Below, one piece after another: positions 1 through 64,000 of a stretch of DNA of 64,000 nucleotides; the first letter of the stretch is position 1; each line of letters opens with the position of its first letter. This stretch comes from Runella slithyformis DSM 19594 (lineage in GTDB: Bacteria; Bacteroidota; Bacteroidia; Cytophagales; Spirosomataceae): NCBI RefSeq assembly GCF_000218895.1, contig NC_015703.1, positions 5,469,001 through 5,533,000 on the forward strand, in the 5' to 3' direction. A program made the position numbers and the translations under genes. The notes below the pieces were generated by a model. The model saw only the letters and a list, made by a program, of their open reading frames with translations. It made no database searches and had not been told where the DNA came from.

Positions 1-386
1 CGTTTCAAACGACCAACGGCTATAAATTCAACCAATGGCTCTATACGGGCGTGGGCGTGGGCGCGGATCTGTACGCTGTTCAGACGTTTGTGCCCGTTGT
101 GCTTTGTATCAGAGGTGATTTCAGCCAAAAAGGAGACAAAATTCCGTACTATTTTTTGGAAGGCGGTTATGGGTTCAATGCCACTTCCAACGACCTGGAT
201 AATCTTCGTTTTGGCGGCGGCAGCACCTTTGCGGGCGGAATAGGGCTAAGAATTTTATTCAGTAATACAACCGGATTTGTTATCGGAGCCGGTTATCGCT
301 TTCAACGGTCAACGGTCACTCAACTCAACCGAGAAACCATCGAAGATTTTAACCGCCTGACCCTCCGGGCGGGTTTTACATTCTGA
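1..386 (+). CDS. Outer-membrane beta-barrel protein, C-terminal part
   Basis: The reading frame is open from the left window edge (first complete codon at base 3) to a TGA at 384-386, so the 5' part of the gene lies outside. The visible ~127 residues alternate polar and hydrophobic residues with many Gly, Tyr and Phe, and end in ...LTLRAGFTF. A terminal Phe after an amphipathic strand is typical of beta-barrel proteins inserted by the Bam machinery. The GTG at 51 is most likely an internal Val codon and not a start. The gene converges with the next one. The family cannot be named from this fragment, and a role as porin, OmpW-like or PorT-like barrel is open. Confidence 0.55.
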   Translation, partial: FQTTNGYKFNQWLYTGVGVGADLYAVQTFVPVVLCIRGDFSQKGDKIPYYFLEGGYGFNATSNDLDNLRFGGGSTFAGGIGLRILFSNTTGFVIGAGYRFQRSTVTQLNRETIEDFNRLTLRAGFTF

Positions 387-447
387 CCATAAAACATGCG
401 TCATCCCCAATTGACAATAAAAAAGCAAACAGGTGCAATCCATCAAC

Positions 448-1203
448 TTACCGTTTATAAATCACCGCATTGGCAATGATGCGGGCATAAATCGGATTTT
501 CAAAATCAGCCTCGGTATGTCCCGGCTGACTGTAAAATACCCAGCCTTTTTCGAACGGCATACACCAGGCGGAGCGGTCCTGCATCCAAACCTTGCCGGC
601 AGCATCCGTCATCTTACATCCCAATAAAATGGTGCGCGGGGATTTAAGGTCATGATTCAGAAAAGCTTCGGTCTTTGGCAACACAAAACCCGGAAGCTCT
701 TTTTCTTCGCGTTGCCCCTCGCGCGTATACGCAATGGAGGACGGATAGGTGATTTTATGGGTGGTTATAAAATGGGCGGGGGCCAGATTGACCACTTCCA
801 TCGTAATGTCACCTACGTATTTATAGCCGCCTTCGCTGACGTCTTTTTTGGGCAAATCAAGTCCTAACATTGGAAACCATTCGGCATTTTTTCGTTTAGC
901 CGAACTGATGGAATGATGCAGCACAATGAGTTTGCCGCCGTTTTTTGCGTACTCAATAAATGCTTTTTCGGGTCCGGAATCTATGTCTTTGTGAATGTAA
1001 ACGATCACCGCCCGAAAACCCGTCAATGATGCCGGTAAGTCATTTTGAAAAATGACTCTTGTACGGATTCCTTCCTGAGCCTTCAATGCTTTGGCCAACA
1101 CCTGCATGGCGGGAATCTCGTCGGCCACGATCAACACTTCCTGCGCAACAGTTCCGGCGGTTAGCCAAAAGACACAAATAATCGCAGCAATTAATTGTTT
1201 CAT
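448..1203 (-). CDS. Secreted ThuA-like domain protein
   Basis: 251 residues with an N-terminal signal peptide (about residues 1-20, ending TVAQ). The rest matches the ThuA-like (trehalose utilization) fold, a class-I glutamine-amidotransferase-like flavodoxin fold. It has an initial VLIVADE strand, a GGKLIVLHHS segment, and the late W-P-F-EKGWVFYSQPGHTEADF stretch typical of these proteins. ThuA-like proteins occur with secreted sugar dehydrogenases, but their reaction is poorly defined. It is the last gene of the minus-strand run beginning at 10830 and lies 36 bp behind the SGNH hydrolase gene. The product probably acts in the periplasm on a sugar or oxidised sugar. The family call is firm and the function is not. 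Confidence 0.8.
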   Translation of the reverse strand: MKQLIAAIICVFWLTAGTVAQEVLIVADEIPAMQVLAKALKAQEGIRTRVIFQNDLPASLTGFRAVIVYIHKDIDSGPEKAFIEYAKNGGKLIVLHHSISSAKRKNAEWFPMLGLDLPKKDVSEGGYKYVGDITMEVVNLAPAHFITTHKITYPSSIAYTREGQREEKELPGFVLPKTEAFLNHDLKSPRTILLGCKMTDAAGKVWMQDRSAWCMPFEKGWVFYSQPGHTEADFENPIYARIIANAVIYKR

Positions 1204-1239
1204 AGCATTTTATGGTTTTGAAAGGTAGGTTTTCGTAAA

Positions 1240-1962
1240 TTATTTAAGAAGCATTATTTCATCGGCTATTCGCTGTAAGGTTTCCGCTTGCGACTCCGAA
1301 AGCCCCGCCCGGGGCTGCCCGTCATTCAGCAATTGACGCGACAATTCCAAGGCACTTTTGCCCGTGATGGTTTGATAGATCACACAACCGGCCAAGTAGC
1401 TTCCGAGCAAATTAGGGTGCCTTCCGTCGGAGATGAACAAATCCATTCCTACCAAATTGGCCTGTTTCCATGCTTCTCCCACGGGTGCTGCCATACTGCC
1501 CGTTTCTTTGGCAATGGTTCGGTACGCTTCCGAAAGTTTGGGCTGTTCGTCGGGGGTGGCTTTGGCGGCCCACGTCATGTAAAACAGCGGCTTGGCTTTG
1601 GTTGTTTTTATTTCGTCCGTAAACAGTTTTGCGTATTGAAAGAAGGCGTCCCGATTGCTGAAAGGGCGCGTACTTTGTTCCTGCAACACCACATAATCCC
1701 ACGCCAGCTTGTGAATAGCCTCTTTAGATTTTCCGTCCATCCAATGTTTTTCCAGCGTTGCTCCACCCGGCGTGACGGATTCATGATAAAGTTTAATCCC
1801 TTTTCCTGCCATCAATTGAGACAATAACTCAGGCAGGTCGTTGCCATAGGTATAACTGTTGCCGATAAATAAGATTTTGAGTTCTTTAGGTAATACAGGT
1901 TGTGCCCGAGCCGCAGTCACCCCCAAAACAAAAAAAATACCGAGTACAAATTTTTTCATCAT
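1240..1962 (-). CDS. Secreted SGNH/GDSL-type hydrolase
   Basis: 240 residues with a signal peptide (about 1-20, ending TAARA). Block I with the catalytic Ser is seen as FIGNSYTYGNDLP near residues 32-44. A DYVVLQEQS segment follows, and the Asp/His block appears near the C-terminus as SDGRHPNLLGSYLAG. These are the hallmarks of SGNH esterases. In sugar clusters such enzymes usually remove acetyl or other acyl groups from glycans. The gene sits between a TIM-barrel isomerase and a ThuA-like gene on the same strand, so it is probably part of the same catabolic unit. The substrate is inferred from context only. Confidence 0.8.
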   Translation of the reverse strand: MMKKFVLGIFFVLGVTAARAQPVLPKELKILFIGNSYTYGNDLPELLSQLMAGKGIKLYHESVTPGGATLEKHWMDGKSKEAIHKLAWDYVVLQEQSTRPFSNRDAFFQYAKLFTDEIKTTKAKPLFYMTWAAKATPDEQPKLSEAYRTIAKETGSMAAPVGEAWKQANLVGMDLFISDGRHPNLLGSYLAGCVIYQTITGKSALELSRQLLNDGQPRAGLSESQAETLQRIADEIMLLK

Positions 1963-2120
1963 CTGTCTTAAACTTCAGGGTTACGGGCTTTTTTGTCAGG
2001 CTACTAGGGCTCAAACACTCATTTTAAATGAACTTCCCGCCGATACATCTGCTTGATTTCTTTTCATCGCTGATTTTACTTCTGCCATTGGATCGAGATT
2101 TAAGAACTTTATTTCTCCTA

Positions 2121-3041
2121 TTAGAGCAACGTTTTAAACGTCTCTTTTACCACTTCCAAATCCTTCGTATGCGCTTCAACGACATTCATGGTGTTTGGCG
2201 ATTTTGTTTCCAGACATTGCTCGATCACCACGTGCGGACGAATTTTCATCGCGGAAAGCTCGCGTACCAGTCGACGGTAATCAATATCTCCCTCGGCGGT
2301 AAATGTTTCGGCCCAAACGCCGTTGACCGACTGACGAACGTGCAATTCTACAATTCTTTTTCCGTATAATTTCAATACATCAAACACGGCAGCCTGCGAA
2401 TTTTCAGTGCCGCGATAGACCCAATGCACATCAAAACAAAAAGCGACGTTTTCGGGAGTAGTATTCAGCAAAATATGATGAAACTCCCGCGCGCCCGCTT
2501 TCAATTCCACGTCGTGGGTGTGGTAGGCCAACGTTAGGCCTTTTTTGCGCAATTCACTGCCGAGCCGTTCCATGGCCTGTGCCTGCAATACCAGCTGAGC
2601 ATCATTCTTCAATACCCCTCCCTTTTGCGGATTCGGATTGGTCACGATGATCTTTGTGCCGTAGGTCTTTACCACATCAGCAATTTCCAGAATCGTTGCA
2701 ATGGATTTTTCAATGGCTTCCGCTTCGTGCAATATACTGCCTACGTAGATGGAAGGCATCGCAATTCCGTGTTTTTTCAGGGCTGCAATATAGTTTAGGG
2801 CTTGGTTTTTATCAGAAAAACTCGGCTCAAAGGCCTTCAGTCCCGTTTTGGCTACATCACCTATATTTCTATCCAAATCTTCCCCCCATGGTTTACCTTC
2901 TCGGGTATAAAACGTCATCCAATTGTACACATTGGCGGCAATGGGAAAGGCAGCAGCCTTAGGAGTCTGAATGAAGGAGGTCAGCGATACCGCCGGCAGA
3001 AGAGACAGGAAATTTCGACGGTTCAGTTGGTTGGTTTCCAT
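2121..3041 (-). CDS. Secreted sugar phosphate isomerase/epimerase-like TIM-barrel protein
   Basis: 306 residues of the xylose-isomerase-like TIM-barrel superfamily. The N-terminus NRRNFLSLLPAVSLTSF resembles a twin-arginine signal, so the protein is probably exported to the periplasm. Candidate metal ligands are Glu in AFEPSF, Asp/His in CFDVHWVYRG, the His in ELHVRQ, and the Glu of the terminal VVIEQC. Such exported homologues are common in Bacteroidota beside Gfo/Idh/MocA dehydrogenases and may act on keto-sugars or glycosides instead of sugar phosphates. The following gene on the same strand is the Tat-type oxidoreductase at 3182-4567. Substrate unknown. Confidence 0.75.
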   Translation of the reverse strand: METNQLNRRNFLSLLPAVSLTSFIQTPKAAAFPIAANVYNWMTFYTREGKPWGEDLDRNIGDVAKTGLKAFEPSFSDKNQALNYIAALKKHGIAMPSIYVGSILHEAEAIEKSIATILEIADVVKTYGTKIIVTNPNPQKGGVLKNDAQLVLQAQAMERLGSELRKKGLTLAYHTHDVELKAGAREFHHILLNTTPENVAFCFDVHWVYRGTENSQAAVFDVLKLYGKRIVELHVRQSVNGVWAETFTAEGDIDYRRLVRELSAMKIRPHVVIEQCLETKSPNTMNVVEAHTKDLEVVKETFKTLL

Positions 3042-3181
3042 GAAAGATTAATTTGTAAAATTGGGGTACTAACGTTATTAAACACAAAGTTCTCCAAGGG
3101 TATATTCATTGTGAACTTTGTGCTCTTTGTGGTTAAATTAAACAATTCCGGTGTTTTTAAACCTCTTTTAGAAATCAAATA

Positions 3182-4567
3182 TCAGCTCAGCTTCATTTTA
3201 ACGGCGTCCCAATTCAGGGCTTTGTTTTGGGCCGAACTGATGTTGCAGGCGATGGAAGGCCCCGCCGTTCGCAGTCCAAAGGTAGCATCTTCCAAAATAG
3301 GCGAGCCGGTCCGGATGCCGTTGAAAAAGGAAATCATGTGGTCAACACGGTCGTCGTAACCGGTTGGCGGGATGAATTCAATGGTTTTTCCCATTTCAAA
3401 ACCGCCTTTGGCATCGCCATATTTGTCTTTATACCATTTTTTAAACTCTTCTTTTTGCTGCGCCGAAAAGCTGTCGAACGAATCGTATCCGCCAAAACCG
3501 GGCGCGACGCTACGTTTCAGGGTTTTAAGTTTGAATTCATTCCACCCGATGTCAATCGCTCCGTCAGTACCGATCAACTTGATACCAAAACCGCCTTTTC
3601 CCTCTCCGCTCGCCAGATTGACGCGGGTATACAGCTGAAAAGACGGGTGCGTTTTAGCTTCGGGATAGGTCATGAAGGAGTTGACCAGATCGTAGGCATC
3701 CCGACCGTCTTTCCAGTAATTCACCTCCCCCAACGCCATGATTTTGGCAGGTCCGATAGAACCGGTGATGGTATGAAGCCCCGTCAACAAATGCACGATC
3801 AAATCTCCCGCCGAGCCGGTGCCGTATTCTTTGTAATTGCGCCAGCGAAAAAACCGCTCCGCGCTGAAGGGAATCTTGGGCGCATTTCCCAAAAAAGTGT
3901 CAAAATCAATGGTTTGCGGTGAAGCATCGGTCGGAATGGAATACTGCCACGCCCCTTTGGCATCGGTTCGGTCGCAGTAGGCTTCTACGTAGGTCAGCTC
4001 ACCGATGGCCCCCTGCTCAAAGTATTTTTTAGCTTCCAAAATGGCAATACTGCTGGCGCGTTGACTGCCCACCTGAAAGACTTTACCGGTTTTCTTTTGT
4101 GTATCAATAATGGCCTGTCCTTCCTCAATTCGTTTCACCATGGGTTTTTCGCAATAGACATGCTTGCCGGCATTCATGGCATCAATGGCGATTTTTTGGT
4201 GCCAGTGGTCGGGCGTACAGATCAATACGGCGTCGATGTCTTTGCGTGCCAACAATTCGCGGTAATCTTTGGTTACAAACAGGTCTTTGCTCCATTTTTC
4301 TTTGGCCCGTGTCAAACGCCCATCGTATAGGTCACACACGGCCCCCAATTCGACGCCGTCGACTTTCAGAGCGGCATCGGTGTCAATTAACCCAATGATG
4401 CCCGAGCCGATCAGCCCAATCCTGATTTTATCCACGGCCACCACTTTCGCTGTGGGCAGCAAGGTTTTTTTGAGGGTTTGTTCGTGCGCGGCAGCATTTC
4501 CTGCTAAGGTCAGCGCCGCGACCGAGCCACTGACATTTTTTAAAAATTTTCTTCTTGAATTTGCCAT
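3182..4567 (-). CDS. Tat-exported Gfo/Idh/MocA family oxidoreductase
   Basis: 461 residues. The N-terminus carries a clear Tat motif (SRRKFLKNVSG) followed by a hydrophobic stretch. The Rossmann part has GLIGSGIIG (about residues 51-59), the conserved CTPDHWH motif, and CEKPMVK with the family's catalytic-site Lys. The C-terminal substrate domain contains DLIVHLLTGLH. Members oxidise or reduce sugars, inositols or glycosides with bound NAD(P). Exported Bacteroidota members often act on glycosides in the periplasm. It lies 79 bp downstream of the second Gfo/Idh/MocA gene (4647-5852), and the two probably serve one pathway. Confidence 0.85.
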   Translation of the reverse strand: MANSRRKFLKNVSGSVAALTLAGNAAAHEQTLKKTLLPTAKVVAVDKIRIGLIGSGIIGLIDTDAALKVDGVELGAVCDLYDGRLTRAKEKWSKDLFVTKDYRELLARKDIDAVLICTPDHWHQKIAIDAMNAGKHVYCEKPMVKRIEEGQAIIDTQKKTGKVFQVGSQRASSIAILEAKKYFEQGAIGELTYVEAYCDRTDAKGAWQYSIPTDASPQTIDFDTFLGNAPKIPFSAERFFRWRNYKEYGTGSAGDLIVHLLTGLHTITGSIGPAKIMALGEVNYWKDGRDAYDLVNSFMTYPEAKTHPSFQLYTRVNLASGEGKGGFGIKLIGTDGAIDIGWNEFKLKTLKRSVAPGFGGYDSFDSFSAQQKEEFKKWYKDKYGDAKGGFEMGKTIEFIPPTGYDDRVDHMISFFNGIRTGSPILEDATFGLRTAGPSIACNISSAQNKALNWDAVKMKLS

Positions 4568-4646
4568 TTTGGTATCAAGTTATTGATTATTAGAATTTTA
4601 AAAAATTGTCTATGTCTCCACAGACAATGGAATTATTCCAGTTGTT

Positions 4647-5852
4647 TTAATCGTTTTTCAACGTTTCCAACTCCACAATTTCACCCGTTGCTTTTTTTCG
4701 TAAAATGACCTTTTTATCACCGTTGGGTAAAATTTCGTCTTTGATAAACCAATGCTCCGCATCGTATTCCTTAAATACCGACGGTTTGGTCAATCCCGTT
4801 TGTCCGCGCCATACCGGTAAGTCCACGGGTTCCCACTGCTTGGTTTTGGCCGATTTGTAGGCTGCATCAATGATGGCATTGACCACGTAGCCATCATAGA
4901 AAGTCTCATTGGGCTGCGTTCCTCGCTCTAAGGCGTTAAACATATCAATAAACATGTTGGTGTAGCCCAACTCATGCGCTTCGTCGCCCACGGGAAACTG
5001 CCAACCGGTAGCTGATTCGGCCTTTTCCACGACGTATCCGCCGTCGCCCGCGCCGCTCGTAAACATTTCAAAACCGGTGCGTAACCAGGAGTTTAACCAA
5101 ATCGTCCCTTCTGTCCCCATGATTTCGTCCCGCAGGTCCATACCGCCCCGGAAAGTCCAGCTTACTTCAAACTGTCCGATGGCTCCGTTTTCGTATTTGA
5201 CCAGCCCGATGGCGTGGTCTTCAGCGTCGATGGGTTTTACCTGCGTATCGGCCCAACACATCACTTCTACGGGTTTGATGTCTTTGCCGATAAAACTGCG
5301 GGAGATTTCCACGCAATGGCAGCCCATATCCAGAATGGCTCCGCCACCCGCAAAATTAAGATCCCAAAACCAATCGGAATGCGGCCCGGGGTGCGTTTCG
5401 CGGGATTTTGCCCAAAGGATTCGACCGATGGCCCCTTTTTTGACACTGTCCAACGATTTCAGGAATTTTGGAGTGTAACACAAATCTTCCAAATAGCCCG
5501 CAAAAATGCCGGCTTCTTCGCAGGCGGTCATCATCCGCAGGGCTTCTTCGGCGGTGCGGCCCAGCGGCTTGGTACACAAAACGGCTTTTTTATGCTTTAC
5601 GCACAGGTTAACCGCTTCTTCGTGCTGATAATTGGGAAGGGCAATGACGATAATTTCGGCCTCGGGGTGTTTGACCGCTTCTTCCATATCGGTAAAATAA
5701 TAAGGAACACCGTAGTCTTTTGCGAAGCGCGCCGCCGATTCTTCCCGACGGGAGAAGACGACCTCGACCGTATCTTTTCCGCGTCGGCCGCTCAATGATT
5801 CGGCGTAAAAACGCCCGATAAAACCACCGCCGAGAATACCAATTTTTGCCAT
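4647..5852 (-). CDS. Gfo/Idh/MocA family oxidoreductase (cytoplasmic)
   Basis: 401 residues with no signal peptide. The N-terminal dinucleotide motif GILGGGFIGRFYAE begins at residue 4. The usual EKP motif appears as TKPLG, with the Lys kept, and ILDMGCHCVE carries the conserved Asp/His pair of the active site. The C-terminal domain is longer than the minimal family length. It is preceded by the phosphotriesterase-family gene (stop at 5968), with a 115-bp gap holding a palindromic repeat. A likely role is NAD-dependent oxidation of a sugar to a lactone or keto-sugar. The substrate is not deducible from sequence. Confidence 0.85.
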   Translation of the reverse strand: MAKIGILGGGFIGRFYAESLSGRRGKDTVEVVFSRREESAARFAKDYGVPYYFTDMEEAVKHPEAEIIVIALPNYQHEEAVNLCVKHKKAVLCTKPLGRTAEEALRMMTACEEAGIFAGYLEDLCYTPKFLKSLDSVKKGAIGRILWAKSRETHPGPHSDWFWDLNFAGGGAILDMGCHCVEISRSFIGKDIKPVEVMCWADTQVKPIDAEDHAIGLVKYENGAIGQFEVSWTFRGGMDLRDEIMGTEGTIWLNSWLRTGFEMFTSGAGDGGYVVEKAESATGWQFPVGDEAHELGYTNMFIDMFNALERGTQPNETFYDGYVVNAIIDAAYKSAKTKQWEPVDLPVWRGQTGLTKPSVFKEYDAEHWFIKDEILPNGDKKVILRKKATGEIVELETLKND

Positions 5853-5902
5853 TGTTGTTCTGATTTTTAAAGGTTTATTCTATTTTATTTCCCGCAGATT
5901 TT

Positions 5903-5973
5903 CGCTGATTTAATGACACGCTGATGTGCGCAGATAAAAAAATCACCGAAATCTGCGTATCATTAAATCAGCG
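5903..5973. repeat. Imperfect palindromic intergenic repeat
   Basis: The arms CGCTGATTTAATGA (5903-5916) and TCATTAAATCAGCG (5960-5973) are perfect reverse complements. A second nested pair, GCGCAGAT (5928-5935) and ATCTGCGT (5951-5958), is nearly complementary. The repeat runs into the 3' end of the phosphotriesterase-family gene and supplies its TGA stop (5968-5970). Words of the CGCAGATTT/CGCTGATTT type recur between genes in Cytophagales, so this is likely an interspersed repeat. It could form a cruciform or mRNA 3' hairpin. Confidence 0.6.
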
Positions 5974-6933
5974 ACTGTCCGCGGCTGCGAGAAAACTGAA
6001 AATGCGTCTTGGATTATCGATGAACAATTTATTGAAAAAAGGATATAATCCTCTGGCTTTCAGCTCATCGACAAAGGTTGTCAATAAATAACTCAGTCCG
6101 GGTGTTCCGCCGTACAAACTCCAATAAGAAGTTCGGGCCGCGTCCATCCCGACGGTTATTTGGTCCGGAAAGGCAAACAGTAATTTTTCCAACAGCCAAT
6201 AGGTCCAGTTTTCCTCACCTTTTTTCCATCTAAAAGCGCTGTCATACTCCACACTTACTCCCATTTGCATCAATTCGAGATGATAGCCCAAATCCTTATT
6301 ACGGTCGGTATGAGACAGCACCACATGACGTAAATCTGCCCCCAGTTTGTCAAAAAGCAACGCCTGCTCCAGCGCCTGATTTCCGTTGTTGGTATGGGTT
6401 AAAATGGGCGCTCCCGTTTGCCGATGCGCATTGACCACCGCACGAAAGATCTTTTGCTGATGTCGGGTAAAAGGTTCATCCCCGGTGGCCAGTTTGAGCA
6501 GTCCCGCTTTGTAGAAACTACGTTCAATCACAGGACCGTTATAGTCAAATTTGTCAATACCTGACTGAATATCGGCAATAAACAGATTTGTCAGTTGGTC
6601 TTCCGAGTAGCGGTACCGCCAATGCCCGGCAGGGTAATACATTTCCTGATGCATGCCCGTACAACCGATCAGATGGACACCTGTTTGTCGCGAGATTCGC
6701 GCCATTTTGACCGCATTTCTGCCGGCATTGGCGGGCATGGCATCGACCATCAGACTGCAACCCAATTGTTTTAATCCCACTAATTCCTGACTTATTTTAT
6801 CAACATCATTCAATAAAAATTCGGGATTATGATGCGTTACGTAGCTTTCATCGATCATCACGTGTTCATGCGAAAACGTGATTCCGATGTCTTCCGCCGG
6901 AATATCTCCTAAAATGGTTCTAATGAAAGACAT
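5968..6933 (-). CDS. Phosphotriesterase-family (PTE/lactonase-like) metal hydrolase
   Basis: 321 residues from the ATG at 6933. The frame extends further upstream, but MSFIRTILGDI is the family's usual N-terminus, and this start overlaps the upstream FAD gene by only 14 bp. The metal ligands of the binuclear amidohydrolase centre are visible: HEH near residue 22, the bridging Lys in ERSFYKAGLLK, His in LTHTNNG, His in LSHTDRN and the Asp of GMDAA. Family members hydrolyse lactones, phosphoesters or acyl-sugars. Next to Gfo/Idh/MocA dehydrogenases, a sugar-lactonase role is the most reasonable inference. The last residues fall in the adjacent palindromic repeat. Confidence 0.8.
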   Translation of the reverse strand: MSFIRTILGDIPAEDIGITFSHEHVMIDESYVTHHNPEFLLNDVDKISQELVGLKQLGCSLMVDAMPANAGRNAVKMARISRQTGVHLIGCTGMHQEMYYPAGHWRYRYSEDQLTNLFIADIQSGIDKFDYNGPVIERSFYKAGLLKLATGDEPFTRHQQKIFRAVVNAHRQTGAPILTHTNNGNQALEQALLFDKLGADLRHVVLSHTDRNKDLGYHLELMQMGVSVEYDSAFRWKKGEENWTYWLLEKLLFAFPDQITVGMDAARTSYWSLYGGTPGLSYLLTTFVDELKARGLYPFFNKLFIDNPRRIFSFLAAADSR

Positions 6934-8284
6934 GGCTGTTAATGGTTGATTTCCAATCCTTTTTGCCCGTTTGGGCTGTTTTTTCGGGCACCTCCAACAC
7001 ACTGCCTATGCGGTACAGCTTACTGCGCAAAAGACGCACCTCCAACTCATTCGCCGCCGAATCATCAGTCAGTGAAAGCACTGCCGCCAAGCCTGCCGCC
7101 GTTCCCATGGACATGGTTTGTGCCATCGAGCGACAGGATGCGTGGGCATCGTGTGTGGCGGAAAAACACCGACCCACTACCCAAACCGTTTGACTTCCTT
7201 TGGGTACGATGGTTCCGTAGGGCACGCCGTAGATGCCGCTTTTGGGGATGTATTCCCAATGGGTTTCACTCGCTCCGTTTTTGCCTTCGCGATGGTCTTC
7301 AATGGGCGCACCGCACAGAAAAATAGAATCGTCGGGAATTTGCGCCGACATACATTCTTCCTTCGTTAGCCGATGCTCTCCGTAGACCCGTCGGGTTTCA
7401 CGAACGCCGATTTGGTGGGACAAGCCGATGATTTTGGCATCGGCATAACCCGGCACTTCTTTCCGGAAAAAGCTTTCAAACAAAAATGCCTGCTTTCTGC
7501 CTTCGATCTCAGCGAGCGTCAACTCATTCACATTCAGCGCATTCAGTCCCGATACTTTTACGGCTACGGTCGAAATGCACTTGGGGATATTCATCGCGTG
7601 CGCCGAGCCTTCTTTTCTCGGCAAGGGCATAGAAGTATCAGCCATGCGTTGGGCCAGCATTTTTTTGCCGCCCGCTTTTTCGTATTGGTCCAGGTTTACA
7701 TTGGCCATCCGGAAAGTAGTGGTCATGCTTTGCGCAGGTTCTTTTTCACCGGCCGTTTCGTAGGCAAATCCTGCCAAATGGCAAAAATCCGCATCGCCGG
7801 ATGCATCAATGACGCGTTGAGGCATAACCGACCAAAAACCTGATTTATTCCAAAAAATACATTCATACCGACCGTCAGGTTGTGGATTGACATCAATCAG
7901 CGTGGTATGCAGCAACACATTCACCCCTGCCCTGAGCAACAGCGTATCCCACACATTTTTGAGTCGTTCGGGATGGTAGTTGACGCCCGTTCCGGCTCCG
8001 TAGGTATTGGGTCGCAGGAAAATTTCGCCGTAACGGTCCAGTTCGTTTACGACCGTATCGGGCAATCCTCCCACAATTTTTTTCGGGTGTTCGCCGGGGG
8101 TAAAAAAACCGTAAAAGGTATCCAGCATTTGCGTAGAGGTGCCACCGAAAAACCCGTAACGCTCTACCAATAACACACGGTGATCGGAGTAAGTTGCTGC
8201 CGCAATAGCTGCCATACACCCTGCCGACCCCGCGCCAATGACCAGAATATCAACATTTTCGATTGATTTAATAACTTTAACCAT
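6920..8284 (-). CDS. FAD-dependent oxidoreductase
   Basis: 454 residues. The FAD-binding beta-alpha-beta motif VIGAGSAGCMAAIAAA lies near residue 16, followed by the VERYGFFGGTST segment. ...VIDASGDADFCHLAGF is typical of the FAD_oxidored (PF12831-type) family. No signal peptide is seen, so it should be cytoplasmic. The stop codon overlaps the start of the phosphotriesterase-family gene by 14 bp and the start lies 8 bp after the SIS gene's stop, so the three genes are translationally linked. Members of this family are poorly characterised. In sugar loci they probably oxidise a sugar derivative. Confidence 0.8.
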   Translation of the reverse strand: MVKVIKSIENVDILVIGAGSAGCMAAIAAATYSDHRVLLVERYGFFGGTSTQMLDTFYGFFTPGEHPKKIVGGLPDTVVNELDRYGEIFLRPNTYGAGTGVNYHPERLKNVWDTLLLRAGVNVLLHTTLIDVNPQPDGRYECIFWNKSGFWSVMPQRVIDASGDADFCHLAGFAYETAGEKEPAQSMTTTFRMANVNLDQYEKAGGKKMLAQRMADTSMPLPRKEGSAHAMNIPKCISTVAVKVSGLNALNVNELTLAEIEGRKQAFLFESFFRKEVPGYADAKIIGLSHQIGVRETRRVYGEHRLTKEECMSAQIPDDSIFLCGAPIEDHREGKNGASETHWEYIPKSGIYGVPYGTIVPKGSQTVWVVGRCFSATHDAHASCRSMAQTMSMGTAAGLAAVLSLTDDSAANELEVRLLRSKLYRIGSVLEVPEKTAQTGKKDWKSTINSHVFH

Positions 8285-8292
8285 AGCCTTTC

Positions 8293-9096
8293 TCAGTTTT
8301 TCTCCGACACATAACTCGATATTCCCACCTTTTTATACAATCGCGAAACGCGGTGCGCGTGCTCATCATACGCACTCTGAAACAACTCCGTAGCCCGCTC
8401 GGCTCCCACCATGGCAGCGGCCGTCAGCACTTTGGGCGGCTCACCGGCCTGCGTCAGTAAGTTAGCCAACTCGGCTTTGATGCAGTTGATGATCATGCAG
8501 GAGCCCACCGTTGAGCCCGGGGCTACAGGTGTATCCAAGTTTTCTACTTTAATCATGGCATCGCCGATGGGCGCACCCGAATCCAGCACAATGTCACAAA
8601 AATCCCGGAGTTTCCGTCCGTCTTTTCGCTTGCTGATGCTTACTTCGGAATGTTTTCCCGAGATGATTCCAACCGTTTTAATGCCCTGTTCCTGAAACAA
8701 TTCGGCCAATTCGATGGGCACCACATTGCAACCTGAGGAGGAAATGATAAGTGCGGAATCTTCGTTGGAAAGATCAAAATTTCGCAGAATTTGTTTGGCA
8801 AAACCAGGAACATTTTCCAAAAACATGGCCTGCCGCTGCCCGTTGGCTCCCACGACGAGATTATGAAAGGTAAGAGACAGTTCAACGATAGGATTAAAGC
8901 CCGGAAAGGAACCGTAGCGCGGCCACATTTCTTCGACCATGATACGGCTGTGGCCGCTGCCGAAAAGATGCACCATGCGACCCGACAAAATGGAATCGGC
9001 AAACAGACGAGCCACTTCCAAAATCTTATCTTCCTGAAGCGCAACGGCTTCCATCAGGCCTTGGCATTTTTGAAGGTATTGTTGTGTATAAGTCAT
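8293..9096 (-). CDS. SIS-domain sugar-phosphate-binding protein (UPF0309-like)
   Basis: 267 residues with one SIS domain. HLFGSGHSRIMVEEMWPR (about residues 43-60) matches the signature of UPF0309 proteins, and ALIISSSGCNVVPIELA is the conserved phosphosugar-binding SSSG loop. The following IKTVGIISGKHS completes the domain. SIS domains bind phosphorylated sugars and catalyse isomerisation, or act in regulation. It lies between a ROK kinase gene and the FAD oxidoreductase gene, so a phosphorylated amino sugar or keto-sugar made by the kinase may be its ligand. This is inference from context. Confidence 0.8.
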   Translation of the reverse strand: MTYTQQYLQKCQGLMEAVALQEDKILEVARLFADSILSGRMVHLFGSGHSRIMVEEMWPRYGSFPGFNPIVELSLTFHNLVVGANGQRQAMFLENVPGFAKQILRNFDLSNEDSALIISSSGCNVVPIELAELFQEQGIKTVGIISGKHSEVSISKRKDGRKLRDFCDIVLDSGAPIGDAMIKVENLDTPVAPGSTVGSCMIINCIKAELANLLTQAGEPPKVLTAAAMVGAERATELFQSAYDEHAHRVSRLYKKVGISSYVSEKN

Positions 9097-9142
9097 AGTA
9101 TAGGAAAAAGGATTTTTTGGAAAACGGTTGAACGGAAAACCA

Positions 9143-10036
9143 TTAACTTTTTACTTTACCAAAGGCAAAGGCAGCCGCCCCGACGGCACCGGCCAAATCA
9201 CTGAATTTAGCCGGTTTCAGCAGGGTTTGTTTCGTTTTGGGCCTAAATTCGTACACATCCAAAAAGGCGTTGAGCGGCGTAAACAGTGCCGCATCGGCCT
9301 TGGTGATGCCTCCTGCCAAGACAATGATCTCGGGCGATAATACATTGGCAAAAGAGGCAATGGTCAACCCCAATTTTCGGATAGAATCCAACCAAAGCCA
9401 CGAAGCGAACGGGTCGTTTTCCAGATAGCCCTGCACCAACTCGTGCGTCGACAAAAAACGTCCGGAAGAGCGCCGTTTAATGGAATAGTTTCCCAAGGCG
9501 TATTCGAGACTGCCGGGCATTCCCAAAAGGCTCAACTCATCGTCGTGGGGATTAATGGACAGGTGACCGAAATGTCCCGCCATTTGGCTAAGACCCTGAT
9601 ACAGTTCTCCGTTGATGAGCAGACCGCCCCCAACGCCCGTTCCCAAGGTCAGCAAAATGGCATTTTTATAGCCACGGATCTCGCCAAACGTCGCCTCGGC
9701 AATCAGCGCGGCGTGGGCATCATTCACCACAAAAGTTTTGGTGCCGAAATAGGTTTCCCATTGAAAATGCTCTACTCCCGCCAGCCGCCCGGGCATGTAC
9801 GAAATACAACTGTTTTCGGCGTTGGCAAATCCGGGACACGACAGTCCGATCAACTCAATGGGTTCATTATGAATACTTTTAAGGTACTGAACAACGTCCC
9901 GGATCGTCTCTCGCCATTTTCCTTCTCCGTCATCATTGGTAGGCACAAAATGTTGTTTCAGAATCTCTCCTTCTGAATTGAGAATGATTCCTTTGATGTT
10001 GGTGCCTCCTACGTCAATTCCGATGGCTGTTTTCAT
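9143..10036 (-). CDS. ROK family sugar kinase, variant without the zinc motif
   Basis: 297 residues. The ATP-binding DVGGTNIKG (about residues 8-16) and the second phosphate motif LTLGTGVGGG are intact, and the catalytic Asp is in VVNDAHAA. Where most ROK proteins carry the zinc-binding C-x-C-G-x-x-G-C-x-E after GH, this one reads GHLSINPHDD...LLGMPGSLE with no cysteines. The missing zinc site suggests a distinct subfamily or substrate. The start overlaps the SDR gene by 4 bp (ATGA). It is probably a sugar or amino-sugar kinase of the 10830-448 operon and not a repressor, since there is no HTH. Confidence 0.8.
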   Translation of the reverse strand: MKTAIGIDVGGTNIKGIILNSEGEILKQHFVPTNDDGEGKWRETIRDVVQYLKSIHNEPIELIGLSCPGFANAENSCISYMPGRLAGVEHFQWETYFGTKTFVVNDAHAALIAEATFGEIRGYKNAILLTLGTGVGGGLLINGELYQGLSQMAGHFGHLSINPHDDELSLLGMPGSLEYALGNYSIKRRSSGRFLSTHELVQGYLENDPFASWLWLDSIRKLGLTIASFANVLSPEIIVLAGGITKADAALFTPLNAFLDVYEFRPKTKQTLLKPAKFSDLAGAVGAAAFAFGKVKS

Positions 10037-10830
10037 ACCGGTGCGTTGTTTTGATATTGCCCTTCCGACACTTCCCAGCCGCCGTCCACGTAGAGCGTTT
10101 GTCCCGTAGTAAAGCGTGACCCGTCCGACATAAAATAGACCGCCGCGCCGTCCAGATCTTCGGGCCGACCGTTTCTGCCACCGTCGAGCGGCTGTTTGGT
10201 TTTGACAAAATTCAGGATGATTTCGTCCTTACTCGCCCGCTCCGACATGGGCGTTTCAACCAGCGCCGGTGCCAAGAGATTCACCCGAATATTGTCGAAA
10301 GCATAGTAGGCGGCAATGGATTTGGTAAAGCCGATCACAGCCGATTTGGCCGCCGCGTAGGCATGGGTAACGAAGTAGTTGGGCGAGGGCGAAAAACCCA
10401 GCACCGAACTCATGTTGAGGATAGTACCGCCCATACCGAGTTCTCGAAATTTCCGAATCGCGGCCTGATTGGAGAGCATCAGGCTCGTGAGGTTCAGTTC
10501 AAAGGTCTTATTCCAACCTTCCACACTCAACTCGTGCAACGGTCCGTCGCCAAACCTTCGGCCGCTCCCTCCCGCTACGTGGTACAATCCGTCAAACCCA
10601 CCGAAGGTACTGATACACAAGTCAATGGCTTTTGTCGAAGTCAATGACTCCATCGCATCACCAATCAACACATCACCGGCCTGGCCAACAATATCTTTGG
10701 CTTTTCGGCAACTTTCCGGATTTCTTCCTACCAAAATCACCCCGGCTCCGAATCGGACAAATGCCTTCGCGGCTGATAATCCGATGCCCGTGGTACCACC
10801 GATGATGACTATTTTTTTGTTTTGCAACAT
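10033..10830 (-). CDS. Short-chain dehydrogenase/reductase
   Basis: 265 residues, a classical SDR. The cofactor motif is GGTTGIG (about residues 11-17), the catalytic Ser lies in LNMSSVLG, and the catalytic Tyr and Lys in YAAAK. Near the C-terminus TTGQTLYVDGGWE is the usual closing motif. It appears to be the first gene of the minus-strand run down to 448 and faces the divergent AraC regulator across 118 bp. It likely interconverts a hydroxyl and keto group on the sugar handled by this cluster. Confidence 0.85.
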   Translation of the reverse strand: MLQNKKIVIIGGTTGIGLSAAKAFVRFGAGVILVGRNPESCRKAKDIVGQAGDVLIGDAMESLTSTKAIDLCISTFGGFDGLYHVAGGSGRRFGDGPLHELSVEGWNKTFELNLTSLMLSNQAAIRKFRELGMGGTILNMSSVLGFSPSPNYFVTHAYAAAKSAVIGFTKSIAAYYAFDNIRVNLLAPALVETPMSERASKDEIILNFVKTKQPLDGGRNGRPEDLDGAAVYFMSDGSRFTTGQTLYVDGGWEVSEGQYQNNAPV

Positions 10831-10948
10831 ATACTTGGCAGAATAATACCGCTTATCGGCTATTTAACTGAAATACAATACAAAAAAAGGGGGATTAATG
10901 CTATATTGCCACCACAAAACAACTTATACCGATACTATTTTGACCAAT

Positions 10949-11824
10949 ATGAAAAAATCAGGGAATGCCCTGTTTCAAAAATTACCGCTGACTGCCGGAA
11001 ACTCGTTCATCATCCATCGCTACGAGTCGCCGTATTTTGAAACACCCTGGCATTTTCACGAAGAATACGAATTGGTTTATTGTGAAAAAGGCTTTGGCAA
11101 TAAATTCATCGGCAACAGTTTTTCGGCGTATCAGGAAGGGGAAATTGCCTTTATCGGCAGGAATGTCCCGCACCTTTTCAAGGCGGATGATTCTTTTTAC
11201 CAACCGGAATCTACGATCAAGCCGAGTTCGATTGTCGTGCAGTTTGTGGAAGGATTTCTGGGAAACAACTTTTTTAACTCTCCCGAAATGACCGAAATGA
11301 AGCAGGTCCTTTCACTTTCCCAAAATGGCTTAATGGTGTTGGGTGAAACCCGTCAAAGAATCAAACCCATCCTGTTTGAAATGCTCGAAAGTGACAAAAT
11401 CGGACGGCTGAAAGGATTGATTGACATTTTTGGGCGGTTGTCGGTTTCTAAGGATTTATACCCCTTATCGGTCAATCAGATCAGCGGTATCAACGTCAAC
11501 GACAGTCTCAAAATGAACAAAGTACTGGAATATGCCCTGCTTCATTACAAAGAAGATATTTCCATTCGGGCGGCTGCCGACCTGACAAACCTTTCTGAAT
11601 CAGCCTTTTGTCGTTATTTCAAATCCCGCACCCAAAAATCATTTATGGGTTTTATCATTGAAATGCGCTTGAATGAAAGTAGGCGGCTTCTGAACAAAAC
11701 CGACCTCTCCATTTTGGAAATCTGTTATGAATCTGGGTTTAATAATCTGTCTAATTTCAATCGTTTGTTTCGGAAGCAGTTTCAGGAGAGTCCGGTGGAG
11801 TTTCGCAAAAGACTATTGATCTAA
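10949..11824 (+). CDS. AraC family transcriptional regulator
   Basis: 291 residues from the ATG at 10949. A further in-frame ATG lies at 10898, but the domain starts after MKKSGNALFQ. The N-terminal cupin has the metal/sugar-binding type HFHEEYELVYCEKG, and the C-terminal double HTH spans about residues 200-291 (ISIRAAADLTNLSESAFCRYFK, then ILEICYESGFNNLSNFNRLFRK). It is divergent from the sugar run starting at 10830, the usual arrangement for a local activator responding to the cluster's sugar. No operator was identified in the 118-bp gap. Confidence 0.85.
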   Translation: MKKSGNALFQKLPLTAGNSFIIHRYESPYFETPWHFHEEYELVYCEKGFGNKFIGNSFSAYQEGEIAFIGRNVPHLFKADDSFYQPESTIKPSSIVVQFVEGFLGNNFFNSPEMTEMKQVLSLSQNGLMVLGETRQRIKPILFEMLESDKIGRLKGLIDIFGRLSVSKDLYPLSVNQISGINVNDSLKMNKVLEYALLHYKEDISIRAAADLTNLSESAFCRYFKSRTQKSFMGFIIEMRLNESRRLLNKTDLSILEICYESGFNNLSNFNRLFRKQFQESPVEFRKRLLI

Positions 11825-11931
11825 ATGTCTTTACTTTCAAAGGCTTTACCACTTCCCGCCACGGGAGTAAAACTAACCCGCTGCCCCGCCAACAGCAGCA
11901 AATAGACATTCGATTTGAAGAAAATAGTGAG

Positions 11932-14616
11932 TTATTTTAACTTCAGCCGATACGTTTTCAACTGGTGTTGATTAAAAACAGCGTTCAAGGTACCGTTGAC
12001 AGGGGTTAACGACTGCTCATTTGTTTCAACATGAGTTGTTTGCCAAGCGGCTTTGAGGGGTTTAGAAAGTTTGACGTAAGCTTTGACAGGTTTTGCATTC
12101 AAGTTCCAAAACCGGGTAATCAGTCCGTTTTTGATACCTTCTTCCGAAGGTTTGACGCTCCAAAGCAACACGTTGGGGTCACTGACGGAAAGCAGCGAAA
12201 AGGTTTTTCGGGGGTCTCCGTTTTCACCCGTTATTCGCCCCGTCACCAATGGGTTTTGGTGTTCTAAGGCAAATTTCATGGCCGCAGTCTGGTCAAAAGG
12301 GGCATGGTGGGTGGTCAGGGCAAATTGGTACAGAAAATCACCATTGCCGTTTTGGGCGGGAATTCCCAATTTTGGCCCATCGGTTTGTCCGCCCGCGAGG
12401 GCGTTCAGTTGGGCCGACTGTTCCCAAAGCGAATCGGGCGTACTGTTGCCGAGTTTAAAAAAACTGCAATCCTGATTGGAAAGGGTAACGCCGTAATTGG
12501 CTTCGCTCAGGTCGGCAAAATGATTAAATGTAAGCCAATCATAACGGGCGGGTCCGCCGGTGCGGGTTTGGCTTGCATAATGCCCGCCGTTGCGGTCATT
12601 TTTGGCGGTCAGGATAGCCCCCAATTCTTCGTGGCGGGTAGTGGGATGAGTAAGGTTGAACGAAAAAGCCCAGGTTTTCAGGTCGCTGAAATTGGCCTGA
12701 ATACTGTCCTGAATCTCGATGCGGGGGCTGTCTTTAAAAAGCGTAACCCGTACCGTATGCAAAACCGGGAAGTTGGAAACGGCCTTCAACGTGACCGAAA
12801 CGGGCCCGGCATTTTCCAGCACCAAAGGCGCTCCTTCGTCTGCGTTGTTTATTCCCAAGTCATTCAGGTACTTTCCGTCAATGACTTTGACTAACTGCTT
12901 CCCGTTGGCAAGGCTATCGTAGAGTTCAGAAATCACGCCCGATTTGAGTAATCGAATACGGTAAAAAGCATTTTTGAACCAGTTGCCAGAAACAGCAGCG
13001 GCTTGGGGCAGGGCAGCAGGCGACCCCTGCTGAATTTCAAACACTTTGTAGCCCACCGAAGGCAGCTTCTCGGCGCGGATTCGGAGGTATTGTTTCCCGT
13101 TTTTAATCACCACCTGACTCGCCGTTTCCTTTCCCGTGCTTACATCCACCACTTTCACGGGTAAACTTCCTGCATATTCTGCGTCGGCAACGTCATTTCT
13201 GACCCAGCTCAACGGATTGAAAACGTAAAACCGGGGGTTGGTCGCTTTTTGGAGTTGATTCCCCAATGCATGGAGCGATTGATTGAATAATGAATCGGAA
13301 TAGCCCGAAACCTGCTGCTGCATTTTGATTTGCCATTCGGCCCGCTCTTTGGGTTTTACGGGGCCGTCGGCCGTCCAGTCGTGTTCCCAAAAAAGGCCGT
13401 AACCATCCCATGCCTTTTGGCGCAATGCCGCCAGGTTGTTGCCAAATGTTTTATTTTTCAACGAAACAATGGAGGCCAGTGCTTCGGCCGCCCGCAGTTT
13501 TTCCGTTGCACGTCGGACTTTGGCCGATGTTTCGTTCATCGAAACACAATAGGTATCCCATTCGTTTCCATAACTTACTGATTCAGAGGGCAATTTGGGA
13601 TATGTACGAGCCACATCCTCAAAAAAATCCACTTCGTTCGACACCCGTACTTTTCGTTGGGGCGTGGTGCCATTTTGGGCGGCTGTGATAAAATCGGGAG
13701 AAACGTAGGTATCCAGGTCGTCCCAGCCGTAGCCAAATGCCCCCGCCACGTTATACGGATAGGCTGATTTTTCGGAAATCGTATCACAAAGGGCGGTTAG
13801 AATCTCTATTGTTCTGTTGAGGCCCACGGAAGGGTCAAGCGACTTGGTTTGCTGCCTGCTCTCGGCATATCCGCCAAGGGATTTATTACCCGTTTTCAGG
13901 TTATACCACTTCATCGTAACGCCCCGGCCGTCCATGCCCATGTAACGATACAACTGATGCTTACGATGGGCAAAACCCGCATTGGGAATCCGGCTGGCAC
14001 AGGCACACACGCCCCGCCAACTGTATTTAGCGCCTGAGCCTGCCCATAAGGAGCTCAATCCCAACGGCAGGGTTTGATTTTCCATGCAAACAGCCAATGG
14101 AAAACGTACTCCCAACCGCCGTTCCATTTGTCCGGCATAGTACATTCCTCTGATGACAGCCTCGGTGGGTTGTGCGCCATAAGTACTGACCAAGGTATTG
14201 AGCGGGCTGCTGATATGTCCCGACCGCAGTGCCGCCACCAACCGATTAAATTGGGCGGGGGTCCGAAACTTGTCATACACCCTCAACCAATAACTTCCGT
14301 CGCAGTTGAAACGCGCCTGAAAATCAGCCGGGTTATTTTTTCCGGGCCGTCGGGCGGTCGCGTCAATTTGGTCGAGGTAATAGTCGAGCATTTTTACCAT
14401 TACCGAATCGTACTGAGCCTCTGTACCCGTCCACATATAATCGGTATGTTCGTCGTTGGCAAGGTAAAGTCGCTTTTGTTGGGCATTGGCAGCCCCGCCG
14501 AATAAAAGCAGAATGGCCATTAACCACGGAGCTGGACGGAAGATAAACAGGAATATTTTGCTCAATTCCGCGCCTGAATTCCGTATAGTTTTAGGGTAAG
14601 AAATGTATTTTTTCAT
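11932..14616 (-). CDS. Secreted GH38 alpha-mannosidase-like protein
   Basis: 894 residues with a long N-terminal signal or anchor (hydrophobic about 31-45, ending ANAQ). NDEHTDYMWT at about 54-63 corresponds to the metal-binding H-x-D of GH38, and LFWEHDWTADGP resembles the later metal-binding His segment. The C-terminal half is beta-rich like the GH38 C-terminal domains. However, at the position of the GH38 nucleophile (normally Asp in a D-x-F-G-H motif) the sequence reads CMENQTLPLG, so the canonical nucleophile is absent. It may be a divergent or inactive member, or use another residue. It lies 7 bp behind the SIS gene. Confidence 0.6.
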   Translation of the reverse strand: MKKYISYPKTIRNSGAELSKIFLFIFRPAPWLMAILLLFGGAANAQQKRLYLANDEHTDYMWTGTEAQYDSVMVKMLDYYLDQIDATARRPGKNNPADFQARFNCDGSYWLRVYDKFRTPAQFNRLVAALRSGHISSPLNTLVSTYGAQPTEAVIRGMYYAGQMERRLGVRFPLAVCMENQTLPLGLSSLWAGSGAKYSWRGVCACASRIPNAGFAHRKHQLYRYMGMDGRGVTMKWYNLKTGNKSLGGYAESRQQTKSLDPSVGLNRTIEILTALCDTISEKSAYPYNVAGAFGYGWDDLDTYVSPDFITAAQNGTTPQRKVRVSNEVDFFEDVARTYPKLPSESVSYGNEWDTYCVSMNETSAKVRRATEKLRAAEALASIVSLKNKTFGNNLAALRQKAWDGYGLFWEHDWTADGPVKPKERAEWQIKMQQQVSGYSDSLFNQSLHALGNQLQKATNPRFYVFNPLSWVRNDVADAEYAGSLPVKVVDVSTGKETASQVVIKNGKQYLRIRAEKLPSVGYKVFEIQQGSPAALPQAAAVSGNWFKNAFYRIRLLKSGVISELYDSLANGKQLVKVIDGKYLNDLGINNADEGAPLVLENAGPVSVTLKAVSNFPVLHTVRVTLFKDSPRIEIQDSIQANFSDLKTWAFSFNLTHPTTRHEELGAILTAKNDRNGGHYASQTRTGGPARYDWLTFNHFADLSEANYGVTLSNQDCSFFKLGNSTPDSLWEQSAQLNALAGGQTDGPKLGIPAQNGNGDFLYQFALTTHHAPFDQTAAMKFALEHQNPLVTGRITGENGDPRKTFSLLSVSDPNVLLWSVKPSEEGIKNGLITRFWNLNAKPVKAYVKLSKPLKAAWQTTHVETNEQSLTPVNGTLNAVFNQHQLKTYRLKLK

Positions 14617-14623
14617 CGTGCTG

Positions 14624-15541
14624 TCAGTGTACCTCCGTTACTTTTCCGCCCACGGCAAACATTTCTTTGATCCCCAATAAATCCGACAGATAAAACGCCA
14701 AAAAATTGAAGACGACAATGTGGTGCAGAATAGAAAAATGTTCTTCCGGCTCCTCTACTTCCACGGTCAATACGCTCGCCCCAAATTGTTGAATCCTTTC
14801 GTTGAGTTTCAGCGCTCGTTCGTAGTTTTTACCTTTGGCCATGATCTGGATCACGAGGCTATTTTCGGCGGTTTCTTTGGGGCCGTGGTCGTACTGTGCC
14901 ATGGGCAATCCCTGAAAACTGCGTTTGGTGCTTTCGCTCAAAATCAAGCCTGCTTCCATGGCTGTGGCGGCATTGGGGCCGCTGCCTGTCACGTATATAC
15001 CGTGGATCGTGTTGGCAGCGAGAATGTCAAAAACCTCCCTTGCCAATGCTTTTCCTTTTGCTTCGTATTCGGGTATTTTTTCAATGAGCAATTCAACCGT
15101 ACGGCTTGGGTCGTAGCCAAAACCTTTGAAAAGGGCAAGGAGGGTATTGACATAGGTTTTGGAAGAGGAATAATGCTCTTCGCCCGCTTTAATGTCTATC
15201 ACTTGGGACACATTGGTTTGTTGAGCCAGGGCATTTTCGGGGTAATTGGTCACGGCTACGTACCGGTCAAAAAGCTCAGTACACCAAAGAGCCTCGCTAC
15301 TTTTTCCTGATTGTGAGAGTATTACGGCCATAGCTTGCTTTTCTTTGGCCAGGTATTGATAATATTCGGAAGCGATCTCGGGCTGAATGGGCACGCCCAT
15401 GTACTTGAAGGCCAACGGTGCAAAATACGATGACCCCATCCCAATATACGGCACCTGCAACGGCAGGGAAGGTACGGGGGTTTCTAAAATGGCCAACGCC
15501 CTAACGGGTATTTCTTTGATTTCAGCTAAAATTTTATTCAT
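14624..15541 (-). CDS. SIS-domain sugar isomerase/deaminase-like protein
   Basis: 305 residues from the ATG at 15541, which overlaps the EamA gene's stop by 8 bp. The frame is open further upstream, but that part lies inside the EamA gene. It has two SIS-type halves: YIGMGSSYFAPLAFKYMG with AVILSQSGKSSE in the first, and YVTGSGPNAATAMEAGLILSEST with the downstream E-x-Q-G-x-P-M-A-Q-Y-DHGP stretch in the second. This is the layout of GlmS C-terminal or AgaS-type ketohexosamine isomerases. It lacks the glutaminase domain, so it more likely degrades amino sugar phosphates than makes them. Its neighbours are a transporter and a ROK kinase. Confidence 0.8.
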   Translation of the reverse strand: MNKILAEIKEIPVRALAILETPVPSLPLQVPYIGMGSSYFAPLAFKYMGVPIQPEIASEYYQYLAKEKQAMAVILSQSGKSSEALWCTELFDRYVAVTNYPENALAQQTNVSQVIDIKAGEEHYSSSKTYVNTLLALFKGFGYDPSRTVELLIEKIPEYEAKGKALAREVFDILAANTIHGIYVTGSGPNAATAMEAGLILSESTKRSFQGLPMAQYDHGPKETAENSLVIQIMAKGKNYERALKLNERIQQFGASVLTVEVEEPEEHFSILHHIVVFNFLAFYLSDLLGIKEMFAVGGKVTEVH

Positions 15542-16439
15542 GGTTCGGTACTGTTTTTTTTTCATAAGACAACGCCAATGCCGCCACAATAGCGATCGAA
15601 ATGCCGATAATTTCGACATAACTTATTTTTTCGGACAAAAAGAGAATAGCCAGCACAATGGTAAAAACAGGTTGCAACGCCCCCGCGATGGTGGTTACCT
15701 GTGAGGCTTTGCCTTCGGCTTTGTAAGCGGCAAAACTGCACAAAACACCGAGGCCGTTGAGCATCCCGGCCAATGAGCCGAGCAGCAGCGTTTGACGGGA
15801 AAACTCAAAAGATACTTTTCCCATGACCATAAAAAGCAGTGAAATAACGACGCTCGAAGCGATGAAGGCGGCATACGCCCATTCGGCCGAGATATAGTTG
15901 GTCGTGACCTTCTGCGCGGCGCTGAATACCCCCCAAAAAAACAGGGCAACCAGCGAGAAAAGAAGCCATGAATTGAGTCCGATGGTTTTAAAAAAAGCCC
16001 CCGGATCGTCAAAAAGCAGCGTTTGGCCGGAGAGCATAACGACGGCGGGAATAGCCAGCAAGATTCCCAATCCATTGAGCCAATTGAGTTTTTCTTTGAA
16101 TACCAACAGGGCAATAACGATCGTGACCAAAGGGTACAAATTGGTCAGCGGAATAACAATGGCCGCCAGGCCGCCGCTCGTAAATGCCTGAAAAACGGCC
16201 ACATTGCCGGTTACGGCCAAAACTCCCGAAACCACCCCCAATCCGATCCCTTTTTGATTCGGTGTTTCTTTGCGAATTTTGCCCACGACCGGCGGCAGCG
16301 TAAACAGCATTCCAATGGTAAACAGTACGTGGTTGGCGTAAGGGTTTACATCTTCCGAAATAAACTTAGCCACCACGCCCCACACACCCCAAAAAAGGGC
16401 AGCAGCAATCGAGAAATAGACCCAGGCGTTCTTCTTCAT
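15534..16439 (-). CDS. EamA/DMT-family transporter
   Basis: 301 residues with about ten hydrophobic helices in two repeats, the layout of drug/metabolite transporters with two EamA domains. The first repeat ends ...LNWLNGLGILLAIPAVVMLSG and the second ...EKISYVEIIGISIAIVAALALS, both typical E-x-x-x-x-x-x-x-G-x-x-L-I endings. It lies in the inner membrane. Its stop overlaps the SIS start, so the two are probably translated together, and it is a likely importer of the sugar processed by the SIS and ROK proteins. The substrate is inferred from context only. Confidence 0.85.
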   Translation of the reverse strand: MKKNAWVYFSIAAALFWGVWGVVAKFISEDVNPYANHVLFTIGMLFTLPPVVGKIRKETPNQKGIGLGVVSGVLAVTGNVAVFQAFTSGGLAAIVIPLTNLYPLVTIVIALLVFKEKLNWLNGLGILLAIPAVVMLSGQTLLFDDPGAFFKTIGLNSWLLFSLVALFFWGVFSAAQKVTTNYISAEWAYAAFIASSVVISLLFMVMGKVSFEFSRQTLLLGSLAGMLNGLGVLCSFAAYKAEGKASQVTTIAGALQPVFTIVLAILFLSEKISYVEIIGISIAIVAALALSYEKKTVPNHE

Positions 16440-16539
16440 AGCCCCCTACCCCCAGAAGGAGAATATTTATTTGATTAATACATTTCATTTCTTCAAAATA
16501 AGTCTTCCCTCAGAGGGCCGGGCCGCCGGTGCGGAAGAT

Positions 16540-17463
16540 TTAGATGGGGTTAAACAGCGCGGCGCTTCCCAATATGCCCGCATGTTCTTCGAGTTTAGAA
16601 AGGACAATACATGTTTCGTAGCGTTTATAAGGCCCTAACAGAATGTCTTCCTTCAATCTTGGCAAATAGGGTTTCAATCCTTTGGCTACACCGCCCCCCA
16701 AAATGATTTTATCGGGCGCGTAGAGATTGGTATAATTGCCGATTCCCGTCTTTAAATGAGAAATAAAATCATCCATTATGCTGATTGATAGTGCGTTTCC
16801 TGATTCAGCAGACTTAAAGATACTCTCTACCGTAAAGGCAACTTCGGGGTTTTTCTCCTGCCATTTTCCCCTTTTTGCGGCCTCAATGATTCCCGAAGCC
16901 GATACCAACGACTCCAAACACCCCGTTTTGCCGCAATAACAGGGAATGTCATTTTGGATTACGGTGATATGACCGCCCATATGGCCGTAAGGTAATTTAC
17001 CGTCCAATTGCTGATTTACTACTAAACCAATCCCCAAACCGGTCCCGAGCGTAAGCACCAATACACGGTCAGCCCCCCGTCCTTCGCCGTACAGAGCTTC
17101 CCCCAATGCCACCAAACGGGCGTCATTGTCAATGCGACAGGGTAGATCGTGTTGCTTTTGGAGGATATTGGCCAGCGGATAATCTTCCATGAACTCCATG
17201 AATCCGTAGGTAGAATCGACGGTTCCGTCCGCAAAGACAAAGCTTGATACTCCAATGCCGACGCCTGAAACGCGAACGCCCATTTCGTTGGCTTTAAGTT
17301 GTATATCATGGACGGCGTCGCCGATGCCCTGTTCAAAACGACGGGCATTTTTTGTTTCGGTAGAAAAAATCAAGGTTTCAAGCACCTTGCCCGCGCTCAA
17401 ATCCACCAACCCGACCTTGGTGCGGGTGCCGCCGATGTCAATCCCGATTGCGCAGTTTTCCAA
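16540..17463 (-). CDS. ROK family sugar kinase with a TTG start
   Basis: 307 residues. The motif DIGGTRTKVG (about residues 9-18), the catalytic Asp in RIDNDARL, LTLGTGLGIG and an intact zinc motif CYCGKTGCLE mark a ROK kinase. No ATG or GTG lies in frame between the upstream stop and residue 1. The first usable codon is TTG at 17461-17463, right at the start of conserved sequence. The 5' end of the gene is duplicated at 18394-18463, with a 923-bp segment in between, so the original leader and promoter have probably been displaced. Expression now may depend on the inserted segment. Confidence 0.8.
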   Translation of the reverse strand: MENCAIGIDIGGTRTKVGLVDLSAGKVLETLIFSTETKNARRFEQGIGDAVHDIQLKANEMGVRVSGVGIGVSSFVFADGTVDSTYGFMEFMEDYPLANILQKQHDLPCRIDNDARLVALGEALYGEGRGADRVLVLTLGTGLGIGLVVNQQLDGKLPYGHMGGHITVIQNDIPCYCGKTGCLESLVSASGIIEAAKRGKWQEKNPEVAFTVESIFKSAESGNALSISIMDDFISHLKTGIGNYTNLYAPDKIILGGGVAKGLKPYLPRLKEDILLGPYKRYETCIVLSKLEEHAGILGSAALFNPI

Positions 17464-17470
17464 GTTTAAA
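17401..17470 (+). repeat. 70-bp direct repeat, copy 1 (5' end of the ROK gene)
   Basis: Bases 17401-17470 match 18394-18463 with a single difference (C at 17415 against T at 18408). This copy covers the first 21 codons of the ROK gene and 7 bp of its leader. Together the copies bracket a 923-bp segment (17471-18393) holding one small opposite-strand gene. Confidence 0.9.
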
Positions 17471-17789
17471 TGCCTATGATTAAGAAACTGAATAAATGTT
17501 GGTTCTTACGAAACACCGGTGAAGCGCATTTATCCCGTTATTGTTCGACAAAATATTTACAGGAATAACAGTATGTAAAGGCAGGACGAATGAATAAAAA
17601 TTAAATTATACATCGGTCTTTTATTCTTTCATTGATGCCCTCTAATAAAAACCTTAAAAAATCATCGGATTCCGGTAGCTATCTCCCATAACCAGTGTCA
17701 TTGCACGGATTCAAGGACTTACTTTTGATAATCAAATCTATCAAAAAAAACGTTAATAAATTACGCGGTACAACTCTATGCAATTAACT
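17471..17789. other. Gene-free stretch, left part of the inserted segment
   Basis: This AT-rich stretch lies between the ROK start and the small secreted protein gene. No ORF of note, tRNA, convincing promoter or hairpin was seen. It must carry the promoter for one or both flanking divergent genes. Confidence 0.4.
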
Positions 17790-18317
17790 ATGAAAAATAT
17801 TCCGGCGCTTTTTGTTTATTTATTATCATTAATTGTGATCCCTTATTCGTTAAAGGGCCAAGACTCTCCGCCATTGTTTAGCAACGATCTTGGGGAATGG
17901 AAAGATCTTGGATTTAGTGGGTATATTAGTATGTATGTTGCCGATAGTTGTAAATTACAGGATTCAATATGCGTAAGAAGTTGCTTTTTCATTAAATTTA
18001 AAATTGACCGAAACGGTAATCTGAAAAATATTTCGGAGAATGTTGATGCCCCTAAAAACCTTGCGAATGCTTTTAAAAAGGCTATTTTCACAACCAATGG
18101 GCATTGGAAACCCGCTTTAAAAAACAGGAAACCCGTAACAAGCATTTATCTGATCATGCCTGTTTATGTAAATCTGCAAGCTTGCCCTCCTGAATCAAAA
18201 ATAGATGATTCGATGTATAAAAGCTTTACGATGCTGCATAACTACAACGATAATACATCCATTGAAGGAGAGGTTTGTATTATCTTAAAGCCTGCTATGT
18301 TGGTGAGCTTCCACTAA
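17790..18317 (+). CDS. Small secreted protein with a TonB-C-like domain
   Basis: 175 residues from the ATG at 17790; an alternative ATG lies at 17778. The signal peptide is MKNIPALFVYLLSLIVIPYS, with likely cleavage before GQDS. The mid part KFKIDRNGNLKNIS... followed by NGHWKPALKNRKPVTSIYLIMPVYV matches the beta-alpha-beta TonB C-terminal pattern seen in many Bacteroidota TonB-like proteins. There is no membrane anchor plus Pro-rich spacer, so it is not a working TonB energiser. It is the only gene in the segment bracketed by the 70-bp repeats, and it is more AT-rich than its neighbours. Function unknown. Confidence 0.55.
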   Translation: MKNIPALFVYLLSLIVIPYSLKGQDSPPLFSNDLGEWKDLGFSGYISMYVADSCKLQDSICVRSCFFIKFKIDRNGNLKNISENVDAPKNLANAFKKAIFTTNGHWKPALKNRKPVTSIYLIMPVYVNLQACPPESKIDDSMYKSFTMLHNYNDNTSIEGEVCIILKPAMLVSFH

Positions 18318-18393
18318 ATTTTTCAGGACCGCCCGACACTGCTTACCTTATATTTTAAAGTTGCCTTTTGAATCGGGCAGACAGCAACGAAAA

Positions 18394-18463
18394 ATCCACC
18401 AACCCGATCTTGGTGCGGGTGCCGCCGATGTCAATCCCGATTGCGCAGTTTTCCAAGTTTAAA
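18394..18463 (-). pseudogene. 70-bp direct repeat copy 2: ROK gene 5' remnant
   Basis: This is a near-perfect copy of bases 17401-17470 (69 of 70 identical). On the minus strand it would encode ENCAIGIDIGGTRTKIGLV and then lose the frame of the ROK gene. It begins 23 bp after the stop of the beta-helix fragment. This suggests that the ROK gene originally followed a beta-helix gene directly and that the segment 17471-18393 was inserted with duplication of the target. Confidence 0.8.
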
Positions 18464-18486
18464 AATGGATAGGTTTGACTGACAAT

Positions 18487-18685
18487 TCACTGCACTTCAT
18501 ATGCGCCACAGTCCATATTACCCCCTTTTGGTCGGGGAACATTCTGTGTTTTTTTGGGTGAGTAAATGCTTGGCGTACCCGCATCAATTACGAAACCAAG
18601 GGCTTTCACCGAAAAATTGGGCGAAGCCGGGTCGGTCATACGATTGACAAGCTGCGCGATTTTTGAGCAGAATGTGTTACGCACA
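18487..18685 (-). pseudogene. C-terminal fragment of a secreted parallel beta-helix protein
   Basis: About 65 residues in one minus-strand frame, ending at the TGA at 18487. The segment DPASPNFSVKALGFVIDAGT followed by RPKGGNMDCGAYEVQ is the typical end of right-handed beta-helix (polysaccharide-lyase-like, choice-of-anchor Q) proteins. No upstream part exists, because the frame runs directly into the end of the intact CBM9-like gene (stop at 18686) in another frame. It is therefore a gene remnant left by deletion or recombination. A start within the overlapping region cannot give a functional protein. Confidence 0.7.
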
Positions 18686-19489
18686 TTACACCACAAATTC
18701 AATTCGGCTCCATTTGTCAGGCAAATGCGTGTCATATATGCCGTGAGGCGTCAGGGCCATGGCGGGGTGCGGCTGCACTTCTTTTCCGCCGACCATCAGT
18801 TTTTGAAATCGTCCCAAAAACATCGTCCATATGTCGCCGGATGTTGGGGGAAGCCTGCGGCCGTTGGCTAATAATTCCAAACTGCTCCAGGGAATGGCTA
18901 TTTCCACACTCCAGCCTTGGTCGATGTCACGGTTATCGTTTAATGTTCCGTCGATCTGCACGGCCGTTTCCAAACCCGGCATGTCGAAATGCGTAAACGC
19001 CCAGCGAATCCCGCGCGGATGCGTGCCTTTCCAGAACGTAGCGCCGCTGCGGTCGTAATCACCGCCAAACGTGTACGCCTGCGGATGATGCACGTCAAAG
19101 AGAGGGATATCAAATTTGCTGCCTTTGGTGTACGCATCTTTCCAGATGAAAAACACTTCATAGACGGTATTGGCAGCGTTGATCTCCAATTCGTAATAAC
19201 AATCACCACCGTCGATAAACACTTCCAGGTCATTTTCCAAAAAAACAATGCTGTCGCGTTCTGTCTGAAAAGCCTCTACAAAAGGCTCCTCGGCCCGAAA
19301 AGCGATGTAGAGATGGGTATCGTTCCAAAGCACGGCCGTTTGGGTATTATACATTCCGGGCTCTCCGGTCACCATGTCCACGAGTCGTTGACTCCATTGG
19401 GCATTTTGCCAGACCTCTTTTTGGAGATTGCCGTCGATGGAAATCAACGATGTTATTTTTTGGGCTTGATAGTCAGGTGTTTTCATCAA
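18686..19489 (-). CDS. CBM9-like carbohydrate-binding domain protein
   Basis: 267 residues, essentially a single CBM9-like domain. SLISIDGNLQKEVWQNAQWS is the usual opening, followed by AVLWNDTHLYIAFRAEEP and NDLEVFIDGG. WSVEIAIPWSSL is near the C-terminal third, and the end is PDKWSRIEFVV. No signal peptide was found at MMKTPDYQ, so it may be cytoplasmic or start differently. Such proteins in Bacteroidota sugar loci probably bind oligosaccharides. It would be the head of the minus-strand run that once continued into the beta-helix and ROK genes. Confidence 0.8.
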   Translation of the reverse strand: MMKTPDYQAQKITSLISIDGNLQKEVWQNAQWSQRLVDMVTGEPGMYNTQTAVLWNDTHLYIAFRAEEPFVEAFQTERDSIVFLENDLEVFIDGGDCYYELEINAANTVYEVFFIWKDAYTKGSKFDIPLFDVHHPQAYTFGGDYDRSGATFWKGTHPRGIRWAFTHFDMPGLETAVQIDGTLNDNRDIDQGWSVEIAIPWSSLELLANGRRLPPTSGDIWTMFLGRFQKLMVGGKEVQPHPAMALTPHGIYDTHLPDKWSRIEFVV

Positions 19490-19586
19490 CCGGAATGGAA
19501 GTTATGACCAAATATATTGAATGTACGGGATTTTTCTGAGTGGTTCAGGCCATCAAAAGTCGAAGTTTTGTGGTGTGGAGCCTTTA

Positions 19587-20663
19587 TCAGCCGGCTAATT
19601 TCCTCATGACCATTTCCAACGGTCCGTTTTTATATTTTTTTGTCCACAAATCACTGAATGAACAACTGAGCAAAAAATAAACAATCGCAAATGTCAAAAT
19701 GATAAGCGGGTGAGTTGGTGCTTCATTTAACATTTCGTGACTAAGGGTTTTACCGGTAACTAATGACAGCATAAAAAATCCAAGGGTTAAATGAAGAATA
19801 TAATGTGTCAATGTCATTTGACCTGTGGATGCCAATAGCTTGGCAAGTGCAGTCTGCCCGAAGGCATTCCCGATAAAAATAAAAAGGCTTATTACAATCA
19901 ATCCAAACGATGCCGTCCCAACCATAAAAGGCAAAAATGGAGGCAGGTAGTCGGCTGTCAAATAATGCAGTACGTCCTTATCATTCGTAATATCGGTAGC
20001 GAAAAATTGAAGGACAACAGTGAAAATGTAAACAGAAACGCCTGTTACTAAAACTATTTTTGGGGTCTTATTCTCTTTCCAGTCCATTCGTCCTACGTAC
20101 ATTCCCAAAAAGAAATAGGCTATCCATGGAAAAATGGAATTCCAACCGTTGTAAAAGGTATTTCTTATAAAACCGGGTACGGTCCAAAAATCAGTGTACA
20201 TCAATGTGTTAAAATTCCAACCGGTTTCGTACGGGATCATCGCCAACAGAAGGTGAAAGATCACTATGGCAGAAAATGCAGCGTACAGGTAATATTTTTG
20301 GGGCAAAAAAAGGAACAGAACGGCAATGTGCATGTATCCTCCATAAAAATGCAATATATCTGCCGGCCACCAAAAGTAAAAAGCGATGCCCAACCCGAAA
20401 AGAAACCACGAACGTTTCGTGACAATCCTTTTCAGCGTGTTGCGTTCTTCCAACGAGTAGTCGTTTCTATTGGTCAGGAGTGAAACCCCCATCCCGGCAA
20501 GCATGACAAACAGGGTGCTTGAGTTGCCGTTGAATGCATTTAAAAAACCGCTTACTCCGTTGTGATCGGTATGGCTTCCAAAAACAGTATTAAAATTTAC
20601 GATAAACATTCCGAACACAGCGTAAGCTCTTGCCAAGTCAAATCCGATGATTCTCTTTTTCAT
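19587..20663 (-). CDS. DUF418 (YeiB-like) membrane protein
   Basis: 358 residues with about ten hydrophobic segments. The N-terminus RIIGFDLARAYAVFGMFIVNF and the C-terminus FSDLWTKKYKNGPLEMVMRKL are the hallmark ends of DUF418/YeiB proteins. The family is related to membrane acyltransferases, and its function is unknown. A Crp/Fnr-type palindrome lies 122 bp upstream (20785-20802), and a frameshifted Crp/Fnr regulator gene lies just before it on the same strand, so the regulator probably controls this gene. Confidence 0.8.
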   Translation of the reverse strand: MKKRIIGFDLARAYAVFGMFIVNFNTVFGSHTDHNGVSGFLNAFNGNSSTLFVMLAGMGVSLLTNRNDYSLEERNTLKRIVTKRSWFLFGLGIAFYFWWPADILHFYGGYMHIAVLFLFLPQKYYLYAAFSAIVIFHLLLAMIPYETGWNFNTLMYTDFWTVPGFIRNTFYNGWNSIFPWIAYFFLGMYVGRMDWKENKTPKIVLVTGVSVYIFTVVLQFFATDITNDKDVLHYLTADYLPPFLPFMVGTASFGLIVISLFIFIGNAFGQTALAKLLASTGQMTLTHYILHLTLGFFMLSLVTGKTLSHEMLNEAPTHPLIILTFAIVYFLLSCSFSDLWTKKYKNGPLEMVMRKLAG

Positions 20664-20784
20664 TTTTTCAGGGTATTGAAGTTATTTTAAGCCCAATAAC
20701 ACCTGCTGACAGAAGATACATCCAATGCATATTTCTCAGGTGTTTTCATTATTCTGCAAAATTCAGAAAAGAAAAACACCGGAA

Positions 20785-20802
20785 ATTTGACTTAGGTCAA
20801 AT
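20785..20802. promoter_or_regulatory. Crp/Fnr-type palindromic operator
   Basis: ATTTGAC-TTAG-GTCAAAT is a perfect palindrome with 7-bp arms around a 4-bp centre. It matches the TTGAC/T-N4-A/GTCAA pattern bound by Crp/Fnr-family regulators. It sits 12 bp after the stop of the frameshifted Crp/Fnr gene and 122 bp before the DUF418 start, so it probably regulates the DUF418 gene. Confidence 0.6.
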
Positions 20803-20813
20803 AATGCTGCCGC

Positions 20814-21379
20814 TTACACTTTAGCTCGTATTCTGCTTAACGTTTCGAGGGAAATACCGAGGTAAGACGCAATGATAGTGAGAGGAACGGTTTGAATACT
20901 ATGAGGACTTCGCTGAAGAATGTCTAAATAACGTTCTGTGGCGGTCATTGTGTAAAATTGAAATAATCTTTTTTCAACCCACATGGCATAATATTCCGCC
21001 AGCATTAAATCCAACGTAATTAATTTCGGGTATTTTTTTTAGCCTCCTGAAAAGCCCAGTAGTGCGTGATTGAAACCGACACCTCCGTTAACGCTTCAAT
21101 GCACTCACGGCTTGGCTGTTGAAGCGTATAGCTGTCGTAAGAAACAGCTAAGTCATTTTTAAAATAAAGCTCGGTGGTTATTTCTTTGCCGTCATTCAAA
21201 TAATATTTACGGGCTATGCCGCTTGTCAGCAGGTAGCTTTTGCCGCAGATTTCACTTTGTCTCAAAAGCAACTCCCCTTTTTTATAGGTTTTTTCCGAAG
21301 ATATACGTTGCAGTTCAATTAAAGTTTCCTCGTCAAGAGACGTGATGCAGCGGTTTATGTTGTCAATATAGGAGGTCAT
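20814..21379 (-). pseudogene. Crp/Fnr family regulator interrupted by a one-base frameshift
   Basis: The first 113 codons (from 21379) encode a cyclic-nucleotide-binding-like domain (MTSYIDNINRCITSLDEETL, KGELLLRQSEICGKSYLLTSG). The frame then stops at 21020 as AKKNTRN. Adding one A to the A8 run (T8 at 21033-21040 on the plus strand) restores AKKKYPKLITLDLMLAEYYAMW and continues to the HTH (IIASYLGISLETLSRIRAK), giving a 188-residue protein of normal family length. The defect is thus a one-base deletion in a homopolymer. It may be a true mutation, phase variation, transcriptional slippage or a sequencing error. Confidence 0.85.
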
Positions 21380-21435
21380 TGGAAGGGGCCGTTGCTGTTA
21401 TAAAATTTTCTAAAAAAACAGGTATTTTGGCAGAG

Positions 21436-22605
21436 CTACTCATTAAACTTCGGCAAGACCTCTTTTAGAAAACACATTAAACCCGTTACCCAAACGGTCT
21501 CTTCTTTTTGGTAAAATTCGCTTTCCGGCACCACAACATAACTTTGCGAAAGGGATAGATCGCGCCGACTTTCATAAAATCCCCGCGACAGGGTCGGAGC
21601 ATTCGTCAATTTAATTTCTATTCCGATTTTCTTTCCCGAAGGTGTAATGAGCACTACATCTATTTCGGCCCCTACCTGCGTACGATAGTAGAAAAATTGA
21701 TAATCTGACCCGACAGTACGGCGAATCTGTTCGATGACATATCCTTCCCACGACCCGCCTGCGGAAAGATTTCCTAACAGATCTTCATACGAATTGATTT
21801 TGGCCAAACGATGCAAAATTCCCGAATCACGTACATAAAGTTTAGGGGACTTGACCAACCGCTTACCGATATTGGCAAAGTAGGGTTGCAGGCGCGTTAT
21901 TAAAAAACTCCCTTCCAAAATGTCGAGATATTTACCGATCGTAGGTTGAGAGATACCGATGGAACGTGATAACTCAGCCACATTCAGGATATTTCCATTG
22001 ACTTGGGTGAGCATTGTTAATAGATTGCGCATGAGCGTTTGCGGAATTTCGTATCCCAGCGATTGTAAATCACGCTGAAGAAACGTCTCAATAAAATTAT
22101 CTGTCCAACGACGCATGAGCAGGTCAGTCGGCGCAAAAAGTGCATTGGGGAATCCTCCTCGCAGCCAATGAGATTGGAGCGGCGTTTGTTCAACCACTTC
22201 TTCCGCCGAAAAAGGGGTCAATTCGGAATAGGCAATTCTTCCCGCTAAGGTTTCTGAAAAATTTTTAAGAATACTCGGCGAAGCCGAACCCAACAGAATA
22301 AAACGAGCAGGCTCACGTTGGCGGTCAATCAGGGAACGAAGCTGCCCAAATAGTTGGGGCATGAGTTGAATTTCATCAATAATTACGCATTTATCGACGT
22401 GAGCTTCTAAATAAAAACCTGCTGATTGGAGCTTTGAACGGTCACTTTCGTCTTCCAGATCTAAATATAAACAAGGTTTTGTGAGTTGATGTTGTAGCCA
22501 ACGCGCCAAGGTCGTTTTCCCAACTTGACGAGGCCCAATGATACCGACCGCCGGAAAATAGCTGAGGTCGGCCATGATTTGTTGGGTAATTTTTCGATGA
22601 ATCAT
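21436..22605 (-). CDS. AAA ATPase with C-terminal DUF4143
   Basis: 389 residues from the ATG at 22605; a TTG two codons earlier is less likely. The Walker A motif GPRQVGKTT lies at 24-32 and the Walker B motif is KCVIIDEIQ. LLGSASPSILKNFSETLAGR follows, typical of this family. The DUF4143 part ends with GAEIDVVLITP...IGIEIK, a PD-(D/E)xK-like nuclease core in sequence, and an HTH-like segment ELSRSIGISQPTIGKYLDIL lies between the two. Function is unsettled. Such genes occur scattered and stand-alone in many prokaryotes. A long palindrome sits 11 bp upstream. Confidence 0.85.
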   Translation of the reverse strand: MIHRKITQQIMADLSYFPAVGIIGPRQVGKTTLARWLQHQLTKPCLYLDLEDESDRSKLQSAGFYLEAHVDKCVIIDEIQLMPQLFGQLRSLIDRQREPARFILLGSASPSILKNFSETLAGRIAYSELTPFSAEEVVEQTPLQSHWLRGGFPNALFAPTDLLMRRWTDNFIETFLQRDLQSLGYEIPQTLMRNLLTMLTQVNGNILNVAELSRSIGISQPTIGKYLDILEGSFLITRLQPYFANIGKRLVKSPKLYVRDSGILHRLAKINSYEDLLGNLSAGGSWEGYVIEQIRRTVGSDYQFFYYRTQVGAEIDVVLITPSGKKIGIEIKLTNAPTLSRGFYESRRDLSLSQSYVVVPESEFYQKEETVWVTGLMCFLKEVLPKFNE

Positions 22606-22616
22606 GGTCAAAAATA

Positions 22617-22668
22617 AAAATTAACCTTGAAAATATAAATCTGATTTTACATTTTCAAGGTTAATTTT
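22617..22668 (-). promoter_or_regulatory. 18-bp perfect inverted repeat before the DUF4143 gene
   Basis: The arms 22617-22634 and 22651-22668 are exact reverse complements (core TTAACCTTGAAAAT) around a 16-nt spacer. On the minus strand the hairpin is followed by TTTTTATTTTT, so it could terminate transcription from the upstream permease gene. It lies only 11 bp before the DUF4143 ATG, so it would also be part of that gene's leader, as an operator or attenuator. Confidence 0.6.
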
Positions 22669-22763
22669 CAAGAATACGCTTTTTGCCCGCTAAAAATCCA
22701 CCACTTACCCATGCTGAAAGGAAGCCAATAATTTACCATTGATAATAAATAAAGGAGAAAAGC

Positions 22764-23759
22764 TCAACGTGCCAATATTATCATCCCCAGTCCAAGGATA
22801 TAGCACAACAGCATCATATTCAACAAGTTATTGGTCCCCTTAGGGGCATTTTTAAATTCTTTCCAAATGTAGATCCCCCACACAGCGGCCACAATCGTAG
22901 CGCCCTGGCCGAGTCCGTACGAGATGGCGGGGCTGGCCTTTTCAGCGGCCAAAATACTGAACGACATGCCTGCATTCCAGATCATGCCTCCCAGCACTCC
23001 CATGAGGTGGTCGCGGCCACTGCCTTTGAAATACGCGGCGAACGACGTAGGTTTCCCCACAAACGGCCGATACATCAAAACGGTATTGAAGACAAAATTG
23101 CTCAGAAAAATACCGATGGCAAAAAACACCAAGGCCGTATAAGGGGTCAATTTTCCCGTTTCGGGCGCAGCAAAATTAACGGTCATCGACTGGGCAACGT
23201 ATTTATAAAAAAAGCCCATCAGTACGCCGGCGATCACGCTCAGCAGCAGTCCTTTGGTGGAAACCCCCGCCGTGGTACTGCTCAATTTGCGGTAGGCATT
23301 GGCGTTCAGTAAAATGGCCGCCGTCACCAAGGCTACGCCGCCAAACAGCAAAAGCACATTGCCGGCGGGCGCATCAATATAATTGACCACGACCCCGATT
23401 ACCAGCGCCAGCCCGATCCCTACCGGAAACGCTACCGACATACCCGCAATGGAAATGGCCGCTACCAGCAGAATATTGGCAATGTTGAAGACCACTCCGC
23501 CGATCAATGCCGATTGCAGATTGGCCGCGTCGGCTTGGGCATAATCGGCCATAAAGGAGCGTCCCTGCGCACCGTTGCTGCCCAGCGTAAAGGCCAACCC
23601 CAACGAAAACAGCAAAATACCGATGGTATAATCCCAGTAAAAAAGCTCAAAGCGCCAGCCTGAAGAGGCGAGTTTTTGGGTATTGGCCCACGACCCCCAG
23701 CAAAGCATGGTGATCAGACAAAAAATAACGGCCGCCGAATAGGTTTCAAGAATAAACAT
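22764..23759 (-). CDS. GRP/DMT-type sugar permease, probably for ribose
   Basis: 331 residues with ten predicted membrane helices. The opening CLITMLCWGSWANTQKLA and the C-terminal repeat WGIYIWKEFKNAP are typical of the glucose/ribose porter (GRP) family of the DMT superfamily. It is the last gene of an operon with a secreted ADP-ribosylglycohydrolase and ribokinase, which makes ribose or a ribosyl compound the likeliest cargo. It would act in the inner membrane. The substrate is inferred from neighbours. Confidence 0.75.
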   Translation of the reverse strand: MFILETYSAAVIFCLITMLCWGSWANTQKLASSGWRFELFYWDYTIGILLFSLGLAFTLGSNGAQGRSFMADYAQADAANLQSALIGGVVFNIANILLVAAISIAGMSVAFPVGIGLALVIGVVVNYIDAPAGNVLLLFGGVALVTAAILLNANAYRKLSSTTAGVSTKGLLLSVIAGVLMGFFYKYVAQSMTVNFAAPETGKLTPYTALVFFAIGIFLSNFVFNTVLMYRPFVGKPTSFAAYFKGSGRDHLMGVLGGMIWNAGMSFSILAAEKASPAISYGLGQGATIVAAVWGIYIWKEFKNAPKGTNNLLNMMLLCYILGLGMIILAR

Positions 23760-23830
23760 GGAAAGGTCGGTTTTAGAGGTTTAAGTAAAATGGGGTTTCC
23801 CGCTGCTGCGGACAATCACAGAGGCAATTT

Positions 23831-25378
23831 TTACTTTTTCCATGCGTTGGGAATGGCTTGGTCATCAAACACGATCCCGTAACTTAGGTGTAACGTATGA
23901 TCGGGGCTGGGATTCAGGAGCTTGAAACGTACTTTATGTTGGCCTTTGGGCAATTGGTATTTCCAAAACAGGTTAAAGCGCCGCTCTTTGAAGGCCGTGG
24001 GCAGTTTGACGGTTTCGATGGTCTTATTGTCCAAAATCACTTCCACTTCAAACACATAATCGCTTCCTTTATCATTTTTACGATTGGCGGAGCCATTGAA
24101 TACGTAGCCAATGCCCGAAAAAGGGATTTCCAATTCAGTGCTCAGCACCTTATCAATGGTCCGTTTTTCAACGGGAAAATGACCCGGGTGGCTCACCTCC
24201 AGACGAACGGGTTTGGGCGTTTGGGTGACAATGGTCACTTTGTCGGCATCTACCCTTCCTCCGTTTCGTTCGATCACCTGCAGGGCGTGCTTCATGCTGA
24301 TGGCATAGGTATCGTTGAGCGACATCGTCGTGTATTTGAAATCAATATCTTCGGCTTCTTTCAACCCCATTTTCCAGTAGGCGGGAATAGCGTCATAACC
24401 CAGCATCGTGCCCAATATCCCACCCGCGGATGCCGGGTTGCAATCGGAGTCCTGTCCGCAGCGGGTGCTGATCTCCAGCGTTTTCCCAAAATCTCCCTGC
24501 CCGTACAACAACCCGATGATGACGTAAGCGGCGTTGACGGTGGCATCAATGTTGAAGGTAGCAAATATGCCTTCGGGACAGGTACGGTCCGACGACCATT
24601 TCTTCTGAACCTCAAACCAGGTTTGTTTCCAATCGTTGGGGTATTGTTTGTGCCAGCGAATCACGTCGGCCATGCACCGGTAAAAATCACTTTGGGGCGG
24701 AATGGTTTTGAGGGCTTCGGTCACGACGTAATTGACGTCTTTTGATACGTACGCCAAGGAATACATCGCTCCCATGTACACGCCGCCGTACCAACCATCG
24801 CCGTAGTTCATGATATGGCCGATCTTATCGGAGATTTCCGAAGCCGTATTGGGCATTCCGGGCGACATCAGTCCCGCAAAATCCGCTTCAATCTGATAAT
24901 CAATAGCATCGGCCTGCGGATTATTGAGCCAATGTCCCGACTGCGGCGGCAGGATGCCGTTCAGGATGTTATACCGTCCTATTTGGTTGGCATGCCATAA
25001 GAAATAGTCCGCATTGGCGTAGGCTTTGGCGTGGGAAGCGACGGGCGCGTCGAGTCCTTCTTTTTCAAACACATCCACAAACGTCAGGTCCATGTAAATA
25101 TCATCGTACAGGCCCGGAATGTTGGTCATGGTCTGCTTGATGTAGCCGTCAAACCACGGAATCGGCTGATAATCATTGATCATAGTGCCGTTGTATTTGA
25201 ACTCGGTCGGACCGCCGAATGTACATCCGATCAATTGACCCGCCCAACCGCCTTTGAGTTTATCCTGCAACACCGATTTGGGGAGGGTCACCTTTTGGGC
25301 GTATAGCTGAAACGTAGGGACCGCCAAAAAAGAAGCGGCTACCATTTGAAAAAAAATCTTTTTTAAGATAATAAACAT
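23831..25378 (-). CDS. Secreted ADP-ribosylglycohydrolase family protein
   Basis: 515 residues with a signal peptide (about 1-27, ending LYAQ). The metal-site motifs of ADP-ribosylglycohydrolases are present as YDDIYMD (91-97) and CGQDSDCNP (307-315, the D-x-D that binds Mg). KLKGGWAGQLIGCTFGG near residue 40 is the usual opening. A C-terminal beta domain of about 130 residues follows. The enzyme would cleave N- or O-ribosyl bonds outside the inner membrane. One bp separates its start from the ribokinase stop, and the permease gene follows, so the set looks like one pathway for ribose release, import and phosphorylation. Confidence 0.8.
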   Translation of the reverse strand: MFIILKKIFFQMVAASFLAVPTFQLYAQKVTLPKSVLQDKLKGGWAGQLIGCTFGGPTEFKYNGTMINDYQPIPWFDGYIKQTMTNIPGLYDDIYMDLTFVDVFEKEGLDAPVASHAKAYANADYFLWHANQIGRYNILNGILPPQSGHWLNNPQADAIDYQIEADFAGLMSPGMPNTASEISDKIGHIMNYGDGWYGGVYMGAMYSLAYVSKDVNYVVTEALKTIPPQSDFYRCMADVIRWHKQYPNDWKQTWFEVQKKWSSDRTCPEGIFATFNIDATVNAAYVIIGLLYGQGDFGKTLEISTRCGQDSDCNPASAGGILGTMLGYDAIPAYWKMGLKEAEDIDFKYTTMSLNDTYAISMKHALQVIERNGGRVDADKVTIVTQTPKPVRLEVSHPGHFPVEKRTIDKVLSTELEIPFSGIGYVFNGSANRKNDKGSDYVFEVEVILDNKTIETVKLPTAFKERRFNLFWKYQLPKGQHKVRFKLLNPSPDHTLHLSYGIVFDDQAIPNAWKK

Positions 25379-25379
25379 A

Positions 25380-26321
25380 TTAGTGAGGAGTTATAGGAGT
25401 CATTAAGGATAAAGAGTCTACTTCTTTGCGCGTAGGTACGGATGCCTGTGCGCCCATCCGGGTGACCGAAATGGAGGCGGCCTTGCAGGCAAACGTCACG
25501 GCTTCCGTCAAAGATTTGTTTTCTGACAGAGCCACGACCAAGGCACCGTTGAACACATCACCGGCCGCCGTGGTATCGGTGGCGGTAACGGGCGGTGCCG
25601 CAATGAGTTGACCGCCGTCGGAATTGTACAAAAACGCGCCTTTAGCGCCGAGGGTGATGATCACATTTTTGAGACCTTTTGCCAAAAACCATGCGGCCGC
25701 CTCCCGGAGCGAATCAAGGTCGTGGGCCTCCACGGTCATGCCCGTGAGGAGTTTAGTCTCGGTTTCGTTGGGCGTAATGGCAAACAGATGGGCATAAATC
25801 TCGTCGGGCAGGGGCTGTGCGGGGGCCGGATTTAAAATAATGTTCAGTCCTTGATTTGCCCCCTGTTCAATGGTCGCAATGACAGTTTCGAGCGGAATCT
25901 CCAATTGCAGCAGGAGCAATCGGGCTTCCGGAACAGCTTCCAATGCCTGTATCACTTCGTGCGGACGCAAATGGCCATTGGCCCCGGGCGCGACCATGAT
26001 GCTGTTTTCGCCGCGCTCATCCACCCCGATCAGGGCCACGCCCGAAGGATTTTTAGGGTCCGCAAACACAAATTCAGTCCGAATCTTATCCTGCCGAAAG
26101 CCCTGAATGGCCTGTTTCCCAAAAATATCGTTGCCTACTTTCGCCACAAAGGTGACATCCGCGCCCAAACGCGCCGCCGCGACGGCCTGATTGGCTCCTT
26201 TCCCGCCGGGATTCATCAAAAATACCCCCCCAATGACAGTTTCGCCGGGGGCCGGCAGTTTGTTGGCTTTGACGACCATGTCGGTGTTGGAAGAACCGAT
26301 GACCAGTATTCGTTGCTGCAT
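25380..26321 (-). CDS. rbsK: Ribokinase
   Basis: 313 residues from the ATG at 26321, the start of conserved sequence; an earlier in-frame start lies at 26351. The PfkB family signatures are clear: NPGGKGANQAVAAARLG (about 42-58), GNDIFGKQAIQGF, and the catalytic C-terminal motif TDTTAAGDVFNGAL with the Asp base. The enzyme phosphorylates D-ribose at O5 in the cytoplasm, feeding the pentose phosphate pathway. As first gene of the operon with the secreted ADP-ribosylglycohydrolase and a sugar permease, it supports ribose as the compound handled. Confidence 0.88.
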   Translation of the reverse strand: MQQRILVIGSSNTDMVVKANKLPAPGETVIGGVFLMNPGGKGANQAVAAARLGADVTFVAKVGNDIFGKQAIQGFRQDKIRTEFVFADPKNPSGVALIGVDERGENSIMVAPGANGHLRPHEVIQALEAVPEARLLLLQLEIPLETVIATIEQGANQGLNIILNPAPAQPLPDEIYAHLFAITPNETETKLLTGMTVEAHDLDSLREAAAWFLAKGLKNVIITLGAKGAFLYNSDGGQLIAAPPVTATDTTAAGDVFNGALVVALSENKSLTEAVTFACKAASISVTRMGAQASVPTRKEVDSLSLMTPITPH

Positions 26322-26491
26322 GTTTAATATTTTTTGGATAATGCGTATCAATCGTTCAAATATCTACAGATAAAGTGATAGTATTGAGCCAATTATTTTG
26401 AATTTTGGTTACTTCTATAACTATTTTTATATTTTTAATTATCTCTATTTCAATTATATAATTCATAAATAAAGAGTTTTCTACTATTTGT

Positions 26492-27925
26492 ATGCTCCTC
26501 TCAACGCTTCATTCGCTGATTCATTCCCTGTCAAAATCCGAAAAAAGATACTTTACATTATTGGCCTCCTCCGACCAAAAGGATTTCTACCGGCTTTATC
26601 AATTGCTGGAGTCGCAGGCGGTTTTTAATGAAAATCAGGTGTTGAAGGCCTACGGCGAAAAATCGCCCGAACCGGCCCGCAAGTATTTATACCGAACATT
26701 GATGAAAGCCCTGCGCCTGTACGAATCGGAAAAAAACACGGAGGGTAAATTGATGAGTTTATTGCAGGATGCCCGTATTCTGCATGATAAAGGCTTTTTT
26801 GCAGCGGCGCTGGAGCAATTGACCAAGCTTAAATCGTTGGCCCTGCAACACGAGAAATTCTCGTACCGGATGCCCGCCCTCCGGCTCGAATTGCAGCTGC
26901 ATTCGCGTTCGCAGTTCAGCGACCTGAACGAGCAAATGCTGGTCGAACAGCAAAATACCATACTGGAGGTGCTGGAACATGAGCAAAATTTTGCCCGTCA
27001 TGCCTACCTGTTTGAGACCCTTTCGTGCCGGTATTGGCAACGGGGGCTAACGCAAAATCCGGCAGAGATCCAACAGCTCAACGATCTGCTGCTGGAAGAA
27101 TATCAATTGCTTAATAGCCGGCATTATGAATCGTTTGAAGCCCAAAAACTCCATCTGCATTTTCAATCACAGTACTTTCTGATGACGGGCGCCCCCGAAA
27201 GCAGCCTGTCGGTTTTTTACGAATTGATAGACTTGTACGATCAGCAGTCGGCGCGGTGGAAAGACGCGCCTATTCATTATGTCTACGTGCTCGACGGTAT
27301 TTTGGCCGACCTGCGCTGGTGCGAGCAGTTTGAAAAAATGCCCTTTTTCATCCAAAAACTGCGTGACTTTACACTTCACAATGAGTCACTTACTGATTTG
27401 GGAAACGCTTTGTCGGACAGCTATCAACTGCAACAGTATTTGGGAGAGCACCGCTATGAAGAAGCATTTGAATTGGCTGAAAATATAGCTGAACACTATT
27501 TGGCACCTGCCGTTCCTACGCTGCCTGCCACGCTCAAAACCGAGATGAACCTACTGGTGGCCCGCGTGTATTTTCACAAAAAACTGTACCAAAATGCGCT
27601 TAAACTCATCAACCGGCGGCTCAACGAAGGAATGATGGACTCACCGGATTATTGGCAGTGGCTGCATTACATGTTGCGATTGATGATCCAGTATGAATTG
27701 GGAAACCTGGACTATCTCGAATACGAGATCAAAAACCTGGGCCGCCGGCTCAAAAAAGCGTCAGCTCCTCCCCTGTTTTTGGACTGGCTGACGCTGTTAC
27801 AGCGGTTACTCAAAAATCAAAAAAGACCGCCTGAACCAACGACCGAACTCCACAACCCGCAGATCCGGAGATTAAGCCAATGGCTTCCTTTTGAAGAGTG
27901 GGTTCAGGAGAAAACCTCAAAATAG
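26492..27925 (+). CDS. TPR-like cytoplasmic protein of unknown function
   Basis: 477 residues, strongly helical, with repeated aromatic/Ala/Leu helix pairs such as ALEQLTKLKSLALQHEKF and ALKLINRRLNEGMMDSPDYWQWL that look like tetratricopeptide-type repeats. The N-terminus MLLSTLHSLIHSLSKSEKRYFTLLAS...DFYRLYQLLES occurs in a conserved hypothetical family of Cytophagales. There is no signal peptide or enzyme motif. It stands alone, divergent from the ribokinase operon across 170 bp of AT-rich DNA. A scaffolding or regulatory role is possible, but the function is unknown. Confidence 0.7.
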   Translation: MLLSTLHSLIHSLSKSEKRYFTLLASSDQKDFYRLYQLLESQAVFNENQVLKAYGEKSPEPARKYLYRTLMKALRLYESEKNTEGKLMSLLQDARILHDKGFFAAALEQLTKLKSLALQHEKFSYRMPALRLELQLHSRSQFSDLNEQMLVEQQNTILEVLEHEQNFARHAYLFETLSCRYWQRGLTQNPAEIQQLNDLLLEEYQLLNSRHYESFEAQKLHLHFQSQYFLMTGAPESSLSVFYELIDLYDQQSARWKDAPIHYVYVLDGILADLRWCEQFEKMPFFIQKLRDFTLHNESLTDLGNALSDSYQLQQYLGEHRYEEAFELAENIAEHYLAPAVPTLPATLKTEMNLLVARVYFHKKLYQNALKLINRRLNEGMMDSPDYWQWLHYMLRLMIQYELGNLDYLEYEIKNLGRRLKKASAPPLFLDWLTLLQRLLKNQKRPPEPTTELHNPQIRRLSQWLPFEEWVQEKTSK

Positions 27926-28520
27926 CCCTCCAACAGCGACTGCCCGGAAGCTACTTCAACCCCACCCCTTCGCGTATTCTCTCAACCTGCTTCCTTATCG
28001 TTCAGTATGTATACATTGACGGTATAGCAATGAAGAAATCGCCCTGCGCGGCAGGCGTTGTTACCGAGTTGGGACAAAAGCGTGGATTTGTGGCCTTCTA
28101 AAATGAGCGCAAATGCCTTCGCAGCAATTGGCCAAGTGCCGCCCGTCCCGGAGTTCCGTTTACGCTTTTAGCGGTGTTAACATTGCCAACAATTTTGCCG
28201 GTGATAACACTTCGAAAAGGCTTTGTTGCATGAATAGCCAATAATAGTAAAATACAGCACCAAATATGACATATACAATAAAAGACTGAGCTAAATTACC
28301 CAAAATTAGATATTAAGGAGGTAAAACCTTCGTTTTTGACAAGGCAAGCCCATTAGATCTTCATGCCATGCCAACCATGCAAGAAAGCCTCTTGATATAC
28401 GAATTTTGAAATATAATTTTTTTAGATGCACAAAGCTTAAAATCAGCACTTTACTGTCACAGAAGCCCCAAACTCCCGCTTCAGTAAAACGGCTGTCAGC
28501 GGTTCGGACTTTAAGTTATG
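27926..28520. other. 595-bp gap without a recognised gene
   Basis: No ORF here has a family match or good coding character. A 32-nt block at 28171-28202 recurs with about 26 matches at 30752-30783. Around it, GTGTTAAC (28174-28181) and GATAACAC (28203-28210) form an imperfect palindrome. The stretch changes from GC-rich to AT-rich near 28230, as decayed DNA would. Confidence 0.4.
28185..28202 (+). repeat. 18-bp repeat, copy A
   Basis: GCCAACAATTTTGCCGGT is identical to bases 30766-30783. The preceding 14 bp also match partly (GCGGT and scattered positions). Both copies lie between genes, which suggests a short interspersed repeat and not a coding remnant. Confidence 0.6.
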
Positions 28521-28931
28521 TTAGTTTTTGACATTATAAGTCAAACTATCATGTTTGTTATTAGGATTTATAATTGTGTATCTCTTTTTTGTCGTTTCAG
28601 TATATTTTAGCTCAAAAGAATATAAAACCAATTTTTCATTGTACAGCTTGCCCAAATATTCTATTGATTGATTTTCATTTTCAGTAATAAAGTGAATTTC
28701 ACCATTACTACGTAACGAACCCACAATTTTTGAACTCATGGTATCAATTTCTTTAGAAACAGCAAAATGAGACCCTTCAAAATTATTGTCGTTTATAAAT
28801 TTAAATGTAAAGATTTCAGTACCTAATTCACTTTTACGTTCATACGATTGTTCTTTCTTTAATTTGCTGTTGCAGGCAAAAATGAAAAGGGTTGCTACCA
28901 GTACTGAAAGTTTCTGATTTATTTTTGTCAT
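28521..28931 (-). CDS. Small putative lipoprotein
   Basis: 136 residues. The N-terminus MTKINQKLSVLVATLFIFAC is a lipoprotein signal with Cys at about 20, followed by a charged, Lys-rich segment. The remainder is beta-rich and ends YTIINPNNKHDSLTYNVKN. Codon use is markedly AT-rich compared with the sugar operons on either side, and the gene is isolated between two gaps of about 600 bp. This is consistent with horizontal gain. No family was recognised. Confidence 0.55.
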   Translation of the reverse strand: MTKINQKLSVLVATLFIFACNSKLKKEQSYERKSELGTEIFTFKFINDNNFEGSHFAVSKEIDTMSSKIVGSLRSNGEIHFITENENQSIEYLGKLYNEKLVLYSFELKYTETTKKRYTIINPNNKHDSLTYNVKN

Positions 28932-29532
28932 GATTTTATTCCTTTTGTTGAAGGGGTGTATTACAAATTGTCGCTAAGCTGCTATAGTTACCGCTACCTC
29001 ATAAGGCTCAATACGTTACCTAACGATATTCCCTCCATTGCTCATCCGGCAAATGCATAGATTGAAAACGCGCTGAGCTCCGGAGTTGCACCATCGTTGC
29101 CCGGATTGTTTGCAACGCTTTTGTACCCTATCGGCGGCCCGGAACCATTCGGTGTGCGGACGCTCTAGCTCCCAAGCCAATTAACAGGTCTCATTGTCGG
29201 TAAGTTTTATAGTCCATTCGGTCTTGACTTGAGTCAAAACAGTTAAAAGCTACTTTGTGCAAAATTAGATTCAACATTTAGGTTTTAATATGCAAAAGGA
29301 CTTTATCAGCCTGACTGTTCATTAACAACTCTTTCTGTTGTTCAATCCATTAGCTTGCTTTTATCCTTGTCCAAAAGCGGCAATTGCGATTGTTCCTATG
29401 TATTCCATAACGTAATATAAGTCTAAAATCATGGTTGCATTCGGATATTATCCTTTGAGTATTTGTTTAAGCCAACGCGCACCATCCTTTCATAAATATC
29501 ATGGTATCAACTTTGTACATTTCCCGGGAGAA
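28932..29532. other. 601-bp gap with a possible Crp/Fnr-type box
   Basis: No gene was recognised. A 14-bp palindrome TTGAC-TTGA-GTCAA lies at 29224-29237. It has the same half-sites as the box at 20785-20802. The stretch 29040-29200 is GC-rich without an open frame and may be decayed sequence. Confidence 0.4.
29224..29237. promoter_or_regulatory. Second Crp/Fnr-like palindrome
   Basis: TTGACTTGAGTCAA is a perfect palindrome with 5-bp arms identical to the core of the box at 20785-20802. It is not close to the start of any identified gene, so a regulatory role is uncertain. Confidence 0.35.
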
Positions 29533-30585
29533 TTACTTATTTTTTGTTTTTTTATACTTTTCATAAGCGTCCAAATTAAGCAGGAAAATACCTCTGCCAT
29601 CTCCTGCCCCTTTCTGAAAACCAAATTGGTGAGCGATGATATTGCCTTTTTTATTCACTACAGGATTGTCTGACTTGATTTTATTCAAATACCTGGTGGA
29701 AAAGTCAGCCAATCGTTCAACTTCCCCGCTACCATCCAGCTTCAGTTTGTATATATCCAGCTTGTATTTGTTTCTTTCTCCCATGGGTTGATGACGGTCA
29801 CTTTCAATCACCATATAACTTCCATCATGAAAAATGCCTTCTGCTTCATTATAACTTTTGGGTAAATCAGTATACTTCGTTGTCTTCTTCGTTTTTAAGT
29901 TAAACCCGAAAACCTGAGAATTATAGTACTGGTCTTTTTCATCACCCCAATAATGCGTGTAGATCAACTCCTCGTTAAGAGGCGGTCTGAAATCCTGGGT
30001 TTCAAGTCTTACATAGGCCGATGAATCCTTGTAAGAAATGATCGTTTGCTCATCTTTTAAGCTTGGAATTCCTTTTTCATAAAAAATTTCACCCATTTTA
30101 ATTTCCCTTTGTCCTACAAGTGTCCAAGCTATCTTCATGCTGTTTTTGGAAACGGCAGGGCCTTCATCGCAAAAAGCATTCAAAGGGTAAGGAGTATTGG
30201 GCTTATCCTTGGTCAATACGTATAATCCAAGACCGGCATGTCGGTCTTTTTCGGGGTTGGAAGCATCAAAAACAGTAGACCCCATAGCTAAAAGCAAATC
30301 ACCGTTTGATAAACATAACACTCGGTGAATGCCCCCATGATAAAATCCGGAGGTCACTTGTGATACCTCTCTTGTAGCGACATTTTTTTTAAAAACATCT
30401 CCTACCAGCTTATTCAAAAAATAAATGTTTTCTGACTTTTCATCCCATTCGGGCCTGGTGCCCCATGTAGTCAGAATTGAAAAGTAAGGAGGCAGTTCTT
30501 TCATTAACGATTCGATTGTCTGGGCATCAGCACTGTACATTGTTTGAAGAAACAGCAGGGCAATAATGATTACTTTTTTTTTCAT
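29533..30585 (-). CDS. Secreted TolB-like beta-propeller protein
   Basis: 350 residues from the ATG at 30585; an upstream TTG/GTG frame exists, but the signal peptide MKKKVIIIALLFLQTMYSADA starts here. The body shows repeats of the PD40/TolB type: a strand pair with a W-D-E or S-x-D element such as RPEWDEKSENIYFLN, GPAVSKNSMKIAWTL and NPVVNKKGNIIAHQ. It is probably a periplasmic propeller of unknown ligand. No peptidase domain follows. It is an isolated gene separated from DUF1080 by a terminator, with AT-rich composition. Confidence 0.6.
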   Translation of the reverse strand: MKKKVIIIALLFLQTMYSADAQTIESLMKELPPYFSILTTWGTRPEWDEKSENIYFLNKLVGDVFKKNVATREVSQVTSGFYHGGIHRVLCLSNGDLLLAMGSTVFDASNPEKDRHAGLGLYVLTKDKPNTPYPLNAFCDEGPAVSKNSMKIAWTLVGQREIKMGEIFYEKGIPSLKDEQTIISYKDSSAYVRLETQDFRPPLNEELIYTHYWGDEKDQYYNSQVFGFNLKTKKTTKYTDLPKSYNEAEGIFHDGSYMVIESDRHQPMGERNKYKLDIYKLKLDGSGEVERLADFSTRYLNKIKSDNPVVNKKGNIIAHQFGFQKGAGDGRGIFLLNLDAYEKYKKTKNK

Positions 30586-30676
30586 TTTAATTGTTTTATT
30601 TAGGTCAACTCCTTTCCTTTTTGCTTTAACTTGTACCAACGACTGTTTAAATGCAACGTTACTTCAAAAATAACAA

Positions 30677-30717
30677 AAGTTGCGTGTATCCCTTGTAAAC
30701 AAAGATACACGCAACTT
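30677..30717 (-). terminator. Rho-independent terminator of the DUF1080 gene
   Basis: A perfect 14-bp stem is formed by AAGTTGCGTGTATC (30677-30690) and its complement (30704-30717), with a 13-nt loop. On the minus strand it is followed by TTTTGTTATTTTT. It lies 94 bp after the stop of the DUF1080 gene. Confidence 0.75.
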
Positions 30718-30765
30718 CAATCAGGATTCTCTAACTGATATTACACCTTTGGCGGTATTTTGATC

Positions 30766-30783
30766 GCCAACAATTTTGCCGGT
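30766..30783 (+). repeat. 18-bp repeat, copy B
   Basis: This copy is identical to 28185-28202 (GCCAACAATTTTGCCGGT). It lies between the terminator and the 3' end of the DUF1080 gene. Confidence 0.6.
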
Positions 30784-30810
30784 AAGAACCCCCACACGGA
30801 CACACTCGAC

Positions 30811-31536
30811 TCATTGGATGGGCCTGATTTTTATATTTCTGAAAAAAACCTGATCACCGTGGTATTGCAGCAATATCCGTCCTTTTTCGCCCGTCCCGAA
30901 ATTGGGCAGATCTTTATATTTGCTCAGAGCAATGAGGCGCTTATATTCGTCGCTGTTGCGCTCATACTCCAGTACTTTTACGCCATTGAGCCAATGCTCC
31001 GTATGATTGCCTCTGGACACGATCTTAGCGGTATTCCATTCGCCGATTTTACGTACCGGCTTATCTTTGGCGGCGGGAATCAGGTCATAGAGAGACCCGA
31101 CCGTACGGTTGCCGTCACGGCCCATTTTGGCGTCGGGGTGTTTGTCATCATCCAACACCTGAAATTCCAGGCCTAAACCTGATTTTGGAAGATCGGGGTC
31201 AACGAAGTATTTGATACCGCTGTTGCCACCTTCGGTAAGCTTAAAATCAACGCTTAATTCAAAATTGCTGAACGCCTCCGTCGTGACGATGTCGCCGCCT
31301 TTACCTTCCGAAGGCTCTACGCTCAATACACCATCGCTGATCTTCCAGCCTTTTTCAGGAAATTTATCAAGAGAGGCTCCTCTCCAGCCGTTGGTGGTCT
31401 TGCCGTCCCACAATAATTTGACGCCTTGCTTTTGTTCGGCTTTTGAAAGGGTATTTTGGGCCTGCTGACCGTAACTCAGGTCCAAAAGTAAAGCAAGAAA
31501 GGCCGTTGAAGTTGCTTTAATTACTGCGAATTTCAT
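30811..31536 (-). CDS. Secreted DUF1080 (3-keto-disaccharide hydrolase-type) protein
   Basis: 241 residues from the ATG at 31536, the start of a signal peptide ([23 protein letters not shown]). The domain shows [35 protein letters not shown] and [16 protein letters not shown], and ends [11 protein letters not shown], all typical of the DUF1080 jelly-roll family. The family includes enzymes that hydrolyse 3-keto glycosides made by Gfo/Idh/MocA dehydrogenases. Two such dehydrogenases occur at 3182-5852, so a link is possible though distant. Confidence 0.8.
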
Positions 31537-31908
31537 GTTTGAAAAATATTTAATGAGTGTTAAACAGAATTTTGCGGCTGCACCCATAGGCAGAAAAACC
31601 GTGCACCTTGCCATATAACGCGCTGCTATCCCCTGTTCTACTGTTTTTTTGGGGGAAGATTTTAATTGAAACTGCCAACGTATTGAAAGGTCGTTTACCA
31701 AAGCAGATGTTAAATCTGCGCTTTTGAGAAGTTTAAATCACTATACGGAATAGAATTTTGACTTTTGACAAAACCGCTATTTTACCCAAAACATCAAAGG
31801 GAGAGATATGGATTTAAATCTCAGGCAGTTCGTCCTTACCCGGGGGTACCCTATTTTGACGCCGTCAATCAATCCATTAACCAACTGATCTGAGTCGGTA
31901 TCCTTGCA
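31537..31908. other. 372-bp intergenic stretch
   Basis: It lies between DUF1080 (start 31536) and the end of the IclR gene, both on the minus strand. A short hairpin GCAGAT-GTTAA-ATCTGC is at 31703-31719. No gene was seen. The promoter of the DUF1080 gene should be here. Confidence 0.4.
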
Positions 31909-32649
31909 CTAAACCGTTAATTTTCGATTAATAACCGCCACCGCGTCTCTGAGGGCCTGAATAATTTCTTTCTTTTTGGTCGCCGAAAAACGATACTCCG
32001 GCAAAAAGACACTGAGTCCGGCCACGACCTGCCGGCCGGCCATAATGGGTACGGCAAACCCCACCAAATGAGTATTTTTAAAATGCGTCATGGCCATGCC
32101 TTCTTCCCTGATCCTGGCCAATGCCATCGTGAGCCCTTCGCGGGTAGCCGCTTCCTCCCACACGGCTTGATCAGGCAGGCTGTTGTGTTGCAAAAAACGC
32201 TCCTGCTCTTTTTCGGGTAAATACGCCAGTAAAAGCCGACCGCTGGCGGTTTCGTACACGCTGCGTTCCGAACGGATCCGTACCTGAATATCCTGATTGC
32301 TGTTTACTACGTGCAGGATGTACCGTTTATAATTACGTAAGGTGCCCAAAATACAGGATTCATTCAGTCGTTCCGTAAGTTGCTCCATGGATTCTTTGGC
32401 CGCACTGACCAAGTCCTGCCCGTAGGCCACTTCATTGGTAAGCTGATACGCCATGGGTCCCAAACGGTAGCCTTTCTTTTTGCCAATATGCTCCAGGTAA
32501 TTCTTGGCCACCAGTGTATTAATGATATTGGCCGCCGTGGCCTGATTAAGTTGCAGTCCTTCCGCTACTTCGGGGAGGGAAACGGGCTGTCCGTTGCGTT
32601 GGGCAACCAATTCTAAAATATCAAATGCCTTGATGATTACCTGAACCAT
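31909..32649 (-). CDS. IclR family transcriptional regulator
   Basis: 246 residues from the ATG at 32649; the frame is open upstream, but MVQVIIKAFDILELVAQ is the normal family start. The N-terminal winged helix (SLPEVAEGLQLNQATAANIINTLVAKNYLE) is followed by the effector domain, with GRLLLAYLP, LARIREEGMAM and VGFAVPIMAGRQVVAGLSVFLP. IclR proteins such as KdgR control pectin and uronate catabolism. Here it is divergent from an alcohol dehydrogenase and next to kduD-like and susCD genes, so it is the best candidate for local regulator of the polysaccharide locus. No HTCS or anti-sigma pair is present. Confidence 0.85.
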   Translation of the reverse strand: MVQVIIKAFDILELVAQRNGQPVSLPEVAEGLQLNQATAANIINTLVAKNYLEHIGKKKGYRLGPMAYQLTNEVAYGQDLVSAAKESMEQLTERLNESCILGTLRNYKRYILHVVNSNQDIQVRIRSERSVYETASGRLLLAYLPEKEQERFLQHNSLPDQAVWEEAATREGLTMALARIREEGMAMTHFKNTHLVGFAVPIMAGRQVVAGLSVFLPEYRFSATKKKEIIQALRDAVAVINRKLTV

Positions 32650-32981
32650 TGCTGAATGTTGAAAGCGTAAATAGTACGTTGTTTTTATACGCCGGTAGCG
32701 TGATACATCCACCGCGCCTGAAATAGGCATTAAATCGGTAAAGTTATTAAATCTCCATTCATAACCAATTGAAGAGTCATGAAAGTAACTCCCCAAAAAT
32801 CGGTGCTCGACAGGCGGGCCTTCAAACACCGAAAAAGAATGCCTTTCCGAACAATACAGTCTGTTGAAATCCGTAAAATGCAGTTAAATTACGACGATTT
32901 TGAAATAACTGCCCAAATGCGGTTCATCACAAAGCGTCTTTTTGACAAAAAGTACTATCTCTAAGTCTATCATTTATACGT
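32650..32981. other. 332-bp divergent control region
   Basis: It lies between the IclR gene and the alcohol dehydrogenase gene, so it should carry promoters for both. No ORF beyond the frame-open extension of the IclR gene was seen. AGTACTATCTCTAAGTCTAT (32951-32970) has AGTACT and TCTATC words that resemble the GATAG repeats upstream of susC. Confidence 0.4.
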
Positions 32982-34001
32982 ATGCAGGCAATTGTATTAG
33001 AACAACCCGGAATGCTGAAAAGTGTTGAAAGGGAAGCTCCTCAACTTTCCGACCCCAATGATGTTTTATTGAAAGTGAGGCGTTTGGGCGTTTGCGGTAC
33101 CGATCTGCACGCCTACAACGGCAAACAACCTTTTTTTACCTATCCCCGAATTTTAGGGCACGAAATAGCGGCGGAAGTCATCGGGATCGGCTCCAACGTA
33201 ACGCACCTGAAACCCGGCGATGTATGCGCGGTGATGCCTTACCGAAACGAAACAACAGACCAAGCCGTTCGTCGCGGAAGGACCAATTGCGGCAGTACGC
33301 TCAAAGTGCTGGGCGTCCACGAAGACGGTGCCATGCAGGAGTTTATCACGTATCCGGCCCGGCAGGTTTTTCCCGCCAACGAACTCACGCTCGACCAAAT
33401 CGCCATGATCGAGCCACTGGCCATCGGCAGCCACGCCGTAGAGCGGGCGGATATTCAACCGGATGACATCGTACTGGTCGTGGGTGCCGGGCCGATCGGC
33501 ATCGGCACCGTCGCGATGGCGCTGCTGAAAGCCGCCAAGGTGTTGGTGCTGGATATGAACCAACACCGGCTGGACTACATTACCGCTCACTTCCCGTCGG
33601 TCACCACCGTTCTGCTGAACGATGCCGTTGAAAATACGCTCAAAGACAGGCTGAACGGCGATTTACCCACCGTTATTTTGGACGCAACGGGCAACAAAGA
33701 GTCCATGCAAAAATGCCTTGACTACGTAGCCCCCGGCGGTACGATCGTGTACATCGGGCTTTTTATCGGCGATGTTACCTTCCATGACCCGCTTTTTCAC
33801 CGTAAAGAGATTACCCTGAAATCGTCTCGAAATGCCGTGGCGACCGATTTCATCAAGTTGATCCGTTTGCTGAAAGCGGGTTTGGTCAACATCGACGGGT
33901 ACATCACACACCGATTGGCCTTTGACACGCTTCATAAAACCTTTACCACACTGTACTTACCCGAAGAGCGCGTTATCAAAGCGGTGATCGAGTTTACCTG
34001 A
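32982..34001 (+). CDS. Zinc-dependent alcohol dehydrogenase family protein (MDR)
   Basis: 339 residues. Catalytic zinc ligands are in GVCGTD (Cys about 38) and GHE (His about 59), and the cofactor motif is VVGAGPIGIG. The four-Cys structural zinc loop usually found after the GHE motif is replaced by MPYRNETTDQAVRRGRTNCG, with one Cys only, so the structural zinc is probably absent. Relatives oxidise sugar acids and polyols such as L-galactonate or L-idonate. It is divergent from the IclR regulator and converges with kduD, fitting a role in uronate or sugar-acid breakdown. Confidence 0.8.
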   Translation: MQAIVLEQPGMLKSVEREAPQLSDPNDVLLKVRRLGVCGTDLHAYNGKQPFFTYPRILGHEIAAEVIGIGSNVTHLKPGDVCAVMPYRNETTDQAVRRGRTNCGSTLKVLGVHEDGAMQEFITYPARQVFPANELTLDQIAMIEPLAIGSHAVERADIQPDDIVLVVGAGPIGIGTVAMALLKAAKVLVLDMNQHRLDYITAHFPSVTTVLLNDAVENTLKDRLNGDLPTVILDATGNKESMQKCLDYVAPGGTIVYIGLFIGDVTFHDPLFHRKEITLKSSRNAVATDFIKLIRLLKAGLVNIDGYITHRLAFDTLHKTFTTLYLPEERVIKAVIEFT

Positions 34002-34032
34002 AAACGAGGTTGCTCCTTTACGGTCCCTAAAC

Positions 34033-34803
34033 CTATCGTCCCATCCAGCCACCATCTACGGTCACAATCGTTCCGTGTACATAATTGGCGGCGTCAGAGG
34101 CCAGAAACAATGTAATTCCCTTAAAATCGTCCGGAATACCCCAACGCCCTGCGGGAATACGACCTAAGATCGAAGCGCTTCGGTCGGGGTCTTTCCGCAG
34201 GGCTTCAGTGTTATCGGTCGCGATATAGCCCGGCGCAATGGCGTTGACATTGACGCCTTTACCCGCCCATTCGTTGGCCAGCGCTTTGACCAAACTTCCG
34301 ATGGCACCTTTGCTCGCGGCATAGCCGGGCACCGTAATTCCTCCCTGAAACGTAAGCAGCGAAGCGGTAAAAATTATTTTACCTGCCCCTCTTGCCACCA
34401 TCTCTTTCCCGAATTCACGGCTCAACACAAACTGAGCGTTGAGGTTGGTTTCAATGACGGTGTCCCAGTATTCGTCGGGGTGTTCGGCGGCGGGTTTACG
34501 CAAAATGGTGCCGGCATTATTGACCAAAATATCAATTTTCGAAAAATCTGCTTTCACCGCCTCAATGAAGCGATACAGCTCCGGGCGATTGGCAAAATCG
34601 CACTGATACGCCCTGAAGCTTCGACCCAGTGCCAGCACCTCTTTTTCTATTTGACTGCCCGATAATTCCAACGTGGCCGAGACGCCGATAATATCGGCTC
34701 CCGCCTCGGCCAAAGCGAGTGCCATGGCTTTACCGATTCCCCTTTTACAGCCCGTTACCAGTGCCGTTTTTCCCGTAAGATCAAAAAGTTGCTGAATTAA
34801 CAT
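34033..34803 (-). CDS. kduD: KduD-type 2-dehydro-3-deoxy-D-gluconate 5-dehydrogenase (SDR)
   Basis: 256 residues, an SDR. GCKRGIGKAMA is the cofactor motif, Ser is in FTASLLTFQGG and Tyr/Lys in YAASKGA. The segment VNVNAIAPGYIATDNTEALR is characteristic of KduD enzymes, which reduce 2,5-diketo-3-deoxygluconate derived from unsaturated uronates. This ties the nearby lyases and GH105 enzymes to a 4,5-unsaturated uronate route. No kduI homologue was seen in the window. The gene is divergent from susC. Confidence 0.8.
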   Translation of the reverse strand: MLIQQLFDLTGKTALVTGCKRGIGKAMALALAEAGADIIGVSATLELSGSQIEKEVLALGRSFRAYQCDFANRPELYRFIEAVKADFSKIDILVNNAGTILRKPAAEHPDEYWDTVIETNLNAQFVLSREFGKEMVARGAGKIIFTASLLTFQGGITVPGYAASKGAIGSLVKALANEWAGKGVNVNAIAPGYIATDNTEALRKDPDRSASILGRIPAGRWGIPDDFKGITLFLASDAANYVHGTIVTVDGGWMGR

Positions 34804-35009
34804 ACTTGATTATTGTTAGAGTAAAAGTGAGAAAATAATTTAGTATAATTTTCTTAATTCTATTTTAGTTTTTAGGAACAAATTAGAAGATATATAATTA
34901 TTTCATGCCATATTATGCTTCATTAATCTATATCAAATACTAAAATTGTATAATTATAAGAGATAAATCTTAATAAATTACAATAAAAAAATATATTTAG
35001 ACAAAAGTA

Positions 35010-35040
35010 TTGACTTCTGATTAATTATCAAATAATATTG
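35010..35040 (+). promoter_or_regulatory. Candidate Bacteroidota promoter of susC
   Basis: TTG at 35010-35012 and TAATATTG at 35033-35040 are separated by 20 bp. This resembles the Bacteroidota -33 TTG and -7 TAnnTTTG elements, with one mismatch in the -7. It lies 50 bp before the susC ATG in very AT-rich DNA. Confidence 0.45.
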
Positions 35041-35046
35041 TATCGT

Positions 35047-35080
35047 GATAGTATAAATTAACAATGATAGAGTATAAATT
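35047..35080. repeat. Direct repeat GATAG(ag)TATAAATT upstream of susC
   Basis: GATAGTATAAATT (35047-35059) and GATAGAGTATAAATT (35066-35080) repeat with a 19-bp period just downstream of the candidate -7 element. The two-turn spacing fits a dimeric regulator site. The binding protein is unknown, with the IclR product the first candidate. Confidence 0.4.
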
Positions 35081-35089
35081 CCAGAACCA

Positions 35090-38000
35090 ATGAAAATGAC
35101 ATTTACATGTAAACCAACCCAATGGTTATGGGCACTAATGCTGCTTTGGACAACCGGCACTTTTGCGCAGACCATAAAAGGAAAAATCATTGATGAAAAT
35201 CAACAGGGGCTGCCGGGAGTGAATGTGGTAGAAAAAGGCACCGCCAACGGAACCTCAACGGATGCCAACGGAGCCTTTTCTATCAATGTGACCGGAAAAG
35301 AGGCTGTGTTGGTTCTTTCGTTTGTCGGATACACTCCGCAGGAAATTTCAGTCAATAACAGAACATCGCTCAACGTCACGATGAAGACCGACAACCGGCT
35401 TTTGAATGAAGTCGTGGTAGTGGGATATGGCACCCAGAAAAAGAAGGACCTGACCGGCTCCATTGCCTCCGCCGACTTGGTGGCCTTCAAAGAATCGCCC
35501 AACGTGAGCATTCTCCAATCCCTGAAAGGTTCGTTGCCGGGTTTGACCATCAGCCAAACCAACCGCGCGGGCGATGAGCCTGCCATCAATATTCGGGGTA
35601 CTTCTACCCTCAACGGAAATACGGCTCCGCTGATTATCGTAGACGGGATTATCTTTAACGGTCGTCTTTCCGACATCAACCCTTCGGATGTGGCCAGTGT
35701 GGATGTATTGAAAGACCCCAGCAGCAAGGCTGTTTATGGCTCGCAAGCTGCTAATGGTGTGGTGCTGGTCACGACTAAAACGGGTCGCACGGCTCAAAAG
35801 CCATCCATCACCTATTCAGGAAGTTATGCCATTTCGAACCCGACGGTGAATGCAAAGTTGTTGCGCCGTGATGCCTTTTTAGAAAAAATCAGAGACATTA
35901 ATTATTTGAATGCCTTCACCAAAGAGTCGGGTTATACAGCCGCAAACCCCGCTTGGACATTTGCCAACTCTGAACTCTTTCCCGTTTCCTTAGCGGGTGT
36001 AAACTCCACCAACGACTACGATTGGTATAGCGATTTGACCCAAAATGCATTGATTACCAATCACAACTTGAGCATTTCGGGTGGGTCAGACAAGACCAAC
36101 TATTTTATGTCGGGTGGTTATACCAACGAAAAAGGATTAATCAGAAACGACGATTATGGCCGCTATACAATACGTATCAATTTGGATACAGAAGTAACCA
36201 AATGGCTTACATTGGGAGCAAATACCTCCGGTTCTTTTACGAATTTCTTCAAAGATGCTCCTGATATGAACTCTATCGTGGGCACCAACCCATTGGTATT
36301 GCCAAGAGATGAAAACGGTAATTTTAGAATCAACCCCATTGGCGATTTTCAGGTAAATCCGTTTTTATCGGCCGAAAACGACCGCTACGAAGTACAAAGC
36401 CGTTTGGTAGGTAATTTTTTCGGGATTGTTCGCATTCCGAGCATTCCGGGTTTTAGCTATCGTCTGAATTTTGGCCATAATCTCAAATATTTCAAGAACT
36501 ATGCGGCAAGTATTTACGGTGCGGGTCAGACGGGGTCAGCTTCCAAAAACGATGCGACACAATACGAGCAAACATTGGACAATATCTTCAACTACAAAAA
36601 GAGCTTTGGTAAGCACAATATTGATGTCACGGCTTTGTACGGTTACAACATTGCCAAATTTAATAACACTGCCGCTTCGGGTACCGGTTTTTCGGATCTG
36701 AACCTGTCGTATAACAGCTTGCAACAAGCTGAAATTCAGAAAATAAGCTCTTCTGCCTGGCAGGAAAACTTGCTGTACCAAATGGGAAGTGTAGCCTATA
36801 ATTACGGCAGCAAATACTTAGTCAAAGCTACGGTTCGTCGGGACGGTTTCAGTGGTTTTTCAGCAAATAACAAAACAGGTATTTTCCCTTCTATTGGCCT
36901 TGGTTGGGTGCTTTCAGAAGAAAGTTTCTTTAAAGTTCCCGGTATTGACTATCTCAAAATCAGAGGAAGTTACGGAGAAAATGGTAACAAAGTAGGGCGA
37001 TACAGCTCACTGGCAAGGGTGGCTTCGACCGACGATTCAAAATACGTTTTTGGCGACGGTGGTATGACATCTATCGGTCGGTCAGTAGCTTCATTGGCCA
37101 ACGCCGATCTCAAATGGGAACGTACTCGTGGTATCAACATCGGGCTTGATTTTGCCATTTTGAAAAACCGTATTGATGGCAATATCGAATATTATAATTC
37201 AAACACCAACGACCTGCTATGGCAACAAACGCTGCCCCAAACCTCGGGTTTCGCCAATGTATTTACCAACTTGGGTCAAATCAATAACACAGGTATTGAG
37301 TTTATGCTGCATGGCCAGCCCATCAAAACCGGCGATCTTTCTTGGGATATAACTGTAAACTTTACCCGCAACCGAAACAAAGTGGTCACGATTTTGGGTG
37401 AAGATAAAAACCAAGATGGCGTAGAAGACGACCTCATAGCCAGTGGTTTGTTTATTGGAAAGCCTATTGGAACAATTTACGACTACAAGACGGCGGGTAT
37501 TTATCAACTGGCCGACGAAAAATTGGCGGGTTTTCAAGCGGGAACCTACCGCATTGAGGACCTAAACAAGGATGGTAAAATTACAGCTGCCGATGATCGT
37601 CAGATTTTGGGTAATACCGAACCAGCGTATCTGTTTGGTATTCAAAATACCGTATCCTATAAGCAATTTACATTGCGGGCATTTATAAACTCTGTTCAAG
37701 GAGGTAAAAGCAGCTACTTGGCAGGAAACGCCCCCGCCGGAAACTATGGTACACCCGGAAATGCCACCAATTCCAACTGGTTTGATTTTACTGATTTTTG
37801 GTCGCCACGCAACCCCAATGGAATCCACCCCAATCCCTGGGTACCTACACCTGCCGGTGGAAGAGAATTTTTCCAGCGCAATTTTGTGCGTTTGCAAGAC
37901 ATCTCACTGTCCTACAATCTTTCAGAAAAAACTGCTAAGAAAATCGGGGCATCCAATGCAAAACTATTTGTAAGTGGTAAAAACCTACTTACACTTACCA

Positions 38001-38101
38001 AATGGAAGGGCTGGGATCCGGAAGTGGGCTTAGGTGTAAGTTCTGTCAATGCCTTCCCGGTAATGAAGTCCTATTCTTTTGGCGTTGAAATCACATTTTA
38101 A
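35090..38101 (+). CDS. susC: SusC/RagA-type TonB-dependent outer-membrane transporter
   Basis: 1003 residues. The signal peptide covers about 1-26 (ending TFAQ), the carboxypeptidase-regulatory-like domain about 28-105 (GKIIDENQQGLPGVNV, SFVGYTPQEI), and the plug starts at LNEVVVVGYGTQKKKDLTGSI. The 22-strand barrel runs to the C-terminal SYSFGVEITF. With the SusD partner it forms the pedal-bin complex that imports oligosaccharides across the outer membrane using TonB energy. Length is normal for the family. The gene is followed 64 bp later by susD. It is the import gateway of the polysaccharide locus. Confidence 0.92.
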   Translation: MKMTFTCKPTQWLWALMLLWTTGTFAQTIKGKIIDENQQGLPGVNVVEKGTANGTSTDANGAFSINVTGKEAVLVLSFVGYTPQEISVNNRTSLNVTMKTDNRLLNEVVVVGYGTQKKKDLTGSIASADLVAFKESPNVSILQSLKGSLPGLTISQTNRAGDEPAINIRGTSTLNGNTAPLIIVDGIIFNGRLSDINPSDVASVDVLKDPSSKAVYGSQAANGVVLVTTKTGRTAQKPSITYSGSYAISNPTVNAKLLRRDAFLEKIRDINYLNAFTKESGYTAANPAWTFANSELFPVSLAGVNSTNDYDWYSDLTQNALITNHNLSISGGSDKTNYFMSGGYTNEKGLIRNDDYGRYTIRINLDTEVTKWLTLGANTSGSFTNFFKDAPDMNSIVGTNPLVLPRDENGNFRINPIGDFQVNPFLSAENDRYEVQSRLVGNFFGIVRIPSIPGFSYRLNFGHNLKYFKNYAASIYGAGQTGSASKNDATQYEQTLDNIFNYKKSFGKHNIDVTALYGYNIAKFNNTAASGTGFSDLNLSYNSLQQAEIQKISSSAWQENLLYQMGSVAYNYGSKYLVKATVRRDGFSGFSANNKTGIFPSIGLGWVLSEESFFKVPGIDYLKIRGSYGENGNKVGRYSSLARVASTDDSKYVFGDGGMTSIGRSVASLANADLKWERTRGINIGLDFAILKNRIDGNIEYYNSNTNDLLWQQTLPQTSGFANVFTNLGQINNTGIEFMLHGQPIKTGDLSWDITVNFTRNRNKVVTILGEDKNQDGVEDDLIASGLFIGKPIGTIYDYKTAGIYQLADEKLAGFQAGTYRIEDLNKDGKITAADDRQILGNTEPAYLFGIQNTVSYKQFTLRAFINSVQGGKSSYLAGNAPAGNYGTPGNATNSNWFDFTDFWSPRNPNGIHPNPWVPTPAGGREFFQRNFVRLQDISLSYNLSEKTAKKIGASNAKLFVSGKNLLTLTKWKGWDPEVGLGVSSVNAFPVMKSYSFGVEITF

Positions 38102-38165
38102 AGCCCCTCAAAATCTCCCGATGGGGAAACTTTAATTGATTTAATCAACCAAGATTTTACAAAAA

Positions 38166-39872
38166 ATGAAAAATAACCTATTTAAAATACTCCTTTTGGC
38201 AGGTGGAGTCCTGCTGAATTCAAGTTGTAACGAAGAAGAGTTTTTGAAAGAAGTACCGTTGGACTTTTACAGTCCCGAAAACTCTTTCATTAATGCCGGA
38301 AACTTTGAAGCTGCCCTGACCGATTTGTATTCGAGGGTGCGAGCTATTCAAAGTGTGGATGGAGGTGCAAACCTTTATTCAGAAGTACTCGGTACAGATA
38401 TTGCATTTAATGCCCGTCTGGACCAGTCTCGATTAGGAAGTTACACCGTTTCGCTCACTCCCCAAGGTGATATTCCACGTCAACACTGGATTCGTTGGTA
38501 CAAAATTATTGGCAATGCCAATACCATTATAGCAAGAGCGGCAACATCAAATGTTACAGAAGCCCAAAAGAAACAATTTGCCGCTGAGGCTAAACTTTTC
38601 AGGGCGTATGCCTATCATAAATTGGTACATTTATATGGTGGTGTGCCGTTGATATTGGAAGAAGTAAATACGCCAAGAACCAATTTTACGAGGGCTTCAA
38701 AAGACGATGTGTTGAAGCAAATTATTGCCGATGCTACGGAGGCTGCTGCAAACTTACCCAACGTAGATGCTGTAAAAGATGGCAAGTTGAGCAAAGCCGT
38801 AGCCAACCACCTTTTGGCCGAAACCTATATTGCCGTCAAAGACTACGACAAAGCCATTGCTGCCGCTACCGAAGTAATCGAAAAATCAAATCTGCGATTG
38901 ATGACCGACCGTTTTGGAAGTTTGAGAACCCAGCCTGGTGATGTATTCTATGATTTATTCAGGGTAGGCAATCAAAACCGCAAGGCGGGAAATATGGAGT
39001 CTATTTGGGTAATTCAATATGAGTTAGATGTAATTGGCGGTGTTTTGACCTCATCGGGTAGCCCCATGAATAACCTCGAACGAGTAGTAGCCCCGGCGGT
39101 TTTTTCTATCTCTGACCCAAGTGGCAGAGCTGCTCTGTTAGATAATGCGTCGGCATCAACGCTCAATAGTGGTGGTCGTGGTGTATCTTTCGTTCGCCCC
39201 TCTGATTACTGGACCTACGAAATCTGGGGCTTAGACCCTAAAAAAGACAACCGTAAACTGCCCGCCACGCTTACCGACATCAGAACATCACCTTTCAACA
39301 TTGTGCGTGATTTTGTTTATACCAATCCTGCCTCTCCAAATTTTGTGGGTAAAAGTTTGATTGATTTTCCTGCCCCCAACTGGATAGCTGCTTCTTGGCG
39401 TTGGTATCCGTATCCTTCAAAAGTAACTACTCCCGGTCAACATCCTGCGGGCGTGGTGCAGGATGCTGCTAAACTGACTTTGAAGACCACCGCCGGTCCC
39501 ACGTTTAGAGATATGTACATGATTCGTTTACCCGAAACGATCCTGCTGAGAGCGGAAGCGCAACTGCTGAAAGGCAACGCTGCCGCCGCCGCTGCCGACA
39601 TCAATTTGGTTCGCAACCGTGCCAAAGCAACACCCGTAACAGCCGCCGAAGTTACATTGGATTATATTTTGGACGAAAGAGCGCGTGAATTGATCTTCGA
39701 AGAAGACCGCCGCGTAACGCTCTCACGAATGGGTAAATTGGTGGAAAGAGTAAAAAAATATAACCCGCTCAATGCACCGAATATCCAACCGTTCCACGCC
39801 CTTTTCCCAATTCCTTTCTCCGAAATCGAAGCCAATAAAGACGGAAAATTGGAGCAAAATCCGGGGTATTGA
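38166..39872 (+). CDS. susD: RagB/SusD-family nutrient-binding lipoprotein
   Basis: 568 residues. The lipoprotein signal has Cys21 (LNSSC). The TPR-rich SusD core starts with EEEFLKEVPLDFYSPENSF and includes KKQFAAEAKLFRAYAYHKLVHLYGGVPLI, the hallmark of the family. Near the end YILDERARELIFEEDRRVTLSRMGKL is the conserved closing motif. It caps the SusC barrel on the cell surface and binds the glycan. A strong terminator follows at 39942-39971, which should limit read-through into the enzyme genes. Confidence 0.92.
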   Translation: MKNNLFKILLLAGGVLLNSSCNEEEFLKEVPLDFYSPENSFINAGNFEAALTDLYSRVRAIQSVDGGANLYSEVLGTDIAFNARLDQSRLGSYTVSLTPQGDIPRQHWIRWYKIIGNANTIIARAATSNVTEAQKKQFAAEAKLFRAYAYHKLVHLYGGVPLILEEVNTPRTNFTRASKDDVLKQIIADATEAAANLPNVDAVKDGKLSKAVANHLLAETYIAVKDYDKAIAAATEVIEKSNLRLMTDRFGSLRTQPGDVFYDLFRVGNQNRKAGNMESIWVIQYELDVIGGVLTSSGSPMNNLERVVAPAVFSISDPSGRAALLDNASASTLNSGGRGVSFVRPSDYWTYEIWGLDPKKDNRKLPATLTDIRTSPFNIVRDFVYTNPASPNFVGKSLIDFPAPNWIAASWRWYPYPSKVTTPGQHPAGVVQDAAKLTLKTTAGPTFRDMYMIRLPETILLRAEAQLLKGNAAAAAADINLVRNRAKATPVTAAEVTLDYILDERARELIFEEDRRVTLSRMGKLVERVKKYNPLNAPNIQPFHALFPIPFSEIEANKDGKLEQNPGY

Positions 39873-39941
39873 GAAGTGTAGAGTGTAGGGGTAAAACTGT
39901 AAAAAATAGATAGTAAAATAAGATAGGTTAAAAGTAACATG

Positions 39942-39971
39942 AAAAGGTCGGCAAGCCTTTGCCGACCTTTT
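39942..39971 (+). terminator. Rho-independent terminator after susCD
   Basis: A perfect 13-bp stem AAAAGGTCGGCAA (39942-39954) with its complement (39959-39971) and a 4-nt loop GCCT, ending in TTTT followed by GTTT. It lies between susD and the first glycosidase, only 26 bp before that gene's ATG, so part of the transcripts probably stop here. Confidence 0.8.
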
Positions 39972-39996
39972 GTTTCACCTTTCCAAACCATTGGTT

Positions 39997-41457
39997 ATGA
40001 AGCTATTTGTAAGAAAATGCGTGTTTTTTACGGTAATTTCTCTGCTCATCGGTCTTGATGGAGTTGCTCAATTCATTGATACTTCCAACGAGCGCGTCAA
40101 AACACCGTTAAGCGTTTCGTACAAAAAGATCGGAACCCTGAAACCGCGTTCCACCAAAGAGATTGAAGCATCCCGTATCACGGTCGGTTGTGAAACCCTC
40201 GACCGCGACTTTACGGATTTTAACGGCTATAAAAACTACTTACCGCCCTTGGGCGTCAAAAAAATACGATTACAGGCCGGTTGGGCCAAATGTGAAAAAA
40301 TAAAGGGAGTGTACGATTGGAAGTGGCTCGACGAAATCATTGATTTTGCCGCGGCTAATCGCCTCGAACCGTGGCTGGAAACCTCCTATGGCAACCCCAT
40401 TTACGAAGGCGGCGGTGCGAAAGGCTTACTCAACAGTATGCCTACCTCACCTGAAGGTTGGGCGGCCTACGACAAATGGGTGGAAGCCTTGGTAACGCGC
40501 TACAAAGACCGGGTCAAAGAATGGGAAATATGGAACGAGCCGGACCATCCTATGCAAAAAAATGAGCCCGAAACCGTGGCGGAGATGAACATCCGTACCG
40601 CCGTAATCATCAAACGCATTCAGCCCGAAGCCAAAATTGCGGGACTGGCGTTTGCTTCCCATACCAATACGGCTTATTTGGAGCGATTCCTGAAACCGAT
40701 TGCCGAGCAGGGAAAATTAGACCTGTTTGAATGGATATCGTACCACAGCTATGCCTTTCGTCCCGAAGATTCGTACAAGGGAGTGATGGCCCTGAAAACC
40801 GTGATTGAAAAATATTCCAAAACCCTCAAACTTCGTCAGGGTGAAAACGGAGCCCCTTCGGGTTACATTCCGAGCTATGCCCTGGACAAGTATTATTGGA
40901 CCGAATACTCTCAGGCCAAGTACGACATGCGTCGATTATTGGGCGATTTGGGTAGAGATATTGAAACCTCGGTTTTTACCATTATTGATATTGCTTACGC
41001 CGGAAACCCGCCCGTGTTGAATATGAAAGGCCTCATCCAATCGGATTTTACCAAGGCGGCCATTCGGCCGAAAGTCGCTTATTATGCGGTACAAAATCTG
41101 GCGTCCGTTTTTGATAATACCCTGGAAGCCGCGCCCGGGTTTGCGTTCACCACCAATGCCTCCGAATCGGTTTCGGTCTTTGGGTATCAACACAAAAAGA
41201 CGAAAAAACAACTCATTACACTTTGGCTGGACGGAAACACACCCGGCAACACTTTTACCACCACCCCTACCGACATCACGATTGAAAACGGAAACTTCAG
41301 TAACCCTGTTTGGGTAGATCTGCTGACCGGCCACGTGTATGAAATTCCCAAAGCCCATTGGAGTAAATCGGGAAACAGCTACACATTCAAACAAATTCCG
41401 CTGTATGATTCTCCCGTTTTGATTGCTGATAAATCAATGCTGAAATTGAATAACTGA
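39997..41457 (+). CDS. Secreted clan GH-A glycoside hydrolase, paralogue 1 (GH39-like)
   Basis: 486 residues from the ATG at 39997; a TTG at 39970 lies inside the terminator. Signal peptide about 1-24 (ending GVAQ). The (beta/alpha)8 part has RLQAGWAKCEKIKGVYDW, the acid/base in EWEIWNEPD (Glu181) and the nucleophile in RQGENGAP (Glu283), matching GH39-like enzymes. A C-terminal beta domain includes PVWVDLLTGHVYEIP and ends DSPVLIADKSMLKL. It shares these motifs with the genes at 43483 and 44986. It overlaps the next gene by one base. The substrate, perhaps a beta-linked side chain, is not known. Confidence 0.8.
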   Translation: MKLFVRKCVFFTVISLLIGLDGVAQFIDTSNERVKTPLSVSYKKIGTLKPRSTKEIEASRITVGCETLDRDFTDFNGYKNYLPPLGVKKIRLQAGWAKCEKIKGVYDWKWLDEIIDFAAANRLEPWLETSYGNPIYEGGGAKGLLNSMPTSPEGWAAYDKWVEALVTRYKDRVKEWEIWNEPDHPMQKNEPETVAEMNIRTAVIIKRIQPEAKIAGLAFASHTNTAYLERFLKPIAEQGKLDLFEWISYHSYAFRPEDSYKGVMALKTVIEKYSKTLKLRQGENGAPSGYIPSYALDKYYWTEYSQAKYDMRRLLGDLGRDIETSVFTIIDIAYAGNPPVLNMKGLIQSDFTKAAIRPKVAYYAVQNLASVFDNTLEAAPGFAFTTNASESVSVFGYQHKKTKKQLITLWLDGNTPGNTFTTTPTDITIENGNFSNPVWVDLLTGHVYEIPKAHWSKSGNSYTFKQIPLYDSPVLIADKSMLKLNN

Positions 41458-43418
41458 TGAATGCTAAGCTGCTGATATATACGCTATTCTCCGTGAGTTG
41501 GGTCACCTTGCTGTCCGTGGGCTGTGTCTCACAGCCCGCTCAAGCTCAAAAAACCACAAAATCCATTTCCACAGAATCCATTGCTGAACTCGCCATTGAG
41601 CGGGGATTGAAAGAAATTGACTTGGGCATTTATGGCGGTACGCTATTTATGCACGGCTTGAGTGAGTTGGCGGTGCTGCAAAAAGACCCTAAAAACCTGA
41701 ACCGCGCCATTGAGCTATTTGGGAAATTCAAGACCAAAGAGATCAAAGGACGCGGGAGTTTTATTAGCTACGAAGCGGGCGGCAGCGGTGTGGCCTATCT
41801 GAATTATTTGAAAAAGTCGGACAAACTGAAAGAGCAGGCGGAGGAGTATGCCGACAAAATGTTCAAAAATCAAAAACGTACCTCTGAAGGATTATTGACG
41901 GCTCCGTGGCTCAAAGACAGCCTCGACCAGTTCATGATCGATTGTGCCTTTGCCGTAACGCCCTATATGCTGTACGCCGGCCTGAGCATGAACAAGCCCG
42001 AATACGTAGATCTGGCGGTTTTTGAAACCTTGGAAATGTTTAAAATCCTGAAAGACCCCAACGGCCTGATTCACCAGGGGCGGGGTTTTCAGGGATTGGG
42101 CAAGATTTCGGAAGACAATTGGAGCCGGGGAAATGGGTGGGGCGCTTTTGCGTTGGCGTTTTTAGTACGGGATTTACCCGATACTCACCCCAAGAAAAAA
42201 GAAGTGAATGAGCTCGCTAAAAATTTCTTCACAGCCATTTTGAAATTCCAAAATCAGGAAGGATTGTGGAATCAGGAAATGACGGAACATACTTCATTCG
42301 TCGAAACGTCGGGTAGTGGCCTGATGCTCTTTGGGTTGGGAATTTGTCTCGAAAAAAGAATCATTGACACATCCTATTTGCCGCAATTCATCAAAGGATT
42401 AAGCGGTTACACTTCCTACATCACGCCCGACGGCTCCATCAGCAATGTCACCATAGGCTGTTTGTGCCCCGGTAAAGGCACAAAAAAGGATTACATCAAA
42501 CATGCGTGGAAACTCAACGACATTCACGCGTTCGGCCCCGTGGTATTGGCCTTTACGCAAGCTGCAAAAATGGGCATTAAAGAAATTACCCCTGCCAAAA
42601 GCATAGGCTGTTATGTGACCGATTTCGGCAAACCCATGAAACCGCAGGCTTTTGTGCGCTACATGCCCGAAGCCAACGGAAATATCTGCTGGGAAAATGA
42701 CCGCATTGCCTTCCGCGTCTACGGCCCGCCCGTCAAACACCGGGTGAGCAGCGGGATTGATATTTGGACCAAATCGGTGGATTATCCCATTGTTTCCAAA
42801 TGGTATGATCAAAATAATCAGGGAAAATCCTACCACGATGACCACGGCGAAGGCAACGATTTTTACCATGTGGCATACGGCAGAGGATTGGGCGGTACTG
42901 CTGTTTGGCGAAACGGCAAACCCTACATTTCACAACCGTATGCCACTCACCGAATCTTAAAGAACACCGAAGAAGAAATTGCGTTTGAACTCCATTTTGA
43001 TGCTTGGGATGCCGATGGAATTAAAGTAAGTGAAAAAAAGGTAATCAGTCTGAAAATCGGGACCAACTTCTGCAAAGTCGTCAGCACATTTACCACGGCT
43101 TCAAAAGAACCTTTAACGATAGCCTTGGGGATTTCATACAGCAATAAACCCGAAATAATCAGCGACGCAAAAAAAGGGACCCTGACACTCTGGGAATCCT
43201 TTCAACCCCAAAACGGTGAATTAGGTACTACGGTTAGCGTAAAACCTGCTGATTTTAAAGCCTTTGGCGATTATGAAAAAGAAAAATATATGTTGATAAA
43301 AGCAAAATCAGGCCAACCCATTACCTATTATGTGGGTGCCGGTTGGAGCAAAGCCCCGCAGTTTAAAACTAAGCAGGATTGGTTGAATTACGTCAATGAA
43401 CAGCATTTTTTTAAGTAA
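41457..43418 (+). CDS. GH105/GH88-type unsaturated glycuronyl hydrolase fused to DUF4861 (lipoprotein)
   Basis: 653 residues. A lipoprotein signal is present (LSVGC, Cys about 23). The (alpha/alpha)6 barrel of GH88/GH105 covers about 40-375, with FISYEAGGSG, QFMIDCAFAVTPYMLYAG, DNWSRGNGWGAFALA and HTSFVETSGSGLMLFG. The C-terminal third matches DUF4861 (NDRIAFRVYGPPV, SYHDDHGEGNDFYHVAYG, GTAVWRNGKPYIS). GH105 enzymes hydrate the double bond of lyase-made unsaturated uronides and release 4-deoxy-5-keto-uronate. The fused DUF4861 may bind or act on the same oligosaccharide. The start overlaps the previous stop (TGATG). Confidence 0.85.
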   Translation: MNAKLLIYTLFSVSWVTLLSVGCVSQPAQAQKTTKSISTESIAELAIERGLKEIDLGIYGGTLFMHGLSELAVLQKDPKNLNRAIELFGKFKTKEIKGRGSFISYEAGGSGVAYLNYLKKSDKLKEQAEEYADKMFKNQKRTSEGLLTAPWLKDSLDQFMIDCAFAVTPYMLYAGLSMNKPEYVDLAVFETLEMFKILKDPNGLIHQGRGFQGLGKISEDNWSRGNGWGAFALAFLVRDLPDTHPKKKEVNELAKNFFTAILKFQNQEGLWNQEMTEHTSFVETSGSGLMLFGLGICLEKRIIDTSYLPQFIKGLSGYTSYITPDGSISNVTIGCLCPGKGTKKDYIKHAWKLNDIHAFGPVVLAFTQAAKMGIKEITPAKSIGCYVTDFGKPMKPQAFVRYMPEANGNICWENDRIAFRVYGPPVKHRVSSGIDIWTKSVDYPIVSKWYDQNNQGKSYHDDHGEGNDFYHVAYGRGLGGTAVWRNGKPYISQPYATHRILKNTEEEIAFELHFDAWDADGIKVSEKKVISLKIGTNFCKVVSTFTTASKEPLTIALGISYSNKPEIISDAKKGTLTLWESFQPQNGELGTTVSVKPADFKAFGDYEKEKYMLIKAKSGQPITYYVGAGWSKAPQFKTKQDWLNYVNEQHFFK

Positions 43419-43482
43419 TAATGAAACCATGGATGAAAAATCCGTACAAATCCGTGTTCTATTTAGTTATCATTAAAGTCTT

Positions 43483-44982
43483 ATGAATATTTACAAATTA
43501 CTGACGTTCAGTATTTTAATCGGATTGAGCAGCAGTTTCGCCCAAAAAATCGACACGTCGGCCAATCGGGTAAAGACGGAGTTTACCATTGCGCTGAAAC
43601 GAAACGGCACATTAAAACCCAAAAGCACGAGCGAGATAAAATCCTCCAATTGGCTGCTGGGCTGCGAAACCCTCGACCGCGACATGACGGATTATGAGCA
43701 ATACAAAGCTTACATCGCGCCTCTGGGCATCAAACGCTTACGAATGCAGGCAGGATGGGCCAAAACGGAAAAGGTAAAGGGAGTTTACAATTGGGCTTGG
43801 CTCGACAAAATCATCAATGATGCCGCTGCCCGCGGCTTTGAACCGTGGTTGGAAACAGGCTACGGAAACCCGATCTATCCGGGCGGCGGCGGCGTGAATT
43901 TGAGCGCCGGCATTCCCTCTTCGGAAGAAGCCCTCAAAGCCTGGGACAAATGGGTGGAGGCATTGGTGAATCGTTACAAAGATAAAGTTAAGGAATGGGA
44001 AGTATGGAATGAACCCAATTTTGGCGATAACGAGATCAACCAACCCGAAAAAGTAGCCGAACTGAACATCCGAACGGCCGAGATCATCAAACGTATTCAG
44101 CCCGAAGCTAAAATCTCGGGCCTGGCCATGGGCCACATTGACCTGAAATACGCCGATATTTTTTTCAAAACCATCCATGAAAAAAGCAAAATGAACCTGT
44201 TTGACAACATGACCTACCACGATTACGTCTACAATCCCGATTCCAATTATGGGAAAGTAGGTGAATTGAGAAGGGTTTTGGATAAGTACGCACCCAACGT
44301 CAAACTCCGTCAGGGCGAAAACGGCGCGCCCGCCTTTAACGGCGGAGGTAGGGGAGCGTTGGGTGATTATCAGTGGACCGAACTGTCGCAGGCAAAATGG
44401 GATATCCGTCGCATGTTGGGCGATCTGGGACACGACATCGAATCGAGCATTCTGGGCATCATTGACATGAATTACGGCGTCATGGCAGGGCCGATCAAAC
44501 TGCTGAATGTGAAAGGATTGATTGAGTCGGACTCCACCAAAAGAGCCCTTCGCCCCAAAATGGTCTATTACGCCATGCAACACGTCGTTTCCGTATTTGA
44601 CGATCATCTGGTACGAATTAAACACGTCGAAGACACCCACAATGTCAATATGAAAGTTAATGGAGACGAAGTACGCTACAACAAAGGCACCGACCGAAGC
44701 CTGGCCGTGTATGCCTACGAGCATAAAACCACCAAAAAACAGGTGTTTACCATTTGGAACAACGAATACATTCCAACGAATACCAATACGACGAAAAACA
44801 TAAATTTTACGGTCTTGAACGGCAATTTCGACCAACCGGTCTACGTCGATATGCTGACGGGAGGTATTTATGAAATCCCTGAGAATCAGTGGACTAAAAA
44901 AGAAAACAAATACACATTCAGAAATATACCTGTGTACGATTCTCCCATTTTGATTGCCGACAAATCGGTTTTAAAATACTGA
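43483..44982 (+). CDS. Secreted clan GH-A glycoside hydrolase, paralogue 2 (GH39-like)
   Basis: 499 residues with a signal peptide (about 1-20, ending SSFAQ). The fold and motifs are those of the gene at 39997: RMQAGWAKTEKVKGVYNW, EWEVWNEPN (acid/base) and RQGENGAP (nucleophile). The C-terminal beta domain ends DSPILIADKSVLKY. It has extra residues around AFNGGGRGALGDYQW near the active-site mouth and an insertion around HNVNMKVNGDEVRYNKG, suggesting altered specificity. It follows the GH105 gene and is 3 bp from paralogue 3. Substrate not known. Confidence 0.8.
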   Translation: MNIYKLLTFSILIGLSSSFAQKIDTSANRVKTEFTIALKRNGTLKPKSTSEIKSSNWLLGCETLDRDMTDYEQYKAYIAPLGIKRLRMQAGWAKTEKVKGVYNWAWLDKIINDAAARGFEPWLETGYGNPIYPGGGGVNLSAGIPSSEEALKAWDKWVEALVNRYKDKVKEWEVWNEPNFGDNEINQPEKVAELNIRTAEIIKRIQPEAKISGLAMGHIDLKYADIFFKTIHEKSKMNLFDNMTYHDYVYNPDSNYGKVGELRRVLDKYAPNVKLRQGENGAPAFNGGGRGALGDYQWTELSQAKWDIRRMLGDLGHDIESSILGIIDMNYGVMAGPIKLLNVKGLIESDSTKRALRPKMVYYAMQHVVSVFDDHLVRIKHVEDTHNVNMKVNGDEVRYNKGTDRSLAVYAYEHKTTKKQVFTIWNNEYIPTNTNTTKNINFTVLNGNFDQPVYVDMLTGGIYEIPENQWTKKENKYTFRNIPVYDSPILIADKSVLKY

Positions 44983-44985
44983 AAT

Positions 44986-46437
44986 ATGAAGATAGACTTA
45001 TTGTTTTTTCTTGCTCTCTTGCTATTTCGGATTTCAAATCCGAAATCAGGGGCTTCGGGATTTGAAATCCCGAACAGCGCCCCGCCCGCCCATGCTCAAT
45101 CAAATTGGAAGGAAATCGGCCAACTGAAAACCCGTGATGCCAAAGACATCAAAGGCAGCACGTGGAGTATCGGAGGGGAAACCCTGGACAGAGATTACAC
45201 GGATTATCAGTCCTACAAAACCTATTTGGGGCCGTTGGGAGCCAAGCGCATTCGCTTGCAGGGTGGCTGGTCAAAGTGCGAAAAAGTCAAAGGGGTGTAT
45301 GATTTTGCCTGGCTGGATGCCATCATTCCCGATGCAGCGGCGCGCGGTGTGGCGCCATGGGTAGAGTTATCCTACGGCAATCCCATTTACGAAGGTGGCG
45401 GCGAAGCCAAATTGGCCGGACACATTCCTACCTCAAAAGAAGGATTGGAAGCATGGGATAATTGGGTACGGGCGATGGTGACAAGATACAAAAACCAAGT
45501 GCCGCAATGGGAAATTTGGAACGAGCCCGACCTGAATCCCAAACATACAGGCAAACAAATTGCAGAGTTTTACGTCCGCACCGCCCGCATCGTGAAAAGC
45601 ATTCAGCCCGAGGCCAAACTCATTGCGTTGGGCATGGCGAGTATTACCCGACTCGATTTTACGCGGGATTTTATGGAATACCTCGAACAAAACAATGCGT
45701 TGGATCTAATTGATATTTTGACCTTTCACGGCTATCGCCACAACCCTGACACCTCGTATCCGCACATCGAACGGTTGCGCTCCATCGTGTGGAGTTACAA
45801 ACCGGAAGTAGTTTTTATGCAGGGCGAAAATGGTGCGCCTTCCCAGAAAAAAGGCACCACGGTAGGCGCAATGACCGATCAGGATTGGTCAGAACTCACC
45901 CAAGCCAAGTGGGATTTACGCCGAATGTTGGGCGACCACGGGCGCGGCATTGCCACCAACCTGTTCACCATCAGCGATATTCACTACGCCGCAGGCGATC
46001 ACATGGTGGGCATCAACTCCAAAGGTTTACTGAAAACCAACCCGGATAAAACCATCGAACGGCCCAAGCTGAGTTACAAGGCAGCCCAACACGTTTTCTC
46101 GTTGTTTGATGACCAAATCGAACTGACAAAAAACAAGCCAACCACCGATCAATCAACCGTTTACAGCTTTCAGTACCTACACAAACAAAACAAAGGAAGT
46201 CTGATCACGCTTTGGAGCGGCGAGGCACACCCGGCAGAAACCTACGAACCCAAATTGACCACGGTTACGGTGGAAGGCAATTTTAAAAATCCTGTTTTTG
46301 TGGATTTGATTTCGGGAAAAGTGTATGAAATCCCAAAAGACAAATTCAAAAAAGTGGGCAAACAGTTTATTTTTAATGAAATAACGGTGCCGGATTATCC
46401 CGTTTTGATTGCCGAAAAATCTGTTTTGAATTTCTGA
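44986..46437 (+). CDS. Secreted clan GH-A glycoside hydrolase, paralogue 3 (GH39-like)
   Basis: 483 residues. The signal peptide is odd: the hydrophobic MKIDLLFFLALLLF is followed by about 20 residues encoded by two palindromic repeats (45025-45074) before the likely cleavage at AHAQ. The catalytic domain has RLQGGWSKCEKVKGVYDF, QWEIWNEPD and MQGENGAP (acid/base and nucleophile). The C-terminal beta domain ends DYPVLIAEKSVLNF. It shares order and motifs with the paralogues at 39997 and 43483. The stop overlaps the start of the beta-helix gene (TGATGA). Confidence 0.8.
   Translation: MKIDLLFFLALLLFRISNPKSGASGFEIPNSAPPAHAQSNWKEIGQLKTRDAKDIKGSTWSIGGETLDRDYTDYQSYKTYLGPLGAKRIRLQGGWSKCEKVKGVYDFAWLDAIIPDAAARGVAPWVELSYGNPIYEGGGEAKLAGHIPTSKEGLEAWDNWVRAMVTRYKNQVPQWEIWNEPDLNPKHTGKQIAEFYVRTARIVKSIQPEAKLIALGMASITRLDFTRDFMEYLEQNNALDLIDILTFHGYRHNPDTSYPHIERLRSIVWSYKPEVVFMQGENGAPSQKKGTTVGAMTDQDWSELTQAKWDLRRMLGDHGRGIATNLFTISDIHYAAGDHMVGINSKGLLKTNPDKTIERPKLSYKAAQHVFSLFDDQIELTKNKPTTDQSTVYSFQYLHKQNKGSLITLWSGEAHPAETYEPKLTTVTVEGNFKNPVFVDLISGKVYEIPKDKFKKVGKQFIFNEITVPDYPVLIAEKSVLNF
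45025..45074. repeat. Two palindromes inside the signal-peptide region of paralogue 3
   Basis: 45025-45045 is a perfect palindrome of 10-bp arms (TTTCGGATTT/AAATCCGAAA) around C. 45054-45074 is a second one (TTCGGGATTT/AAATCCCGAA) around G. The two are near copies and resemble intergenic repeats. They encode ISNPKSGASGFEIPNS in frame, which is absent from the two paralogues. Confidence 0.75.
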
Positions 46438-48170
46438 TGAAGAAACTTTTGTCACATATAACTACCAAGAAGCGGTGGCTACGGCGTGCCTTCCCCGAAA
46501 CGGCACGAATAATTTGTGTACTGTTTTTACTATGTCAAAAATTAACAGAAGCTTATTCAACTACGTATTACGTAGCCACCAATGGCAATGACAGCAACGC
46601 CGGCACCAAAGATTTGCCCTTTGCTTCAATCGGCAAAGGAGCCTCTATCGCCAAAGCAGGAGATGTGGTGATAATCAAATCGGGAACGTATAAACCCACA
46701 ACCCGAATTCAACCCGCCAATTCGGGCACTCAAAATGCGCCCATTACTTTTATGGCCGAAGTGAACAACGAAGTCATTATTGATGGCAGCAATGCGGCAA
46801 GTCCAACGGCTACGGATCGGCTTGGTTTGTTTACGATTTTAGGTACAACCACCGTCACCCAAAATTGGATTGTCGTTGACGGAATACGCATCATCAGCTC
46901 CGCCTTTGCGGGGTTTCATGCCCGATATGCAACTAATATTACCATTAAAAATTGTAGTACATTCAATACCGGCGCTTCGGGAATCGTGGCCGCTAACTCA
47001 TCGAGTATTAAGGTTTTAAACAATAAAGTTCAGAAAGCCTGTCAAGCTGCCTCGGCTTCGCTGGGCACGAATGAGTGTATTACGATAGCATCGGTGGCTC
47101 AATTTGAAGTGGCCTATAATTCAGTCTCCGACCGTACAGTTGACTTAAATAATGGTGGCGAGGGCATTGATGCCAAAAATGAATGTAAAGACGGCAGCAT
47201 TCACCACAATACGGTATTTGATCTGGTACGGCAGGGGATTTACGTGGATGCTTATCAAAGAAATATAAATAATATTGATGTTTACGCCAATCGGGTTTAT
47301 AAATGCGGGGCAGGAATTGGGGTAGCCATTGAGGAAGGAGGCACGCTGACGGGCGTAAAAATTCACGATAACATCGTCTTCGATATTCCGAGGGCCGGCA
47401 TCCAAGTGCGTGGTTATTTGGTCAATGGACCCATGAAAGATGTATTTGTCTATCAAAACACGGTGGTTCGGACGGGTAATCTTCAAGGCATTACTTACGA
47501 AAACGCCGGTATATTGATAGATGCCGACCATCCGAATAACAGCAATATGGTGGTTAGAAATAACATCGTTGCTGAATGTGCCATTCAAATCAAAACCAAA
47601 ACATTTTCCTTTCTGACGGTGGATAATAACTTACTCTTTGGCACATCTTCCACCCCAAAACCCACCAACCCCAGCGTATTATACGGCAATCCGGGCACCA
47701 ACGCCATTTTGGAAAACCCCCTTTTTGAAAATACAGCCAATGCCGATTTCAGGCTAAAAGCAAATTCCCCGGCCATTGACAAAGCCGTTGGGACACCGCT
47801 TTCAACGATGGATTGCAATGATTTCTCACGCCCGGCACAAGGAGACTTAGGAGCAGTCGAATACCAAAAAATCGAGATTGTTTTAAGTGCCGAAAATCCA
47901 CAGGAAAAAAACAAAGACTTGATTCTTTACCCAAATCCGTCCAAGGGTATAGTAACTATGAGTTTGTACGCAGAAGCAGGAAAAACATTCCTGATTGATG
48001 TTTTGGATTCGCAGGGGCGTACTGTACAAAATACAAATTATGTTTCTTCCAACACAGGTCAAAATGTGGTCAATTTACCGACTGAACGGCTTGAAAATGG
48101 GACATATATTATACACATCATTAGTAAAGACGGAGATAGAATTTCTAAAAAATTAATGGTTCAGCAATAA
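46437..48170 (+). CDS. T9SS-secreted right-handed beta-helix protein, probably a polysaccharide lyase
   Basis: 577 residues with an N-terminal hydrophobic segment (RIICVLFLLCQKL). The opening YYVATNGNDSNAGTKDLPFASIGKGASIAKAGDVV and the following repeats of N-N-x-V/I strands are typical of pectate-lyase-like parallel beta helices. ANSPAIDKAVGTP marks the end of the helix. The last ~80 residues (LYPNPSKGIVTMSLYAEAG...NGTYIIHIISKDG...KKLMVQQ) form a type A sorting domain for the type IX secretion system, so the protein is probably displayed on or released from the cell. It would start depolymerisation outside. Confidence 0.75.
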   Translation: MKKLLSHITTKKRWLRRAFPETARIICVLFLLCQKLTEAYSTTYYVATNGNDSNAGTKDLPFASIGKGASIAKAGDVVIIKSGTYKPTTRIQPANSGTQNAPITFMAEVNNEVIIDGSNAASPTATDRLGLFTILGTTTVTQNWIVVDGIRIISSAFAGFHARYATNITIKNCSTFNTGASGIVAANSSSIKVLNNKVQKACQAASASLGTNECITIASVAQFEVAYNSVSDRTVDLNNGGEGIDAKNECKDGSIHHNTVFDLVRQGIYVDAYQRNINNIDVYANRVYKCGAGIGVAIEEGGTLTGVKIHDNIVFDIPRAGIQVRGYLVNGPMKDVFVYQNTVVRTGNLQGITYENAGILIDADHPNNSNMVVRNNIVAECAIQIKTKTFSFLTVDNNLLFGTSSTPKPTNPSVLYGNPGTNAILENPLFENTANADFRLKANSPAIDKAVGTPLSTMDCNDFSRPAQGDLGAVEYQKIEIVLSAENPQEKNKDLILYPNPSKGIVTMSLYAEAGKTFLIDVLDSQGRTVQNTNYVSSNTGQNVVNLPTERLENGTYIIHIISKDGDRISKKLMVQQ

Positions 48171-48175
48171 AAACC

Positions 48176-49681
48176 ATGAACGTAACCCGTCGTCAAATGC
48201 TTACTGCCACTACGCTTCTTGCTGCCTCTACGGCCTTTGGTCATTCAGAGCGTGAGGAGAGTTATGCGTACGTTTTAGCAAACGTCAAGGCGGGAAAAAC
48301 TTCGTTGCCCGATGATAAATACCTGCCTTTCGATTGGGCATTTTCTGAAATTTCTGCCGGGAATGAAGGCATAAAACTGTCTTGGAATCAGCCGTTTCCT
48401 CCTAAAAATCGGTTTGCTTCTTTACGTATCACGAGTGCAACGGACGTACGGGAAATCTTGGTTTTGGAAGTAAAAACCGCGAAAACGGGCAAAAAAATAG
48501 CTGATTGGGATCTGCGATTTGCGGCGTTGTTGCAGCCTTTTGAGTTGCAAATTCCCCAAGAAGATTTACAAGCCATTTTTGACGAAGGTATTATTCTGAA
48601 AATGGTAAAAGGTACCAAACCTTTTTGGTTTTTTACCAACAATCATTCCGAGAAAACCGCCCCGAAAGCCTATTTACCTCACTTATTGATTTACGAAAAA
48701 GGAACAAATAAAGACGCCGAATCGTCGGACCGCTGGAAAGAGCGTTTACTGTCGCTCGAATCGTTGCAAACGTTTGGTTGGCAGCAAGGAATTGTCTGGG
48801 ACGGTTTGCTGGAAATGAGCAAAAAGTCAGCACGGGCAAAAACGGTTCTGGAGCAGCAATTGGCGTTGTATTTTGCGAATAATAGCTTGGTATACTGCAA
48901 TTTAAACAATATCAAAACGGTCGAAACAATCCATACGGTCGAGTCCATTTTACCCTTTGCGATTTTAGCCCAAACCAATCCAACGCACCCGCTTTTAAAA
49001 ACAGCCATTGCTTTTTGTGAAGCCCACGCCAATGCAGAAGGCGTCATTGCCGATGGAAAGGGTACTGATCGAATGCTGAAAACCGAAGAATGCTACACGG
49101 TAAGTTATCCGTTGGCGGTATTGGCAAAAACCTTGAACCGTCCCGATTTGGCCCGATTAGCCATCAAAACGTTACAATCACGAATTTCTATTCTGGAAAA
49201 AGGCACCGGCATTTATCAACGCGGTACGGAGCAGGGCGAACTTTTCTTTGAAAATTGGAGTCGCGGTGTGGCTTGGTATTTATTGGGATTGGCCAAAACC
49301 TTGGTGCATTTACCGGAAAGTGAAGAGAAAAAATCGCTTCGTATTTCTTTCCAAAAAGCCGTTGACAAAGTGCTCCCCTACCAACAATCCAACGGGCTTT
49401 GGTTTGCCTTTTTTCACCGACCCGAAACAGGCTTGGAAACCTCCGGCACGGCAGGCATTGGGGCGGCTTTGACCTATGGATACCAAAACGGTTTGCTCAA
49501 TAGAAATTCAAAAAAAGCAACTGAAAAGGCTCAAAGCGGGCTTTTGCCTTACCTCACACCCGATGGCTATTTAACGGGAACTGCCCAGGTAAACAAAGGC
49601 GGTGATGCCCTGCAACAAAATGGATTTCGCGTTATTTCACCTTATACTTTAGGCTTTTCAGCCCATTTTGTAACCACATAG
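48176..49681 (+). CDS. Exported GH105/GH88-type glycuronyl hydrolase, second copy
   Basis: 501 residues. The N-terminus NVTRRQMLTATTLLAASTAFG resembles a Tat signal. An N-terminal beta-rich section of about 170 residues precedes the (alpha/alpha)6 barrel, where ENWSRGVAWYLLGLAKTL and GLETSGTAGIGAALTYGYQNGL match the WSRGxxW and ETSG motifs of GH105. It is divergent from the GH105-DUF4861 gene, and the substrate pocket segment differs. It likely removes unsaturated uronate from another oligosaccharide of the same glycan. The stop TAG ends in the first of two direct repeats. Confidence 0.75.
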   Translation: MNVTRRQMLTATTLLAASTAFGHSEREESYAYVLANVKAGKTSLPDDKYLPFDWAFSEISAGNEGIKLSWNQPFPPKNRFASLRITSATDVREILVLEVKTAKTGKKIADWDLRFAALLQPFELQIPQEDLQAIFDEGIILKMVKGTKPFWFFTNNHSEKTAPKAYLPHLLIYEKGTNKDAESSDRWKERLLSLESLQTFGWQQGIVWDGLLEMSKKSARAKTVLEQQLALYFANNSLVYCNLNNIKTVETIHTVESILPFAILAQTNPTHPLLKTAIAFCEAHANAEGVIADGKGTDRMLKTEECYTVSYPLAVLAKTLNRPDLARLAIKTLQSRISILEKGTGIYQRGTEQGELFFENWSRGVAWYLLGLAKTLVHLPESEEKKSLRISFQKAVDKVLPYQQSNGLWFAFFHRPETGLETSGTAGIGAALTYGYQNGLLNRNSKKATEKAQSGLLPYLTPDGYLTGTAQVNKGGDALQQNGFRVISPYTLGFSAHFVTT

Positions 49682-49756
49682 TAACCTAGAAAACATAGGC
49701 TTTTTCACTTTGCGACCACACGATACACCGTTGCGAAAGTAACCTAGAAAACATAG
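49681..49756 (+). repeat. Two 18-bp direct repeats between the GH105 and symporter genes
   Basis: GTAACCTAGAAAACATAG occurs exactly at 49681-49698 and 49739-49756, a 58-bp period. The second copy lies 36 bp before the symporter ATG. It could be a regulator site pair or a short interspersed repeat. Confidence 0.7.
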
Positions 49757-49792
49757 AATTTTACACCTTGACTAATTCCTAAATAACTTATA

Positions 49793-51469
49793 ATGAATAA
49801 ATTACAAACCCTTGATTACGTAGCCATCTTACTTTACATGGTCATGGTGTCCGGGATTGGTCTGTATCTCGGCCGATTCGTCAAAAACATCAACGATTAT
49901 TTTAAAGGCGGCAATTCGGTTTCGTGGGTAGCCAACGGCATCAGCAATTTTATGACCATGTTCAGTACATCCATTTTTGTGGCGTATGCGGGCATTGCCT
50001 ACACGCATGGCTTAGTGGCGTTGACCGTGATTTGGTGCTCGGTTCCGCCTTCGGTTTTTGCGGCACTGGTGTTGGCTAAACGCTGGCAACGGGCAGGCAT
50101 CATGAGTCCGGTGGAGTTTTTGGAAACCCGATTCAACGCCCCCGTTCGACAAATGCTTTCGTGGGGTGGGGTGGGTTTTAAGGTGTTGGACGAGATGATC
50201 AAACTCTACGCCATCGGGCTTTTTGTGGCAACGGCCACCCAAATCCCACTCGAAACGGCCATTCTTTCCTGCGGTATCGTGGTTTTGCTCTATACCGTGG
50301 CGGGTGGTTTGTGGGCAGTGGTCGTGACCGATGTGGTGCAGTGCATCATTTTAGGATTAGCAACGATTATTTTATTGCCGCTATCGTTGCAGGCGGCGGG
50401 GGGCTTTTCCAATCTAAGTGTACAACTGCCCGAACACATGACCTTTACCAACGGCCCCAAAGGCCAACCCATCTATTTGATGGTGTATTACATCATGGTT
50501 TTGATAAAATTTTGCGGCAATTGGGCCTTTATGCAGCGGTTTTACAGCGCCGAAACGGAATCCGATGCGCGCAAAACGGGCTGGTTGTCGGCGGCTTTGT
50601 TTTTGGTCTTTCCCATCATCTTTTTATTGCCCGCCATTGCCGCTCGGGTGGTTATCCCCGAATTAAAGGACCCTGAAATGGCGTACGTGAGCATTTGCTT
50701 AAAGCTATTGCCTCAGGGATTGATGGGATTGATGATCTCGGCCATGTTTGCCGCTACAATGTCCACGCTAAGTGCCGAATACAACGTAACCGCCAGCGTG
50801 ATTACGAGCGATATTTACAAACGACTCTTCAACCCTCATGCCACCTCCAAACAACTCCTGTTGATGGGCAGAGTTTCGACCATTGCCCTGGGATTGATGG
50901 TGACCGGCGGGGCCCTCTTTGTCGGTGGATTTGGCGGAGCTTTTGAAGCCAACAAACTATTTACCGGACTTTTTGCCATTCCGATGGTGATTCCGTTGGT
51001 GTTTGGAATCCTGATGCGTAAGCCCAACCCCACCGGGGCCATCGGTGCCGTAGTAGGCGGTGTAGTTGTGGGCCTGGTTTTGAATGGTTTTTCAGGGTTA
51101 TCGTGGGAAATAGCCACATTGATCGAAATGGTCGTTTGTTTCCTAATATTCTGGCTATCAGGACTTATTACAAATAAAGACCAAGCCTACAACCAAGGGG
51201 TAGCGGCTTTTTTTGCTAAATTGGAAATACCCATTTCAAAGGTAAAAAAGGCAACTGTAAATTCAATGCAACCAATTCTGCAACGGTTATACGGCGTGGC
51301 GTTAGCCGGTACCGGCCTACTGTTTGTGGTCATCGGTATTCCTTCCGTGGGCGTTTACAGCGGAAAAATGGCCATGACAGCGGGTTTGCTCTGCTTGATT
51401 ACGTCCTTCTTTTTGTTTAAAAAGAAGAAGAAAGAACCTACTCAAAAGCAGGTAGGGCAAGTTCATTAA
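49793..51469 (+). CDS. Sodium:solute symporter (SSS/SLC5 family)
   Basis: 558 residues with about 14 membrane helices. The family pattern is seen in DYFKGGNSVSWVANGISNFMTMFST, LYTVAGGLWAVVVTDVVQCIILG and MSTLSAEYNVTASVITSDIY. It imports a small solute with sodium across the inner membrane. As the only inner-membrane transporter of the enzyme run, it probably takes up the monosaccharides or uronate products made by GH105 and the glycosidases. The exact solute is unknown. Confidence 0.85.
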   Translation: MNKLQTLDYVAILLYMVMVSGIGLYLGRFVKNINDYFKGGNSVSWVANGISNFMTMFSTSIFVAYAGIAYTHGLVALTVIWCSVPPSVFAALVLAKRWQRAGIMSPVEFLETRFNAPVRQMLSWGGVGFKVLDEMIKLYAIGLFVATATQIPLETAILSCGIVVLLYTVAGGLWAVVVTDVVQCIILGLATIILLPLSLQAAGGFSNLSVQLPEHMTFTNGPKGQPIYLMVYYIMVLIKFCGNWAFMQRFYSAETESDARKTGWLSAALFLVFPIIFLLPAIAARVVIPELKDPEMAYVSICLKLLPQGLMGLMISAMFAATMSTLSAEYNVTASVITSDIYKRLFNPHATSKQLLLMGRVSTIALGLMVTGGALFVGGFGGAFEANKLFTGLFAIPMVIPLVFGILMRKPNPTGAIGAVVGGVVVGLVLNGFSGLSWEIATLIEMVVCFLIFWLSGLITNKDQAYNQGVAAFFAKLEIPISKVKKATVNSMQPILQRLYGVALAGTGLLFVVIGIPSVGVYSGKMAMTAGLLCLITSFFLFKKKKKEPTQKQVGQVH

Positions 51470-51517
51470 AAGAATAACATCACATACCTACAATTCGATT
51501 TTAACAATTGATTTACC

Positions 51518-52216
51518 ATGTCTTATTTACAAAACAAAGTAGTGTTCATTACGGGCGCATCGAGCGGAATCGGTAAAGCCACGGCGCTGATGCTGTTGGA
51601 AGCAGGTGCCAAGGTGTTTGATTTCAGTCGTACGCACCAATTGTCCGATGAAGTTTCGCACGAAAATCTTCGCTCTTTCAAAGGTGATGTCAGCGTGGAA
51701 GCGGAGGTGATTGCGGGCTTTGCGGCCTGTATCGAAGCCTTCGGCACCGTCGATGCCCTGCTCAACAATGCCGGTATGGGTGTTTTGACCACCGATCTTT
51801 CCACCACCGATCTTGATACGTTTGAACAAATGATGAACGTGAACGTTCGGGGCGTATTTCTCTGCAACCGCGAAGCCTTAAAAATCATGAAAGCCAACAA
51901 AGCGGGCCATATCCTGACGGTGATTTCGATGGCGGGCCAACGCACCAATCCAAACGCTCCGGTGTATTGCGCGTCCAAATTCGGAGCTCGGGGACTGAAC
52001 AGCGGCCTCGCCGACCAAACCTTAAAACTCGGCATCAAAGTAACCGACATCAACCCCGGCCCAACCGACAGCAATTATTGGGGCGACCGTCAGGTGCCGC
52101 GCGAAAAATTCCTGAAACCGGAAGACGTGGCGCGGGTCATTGTATTTGTATTGAATCAGCCGGAATACGTCCTGATTCGGGAAATCAATTTTGATAACAT
52201 GAAATTTTTAGCGTAA
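51518..52216 (+). CDS. Short-chain dehydrogenase/reductase
   Basis: 232 residues. The cofactor motif is GASSGIGK, NNAG is at about 87-90, Ser is in VISMAGQ and Tyr/Lys in YCASK. There is no C-terminal VDGG motif. The end VIREINFDNMKFLA is like the SDRs of the sepiapterin-reductase/3-ketoacyl type. It is probably NADP-dependent and reduces an oxo group of the uronate-derived product (DEHU-like). It shares one base with the next gene (TAATG). Confidence 0.8.
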   Translation: MSYLQNKVVFITGASSGIGKATALMLLEAGAKVFDFSRTHQLSDEVSHENLRSFKGDVSVEAEVIAGFAACIEAFGTVDALLNNAGMGVLTTDLSTTDLDTFEQMMNVNVRGVFLCNREALKIMKANKAGHILTVISMAGQRTNPNAPVYCASKFGARGLNSGLADQTLKLGIKVTDINPGPTDSNYWGDRQVPREKFLKPEDVARVIVFVLNQPEYVLIREINFDNMKFLA

Positions 52217-52905
52217 TGAACACGAACGGACATACCCAAAAAAGCCCCTTCCCCATTCCGGTGGCTGAAATGCGGGAGCGCTATCTGAATCTGTACACCG
52301 GAGCGGTCAATGACGTGCTTCGATTCAATTACCAAATGCACGCCACGAGTTTGCCGTCGTGTTTTGCCCCTTTGCGCGAAAAAATGAAGTTGGCCGGTTT
52401 GGCTTTTACCGTCAAAGGCGGTCCCGATATCACGACCGAGGGCGAGTTTGAGATGCGCGCCGAAATGCTCGAAGCGCTGTACGAAGACTCGATTGTGGTG
52501 TGGGATTGCACCGGCGATACCGTCACCTCCCAGTGGGGGGAAGTGATGACGATGGCGGCCATGAAAATCGGATGCCGCGGAGCCGTGATCAACGGCATCC
52601 GTGATACACAGGCCATTCTGGACTTAGGCTTCCCGGTTTTTCATCAATTCAAGTCCAACACCGGCATGTTGGGGCGGTTCAGAATGTACCACTACCTTAA
52701 ACCCATTTTGATGGGGGAAGTGATCGTCAAGCCCGGCGATTGGGTATTTGGGGACATAGACGGAGTCATTTCCATTCCGCAACACATCGCCTACGATGTA
52801 TTGCTTGCTACTGAAAAACTCATGTTTAAAGAAGATGAGATCCGGGAAATGGTGGAAAGCGGCATGAAACCCACGGACGTAGTCAAAAACGGAGGATATT
52901 TTTAG
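52216..52905 (+). CDS. RraA-like protein (HMG/CHA aldolase or related)
   Basis: 229 residues. RraA/RraA-like fold: GCRGAVINGIRDTQAI carries the substrate-binding Arg-Asp pair, and VIVKPGDWVFGDIDGVISIP is the conserved C-terminal part. These proteins include 4-hydroxy-4-methyl-2-oxoglutarate aldolases and oxaloacetate decarboxylases, and others inhibit RNase E. In a uronate locus, an aldolase or decarboxylase acting on a 2-keto-acid intermediate is more likely. It is translationally coupled with the SDR upstream. Confidence 0.8.
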   Translation: MNTNGHTQKSPFPIPVAEMRERYLNLYTGAVNDVLRFNYQMHATSLPSCFAPLREKMKLAGLAFTVKGGPDITTEGEFEMRAEMLEALYEDSIVVWDCTGDTVTSQWGEVMTMAAMKIGCRGAVINGIRDTQAILDLGFPVFHQFKSNTGMLGRFRMYHYLKPILMGEVIVKPGDWVFGDIDGVISIPQHIAYDVLLATEKLMFKEDEIREMVESGMKPTDVVKNGGYF

Positions 52906-52906
52906 A

Positions 52907-55003
52907 ATGCCTGTTTTTTTAAATGATACCGAAAAAGCGTTGATCATCAACGGGATCAATGAAAAAGATTCACTGCTTTCCACTTTTTATCAGGCTTTGC
53001 AGGAACGGGTATACGAAAGGGTAGCGTGGGGCCATTTATTGGGCCCCAACGCCACCACGATTTGGTGGCATTCGGCGGCGGAATACCTTTCGGATGCAGC
53101 CATGAGTTACGCCCTCCACCCCACACCCGAGTTGGCGCAATGGCTGAAAATGGAAACACTCATCATCGTCCGAAAATCGGTGTATGAATGGGTTGGGCCC
53201 GAATTTCGCGACCATTCCGAGCCGTATACGGGGCATTTGGAAACTGCTCACCTGTGCTGGGGTGTTTCGACAGTGTACGATTTGGCAAAAGACGCTTTTT
53301 CAGCATCTGAACAGCAGGAAATCAGAGCGGCTTTACAGAAAAAAGGTATCACTTTGTGCCGTCGCTGGATTCAAAAAAACAATCATTTGGCCAATTGGCG
53401 CAGCATTTTAGTCAGCGGTGCACTGGTTTCGTCCGTTGTGTTGGAAGACGAAGAAACGCTGAAAGAGTTATTGCCCGAGCTCGAACTTTGCCAACAGGCT
53501 TTACAGGACGATGGCTCCTACGGCGAATCGTTGCAATATGGGAATTACCTGTTGTTAGCGCTAACCTTCGCCAAAGAAGCCATACTACGAAAATACCCAC
53601 AATACGTAAAAGCAAATTCATTCGTCACTCGTCATTCATCATTCGTCATTCCAAAATCTTCCATTCATTGGTTTGCCACGAGCATGTTCTACGCCAAACC
53701 CCTTCCCGGTTGGGGAGAGGAACCCCGCGCCCGAGCCGCCAATTTCAACGACAGTGCGGCCATATTCCGACCTTCGGGCGATGTTTTACTGCACATTGCG
53801 GCTAGAAGTGAAAATGAAACTGAAAGAGGATTGGCAAAGTGGCTTTTTAACAACTACTATGCCTCCTCTCCTACCCAAGGCCCGCACGATCTGGCCACGT
53901 TGGGAATGCGAAACGACTGGGGATTTTTGACATTGCCCTTATTGACCTATCCTTCTAAAAGCATTTCGCCTGAAGAAGCCAATTTGCCTTTAACCGCTTC
54001 CTTCTCAAACGGAAACGCCTTTATGCGTGACGCCTGGGCGGGGAAAACCATCATCGCTATCAACGGAGGCAGCGAGCCGCTCAACGGATTGGGACATTTG
54101 CACGGCGACCTGAACAGTTTTATTCTGGTTCATAATAACGAACGGCTTTTGGCCGACCCGGGGCACAGTTGTTACCGAAACCTGATCCACGGACTGGAAA
54201 GCAGTTCTCAGACCCACAACACCTGCACTTTCCTCATTGATAAAGAATCCCTGGGTTTGCAGGAAGATTTGGCTAAGGCTTCTTTGTTGGAACAAAAAAG
54301 TGTATACCCCCGCCGACTCATCACCCCCTCTCTACAGGAGAGGGGGACGGGGGGTGAGGTTATCCGGGGTGACAAACGCCTGATCTGTGCTTATGACGAT
54401 GTGGTTTCGGTCGTTGGGGCGGAAGTGGGCAAGGCATACGGGCCGCCCATTCAGGAATTTTCCCGTTTTTGGGTGTTGGCCGGCAGCCACGTTTTGTTCA
54501 TCATTGACCGAATAACCGCCGATGAGCCCGTCACCACACTTTGGAATTGGGTGGTGAATAATCGAGACAATAAGACCGTTTGGCAAAAAGAAAATAATGG
54601 TTTGACGGTAAAGAAAAATGACGCCGGCATGAAGATCTTTCACGGCGGAAACGGCACATGGTCCTTTCCGGTCTACGGCTTTCTCCACGATGCCTACCAC
54701 CCTGAACCGAATCAATTGGGCGAAGGTCATTCGGGCGACAGCCTATTGTTTCGATTTACCGAAAAGGATAAAAGCAAAACGCGTACGGTCGTTCACGCCA
54801 TTGCGTTGGATGCGCCCGATTCGTTGGAACAATGGCAGTTGGAAAGACATAAGAACCGCTATACCCTGAAAAGTGATACCCGAAAATGGACGTTGCAATT
54901 AAATGATGAAACAGCGAGTTCCTTTTCCATGATCTCGGGACACGGCCGACAGTGGGATGTAGATAAGAAGGGCGAAATTTTTCAATTAAAAAGAAGCATT
55001 TAG
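52907..55003 (+). CDS. Heparinase II/III family polysaccharide lyase
   Basis: 698 residues. The N-terminal (alpha/alpha)-barrel includes NNHLANWRSILVSGALVSSVV and DGSYGESLQYGNYLLLALTFA. The C-terminal beta-sandwich has GLGHLHGDLNSFILVHNNERLLADPGHSCYRN and SSQTHNTCTF, with the conserved His and Asn/Tyr positions. Family members (PL12, PL15, PL17, PL21, PL33 relatives) cleave uronic acid glycans by beta-elimination. No signal peptide is obvious at MPVFLNDTEK, so it may act on imported oligosaccharides. Two repeat-derived insertions lie in frame (53616-53651; 54324-54346). Confidence 0.8.
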   Translation: MPVFLNDTEKALIINGINEKDSLLSTFYQALQERVYERVAWGHLLGPNATTIWWHSAAEYLSDAAMSYALHPTPELAQWLKMETLIIVRKSVYEWVGPEFRDHSEPYTGHLETAHLCWGVSTVYDLAKDAFSASEQQEIRAALQKKGITLCRRWIQKNNHLANWRSILVSGALVSSVVLEDEETLKELLPELELCQQALQDDGSYGESLQYGNYLLLALTFAKEAILRKYPQYVKANSFVTRHSSFVIPKSSIHWFATSMFYAKPLPGWGEEPRARAANFNDSAAIFRPSGDVLLHIAARSENETERGLAKWLFNNYYASSPTQGPHDLATLGMRNDWGFLTLPLLTYPSKSISPEEANLPLTASFSNGNAFMRDAWAGKTIIAINGGSEPLNGLGHLHGDLNSFILVHNNERLLADPGHSCYRNLIHGLESSSQTHNTCTFLIDKESLGLQEDLAKASLLEQKSVYPRRLITPSLQERGTGGEVIRGDKRLICAYDDVVSVVGAEVGKAYGPPIQEFSRFWVLAGSHVLFIIDRITADEPVTTLWNWVVNNRDNKTVWQKENNGLTVKKNDAGMKIFHGGNGTWSFPVYGFLHDAYHPEPNQLGEGHSGDSLLFRFTEKDKSKTRTVVHAIALDAPDSLEQWQLERHKNRYTLKSDTRKWTLQLNDETASSFSMISGHGRQWDVDKKGEIFQLKRSI
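53616..53651 (+). repeat. In-frame low-complexity repeat in the heparinase gene
   Basis: The stretch consists of repeats of ATTCGTCA/ATTCATCA-type words and encodes about 12 residues (NSFVTRHSSFVI). Such direct repeats are usually intergenic in this group. The reading frame is kept and the insertion lies between two conserved segments of the barrel. Confidence 0.6.
54324..54346. repeat. In-frame hairpin repeat in the heparinase gene
   Basis: CCCCCTCTC (54324-54332) and GAGAGGGGG (54338-54346) are perfect arms with loop TACAG, followed by a GACGGGGGGTGAGGTT tail. This block is an interspersed-type repeat, here inside the coding frame (ITPSLQERGTGGEVIRG), between conserved parts of the C-terminal sandwich. 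Confidence 0.65.
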
Positions 55004-55015
55004 GATGAAATTGCC

Positions 55016-55468
55016 ATGAATCAAACAATTACGCAAAAAGATAAAGCCCCCGGGGGGTTGAGGGCTACCTTTCTCGGAGTAGATCACCCCGCCGTTGCGG
55101 CCGACGACGTACAGGCGTTGTCTGATTGGTACTGTGACGTGCTGGGGTATGAGCGTTGGTTTCTTCACCAAAAGGCCAAAACCGTGTGGATGCTCAAAGC
55201 GCCCGATGATACGTTGCTTGAAATTATGCCCAAGGACGATACCCTGCGCCATAACCGCACCACCTGGACGCCCGGGTGGTCGCATTTGGCGCTGCGCGTG
55301 AGTGACATAGAGGCGGCCATTGCTTTTCTGGAACAGTTCGGAGTAATATGGGGCGGCGACCTTACCAATGCCATCGGCGGTGGGCGCGTACGTAATTTCT
55401 TTGACCCGGAAGGAAATATGCTGCAATTGCTTCAACGAACAGCCTCTTTGCCCCCATTGGGCGAGTAA
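55016..55468 (+). CDS. VOC family (glyoxalase-type) protein
   Basis: 150 residues with two beta-alpha-beta-beta-beta units: VDHPAVAADDVQALSDWYCDVLGYERW and SHLALRVSDIEAAIAFLEQFGV, ending FFDPEGNMLQLLQR. The metal-site residues of VOC proteins are present (His near 23, Glu in TLLEIMP, His in WSHLAL, Glu at MLQ region not evident). The gene starts 12 bp after the heparinase stop, in the same run. Possible roles are epimerase, lyase or glyoxalase on a small keto-acid. Function not assigned. Confidence 0.75.
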   Translation: MNQTITQKDKAPGGLRATFLGVDHPAVAADDVQALSDWYCDVLGYERWFLHQKAKTVWMLKAPDDTLLEIMPKDDTLRHNRTTWTPGWSHLALRVSDIEAAIAFLEQFGVIWGGDLTNAIGGGRVRNFFDPEGNMLQLLQRTASLPPLGE

Positions 55469-55544
55469 AATGCTTAAACTATTTAGTGAAATTTAAACAA
55501 AAATCCCCCATTGGAGGGTAAGGCGGTTCGCCGCAGCGAGGCTT

Positions 55545-56558
55545 ATGAATGCACTTTTTTACGAAGGAAATCATTCCTTCACTCTAAAAACGGTCGAAAC
55601 GCAACCTCTCCGGGAAGGAGAAGTACGACTGAAAATGGCGTATGTCGGCGTATGCGGTACCGACGTCCACATCTACCACGGAAAGATGGACGCCCGGGTC
55701 AAACCGCCCCAAATCATCGGACACGAAGTATCGGGAATCATTGACGCGCTTGGAGAAGGCGTTACCGGGTGGCAAATCGGAGATAAAGTCACGGTTCGTC
55801 CGCTCCATCCGGGCCCGGAAGTGGCGGCCGACAATGGCTATCGGCACATCGGGCAGCACCTCAAATTTATCGGTATCGACTCCGCCGGCGGGATGCAGCA
55901 ATACTGGAATGTTCCGGCATTTTCACTGCATCGCCTTCCCGAAAACCTTTCCCTTGCCCTTGGCGCGATGATTGAACCCTTGGCCGTGGCCTGTCATGAC
56001 GTACGACTGGGCGAACTCAAAGCGGGAGAAAATGCCGTGGTCATTGGCGGCGGTCCGATCGGCTTGCTGATTGCGTTGGCAGCCCATCAAAAAGGGGCAA
56101 ATGTGCTGATTTCGGAAGTGAACGTCAATCGTATCGCCTTCATTGAATCGTTGGGCATTCAGGCGGTTAATCCCTTGGAAAAAGACATTGTCAAATCAGT
56201 GGAAGAATTCACCCATGGAGCCATGGCCGATGTGGTCTTTGAAGTCTCCGGCGTACAGGCAGGGGTCAGCACCATGACGCAGCTTCCGCGTGTGCGCGGT
56301 CGAATCGTGATGGTCGCCATTCATTCCGAGCCAAAAGCCGTGGATCTGTTTCGCTTTTTCTGGCGCGAATTAAAGCTCATCGGTGCCCGCGTCTACGAGC
56401 CCGAAGACTTTGAAGAAGCCATTGCCTTAGCGGCTTCCGGCACATTGCCGCTGGAAAAAATGATCACCCAAATTTCCCCGTTGTCTGAGGCGCAGGAAAT
56501 TTTTGAAACCATTGATAAAAACCCGGCGGGGATGAAGTATCTGCTGGAGATCGTTTAA
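55545..56558 (+). CDS. Zinc-dependent alcohol dehydrogenase family protein (MDR), second copy
   Basis: 337 residues. GVCGTDVHIYHG (Cys) and GHEVSG (His/Glu) form the catalytic zinc site, and VVIGGGPIGLLIALA is the NAD motif. As in the gene at 32982, the four-Cys structural zinc loop is replaced (RPLHPGPEVAADNGYRHIG, no Cys). Members with this shortened lobe act on sugar acids and polyols. Last gene of the polysaccharide locus, probably reducing or oxidising a C6 sugar acid. Confidence 0.8.
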   Translation: MNALFYEGNHSFTLKTVETQPLREGEVRLKMAYVGVCGTDVHIYHGKMDARVKPPQIIGHEVSGIIDALGEGVTGWQIGDKVTVRPLHPGPEVAADNGYRHIGQHLKFIGIDSAGGMQQYWNVPAFSLHRLPENLSLALGAMIEPLAVACHDVRLGELKAGENAVVIGGGPIGLLIALAAHQKGANVLISEVNVNRIAFIESLGIQAVNPLEKDIVKSVEEFTHGAMADVVFEVSGVQAGVSTMTQLPRVRGRIVMVAIHSEPKAVDLFRFFWRELKLIGARVYEPEDFEEAIALAASGTLPLEKMITQISPLSEAQEIFETIDKNPAGMKYLLEIV

Positions 56559-56575
56559 ATAAGACATTTTACGAA

Positions 56576-56611
56576 AATCAGGTATGTCAGGATGCTGTAA
56601 CATACCTGATT
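56576..56611. terminator. Bidirectional hairpin terminator
   Basis: A perfect 12-bp stem, AATCAGGTATGT (56576-56587) and ACATACCTGATT (56600-56611), with a 12-nt loop. It lies between the convergent genes ending at 56558 (+) and 56635 (-). On the minus strand the stem is followed by TTTTCGT. Confidence 0.65.
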
Positions 56612-56634
56612 ATTTAGGTGAGCGAAAATGCCGG

Positions 56635-57426
56635 TCATTGAATGTATTCTTTCCGTGATTTTTTGGTAATCAAACGGTTCCCCGTGTCATACATAAGTCT
56701 TCTGAAACTTCCCCCTTTGATCAGCCAGGAGAGGCCGAAACTCTCAACCGCCACCGTTTCCATGGTAAATGTTAAACGGTAGCGCTCATAGACTTCGGTT
56801 GGAATCGCTTCAAAAAGGCCACCGATTAAAATAACCAACATTGCTATAATCATGATACCGCCACAGATTCGGAAGATTTTATTTCGGAGTTGCTTCTCAC
56901 GCGGCCGTGCTTCAGGGTTGTTTTCTTTAGATTTAGTGAATAAAAAAAGTGACATCAACGCCAGACACCCCAGAAAGATAGCCGCCGAGACATAGTGAAA
57001 ATTTTCACGAGTGAAATTCTCCGGCAAAAAGGTGACGGCGTATTTTTTATCTTCACCCGATAAATTGCTCGTGGGACATAGAATCAACGCCAGGGCAAAC
57101 AGACCGGCAAGGGTAGAAAGGTAAAAATCAATTAAATCAGGGCCTTTATATATAATCAGAAAGAAAGCCAGCAGGCTGATGATTATGACAAATACGCTGC
57201 TCCAACGGGTGTAATAATAATGACTGATCGAACTTAAAGGATAGATTCCGTCATTCGAAAAAAGCAATAAAAGGTAGAGAATTACGGGTAATAACATTCC
57301 CAGTATACCCACCAGCCGGCGGAGGGTATTCTGCGCGGTAAGCGCGACCTCATTTTCATGCGTCTTGGCAAAAGATAATCCCAGAGTCTTTTCGGCGAAC
57401 GTCTTCGCCATCGTTTTCATATTCAT
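56635..57426 (-). CDS. Membrane protein of unknown function
   Basis: 263 residues from the ATG at 57426; in-frame ATGs at 57420 and 57411 are possible. Six or seven hydrophobic helices are seen (about 36-56, 76-96, 100-122, 144-163, 185-206, 232-245). A conserved-looking PLSSISHYYYTRWSS lies after helix 1. Not confidently assigned to a family; the layout loosely recalls DUF998-type proteins. It converges with the polysaccharide locus and stands alone. Confidence 0.55.
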   Translation of the reverse strand: MNMKTMAKTFAEKTLGLSFAKTHENEVALTAQNTLRRLVGILGMLLPVILYLLLLFSNDGIYPLSSISHYYYTRWSSVFVIIISLLAFFLIIYKGPDLIDFYLSTLAGLFALALILCPTSNLSGEDKKYAVTFLPENFTRENFHYVSAAIFLGCLALMSLFLFTKSKENNPEARPREKQLRNKIFRICGGIMIIAMLVILIGGLFEAIPTEVYERYRLTFTMETVAVESFGLSWLIKGGSFRRLMYDTGNRLITKKSRKEYIQ

Positions 57427-57537
57427 GTTTTTGGAATGTTAAAAGGGTTTCAGGAGTAATGAATACAAATTAACGCTTTCATGAACATCGACAGATAAAA
57501 AATTAGCAAGTGGTTAATATCAACAGGTTAGCAAAAC

Positions 57538-57573
57538 AAAAAAGCACTCAACGCTGCCGTTAAGTGCTTTTTT
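57538..57573 (-). terminator. Terminator of the DUF2461 gene
   Basis: A stem of 16 bp with one mismatch: AAAAAAGCACTCAACG (57538-57553) and CGTTAAGTGCTTTTTT (57558-57573), loop CTGC. On the minus strand it follows the DUF2461 stop (57598) by 25 bp and ends in TTTTTT. Confidence 0.8.
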
Positions 57574-57597
57574 GTTGCGGATCATACAAACTGCCGC

Positions 57598-58278
57598 TTA
57601 TAACTCAAACGTTTCTTCGGGCTCATCAAAAAACAGATAGTTCAGATAATCACAAAACGGCTTGATGAGGCGACAACCTTTGACGATCTCGGCCGCAAAG
57701 CCGGGCGAGGTAACGTCGGCATCGGTGTATTTGTGCATAAAAAAAAGTTGTTTTCGCTTCAATAAGGCAATGTCGGGATGGTATTCCGAATATCCTTTCG
57801 GCATTCGCTGAAGACTTTCGCCCCAAATTTCGGGAAAATAAGCCCTGAAGGCCGGAGCCTCAATGATGCCTTTTAACTCCTGCGGATTAAAATCAATTTC
57901 CTGACGAAATTTGGCTAAATGTTTGGGCGTCGGAGCCCACATCCCCGCCCCCAAAAAGGATTCGCCGGGCTGAATATGGAGGTAAAAATCGGTACGCCCG
58001 GAATGCCGCCCACCCGGACCGACGGCTGCACTAAACCACTGTTTATAAGGAGACTTATCTTTGGAAAAACGTACATCCCGGTTGATTCTGAAGATGCAGT
58101 CTTTTACTTCGGTATTAGGCAAAGATTCAAACTCGCTTACTCCCTTCAGCAGCGCTTCTACCAGCTTTTCAAGGTCTTTTTTGGAGGTTTCGTAGCGTTT
58201 ACGGTTTTCGGTAAACCAATCGCGGTTGTTGTTTTCAGCTAATTCTTTTAAAAACTCTAAGGTTGACTGCGACAGCAT
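57598..58278 (-). CDS. DUF2461 family protein
   Basis: 226 residues of the DUF2461 (TIGR02453-type) family: ENNNRDWFTENRKRYE near residue 13, FRINRDVRFSKDKSPYKQWFSAAVGPGGR in the middle, FYLHIQPGESFLGAGMW after it. Cytoplasmic, function unknown. Divergent from trpS across 74 bp; length is as usual for the family. Confidence 0.85.
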   Translation of the reverse strand: MLSQSTLEFLKELAENNNRDWFTENRKRYETSKKDLEKLVEALLKGVSEFESLPNTEVKDCIFRINRDVRFSKDKSPYKQWFSAAVGPGGRHSGRTDFYLHIQPGESFLGAGMWAPTPKHLAKFRQEIDFNPQELKGIIEAPAFRAYFPEIWGESLQRMPKGYSEYHPDIALLKRKQLFFMHKYTDADVTSPGFAAEIVKGCRLIKPFCDYLNYLFFDEPEETFEL

Positions 58279-58352
58279 AGGATTTCGTTTTTTGGGCTAA
58301 AAATAGCAATTTTGCACCGCTTCTTGGGAAGAAGTACTGTAACCTTAGAAAA

Positions 58353-59330
58353 ATGTCTCGAATCTTAACCGGTATTCAAAGCAGCGGCAAACCGCACCTT
58401 GGCAATATTTTGGGCGCTATTTTGCCCGCCATCCAACTTTCAGAACAACCCGGCAATGAATCATTTCTGTTCATTGCCGACCTGCATTCATTAACTACGC
58501 TCAAAGATGCCGATACGCTCAAAGATAATATTCGGGCGGTGGCGGCGGCGTGGTTGGCCTGCGGTTTGGACACCCAAAAAGTGGTCTTTTATCGACAGTC
58601 GCGCGTGGCGGCTTACCATACCGAGTTGACCTGGTACCTTTCGTGCATTACTCCCTATCCGATGTTGGCCAATGCCCACTCCTTCAAAGACAAATCTGAC
58701 CGGTTGGCCGATGTCAACGCGGGGTTGTTTGTGTATCCGGTTCTGATGGCATCCGATATTTTGTTGTACGATGCACATTTTGTGCCCGTAGGCAAAGACC
58801 AGAAACAGCACCTTGAAATGACCCGCGACATGGCCGAAACCTTCAACCGAACCTACGGTGAAACCTTTGTAATACCCGAAGCCCGCATTGACGAACGTAT
58901 GATGGTGGTCCCGGGCATCGACGGCCAAAAAATGAGTAAGTCGTACGGCAACTACATTGATATTTTCCTGCCTGAAAATGAATTGAAGAAGATCACCAAA
59001 AAGATCATCTCCGATTCAACGCCGCTGGAAGCCCCTAAAAATCCCGATACCGATATTACCTTTAAGCTGTTCTCATTGATAGCCAACGAAACCGACGTGG
59101 AAACCATGCGCCAAAACTACCTCAAAGGGGGCTACGGCTACGGTCACGCCAAGCAGGCGCTGTTTGAGGTGATGAACAGTCGTTTTGGTCAGCAGCGCGA
59201 ACTCTTTAATTATTATTATCACGAAAACCCGGCGGCGTTAGAGCAGAAATTGCAGGAGGGTGAAGAAAAAGCGCGTGATATGGCGGCTAAAAAAATAGCC
59301 GGTGTGCGGGAGAAAATAGGCCTTTCATAA
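58353..59330 (+). CDS. trpS: Tryptophan--tRNA ligase
   Basis: 325 residues. The class I synthetase motifs are PHLGN (14-18, HIGH-type) and KMSKS (193-197). The N-terminus RILTGIQSSGKPHLGN and the DILLYDAHFVPVGKDQKQHLEMTRDMA segment are typical of TrpS. The enzyme charges tRNA-Trp in the cytoplasm. The length and ends are normal, and no tRNA or second trpS is near. Confidence 0.95.
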   Translation: MSRILTGIQSSGKPHLGNILGAILPAIQLSEQPGNESFLFIADLHSLTTLKDADTLKDNIRAVAAAWLACGLDTQKVVFYRQSRVAAYHTELTWYLSCITPYPMLANAHSFKDKSDRLADVNAGLFVYPVLMASDILLYDAHFVPVGKDQKQHLEMTRDMAETFNRTYGETFVIPEARIDERMMVVPGIDGQKMSKSYGNYIDIFLPENELKKITKKIISDSTPLEAPKNPDTDITFKLFSLIANETDVETMRQNYLKGGYGYGHAKQALFEVMNSRFGQQRELFNYYYHENPAALEQKLQEGEEKARDMAAKKIAGVREKIGLS

Positions 59331-59370
59331 ACTTTGGCTAAATCCCTCTCGTCAAGAGAAGGAACCATCT

Positions 59371-59946
59371 ATGTTTCACCAAATTCAGGAATTCGACACC
59401 CACTTATTTTTAGCGCTCAACGGCCTGCACACGCCTTGGCTGGATACACTTATGTATTACGTGACCCAGCGCAATACCTGGATTCCGCTGTATGTAGTGC
59501 TGGTTGTTTGGCTGATCGGCACCTACAAACAGCGGGCTCCCGGCATGATCGGGAGTTTGGTGCTTACCATCATCATTGCCGACCAAACGACTTCCTCATT
59601 ATTTAAACCGCTTTTTGAGCGTCTGCGTCCGTGCCATGTCACGTATTTGCAGGGCAAAATACACTTGGTGGTCGAGGGATGCGGCGGCACGTATGGATTT
59701 GCGTCTTCGCACGCAGCCAACAGCGTGGGGCTGGCCATGGCGCTGTATCTATTGGTGGGCCAACGGCATCCGTGGGTTCATTGGTTCTTTGCTCCGTGGG
59801 CCGCCGCGGTCTCTTACAGTCGTATCTATGTCGGCGTGCATTACCCGTTGGATGTCCTTGTGGGGAGCCTCGTTGGACTGGCAGCGGCGGTGATTGCGGT
59901 AAAAAGCGTTGAAAAGTTACTTGCCCTCAAAAAGCGCACGGCCTGA
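59371..59946 (+). CDS. PAP2 family membrane phosphatase
   Basis: 191 residues. The three phosphatase motifs are K-x6-RP in KPLFERLRPC, SSH in FASSHAANS, and SR-x5-H-x3-D in SRIYVGVHYPLD, with five or six membrane helices. Members dephosphorylate lipid phosphates such as undecaprenyl pyrophosphate or phosphatidic acid. The gene starts 40 bp after trpS on the same strand. Specific lipid substrate not known. Confidence 0.88.
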   Translation: MFHQIQEFDTHLFLALNGLHTPWLDTLMYYVTQRNTWIPLYVVLVVWLIGTYKQRAPGMIGSLVLTIIIADQTTSSLFKPLFERLRPCHVTYLQGKIHLVVEGCGGTYGFASSHAANSVGLAMALYLLVGQRHPWVHWFFAPWAAAVSYSRIYVGVHYPLDVLVGSLVGLAAAVIAVKSVEKLLALKKRTA

Positions 59947-59995
59947 GATTACGCAAAAAACTCATTATTGATGGGTTTTGTAAAAGAATAATCCG

Positions 59996-60003
59996 TACCT
60001 TTG
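59996..60003 (+). promoter_or_regulatory. -7 element of the prs promoter
   Basis: TACCTTTG matches the Bacteroidota -7 consensus TAnnTTTG exactly. It lies 20 bp before the prs ATG, leaving a short leader. A TTG at 59978 is closer than the usual 19-21 bp, so the -33 element is unclear. Confidence 0.5.
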
Positions 60004-60023
60004 CGGAAATTTTTTTTCAGGGC

Positions 60024-60968
60024 ATGGCCTCATTCAATCCGATCAAAATATTCTCCGGTTCACAGTCAAATTATCTGTCAGAAAAGATCGCCCGTCACTA
60101 CGGGAGAGACTTGGGCGGGTATAGTTTACGTAAGTTCAGTGATGGTGAAATGTCGCCCAGCTTTGAAGAATCCATTCGGGGCTGCGATGTATATTTAGTC
60201 CAATCGACCTTCAATTCTTCCGAAAATTTCATGGAGTTGTTGTTGATGATTGATGCCGCCAAACGCGCTTCGGCTCACCAAATCACGGCGGTCATTCCTT
60301 ATTTCGGATACGCCCGCCAAGACCGTAAAGACAAACCTCGGGTACCGATCGCGGCCAAATTGGTGGCTAACCTGCTCACCGCCGCCGGAGCCGAGCAGAT
60401 CATGACCCTAGACCTGCATGCCGGGGCCATTCAGGGCTTTTTTGATATTCCGGTAGTGCATCTGGAAGGTACCAGTGTGTTTGTTCCTTACATTAAAAGC
60501 CTTGAATTGGATAATTTGGTGGTGGCCTCTCCCGACGTAGGCGGTGCGGCCCGTGCCCGTAACTTTGCCAAGTTTTTCAATGCCGATATCATCCTCTGCG
60601 ATAAATACCGAAAACGCGCCAACGAAGTGGCTTCGATGCAGGTGATCGGCGACGTGAAAGATGCCAACGTAGTCTTTATTGATGATTTGATCGACACCGG
60701 AGGCACGATCTGCAAAGCCGCCGAGCTGGTAATGAGCAAAGGAGCCAAGTCGGTACGCGCCATTTGTACGCACCCTGTCATGTCAGGCCCGGCGCACGAA
60801 CGCATTCGTACGTCCATGTTGGAGGAACTTATCGTGACGGATACCATTCCGCTGCGCGAAGAAAATGAAAAAATCAAAGTACTGTCGGTGTCGGAATTAT
60901 TTGCCAAAGCCATCGGCCGTATTCGTGATCATGAATCTATTAGTTCATTGTTTATAAATCCCGCCTAG
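60024..60968 (+). CDS. prs: Ribose-phosphate pyrophosphokinase
   Basis: 314 residues, the usual length for the class I enzyme. YFGYARQDRKDKPRVPI, DLHAGAIQGFFDIPVVHL, VVASPDVGGAARARNFAKF and the PRPP loop VVFIDDLIDTGGTICKAA are intact. The enzyme makes PRPP from ribose-5-phosphate and ATP for nucleotide, His and Trp synthesis. It is followed by rplY after 73 bp, a common order in bacteria. Confidence 0.95.
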   Translation: MASFNPIKIFSGSQSNYLSEKIARHYGRDLGGYSLRKFSDGEMSPSFEESIRGCDVYLVQSTFNSSENFMELLLMIDAAKRASAHQITAVIPYFGYARQDRKDKPRVPIAAKLVANLLTAAGAEQIMTLDLHAGAIQGFFDIPVVHLEGTSVFVPYIKSLELDNLVVASPDVGGAARARNFAKFFNADIILCDKYRKRANEVASMQVIGDVKDANVVFIDDLIDTGGTICKAAELVMSKGAKSVRAICTHPVMSGPAHERIRTSMLEELIVTDTIPLREENEKIKVLSVSELFAKAIGRIRDHESISSLFINPA

Positions 60969-61041
60969 CGGGAGTCAATCGTTGCGCAATAAACGAACGT
61001 CAATGCGTGACATTTTTTTTACATTTTAACATTCAAAAATT

Positions 61042-61605
61042 ATGAAAAGTACAGAGATTGTAGGGTTTAAAAGAGCGAATCTCGGCAAGAAAGAAGCACG
61101 CGAACTGCGCCTTCAGGCAATGGTTCCATGTGTGTTGTACGGTGGTGCAGAACAAGTGCACTTCGCAGCACCCATGTACCTGTTTCGTGAACTTCTTTTC
61201 ACACCTAACGTCTACAAAGTGACGTTAAACATCGAAGGTGAGATTCATTACGGAATCTTACAGGATGTTCAGTATCACCCCGTGAGTGATATCATCCTGC
61301 ACGCCGATTTCCTCGCCGTTGATGATGAGAAAGAAATCAAAATTGAAGTACCTGTCCGTTTTACAGGAACTGCCGTTGGGGTAACCAAAGGAGGTAAATT
61401 GGTGCAGAAATTACGTAAAATCAAAGTAGTAGGTTTGGCAAAAAACATTCCTGACTTCGTTGATGTTCCGGTAGGTGACCTTGATCTGGGTAAATCAGTG
61501 AAAGTAGGTCAATTGAAAGTTGAAGGATTTAAAATCGTGAACAATGCCTCGTTGCCCATCGCGGGCGTTGAGATCCCACGTGCATTGCGTGGTACATTGA
61601 AGTAA
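61042..61605 (+). CDS. rplY: 50S ribosomal protein L25/Ctc family
   Basis: 187 residues. The L25 N-terminal domain (EIVGFKRANLGKKEARELRLQAMVPCVLYGG) and C-terminal TL5/CTC domain (EIKIEVPVRFTGTAVGVTKGGKLVQKLRKIKVVGLAKNIPDFVDVPVGDLDLGKSV) are both present, so it is the longer CTC type. It binds 5S rRNA in the large subunit. It follows prs and ends in a bidirectional terminator. Confidence 0.93.
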   Translation: MKSTEIVGFKRANLGKKEARELRLQAMVPCVLYGGAEQVHFAAPMYLFRELLFTPNVYKVTLNIEGEIHYGILQDVQYHPVSDIILHADFLAVDDEKEIKIEVPVRFTGTAVGVTKGGKLVQKLRKIKVVGLAKNIPDFVDVPVGDLDLGKSVKVGQLKVEGFKIVNNASLPIAGVEIPRALRGTLK

Positions 61606-61640
61606 GCTTACGCTTTCCCCATAAAAGGACTAATAGACAA

Positions 61641-61665
61641 AAAGCCCCGCAAATTGCGGGGCTTT
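61641..61665. terminator. Bidirectional terminator between rplY and trxA
   Basis: A perfect 10-bp GC-rich stem AAAGCCCCGC (61641-61650) with loop AAATT and its complement GCGGGGCTTT (61656-61665), followed by TCTTTTTT on the plus strand and preceded by an A-run for the minus strand. It serves both convergent genes. Confidence 0.9.
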
Positions 61666-61699
61666 TCTTTTTATACTTCAGACGTATATTTTGTAAAAA

Positions 61700-62035
61700 T
61701 TAAGCTGTCACCGACAACTGAGCCTTCAATTTATCTTCCAACACTACCTGTGGAACCGCACCTACTACGCGGTCTACCACCTCTCCGTTTTTGAAGAACA
61801 GCAACGTTGGAATACTGCGAATACCGAATTTCATCGCTGTTTCAGGATTCATATCCACATCAACTTTCCCTACAACCGCCTGGCCTTCATACGCTTCCGC
61901 AATTTTCTCAACGACCGGTCCTACCATACGGCAAGGCCCGCACCATTCTGCCCAAAAGTCTACCAAAACCGGTTTATCTGAACCTGCGACCAAGTCGCCA
62001 AAGTTTGCGTCTGTAATTTCGACTGCCTTTCCCAT
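61700..62035 (-). CDS. trxA: Thioredoxin
   Basis: 111 residues with the active site WCGPC (Cys32, Cys35) and the normal order of FWAEWCGPC, VGKVDVDMNPETAMKFGIRSIPTLLFFKNGE (cis-Pro). It is cytoplasmic with no signal peptide. It reduces disulfides using thioredoxin reductase. A single gene, converging with rplY. Confidence 0.95.
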   Translation of the reverse strand: MGKAVEITDANFGDLVAGSDKPVLVDFWAEWCGPCRMVGPVVEKIAEAYEGQAVVGKVDVDMNPETAMKFGIRSIPTLLFFKNGEVVDRVVGAVPQVVLEDKLKAQLSVTA

Positions 62036-62151
62036 TGTATTAATTATGACCGGGTCGCCGGTACGATTAGTGAATGATTGTATTTAGTGATGAAACCATT
62101 TTGCCCCGGGCAAAAGTTCCCTATGCACCAAATCGACCGTTCAAAAACACA

Positions 62152-63408
62152 TCAATGGGGCTCGGGATGCTCCACAAAAAGCGGTAGGGCTTCCGCACTC
62201 ACCCGGGCACCGCGCGCCTGAAGCGCTTTAACGTACGCATTGTACACAAAGCCCAGAATATTTCCGTCATTGAACGGAAAAACCAGAGAACTACCCCGAT
62301 ACTGAAGGGCATTGACCATCAAAACACAGGTAATATTATTGGGAAACTTCACCCATAGTGTACGCAATCCACGCCCGGCGGGCTGAAGGGACTCGTACCA
62401 CCATCCGTCATGATACACAATGGTGCCGAGATTGGCAGTTGCTTTATAACAGCCTAAATTCCTGATAATCAATGAATCGGCCAGAGTTGTTGAAAGCACC
62501 TCATTTGTACCCGAAGACAGGGCAGAAGCGTATATCTTTCCTGCTTCGGTCGCGCTGAGGTACATACCATAGCCTCCCAACACGGCGTTAAACCCTCCCG
62601 GATTCCAGCCTTTTTGGGCCGCCGTTACGGGAAAACTGTAGGTATAAGTAGGGTTATTGACGGGAAAGGAAGCCACGGCATTTTGTACTCCGGCTTTTAA
62701 AAAGATTTCCTGTTGCAAAAAGGCCAGATAACGTTGTTGGGTTTGAACATCATCCATTGCCTCATTTCCCGTAAAAGTATAGCCTAAAATACGCGGAATC
62801 AGCAATCTGAACAATCCGAAATTAGCATTTTGGTAGCAATAATCTCCCCGGGAAGACACTCCCAAGGCGACCAGTTTGCGTAAGCCGTCGTATATATTTT
62901 CACTGTAAGAGCCGTTTTGACACGTTCCGTTGAGTCCTTTGATACCGCTTCTGTGGGTCAATAAATCGCCAAACGTGACTTTCTCTATGCCCGCACCCAA
63001 CTTCCAGGAGGAAGGCAAATAGGGCGCTATCACATCGCCTAATTTTATGCCTTTTTGCGAAGCGGCCTTCAAAAATGCCATGGCCGTCAGCGTTTTGGTC
63101 ATGCTCGCAATGTGCAGTTTGGTATCAGTCGTAAAATCTTTCTGTCCCTCGGGGTCTGCTGCCAAGGATTGAAACCCGCCACTGCCTTTGGCCGCCAATT
63201 GGGTTCCTTCATAAATGGTGAACGCATAGCCAACCCCTCGGTTTCGAAGCGTGTCTTCCATTTTTTGGGCAAACAATTCGGGCAAAAAGAGCGATTCAGG
63301 GGTGGGTTCTGTTTCTTTACAACCATAAATACCTACAATTATCAGCGCCAACAAACAGACGAATACCCAAAGTCGCTGCCGCTGTCCATACTTTCGAATT
63401 TCGCTCAT
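62152..63408 (-). CDS. Serine hydrolase lipoprotein (beta-lactamase/DD-peptidase fold)
   Basis: 418 residues from the ATG at 63408; an in-frame ATG at 63417 is an alternative. Lipoprotein signal with Cys near 30 (IVGIYGC). The class C-type motifs are S-x-x-K in IASMTKTLTA, Y-x-N in YCYQNANFG, and HDG in VYHDGWWYES. The protein would be a periplasmic or outer-membrane peptidase or esterase; true beta-lactamase activity is unlikely to be inferred. It follows miaA with 16 bp between stop and start. Confidence 0.85.
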   Translation of the reverse strand: MSEIRKYGQRQRLWVFVCLLALIIVGIYGCKETEPTPESLFLPELFAQKMEDTLRNRGVGYAFTIYEGTQLAAKGSGGFQSLAADPEGQKDFTTDTKLHIASMTKTLTAMAFLKAASQKGIKLGDVIAPYLPSSWKLGAGIEKVTFGDLLTHRSGIKGLNGTCQNGSYSENIYDGLRKLVALGVSSRGDYCYQNANFGLFRLLIPRILGYTFTGNEAMDDVQTQQRYLAFLQQEIFLKAGVQNAVASFPVNNPTYTYSFPVTAAQKGWNPGGFNAVLGGYGMYLSATEAGKIYASALSSGTNEVLSTTLADSLIIRNLGCYKATANLGTIVYHDGWWYESLQPAGRGLRTLWVKFPNNITCVLMVNALQYRGSSLVFPFNDGNILGFVYNAYVKALQARGARVSAEALPLFVEHPEPH

Positions 63409-63424
63409 CTTTATCATCCTTTTT

Positions 63425-64000
63425 TCACATAAACACATTCTGTTTTATCCGGCTCACCAATTCTTCCGTCGGCAATATGGCATCCAGCCACTGAATCGGC
63501 AAGCCATCCCGTTCCATTTTTCTGAAAAAAGTCATCTGGCGTTTGGCAAATTGGTGAATGCCTACATTCAAACGCTCAACCATCGTACCATATTCTGACA
63601 AACCGAGCAGATACTGCGTAATAAATTTGTATTCCAATCCATAATAGATCAACCGATCGGCCGATATTCCCCGGTTTAACAACTGCTGCACTTCTTCGAT
63701 CATGCCGTTTTGCAAACGTTCGTGCAGACGGCGGGTAATACGCTCCCTTCGCTCTTCGACGGGCAGCGAAAGGCCGAACAGTTGAAATTCTGAAACGGAT
63801 TCCTTTGGACTTTGGACTGTCTGAAAAGGATGTTTCACCAAAAAAGTGGCAATTTCAATGGCGCGGAGGAGGCGTTTGCGCGTGGAGGTATCAGCCAGCG
63901 GCGTATACTCCGAAGGGGTAGCCTTGAATTTTTCCAGCAGCTCTTCGTTCGACAGTTGCTGCAATTGATCACGCAATGTCTCATCAATGGGAACGGCCGT
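63425..64000 (-). CDS. miaA: tRNA dimethylallyltransferase, C-terminal part
   Basis: The minus-strand frame is open to the right window edge, so the first part (P-loop and DMAPP site) lies outside. The visible ~190 residues (TAVPIDETLRDQLQQ..., DTSTRKRLLRAIEI, GMIEEVQQLLNRGISADR, HQFAKRQMTFFRKMERDGLPIQWLD) match the C-terminal part of MiaA, which adds dimethylallyl to A37 of tRNAs reading UNN codons. The TTG at 63976 is an internal Leu codon. Confidence 0.9.
   Translation of the reverse strand, partial: TAVPIDETLRDQLQQLSNEELLEKFKATPSEYTPLADTSTRKRLLRAIEIATFLVKHPFQTVQSPKESVSEFQLFGLSLPVEERRERITRRLHERLQNGMIEEVQQLLNRGISADRLIYYGLEYKFITQYLLGLSEYGTMVERLNVGIHQFAKRQMTFFRKMERDGLPIQWLDAILPTEELVSRIKQNVFM

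Follow-up and report, generated by a model that had tools for sequence, protein, structure and literature searches.

The closest described relatives of the enzymes reported here belong to glycoside hydrolase family 39 (GH39). Activities known in GH39 include those of beta-xylosidases, alpha-L-iduronidase and PslG-type endoglycosidases. PslG of Pseudomonas aeruginosa, a GH39 member, acts on the Psl exopolysaccharide, and its gene is not known to lie in a SusCD or uronate locus. GH39 structures are the subject of two papers (PMC7242879 and PMC6933502); in the portion of the latter that was available, both PslG and BcGH39 are described as endoglycosidases with a large groove, and BcGH39wh2 is stated to carry beta-sandwich domains at both its ends. 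According to the available part of a review (PMC8360166), one enzyme of ulvan degradation is an endo-rhamnosidase placed in GH39 whose identity to every other member of that family is rather low, and in the available part of the description of a proposed ulvan locus (PMC13050008) a GH39 protein is read as a beta-xylosidase and has GH105, lyase and GH115-type genes as companions.

The stretch of DNA analysed in this study (the window) comprises 64,000 nucleotides of the Runella slithyformis DSM 19594 genome and contains three GH39-like genes. To our knowledge, no activity is known for any member of this GH39-like family, and a literature search returned no study of it among the matches listed. 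The reading we favour, with moderate confidence, is that these genes encode three long-diverged GH39-like (clan GH-A) enzymes in a SusCD-type polysaccharide utilisation locus, the substrate of which contains D-glucuronate and is probably unsulfated.

Gene organisation of the locus

A sequence-only reading of the window had described three genes with shared WNEP and QGENGAP motifs and similar tails, and all three were found to be intact (Table 1): no internal stops were seen in copies 1, 2 or 3 when the open reading frames were checked (an alternative TTG start at 39970 is possible for copy 1), each motif occurs once per copy, and the C-terminal tails are IADKSMLKLNN (copy 1), IADKSVLKY (copy 2) and IAEKSVLNF (copy 3). 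Pairwise identity was 56% between copies 1 and 2, 45% between copies 1 and 3 and 46% between copies 2 and 3, which is far above chance. The GH105 gene reported to lie between copies 1 and 2 is also present, as a GH105/GH88-type gene. Successive gaps from copy 1 to the beta-helix gene are -1, 64, 3 and -1 bases, and it is therefore likely that these genes form one transcription unit; the entire region from 39997 to 49681 is tightly packed (gaps of -1 to 64 bases) and lies downstream of the SusC and SusD genes. The three copies are related, presumably secreted enzymes of a cluster which probably degrades a glucuronic-acid-containing sugar polymer. One further GH39-type gene, a canonical GH39, was found elsewhere in the R. 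slithyformis genome.

Table 1. Position and predicted identity of the genes in and around the locus (window coordinates).
Feature	Position	Strand	Remarks
IclR-family regulator	31909..32829	-	
KduD-like SDR	34033..34803	-	320.3 bits, below cut-off of 338.85
SusC-like TonB-dependent receptor	35090..38101	+	
SusD-like surface binding protein	38166..39872	+	
GH39-like copy 1 (clade A1)	39997..41457	+	486 aa; acid/base E181, nucleophile E283 (by motif)
GH88/GH105-type protein (putative unsaturated uronyl hydrolase)	41457..43418	+	C-terminal DUF4861
GH39-like copy 2 (clade A2)	43483..44982	+	499 aa; acid/base E177, nucleophile E279 (by motif)
GH39-like copy 3 (clade A3)	44986..46437	+	483 aa; acid/base E180, nucleophile E281 (by motif)
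Right-handed beta-helix protein, putative secreted lyase	46437..48170	+	T9SS sorting domain
Second GH88/GH105-type protein	48176..49681	+	
SSS-family sodium:solute symporter	49793..51469	+	
SDR oxidoreductase SDR2	51518..52216	+	Possible uronate/DEH reductase
RraA-like aldolase family protein	52216..52905	+	Possible KDG aldolase
Heparinase II/III-type protein	52907..55003	+	No evident signal peptide (by eye); PL15/PL17-like fold
Zinc-type alcohol dehydrogenase ADH2	55545..56558	+	541 bases after preceding gene

The N-terminus of the beta-helix protein resembles PL9 rhamnogalacturonan lyase and also a PDB entry named 'xylosidase'. The heparinase II/III-type protein is likely to be a lyase, judging from its model (mean pLDDT of 73.3, a middling value, with 147 residues under 50), which has among its best fold matches both an alginate lyase of exo type and dermatan sulfate epimerase. 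The RraA-like protein matches aldolase/RraA families; its nearest solved structure (5ir2, E 5.7e-51) was deposited as 'Cellulase'. A UxaC gene is located elsewhere in the R. slithyformis genome, and the genes flanking it appear, by eye, to be uxaB and kdgK. At 22764-26351 of the window, genes for an ADP-ribosylglycohydrolase, a PfkB kinase and a ureide/sugar permease are adjacent; relatives of the latter two occur near the GH39-like family in one related locus (L014), and a relative of the first in another (L028).

Family placement

Family assignment by Pfam alone was ambiguous. The GH39 model matched copies 1, 2 and 3 with 36.0, 32.7 and 40.0 bits, above its curated cut-off of 26 bits, over 163-183 of its 472 profile positions, and the GH42 model matched all three with 21.1-22.9 bits, barely above its cut-off of 21, over spans of 29-38 residues of a 376-position profile. 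When 44 family members were scanned at E 0.01, 36 matched GH39, 43 weakly matched GH42 and two matched apiosidase (GH140; best E 0.0035). Neither GH42 nor GH140 membership was indicated for the three copies, which gave no Pfam match to the GH42 trimerisation domain and none to apiosidase at E 0.01.

The assignment was decided by fold and by hhalign. Compared by hhalign, the family profile gave 98.0% for GH39 (E 1.5e-13), 78% for GH10-like, 24.3% for GH42, 7.2% for GH140 and 0.5% for GH26, the last as a single sequence rather than a profile. Against solved structures, a 109-member profile placed PslG at the top (E 1e-12), tied with the GH39 xylosidase 4ekj (1.2e-12), and in a single-sequence search the best match of copy 2 was BcGH39wh2 (E 1.6e-08). 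Copy 2 as modelled by AlphaFold2 (mean pLDDT of 93.3) comprises a barrel and a C-terminal beta domain; its best fold match was PslG (Z 30.4, 378 residues aligned, 3.0 A), followed by BcGH39 (Z 29.4, 395 aligned, 3.7 A), with further GH39 and GH1 enzymes at Z 25-27. A clan GH-A barrel with an acid/base Glu after strand 4 (NEP) and a nucleophile Glu at strand 7, together with a C-terminal beta domain, is predicted from motifs and model, and the two Glu residues (E177 and E279 in copy 2 numbering) are invariant in a 109-row alignment.

The label 'GH39-like' given on first inspection thus holds for all three copies, and sequence profiles and models together support a deep GH39-like branch, adjoining PslG by fold and remote from it. 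It had also been proposed that the copies form an unclassified GH-A subfamily; this is plausible, because no NCBIfam model matched any of the three at E 0.01 and identity to solved GH39 enzymes is only 12-19%. Given this remoteness, it is possible that the group constitutes a family or subfamily of its own.

Phylogeny and active site

Relatives were taken as the best 80 of 488 matching stretches (E 1e-3, one genome collection), which represent 75 loci, and a tree of 118 rows was built (quick IQ-TREE run, SH-aLRT support only). Copies 1, 2 and 3 fell into separate clades, A1, A2 and A3 (21, 40 and 22 rows, respectively; SH-aLRT of 100 each), which have orthologues in Dyadobacter, Spirosoma and Runella among others. 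A Verrucomicrobiota/Lentisphaerota group was sister to A3 (support of 92), and in five loci a member of it is accompanied by one from a second Verrucomicrobiota/Lentisphaerota group; six rows lay outside the named clades. All three clades were represented in the window and five other loci, A2 with A3 in 14, A1 with A2 in five and A1 with A3 in two. Among the multi-copy loci (33 and the window), the nearest row lay within the same locus for one copy only (L024, on a long branch).

The earlier description of a tandem duplication inside one operon was therefore misleading, as the split is old and recent tandem duplication is ruled out by the tree: the copies are old paralogues which were kept together or reassembled, with no local expansion in the R. 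slithyformis genome. Local duplication may occur at other loci, since L061 and L070 contain either a pair of rows of the same kind or rows left unassigned.

Positions were mapped onto active-site loops taken from the secondary structure of the model, not from coordinates, giving a rough map in which strand-end loops make up 120 of the 316 barrel residues (38%). There were 33 clade-specific positions (fixed within four clades and differing among them), of which 29 were in the barrel and 12 of these in loops (41%), so that the divergence around the active-site mouth that the sequence-only reading had noted was not borne out as an excess over the barrel background. The four clades share 84 positions, and these did show an excess in loops: 72 of them are in the barrel, and 36 of the 72 fall in loops (Fisher P = 0.019). 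The common loop positions include a charged and aromatic set (in copy 2 numbering E62, R66, K94, E96, Y127, N129, Y132, W175, H246, W298 and K344), and both catalytic Glu residues are also common to the four clades. Examples of loop positions that differ between A1, A2 and A3 are 142 (N/A/G), 247 (S/D/G) and 251 (R/N/N).

These positions bear on the suggestion of stepwise side-chain trimming with a true split in specificity, whereby the three copies would take off three different sugars successively. The 33 fixed differences, 12 of them in active-site loops, could be expected of such a split, which we nevertheless consider rather unlikely: it is the common positions that are enriched in the loops (including R66, K94, E96, Y127, N129, Y132, E177 and H246) and not the clade-specific ones, and a single copy is present in 39 of the 74 relative loci with tree rows, many of whose contigs are short. 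As every clade has the same core residues in the site, the data agree equally well with a single glycone for all copies and leaving groups that differ, and we infer that the three copies may act on one glycone with different acceptors.

Uronate gene sets in related loci

The 75 loci were screened by tblastn for two sets of uronate genes, designated type X (UxaC or UxuA) and type Y (HepII or a close SDR2; the type of the window). Type X was found in 24 loci, type Y in 16 and both in none (P = 0.0016, which is not a clean probability because the loci share ancestry and stem from the 80 best of 488 matches), and 35 had neither within the stretch covered, some of these stretches being short. Type X loci comprise SSS, UxaC, a mannonate-oxidoreductase SDR, UxuA and RraA-like genes, and type Y loci SSS, SDR2, RraA-like and heparinase II/III-type genes, with ADH2 in eight and a KduD-like SDR in seven. 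D-mannonate oxidoreductase was present in 21 of the 24 X loci and none of the 16 Y loci, a representative X-type SDR scoring 355.6 against a cut-off of 281. Conversely, KduD was found in 0/24 X and 7/16 Y loci, SDR2 in 0/24 X and 16/16 Y (the latter partly by construction), and all eight ADH2-bearing loci of the 75 were of type Y. The same type of SusCD pair accompanies the X set in L009 and the Y set in L011. In six more loci from the same taxonomic family SDR2 was found in four and X genes in none, the remaining two being uncallable (one of them short).

SSS and RraA-like genes occurred together in 31 of the 75 loci, 15 of type X and 16 of type Y, with none outside these types. In a control set of 16 other GH39-type loci of the phylum (ten with strong and six with weak Pfam GH39 matches), UxaC, UxuA, RraA, SDR2, KduD and HepII were found in 0/16; at a laxer threshold SSS was found in one and SusC in two. 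UxaC, mannonate oxidoreductase and UxuA form the D-glucuronate isomerase route. Since the X set is thus a D-glucuronate route, all loci with SSS and RraA-like genes are X or Y, and the controls have neither set, the polymer most likely contains D-glucuronate.

It is conceivable, and in our view very unlikely, that a new glucuronate-releasing GH-A family is joined here to an undescribed alternative to UxaC/UxuA with the same product, made up of the window's SSS, SDR2, RraA-like, cytosolic heparinase-type, KduD and ADH2 proteins. The cytosolic lyase would make a 4,5-unsaturated uronate from 4-O-substituted glucuronate, to be followed by reduction and by RraA-like splitting without phosphorylation; its substrate would be an aldobiouronate or conceivably 4-O-methyl-glucuronate, from which methanol would be lost.

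Companion genes and substrate

Companion genes among the 75 loci were GH115-like (15 loci), GH10-like (13), GH38-like (6), GH26 (2) and GH92 (2), each label being based on Pfam searches with a single representative or a small number of them. Because these neighbours vary, a single substrate common to all loci is unlikely; the GH105-type proteins, putative lyases and varied glycoside hydrolases suggest that glucuronate is combined with neutral partners which differ from host to host.

The GH10-like and GH115-like genes could also be taken to mean that the enzymes are exo-beta-xylosidases, the ordinary GH39 activity, working on glucuronoxylan with glucuronate catabolism serving the side chains. 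The tie of 4ekj with PslG is in keeping with this, as is the beta-xylosidase label of the GH39 protein in the available part of PMC13050008. By fold, however, solved xylosidases rank below PslG and BcGH39, and other GH39 loci are without a uronate context. Moreover, we know of no role on xylan for GH105-type proteins, two of which are encoded in the window, or for such putative lyases, and we judge this explanation unlikely.

Sulfatase signatures were absent from the window and present in one of the 75 loci, using a pattern which recovered 5 of 8 control sulfatases, and ulvan itself was therefore rejected as the substrate. This also limits the possibility that the copies are endo-acting on a backbone of rhamnose or mannose plus glucuronate and recognise different repeats in it, a reading which, like the other two alternatives, lies partly inside the favoured one and which we regard as doubtful. 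It agrees with the nearest folds, both large-groove endoglycosidases in the available portion of PMC6933502, and with the low-identity ulvan endo-rhamnosidase in the part of PMC8360166 available; GH105, lyase and GH115-type companions are likewise shared by the loci studied here and the proposed ulvan locus as far as described in the available part of PMC13050008.

In another Runella locus (L026), a GH115-like gene lies between SusD and GH105, at the place of copy 1 in the window; there was no GH115 match in the window's genome. Replacement of copy 1 by the GH115-like gene was considered and rejected, as no exclusion was seen among 15 relative genomes: with copy 1 counted from 70% identity upwards, four had it together with the short GH115-like gene, four had copy 1 alone, three the GH115-like gene alone and four neither. 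This short form (L026:5956-8016; open reading frames of 685-811 amino acids and 178-208 bits in relatives, compared to 866-995 amino acids and >430 bits for canonical GH115) recurs with the GH39-like family, including in Verrucomicrobiota.

Distribution

Within the window's own taxonomic family, matches at E <1e-40 were found in 12 of 61 genomes, R. slithyformis included; in the phylum as a whole, at E 1e-40 and with up to four candidates scored per genome, at least 2 of 395 genomes had a match, again counting its own. One contig labelled Alphaproteobacteria (L027) carries the window's genes at 72-93% identity, and this label is probably a binning error. In Dyadobacter (L043:5334-7946, L044:4935-7547 and L048:5476-8157), a single open frame encodes a protein of approximately 430 residues followed by the copy 3 orthologue. 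This protein also stands by itself in nine other loci, two of them from Verrucomicrobiota; in one of the nine the end of the locus truncates it. Searches of Pfam (E 1e-4), NCBIfam (E 1e-8) and the PDB sequences (E 1) gave no match to it; it may be a partner enzyme and, at a guess by eye, a beta-propeller.

Proposed mechanism and comparison with known systems

Under the favoured reading, each copy would act outside the cytoplasm by a retaining double-displacement mechanism. The sugar in subsite -1 would be the same for all three, the differing positions fitting another leaving group or position in the chain. The lyase or lyases and the GH105 proteins would remove unsaturated uronate, the GH39-like enzymes would cut the saturated linkages that are left, either those next to glucuronate or those of glucuronate itself, and small uronides would be imported via the SSS symporter. 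In R. slithyformis these uronides would pass through the cytosolic heparinase-type exolyase, SDR/KduD and the RraA-like aldolase; in the relatives, free glucuronate would pass through UxaC, mannonate oxidoreductase and UxuA. As to the shared glycone, our leading guess, a tentative one which takes a lesser share of our total confidence, is glucuronate itself, making the enzymes beta-glucuronidase-like. Cleavage within the chain, or release of a neutral sugar adjacent to glucuronate, follows close behind.

A widespread GH39-like branch, for which no assay was found, is hereby linked to glucuronate polymers, and the same outer enzymes pair with either of two gene sets which never occurred together in the 75 loci. 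This provides a concrete substrate class and a pathway question where sequence alone yields 'GH39-like'.

The GH39 endo-rhamnosidase of ulvan degradation (from Formosa agariphila, as we understood the available part of the review, PMC8360166) is likewise a low-identity GH39 protein in a uronate-polymer system with lyases and GH105, going by that description, but its substrate is sulfated and marine. The GH39 beta-xylosidases (2bs9, 1px8, 8i0x and 4m29) share the clan, the Glu pair and the beta domain (Z 25.5-26.4), but have 14-18% identity and rank below PslG and BcGH39 by fold. Elsewhere in the phylum, other GH39 genes have gene surroundings unrelated to those of the window's family. BcGH39wh2 (Bacteroides cellulosilyticus WH2; 5jvk) is alike in fold (Z 29.4 over 395 residues) and differs in sequence (17-18% identity). 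The nearest likeness is to PslG (4zn2, 5bx9 and 9g17), which shares the barrel and the C-terminal beta domain at 16-19% identity (377-378 residues aligned, Z 30.0-30.4).
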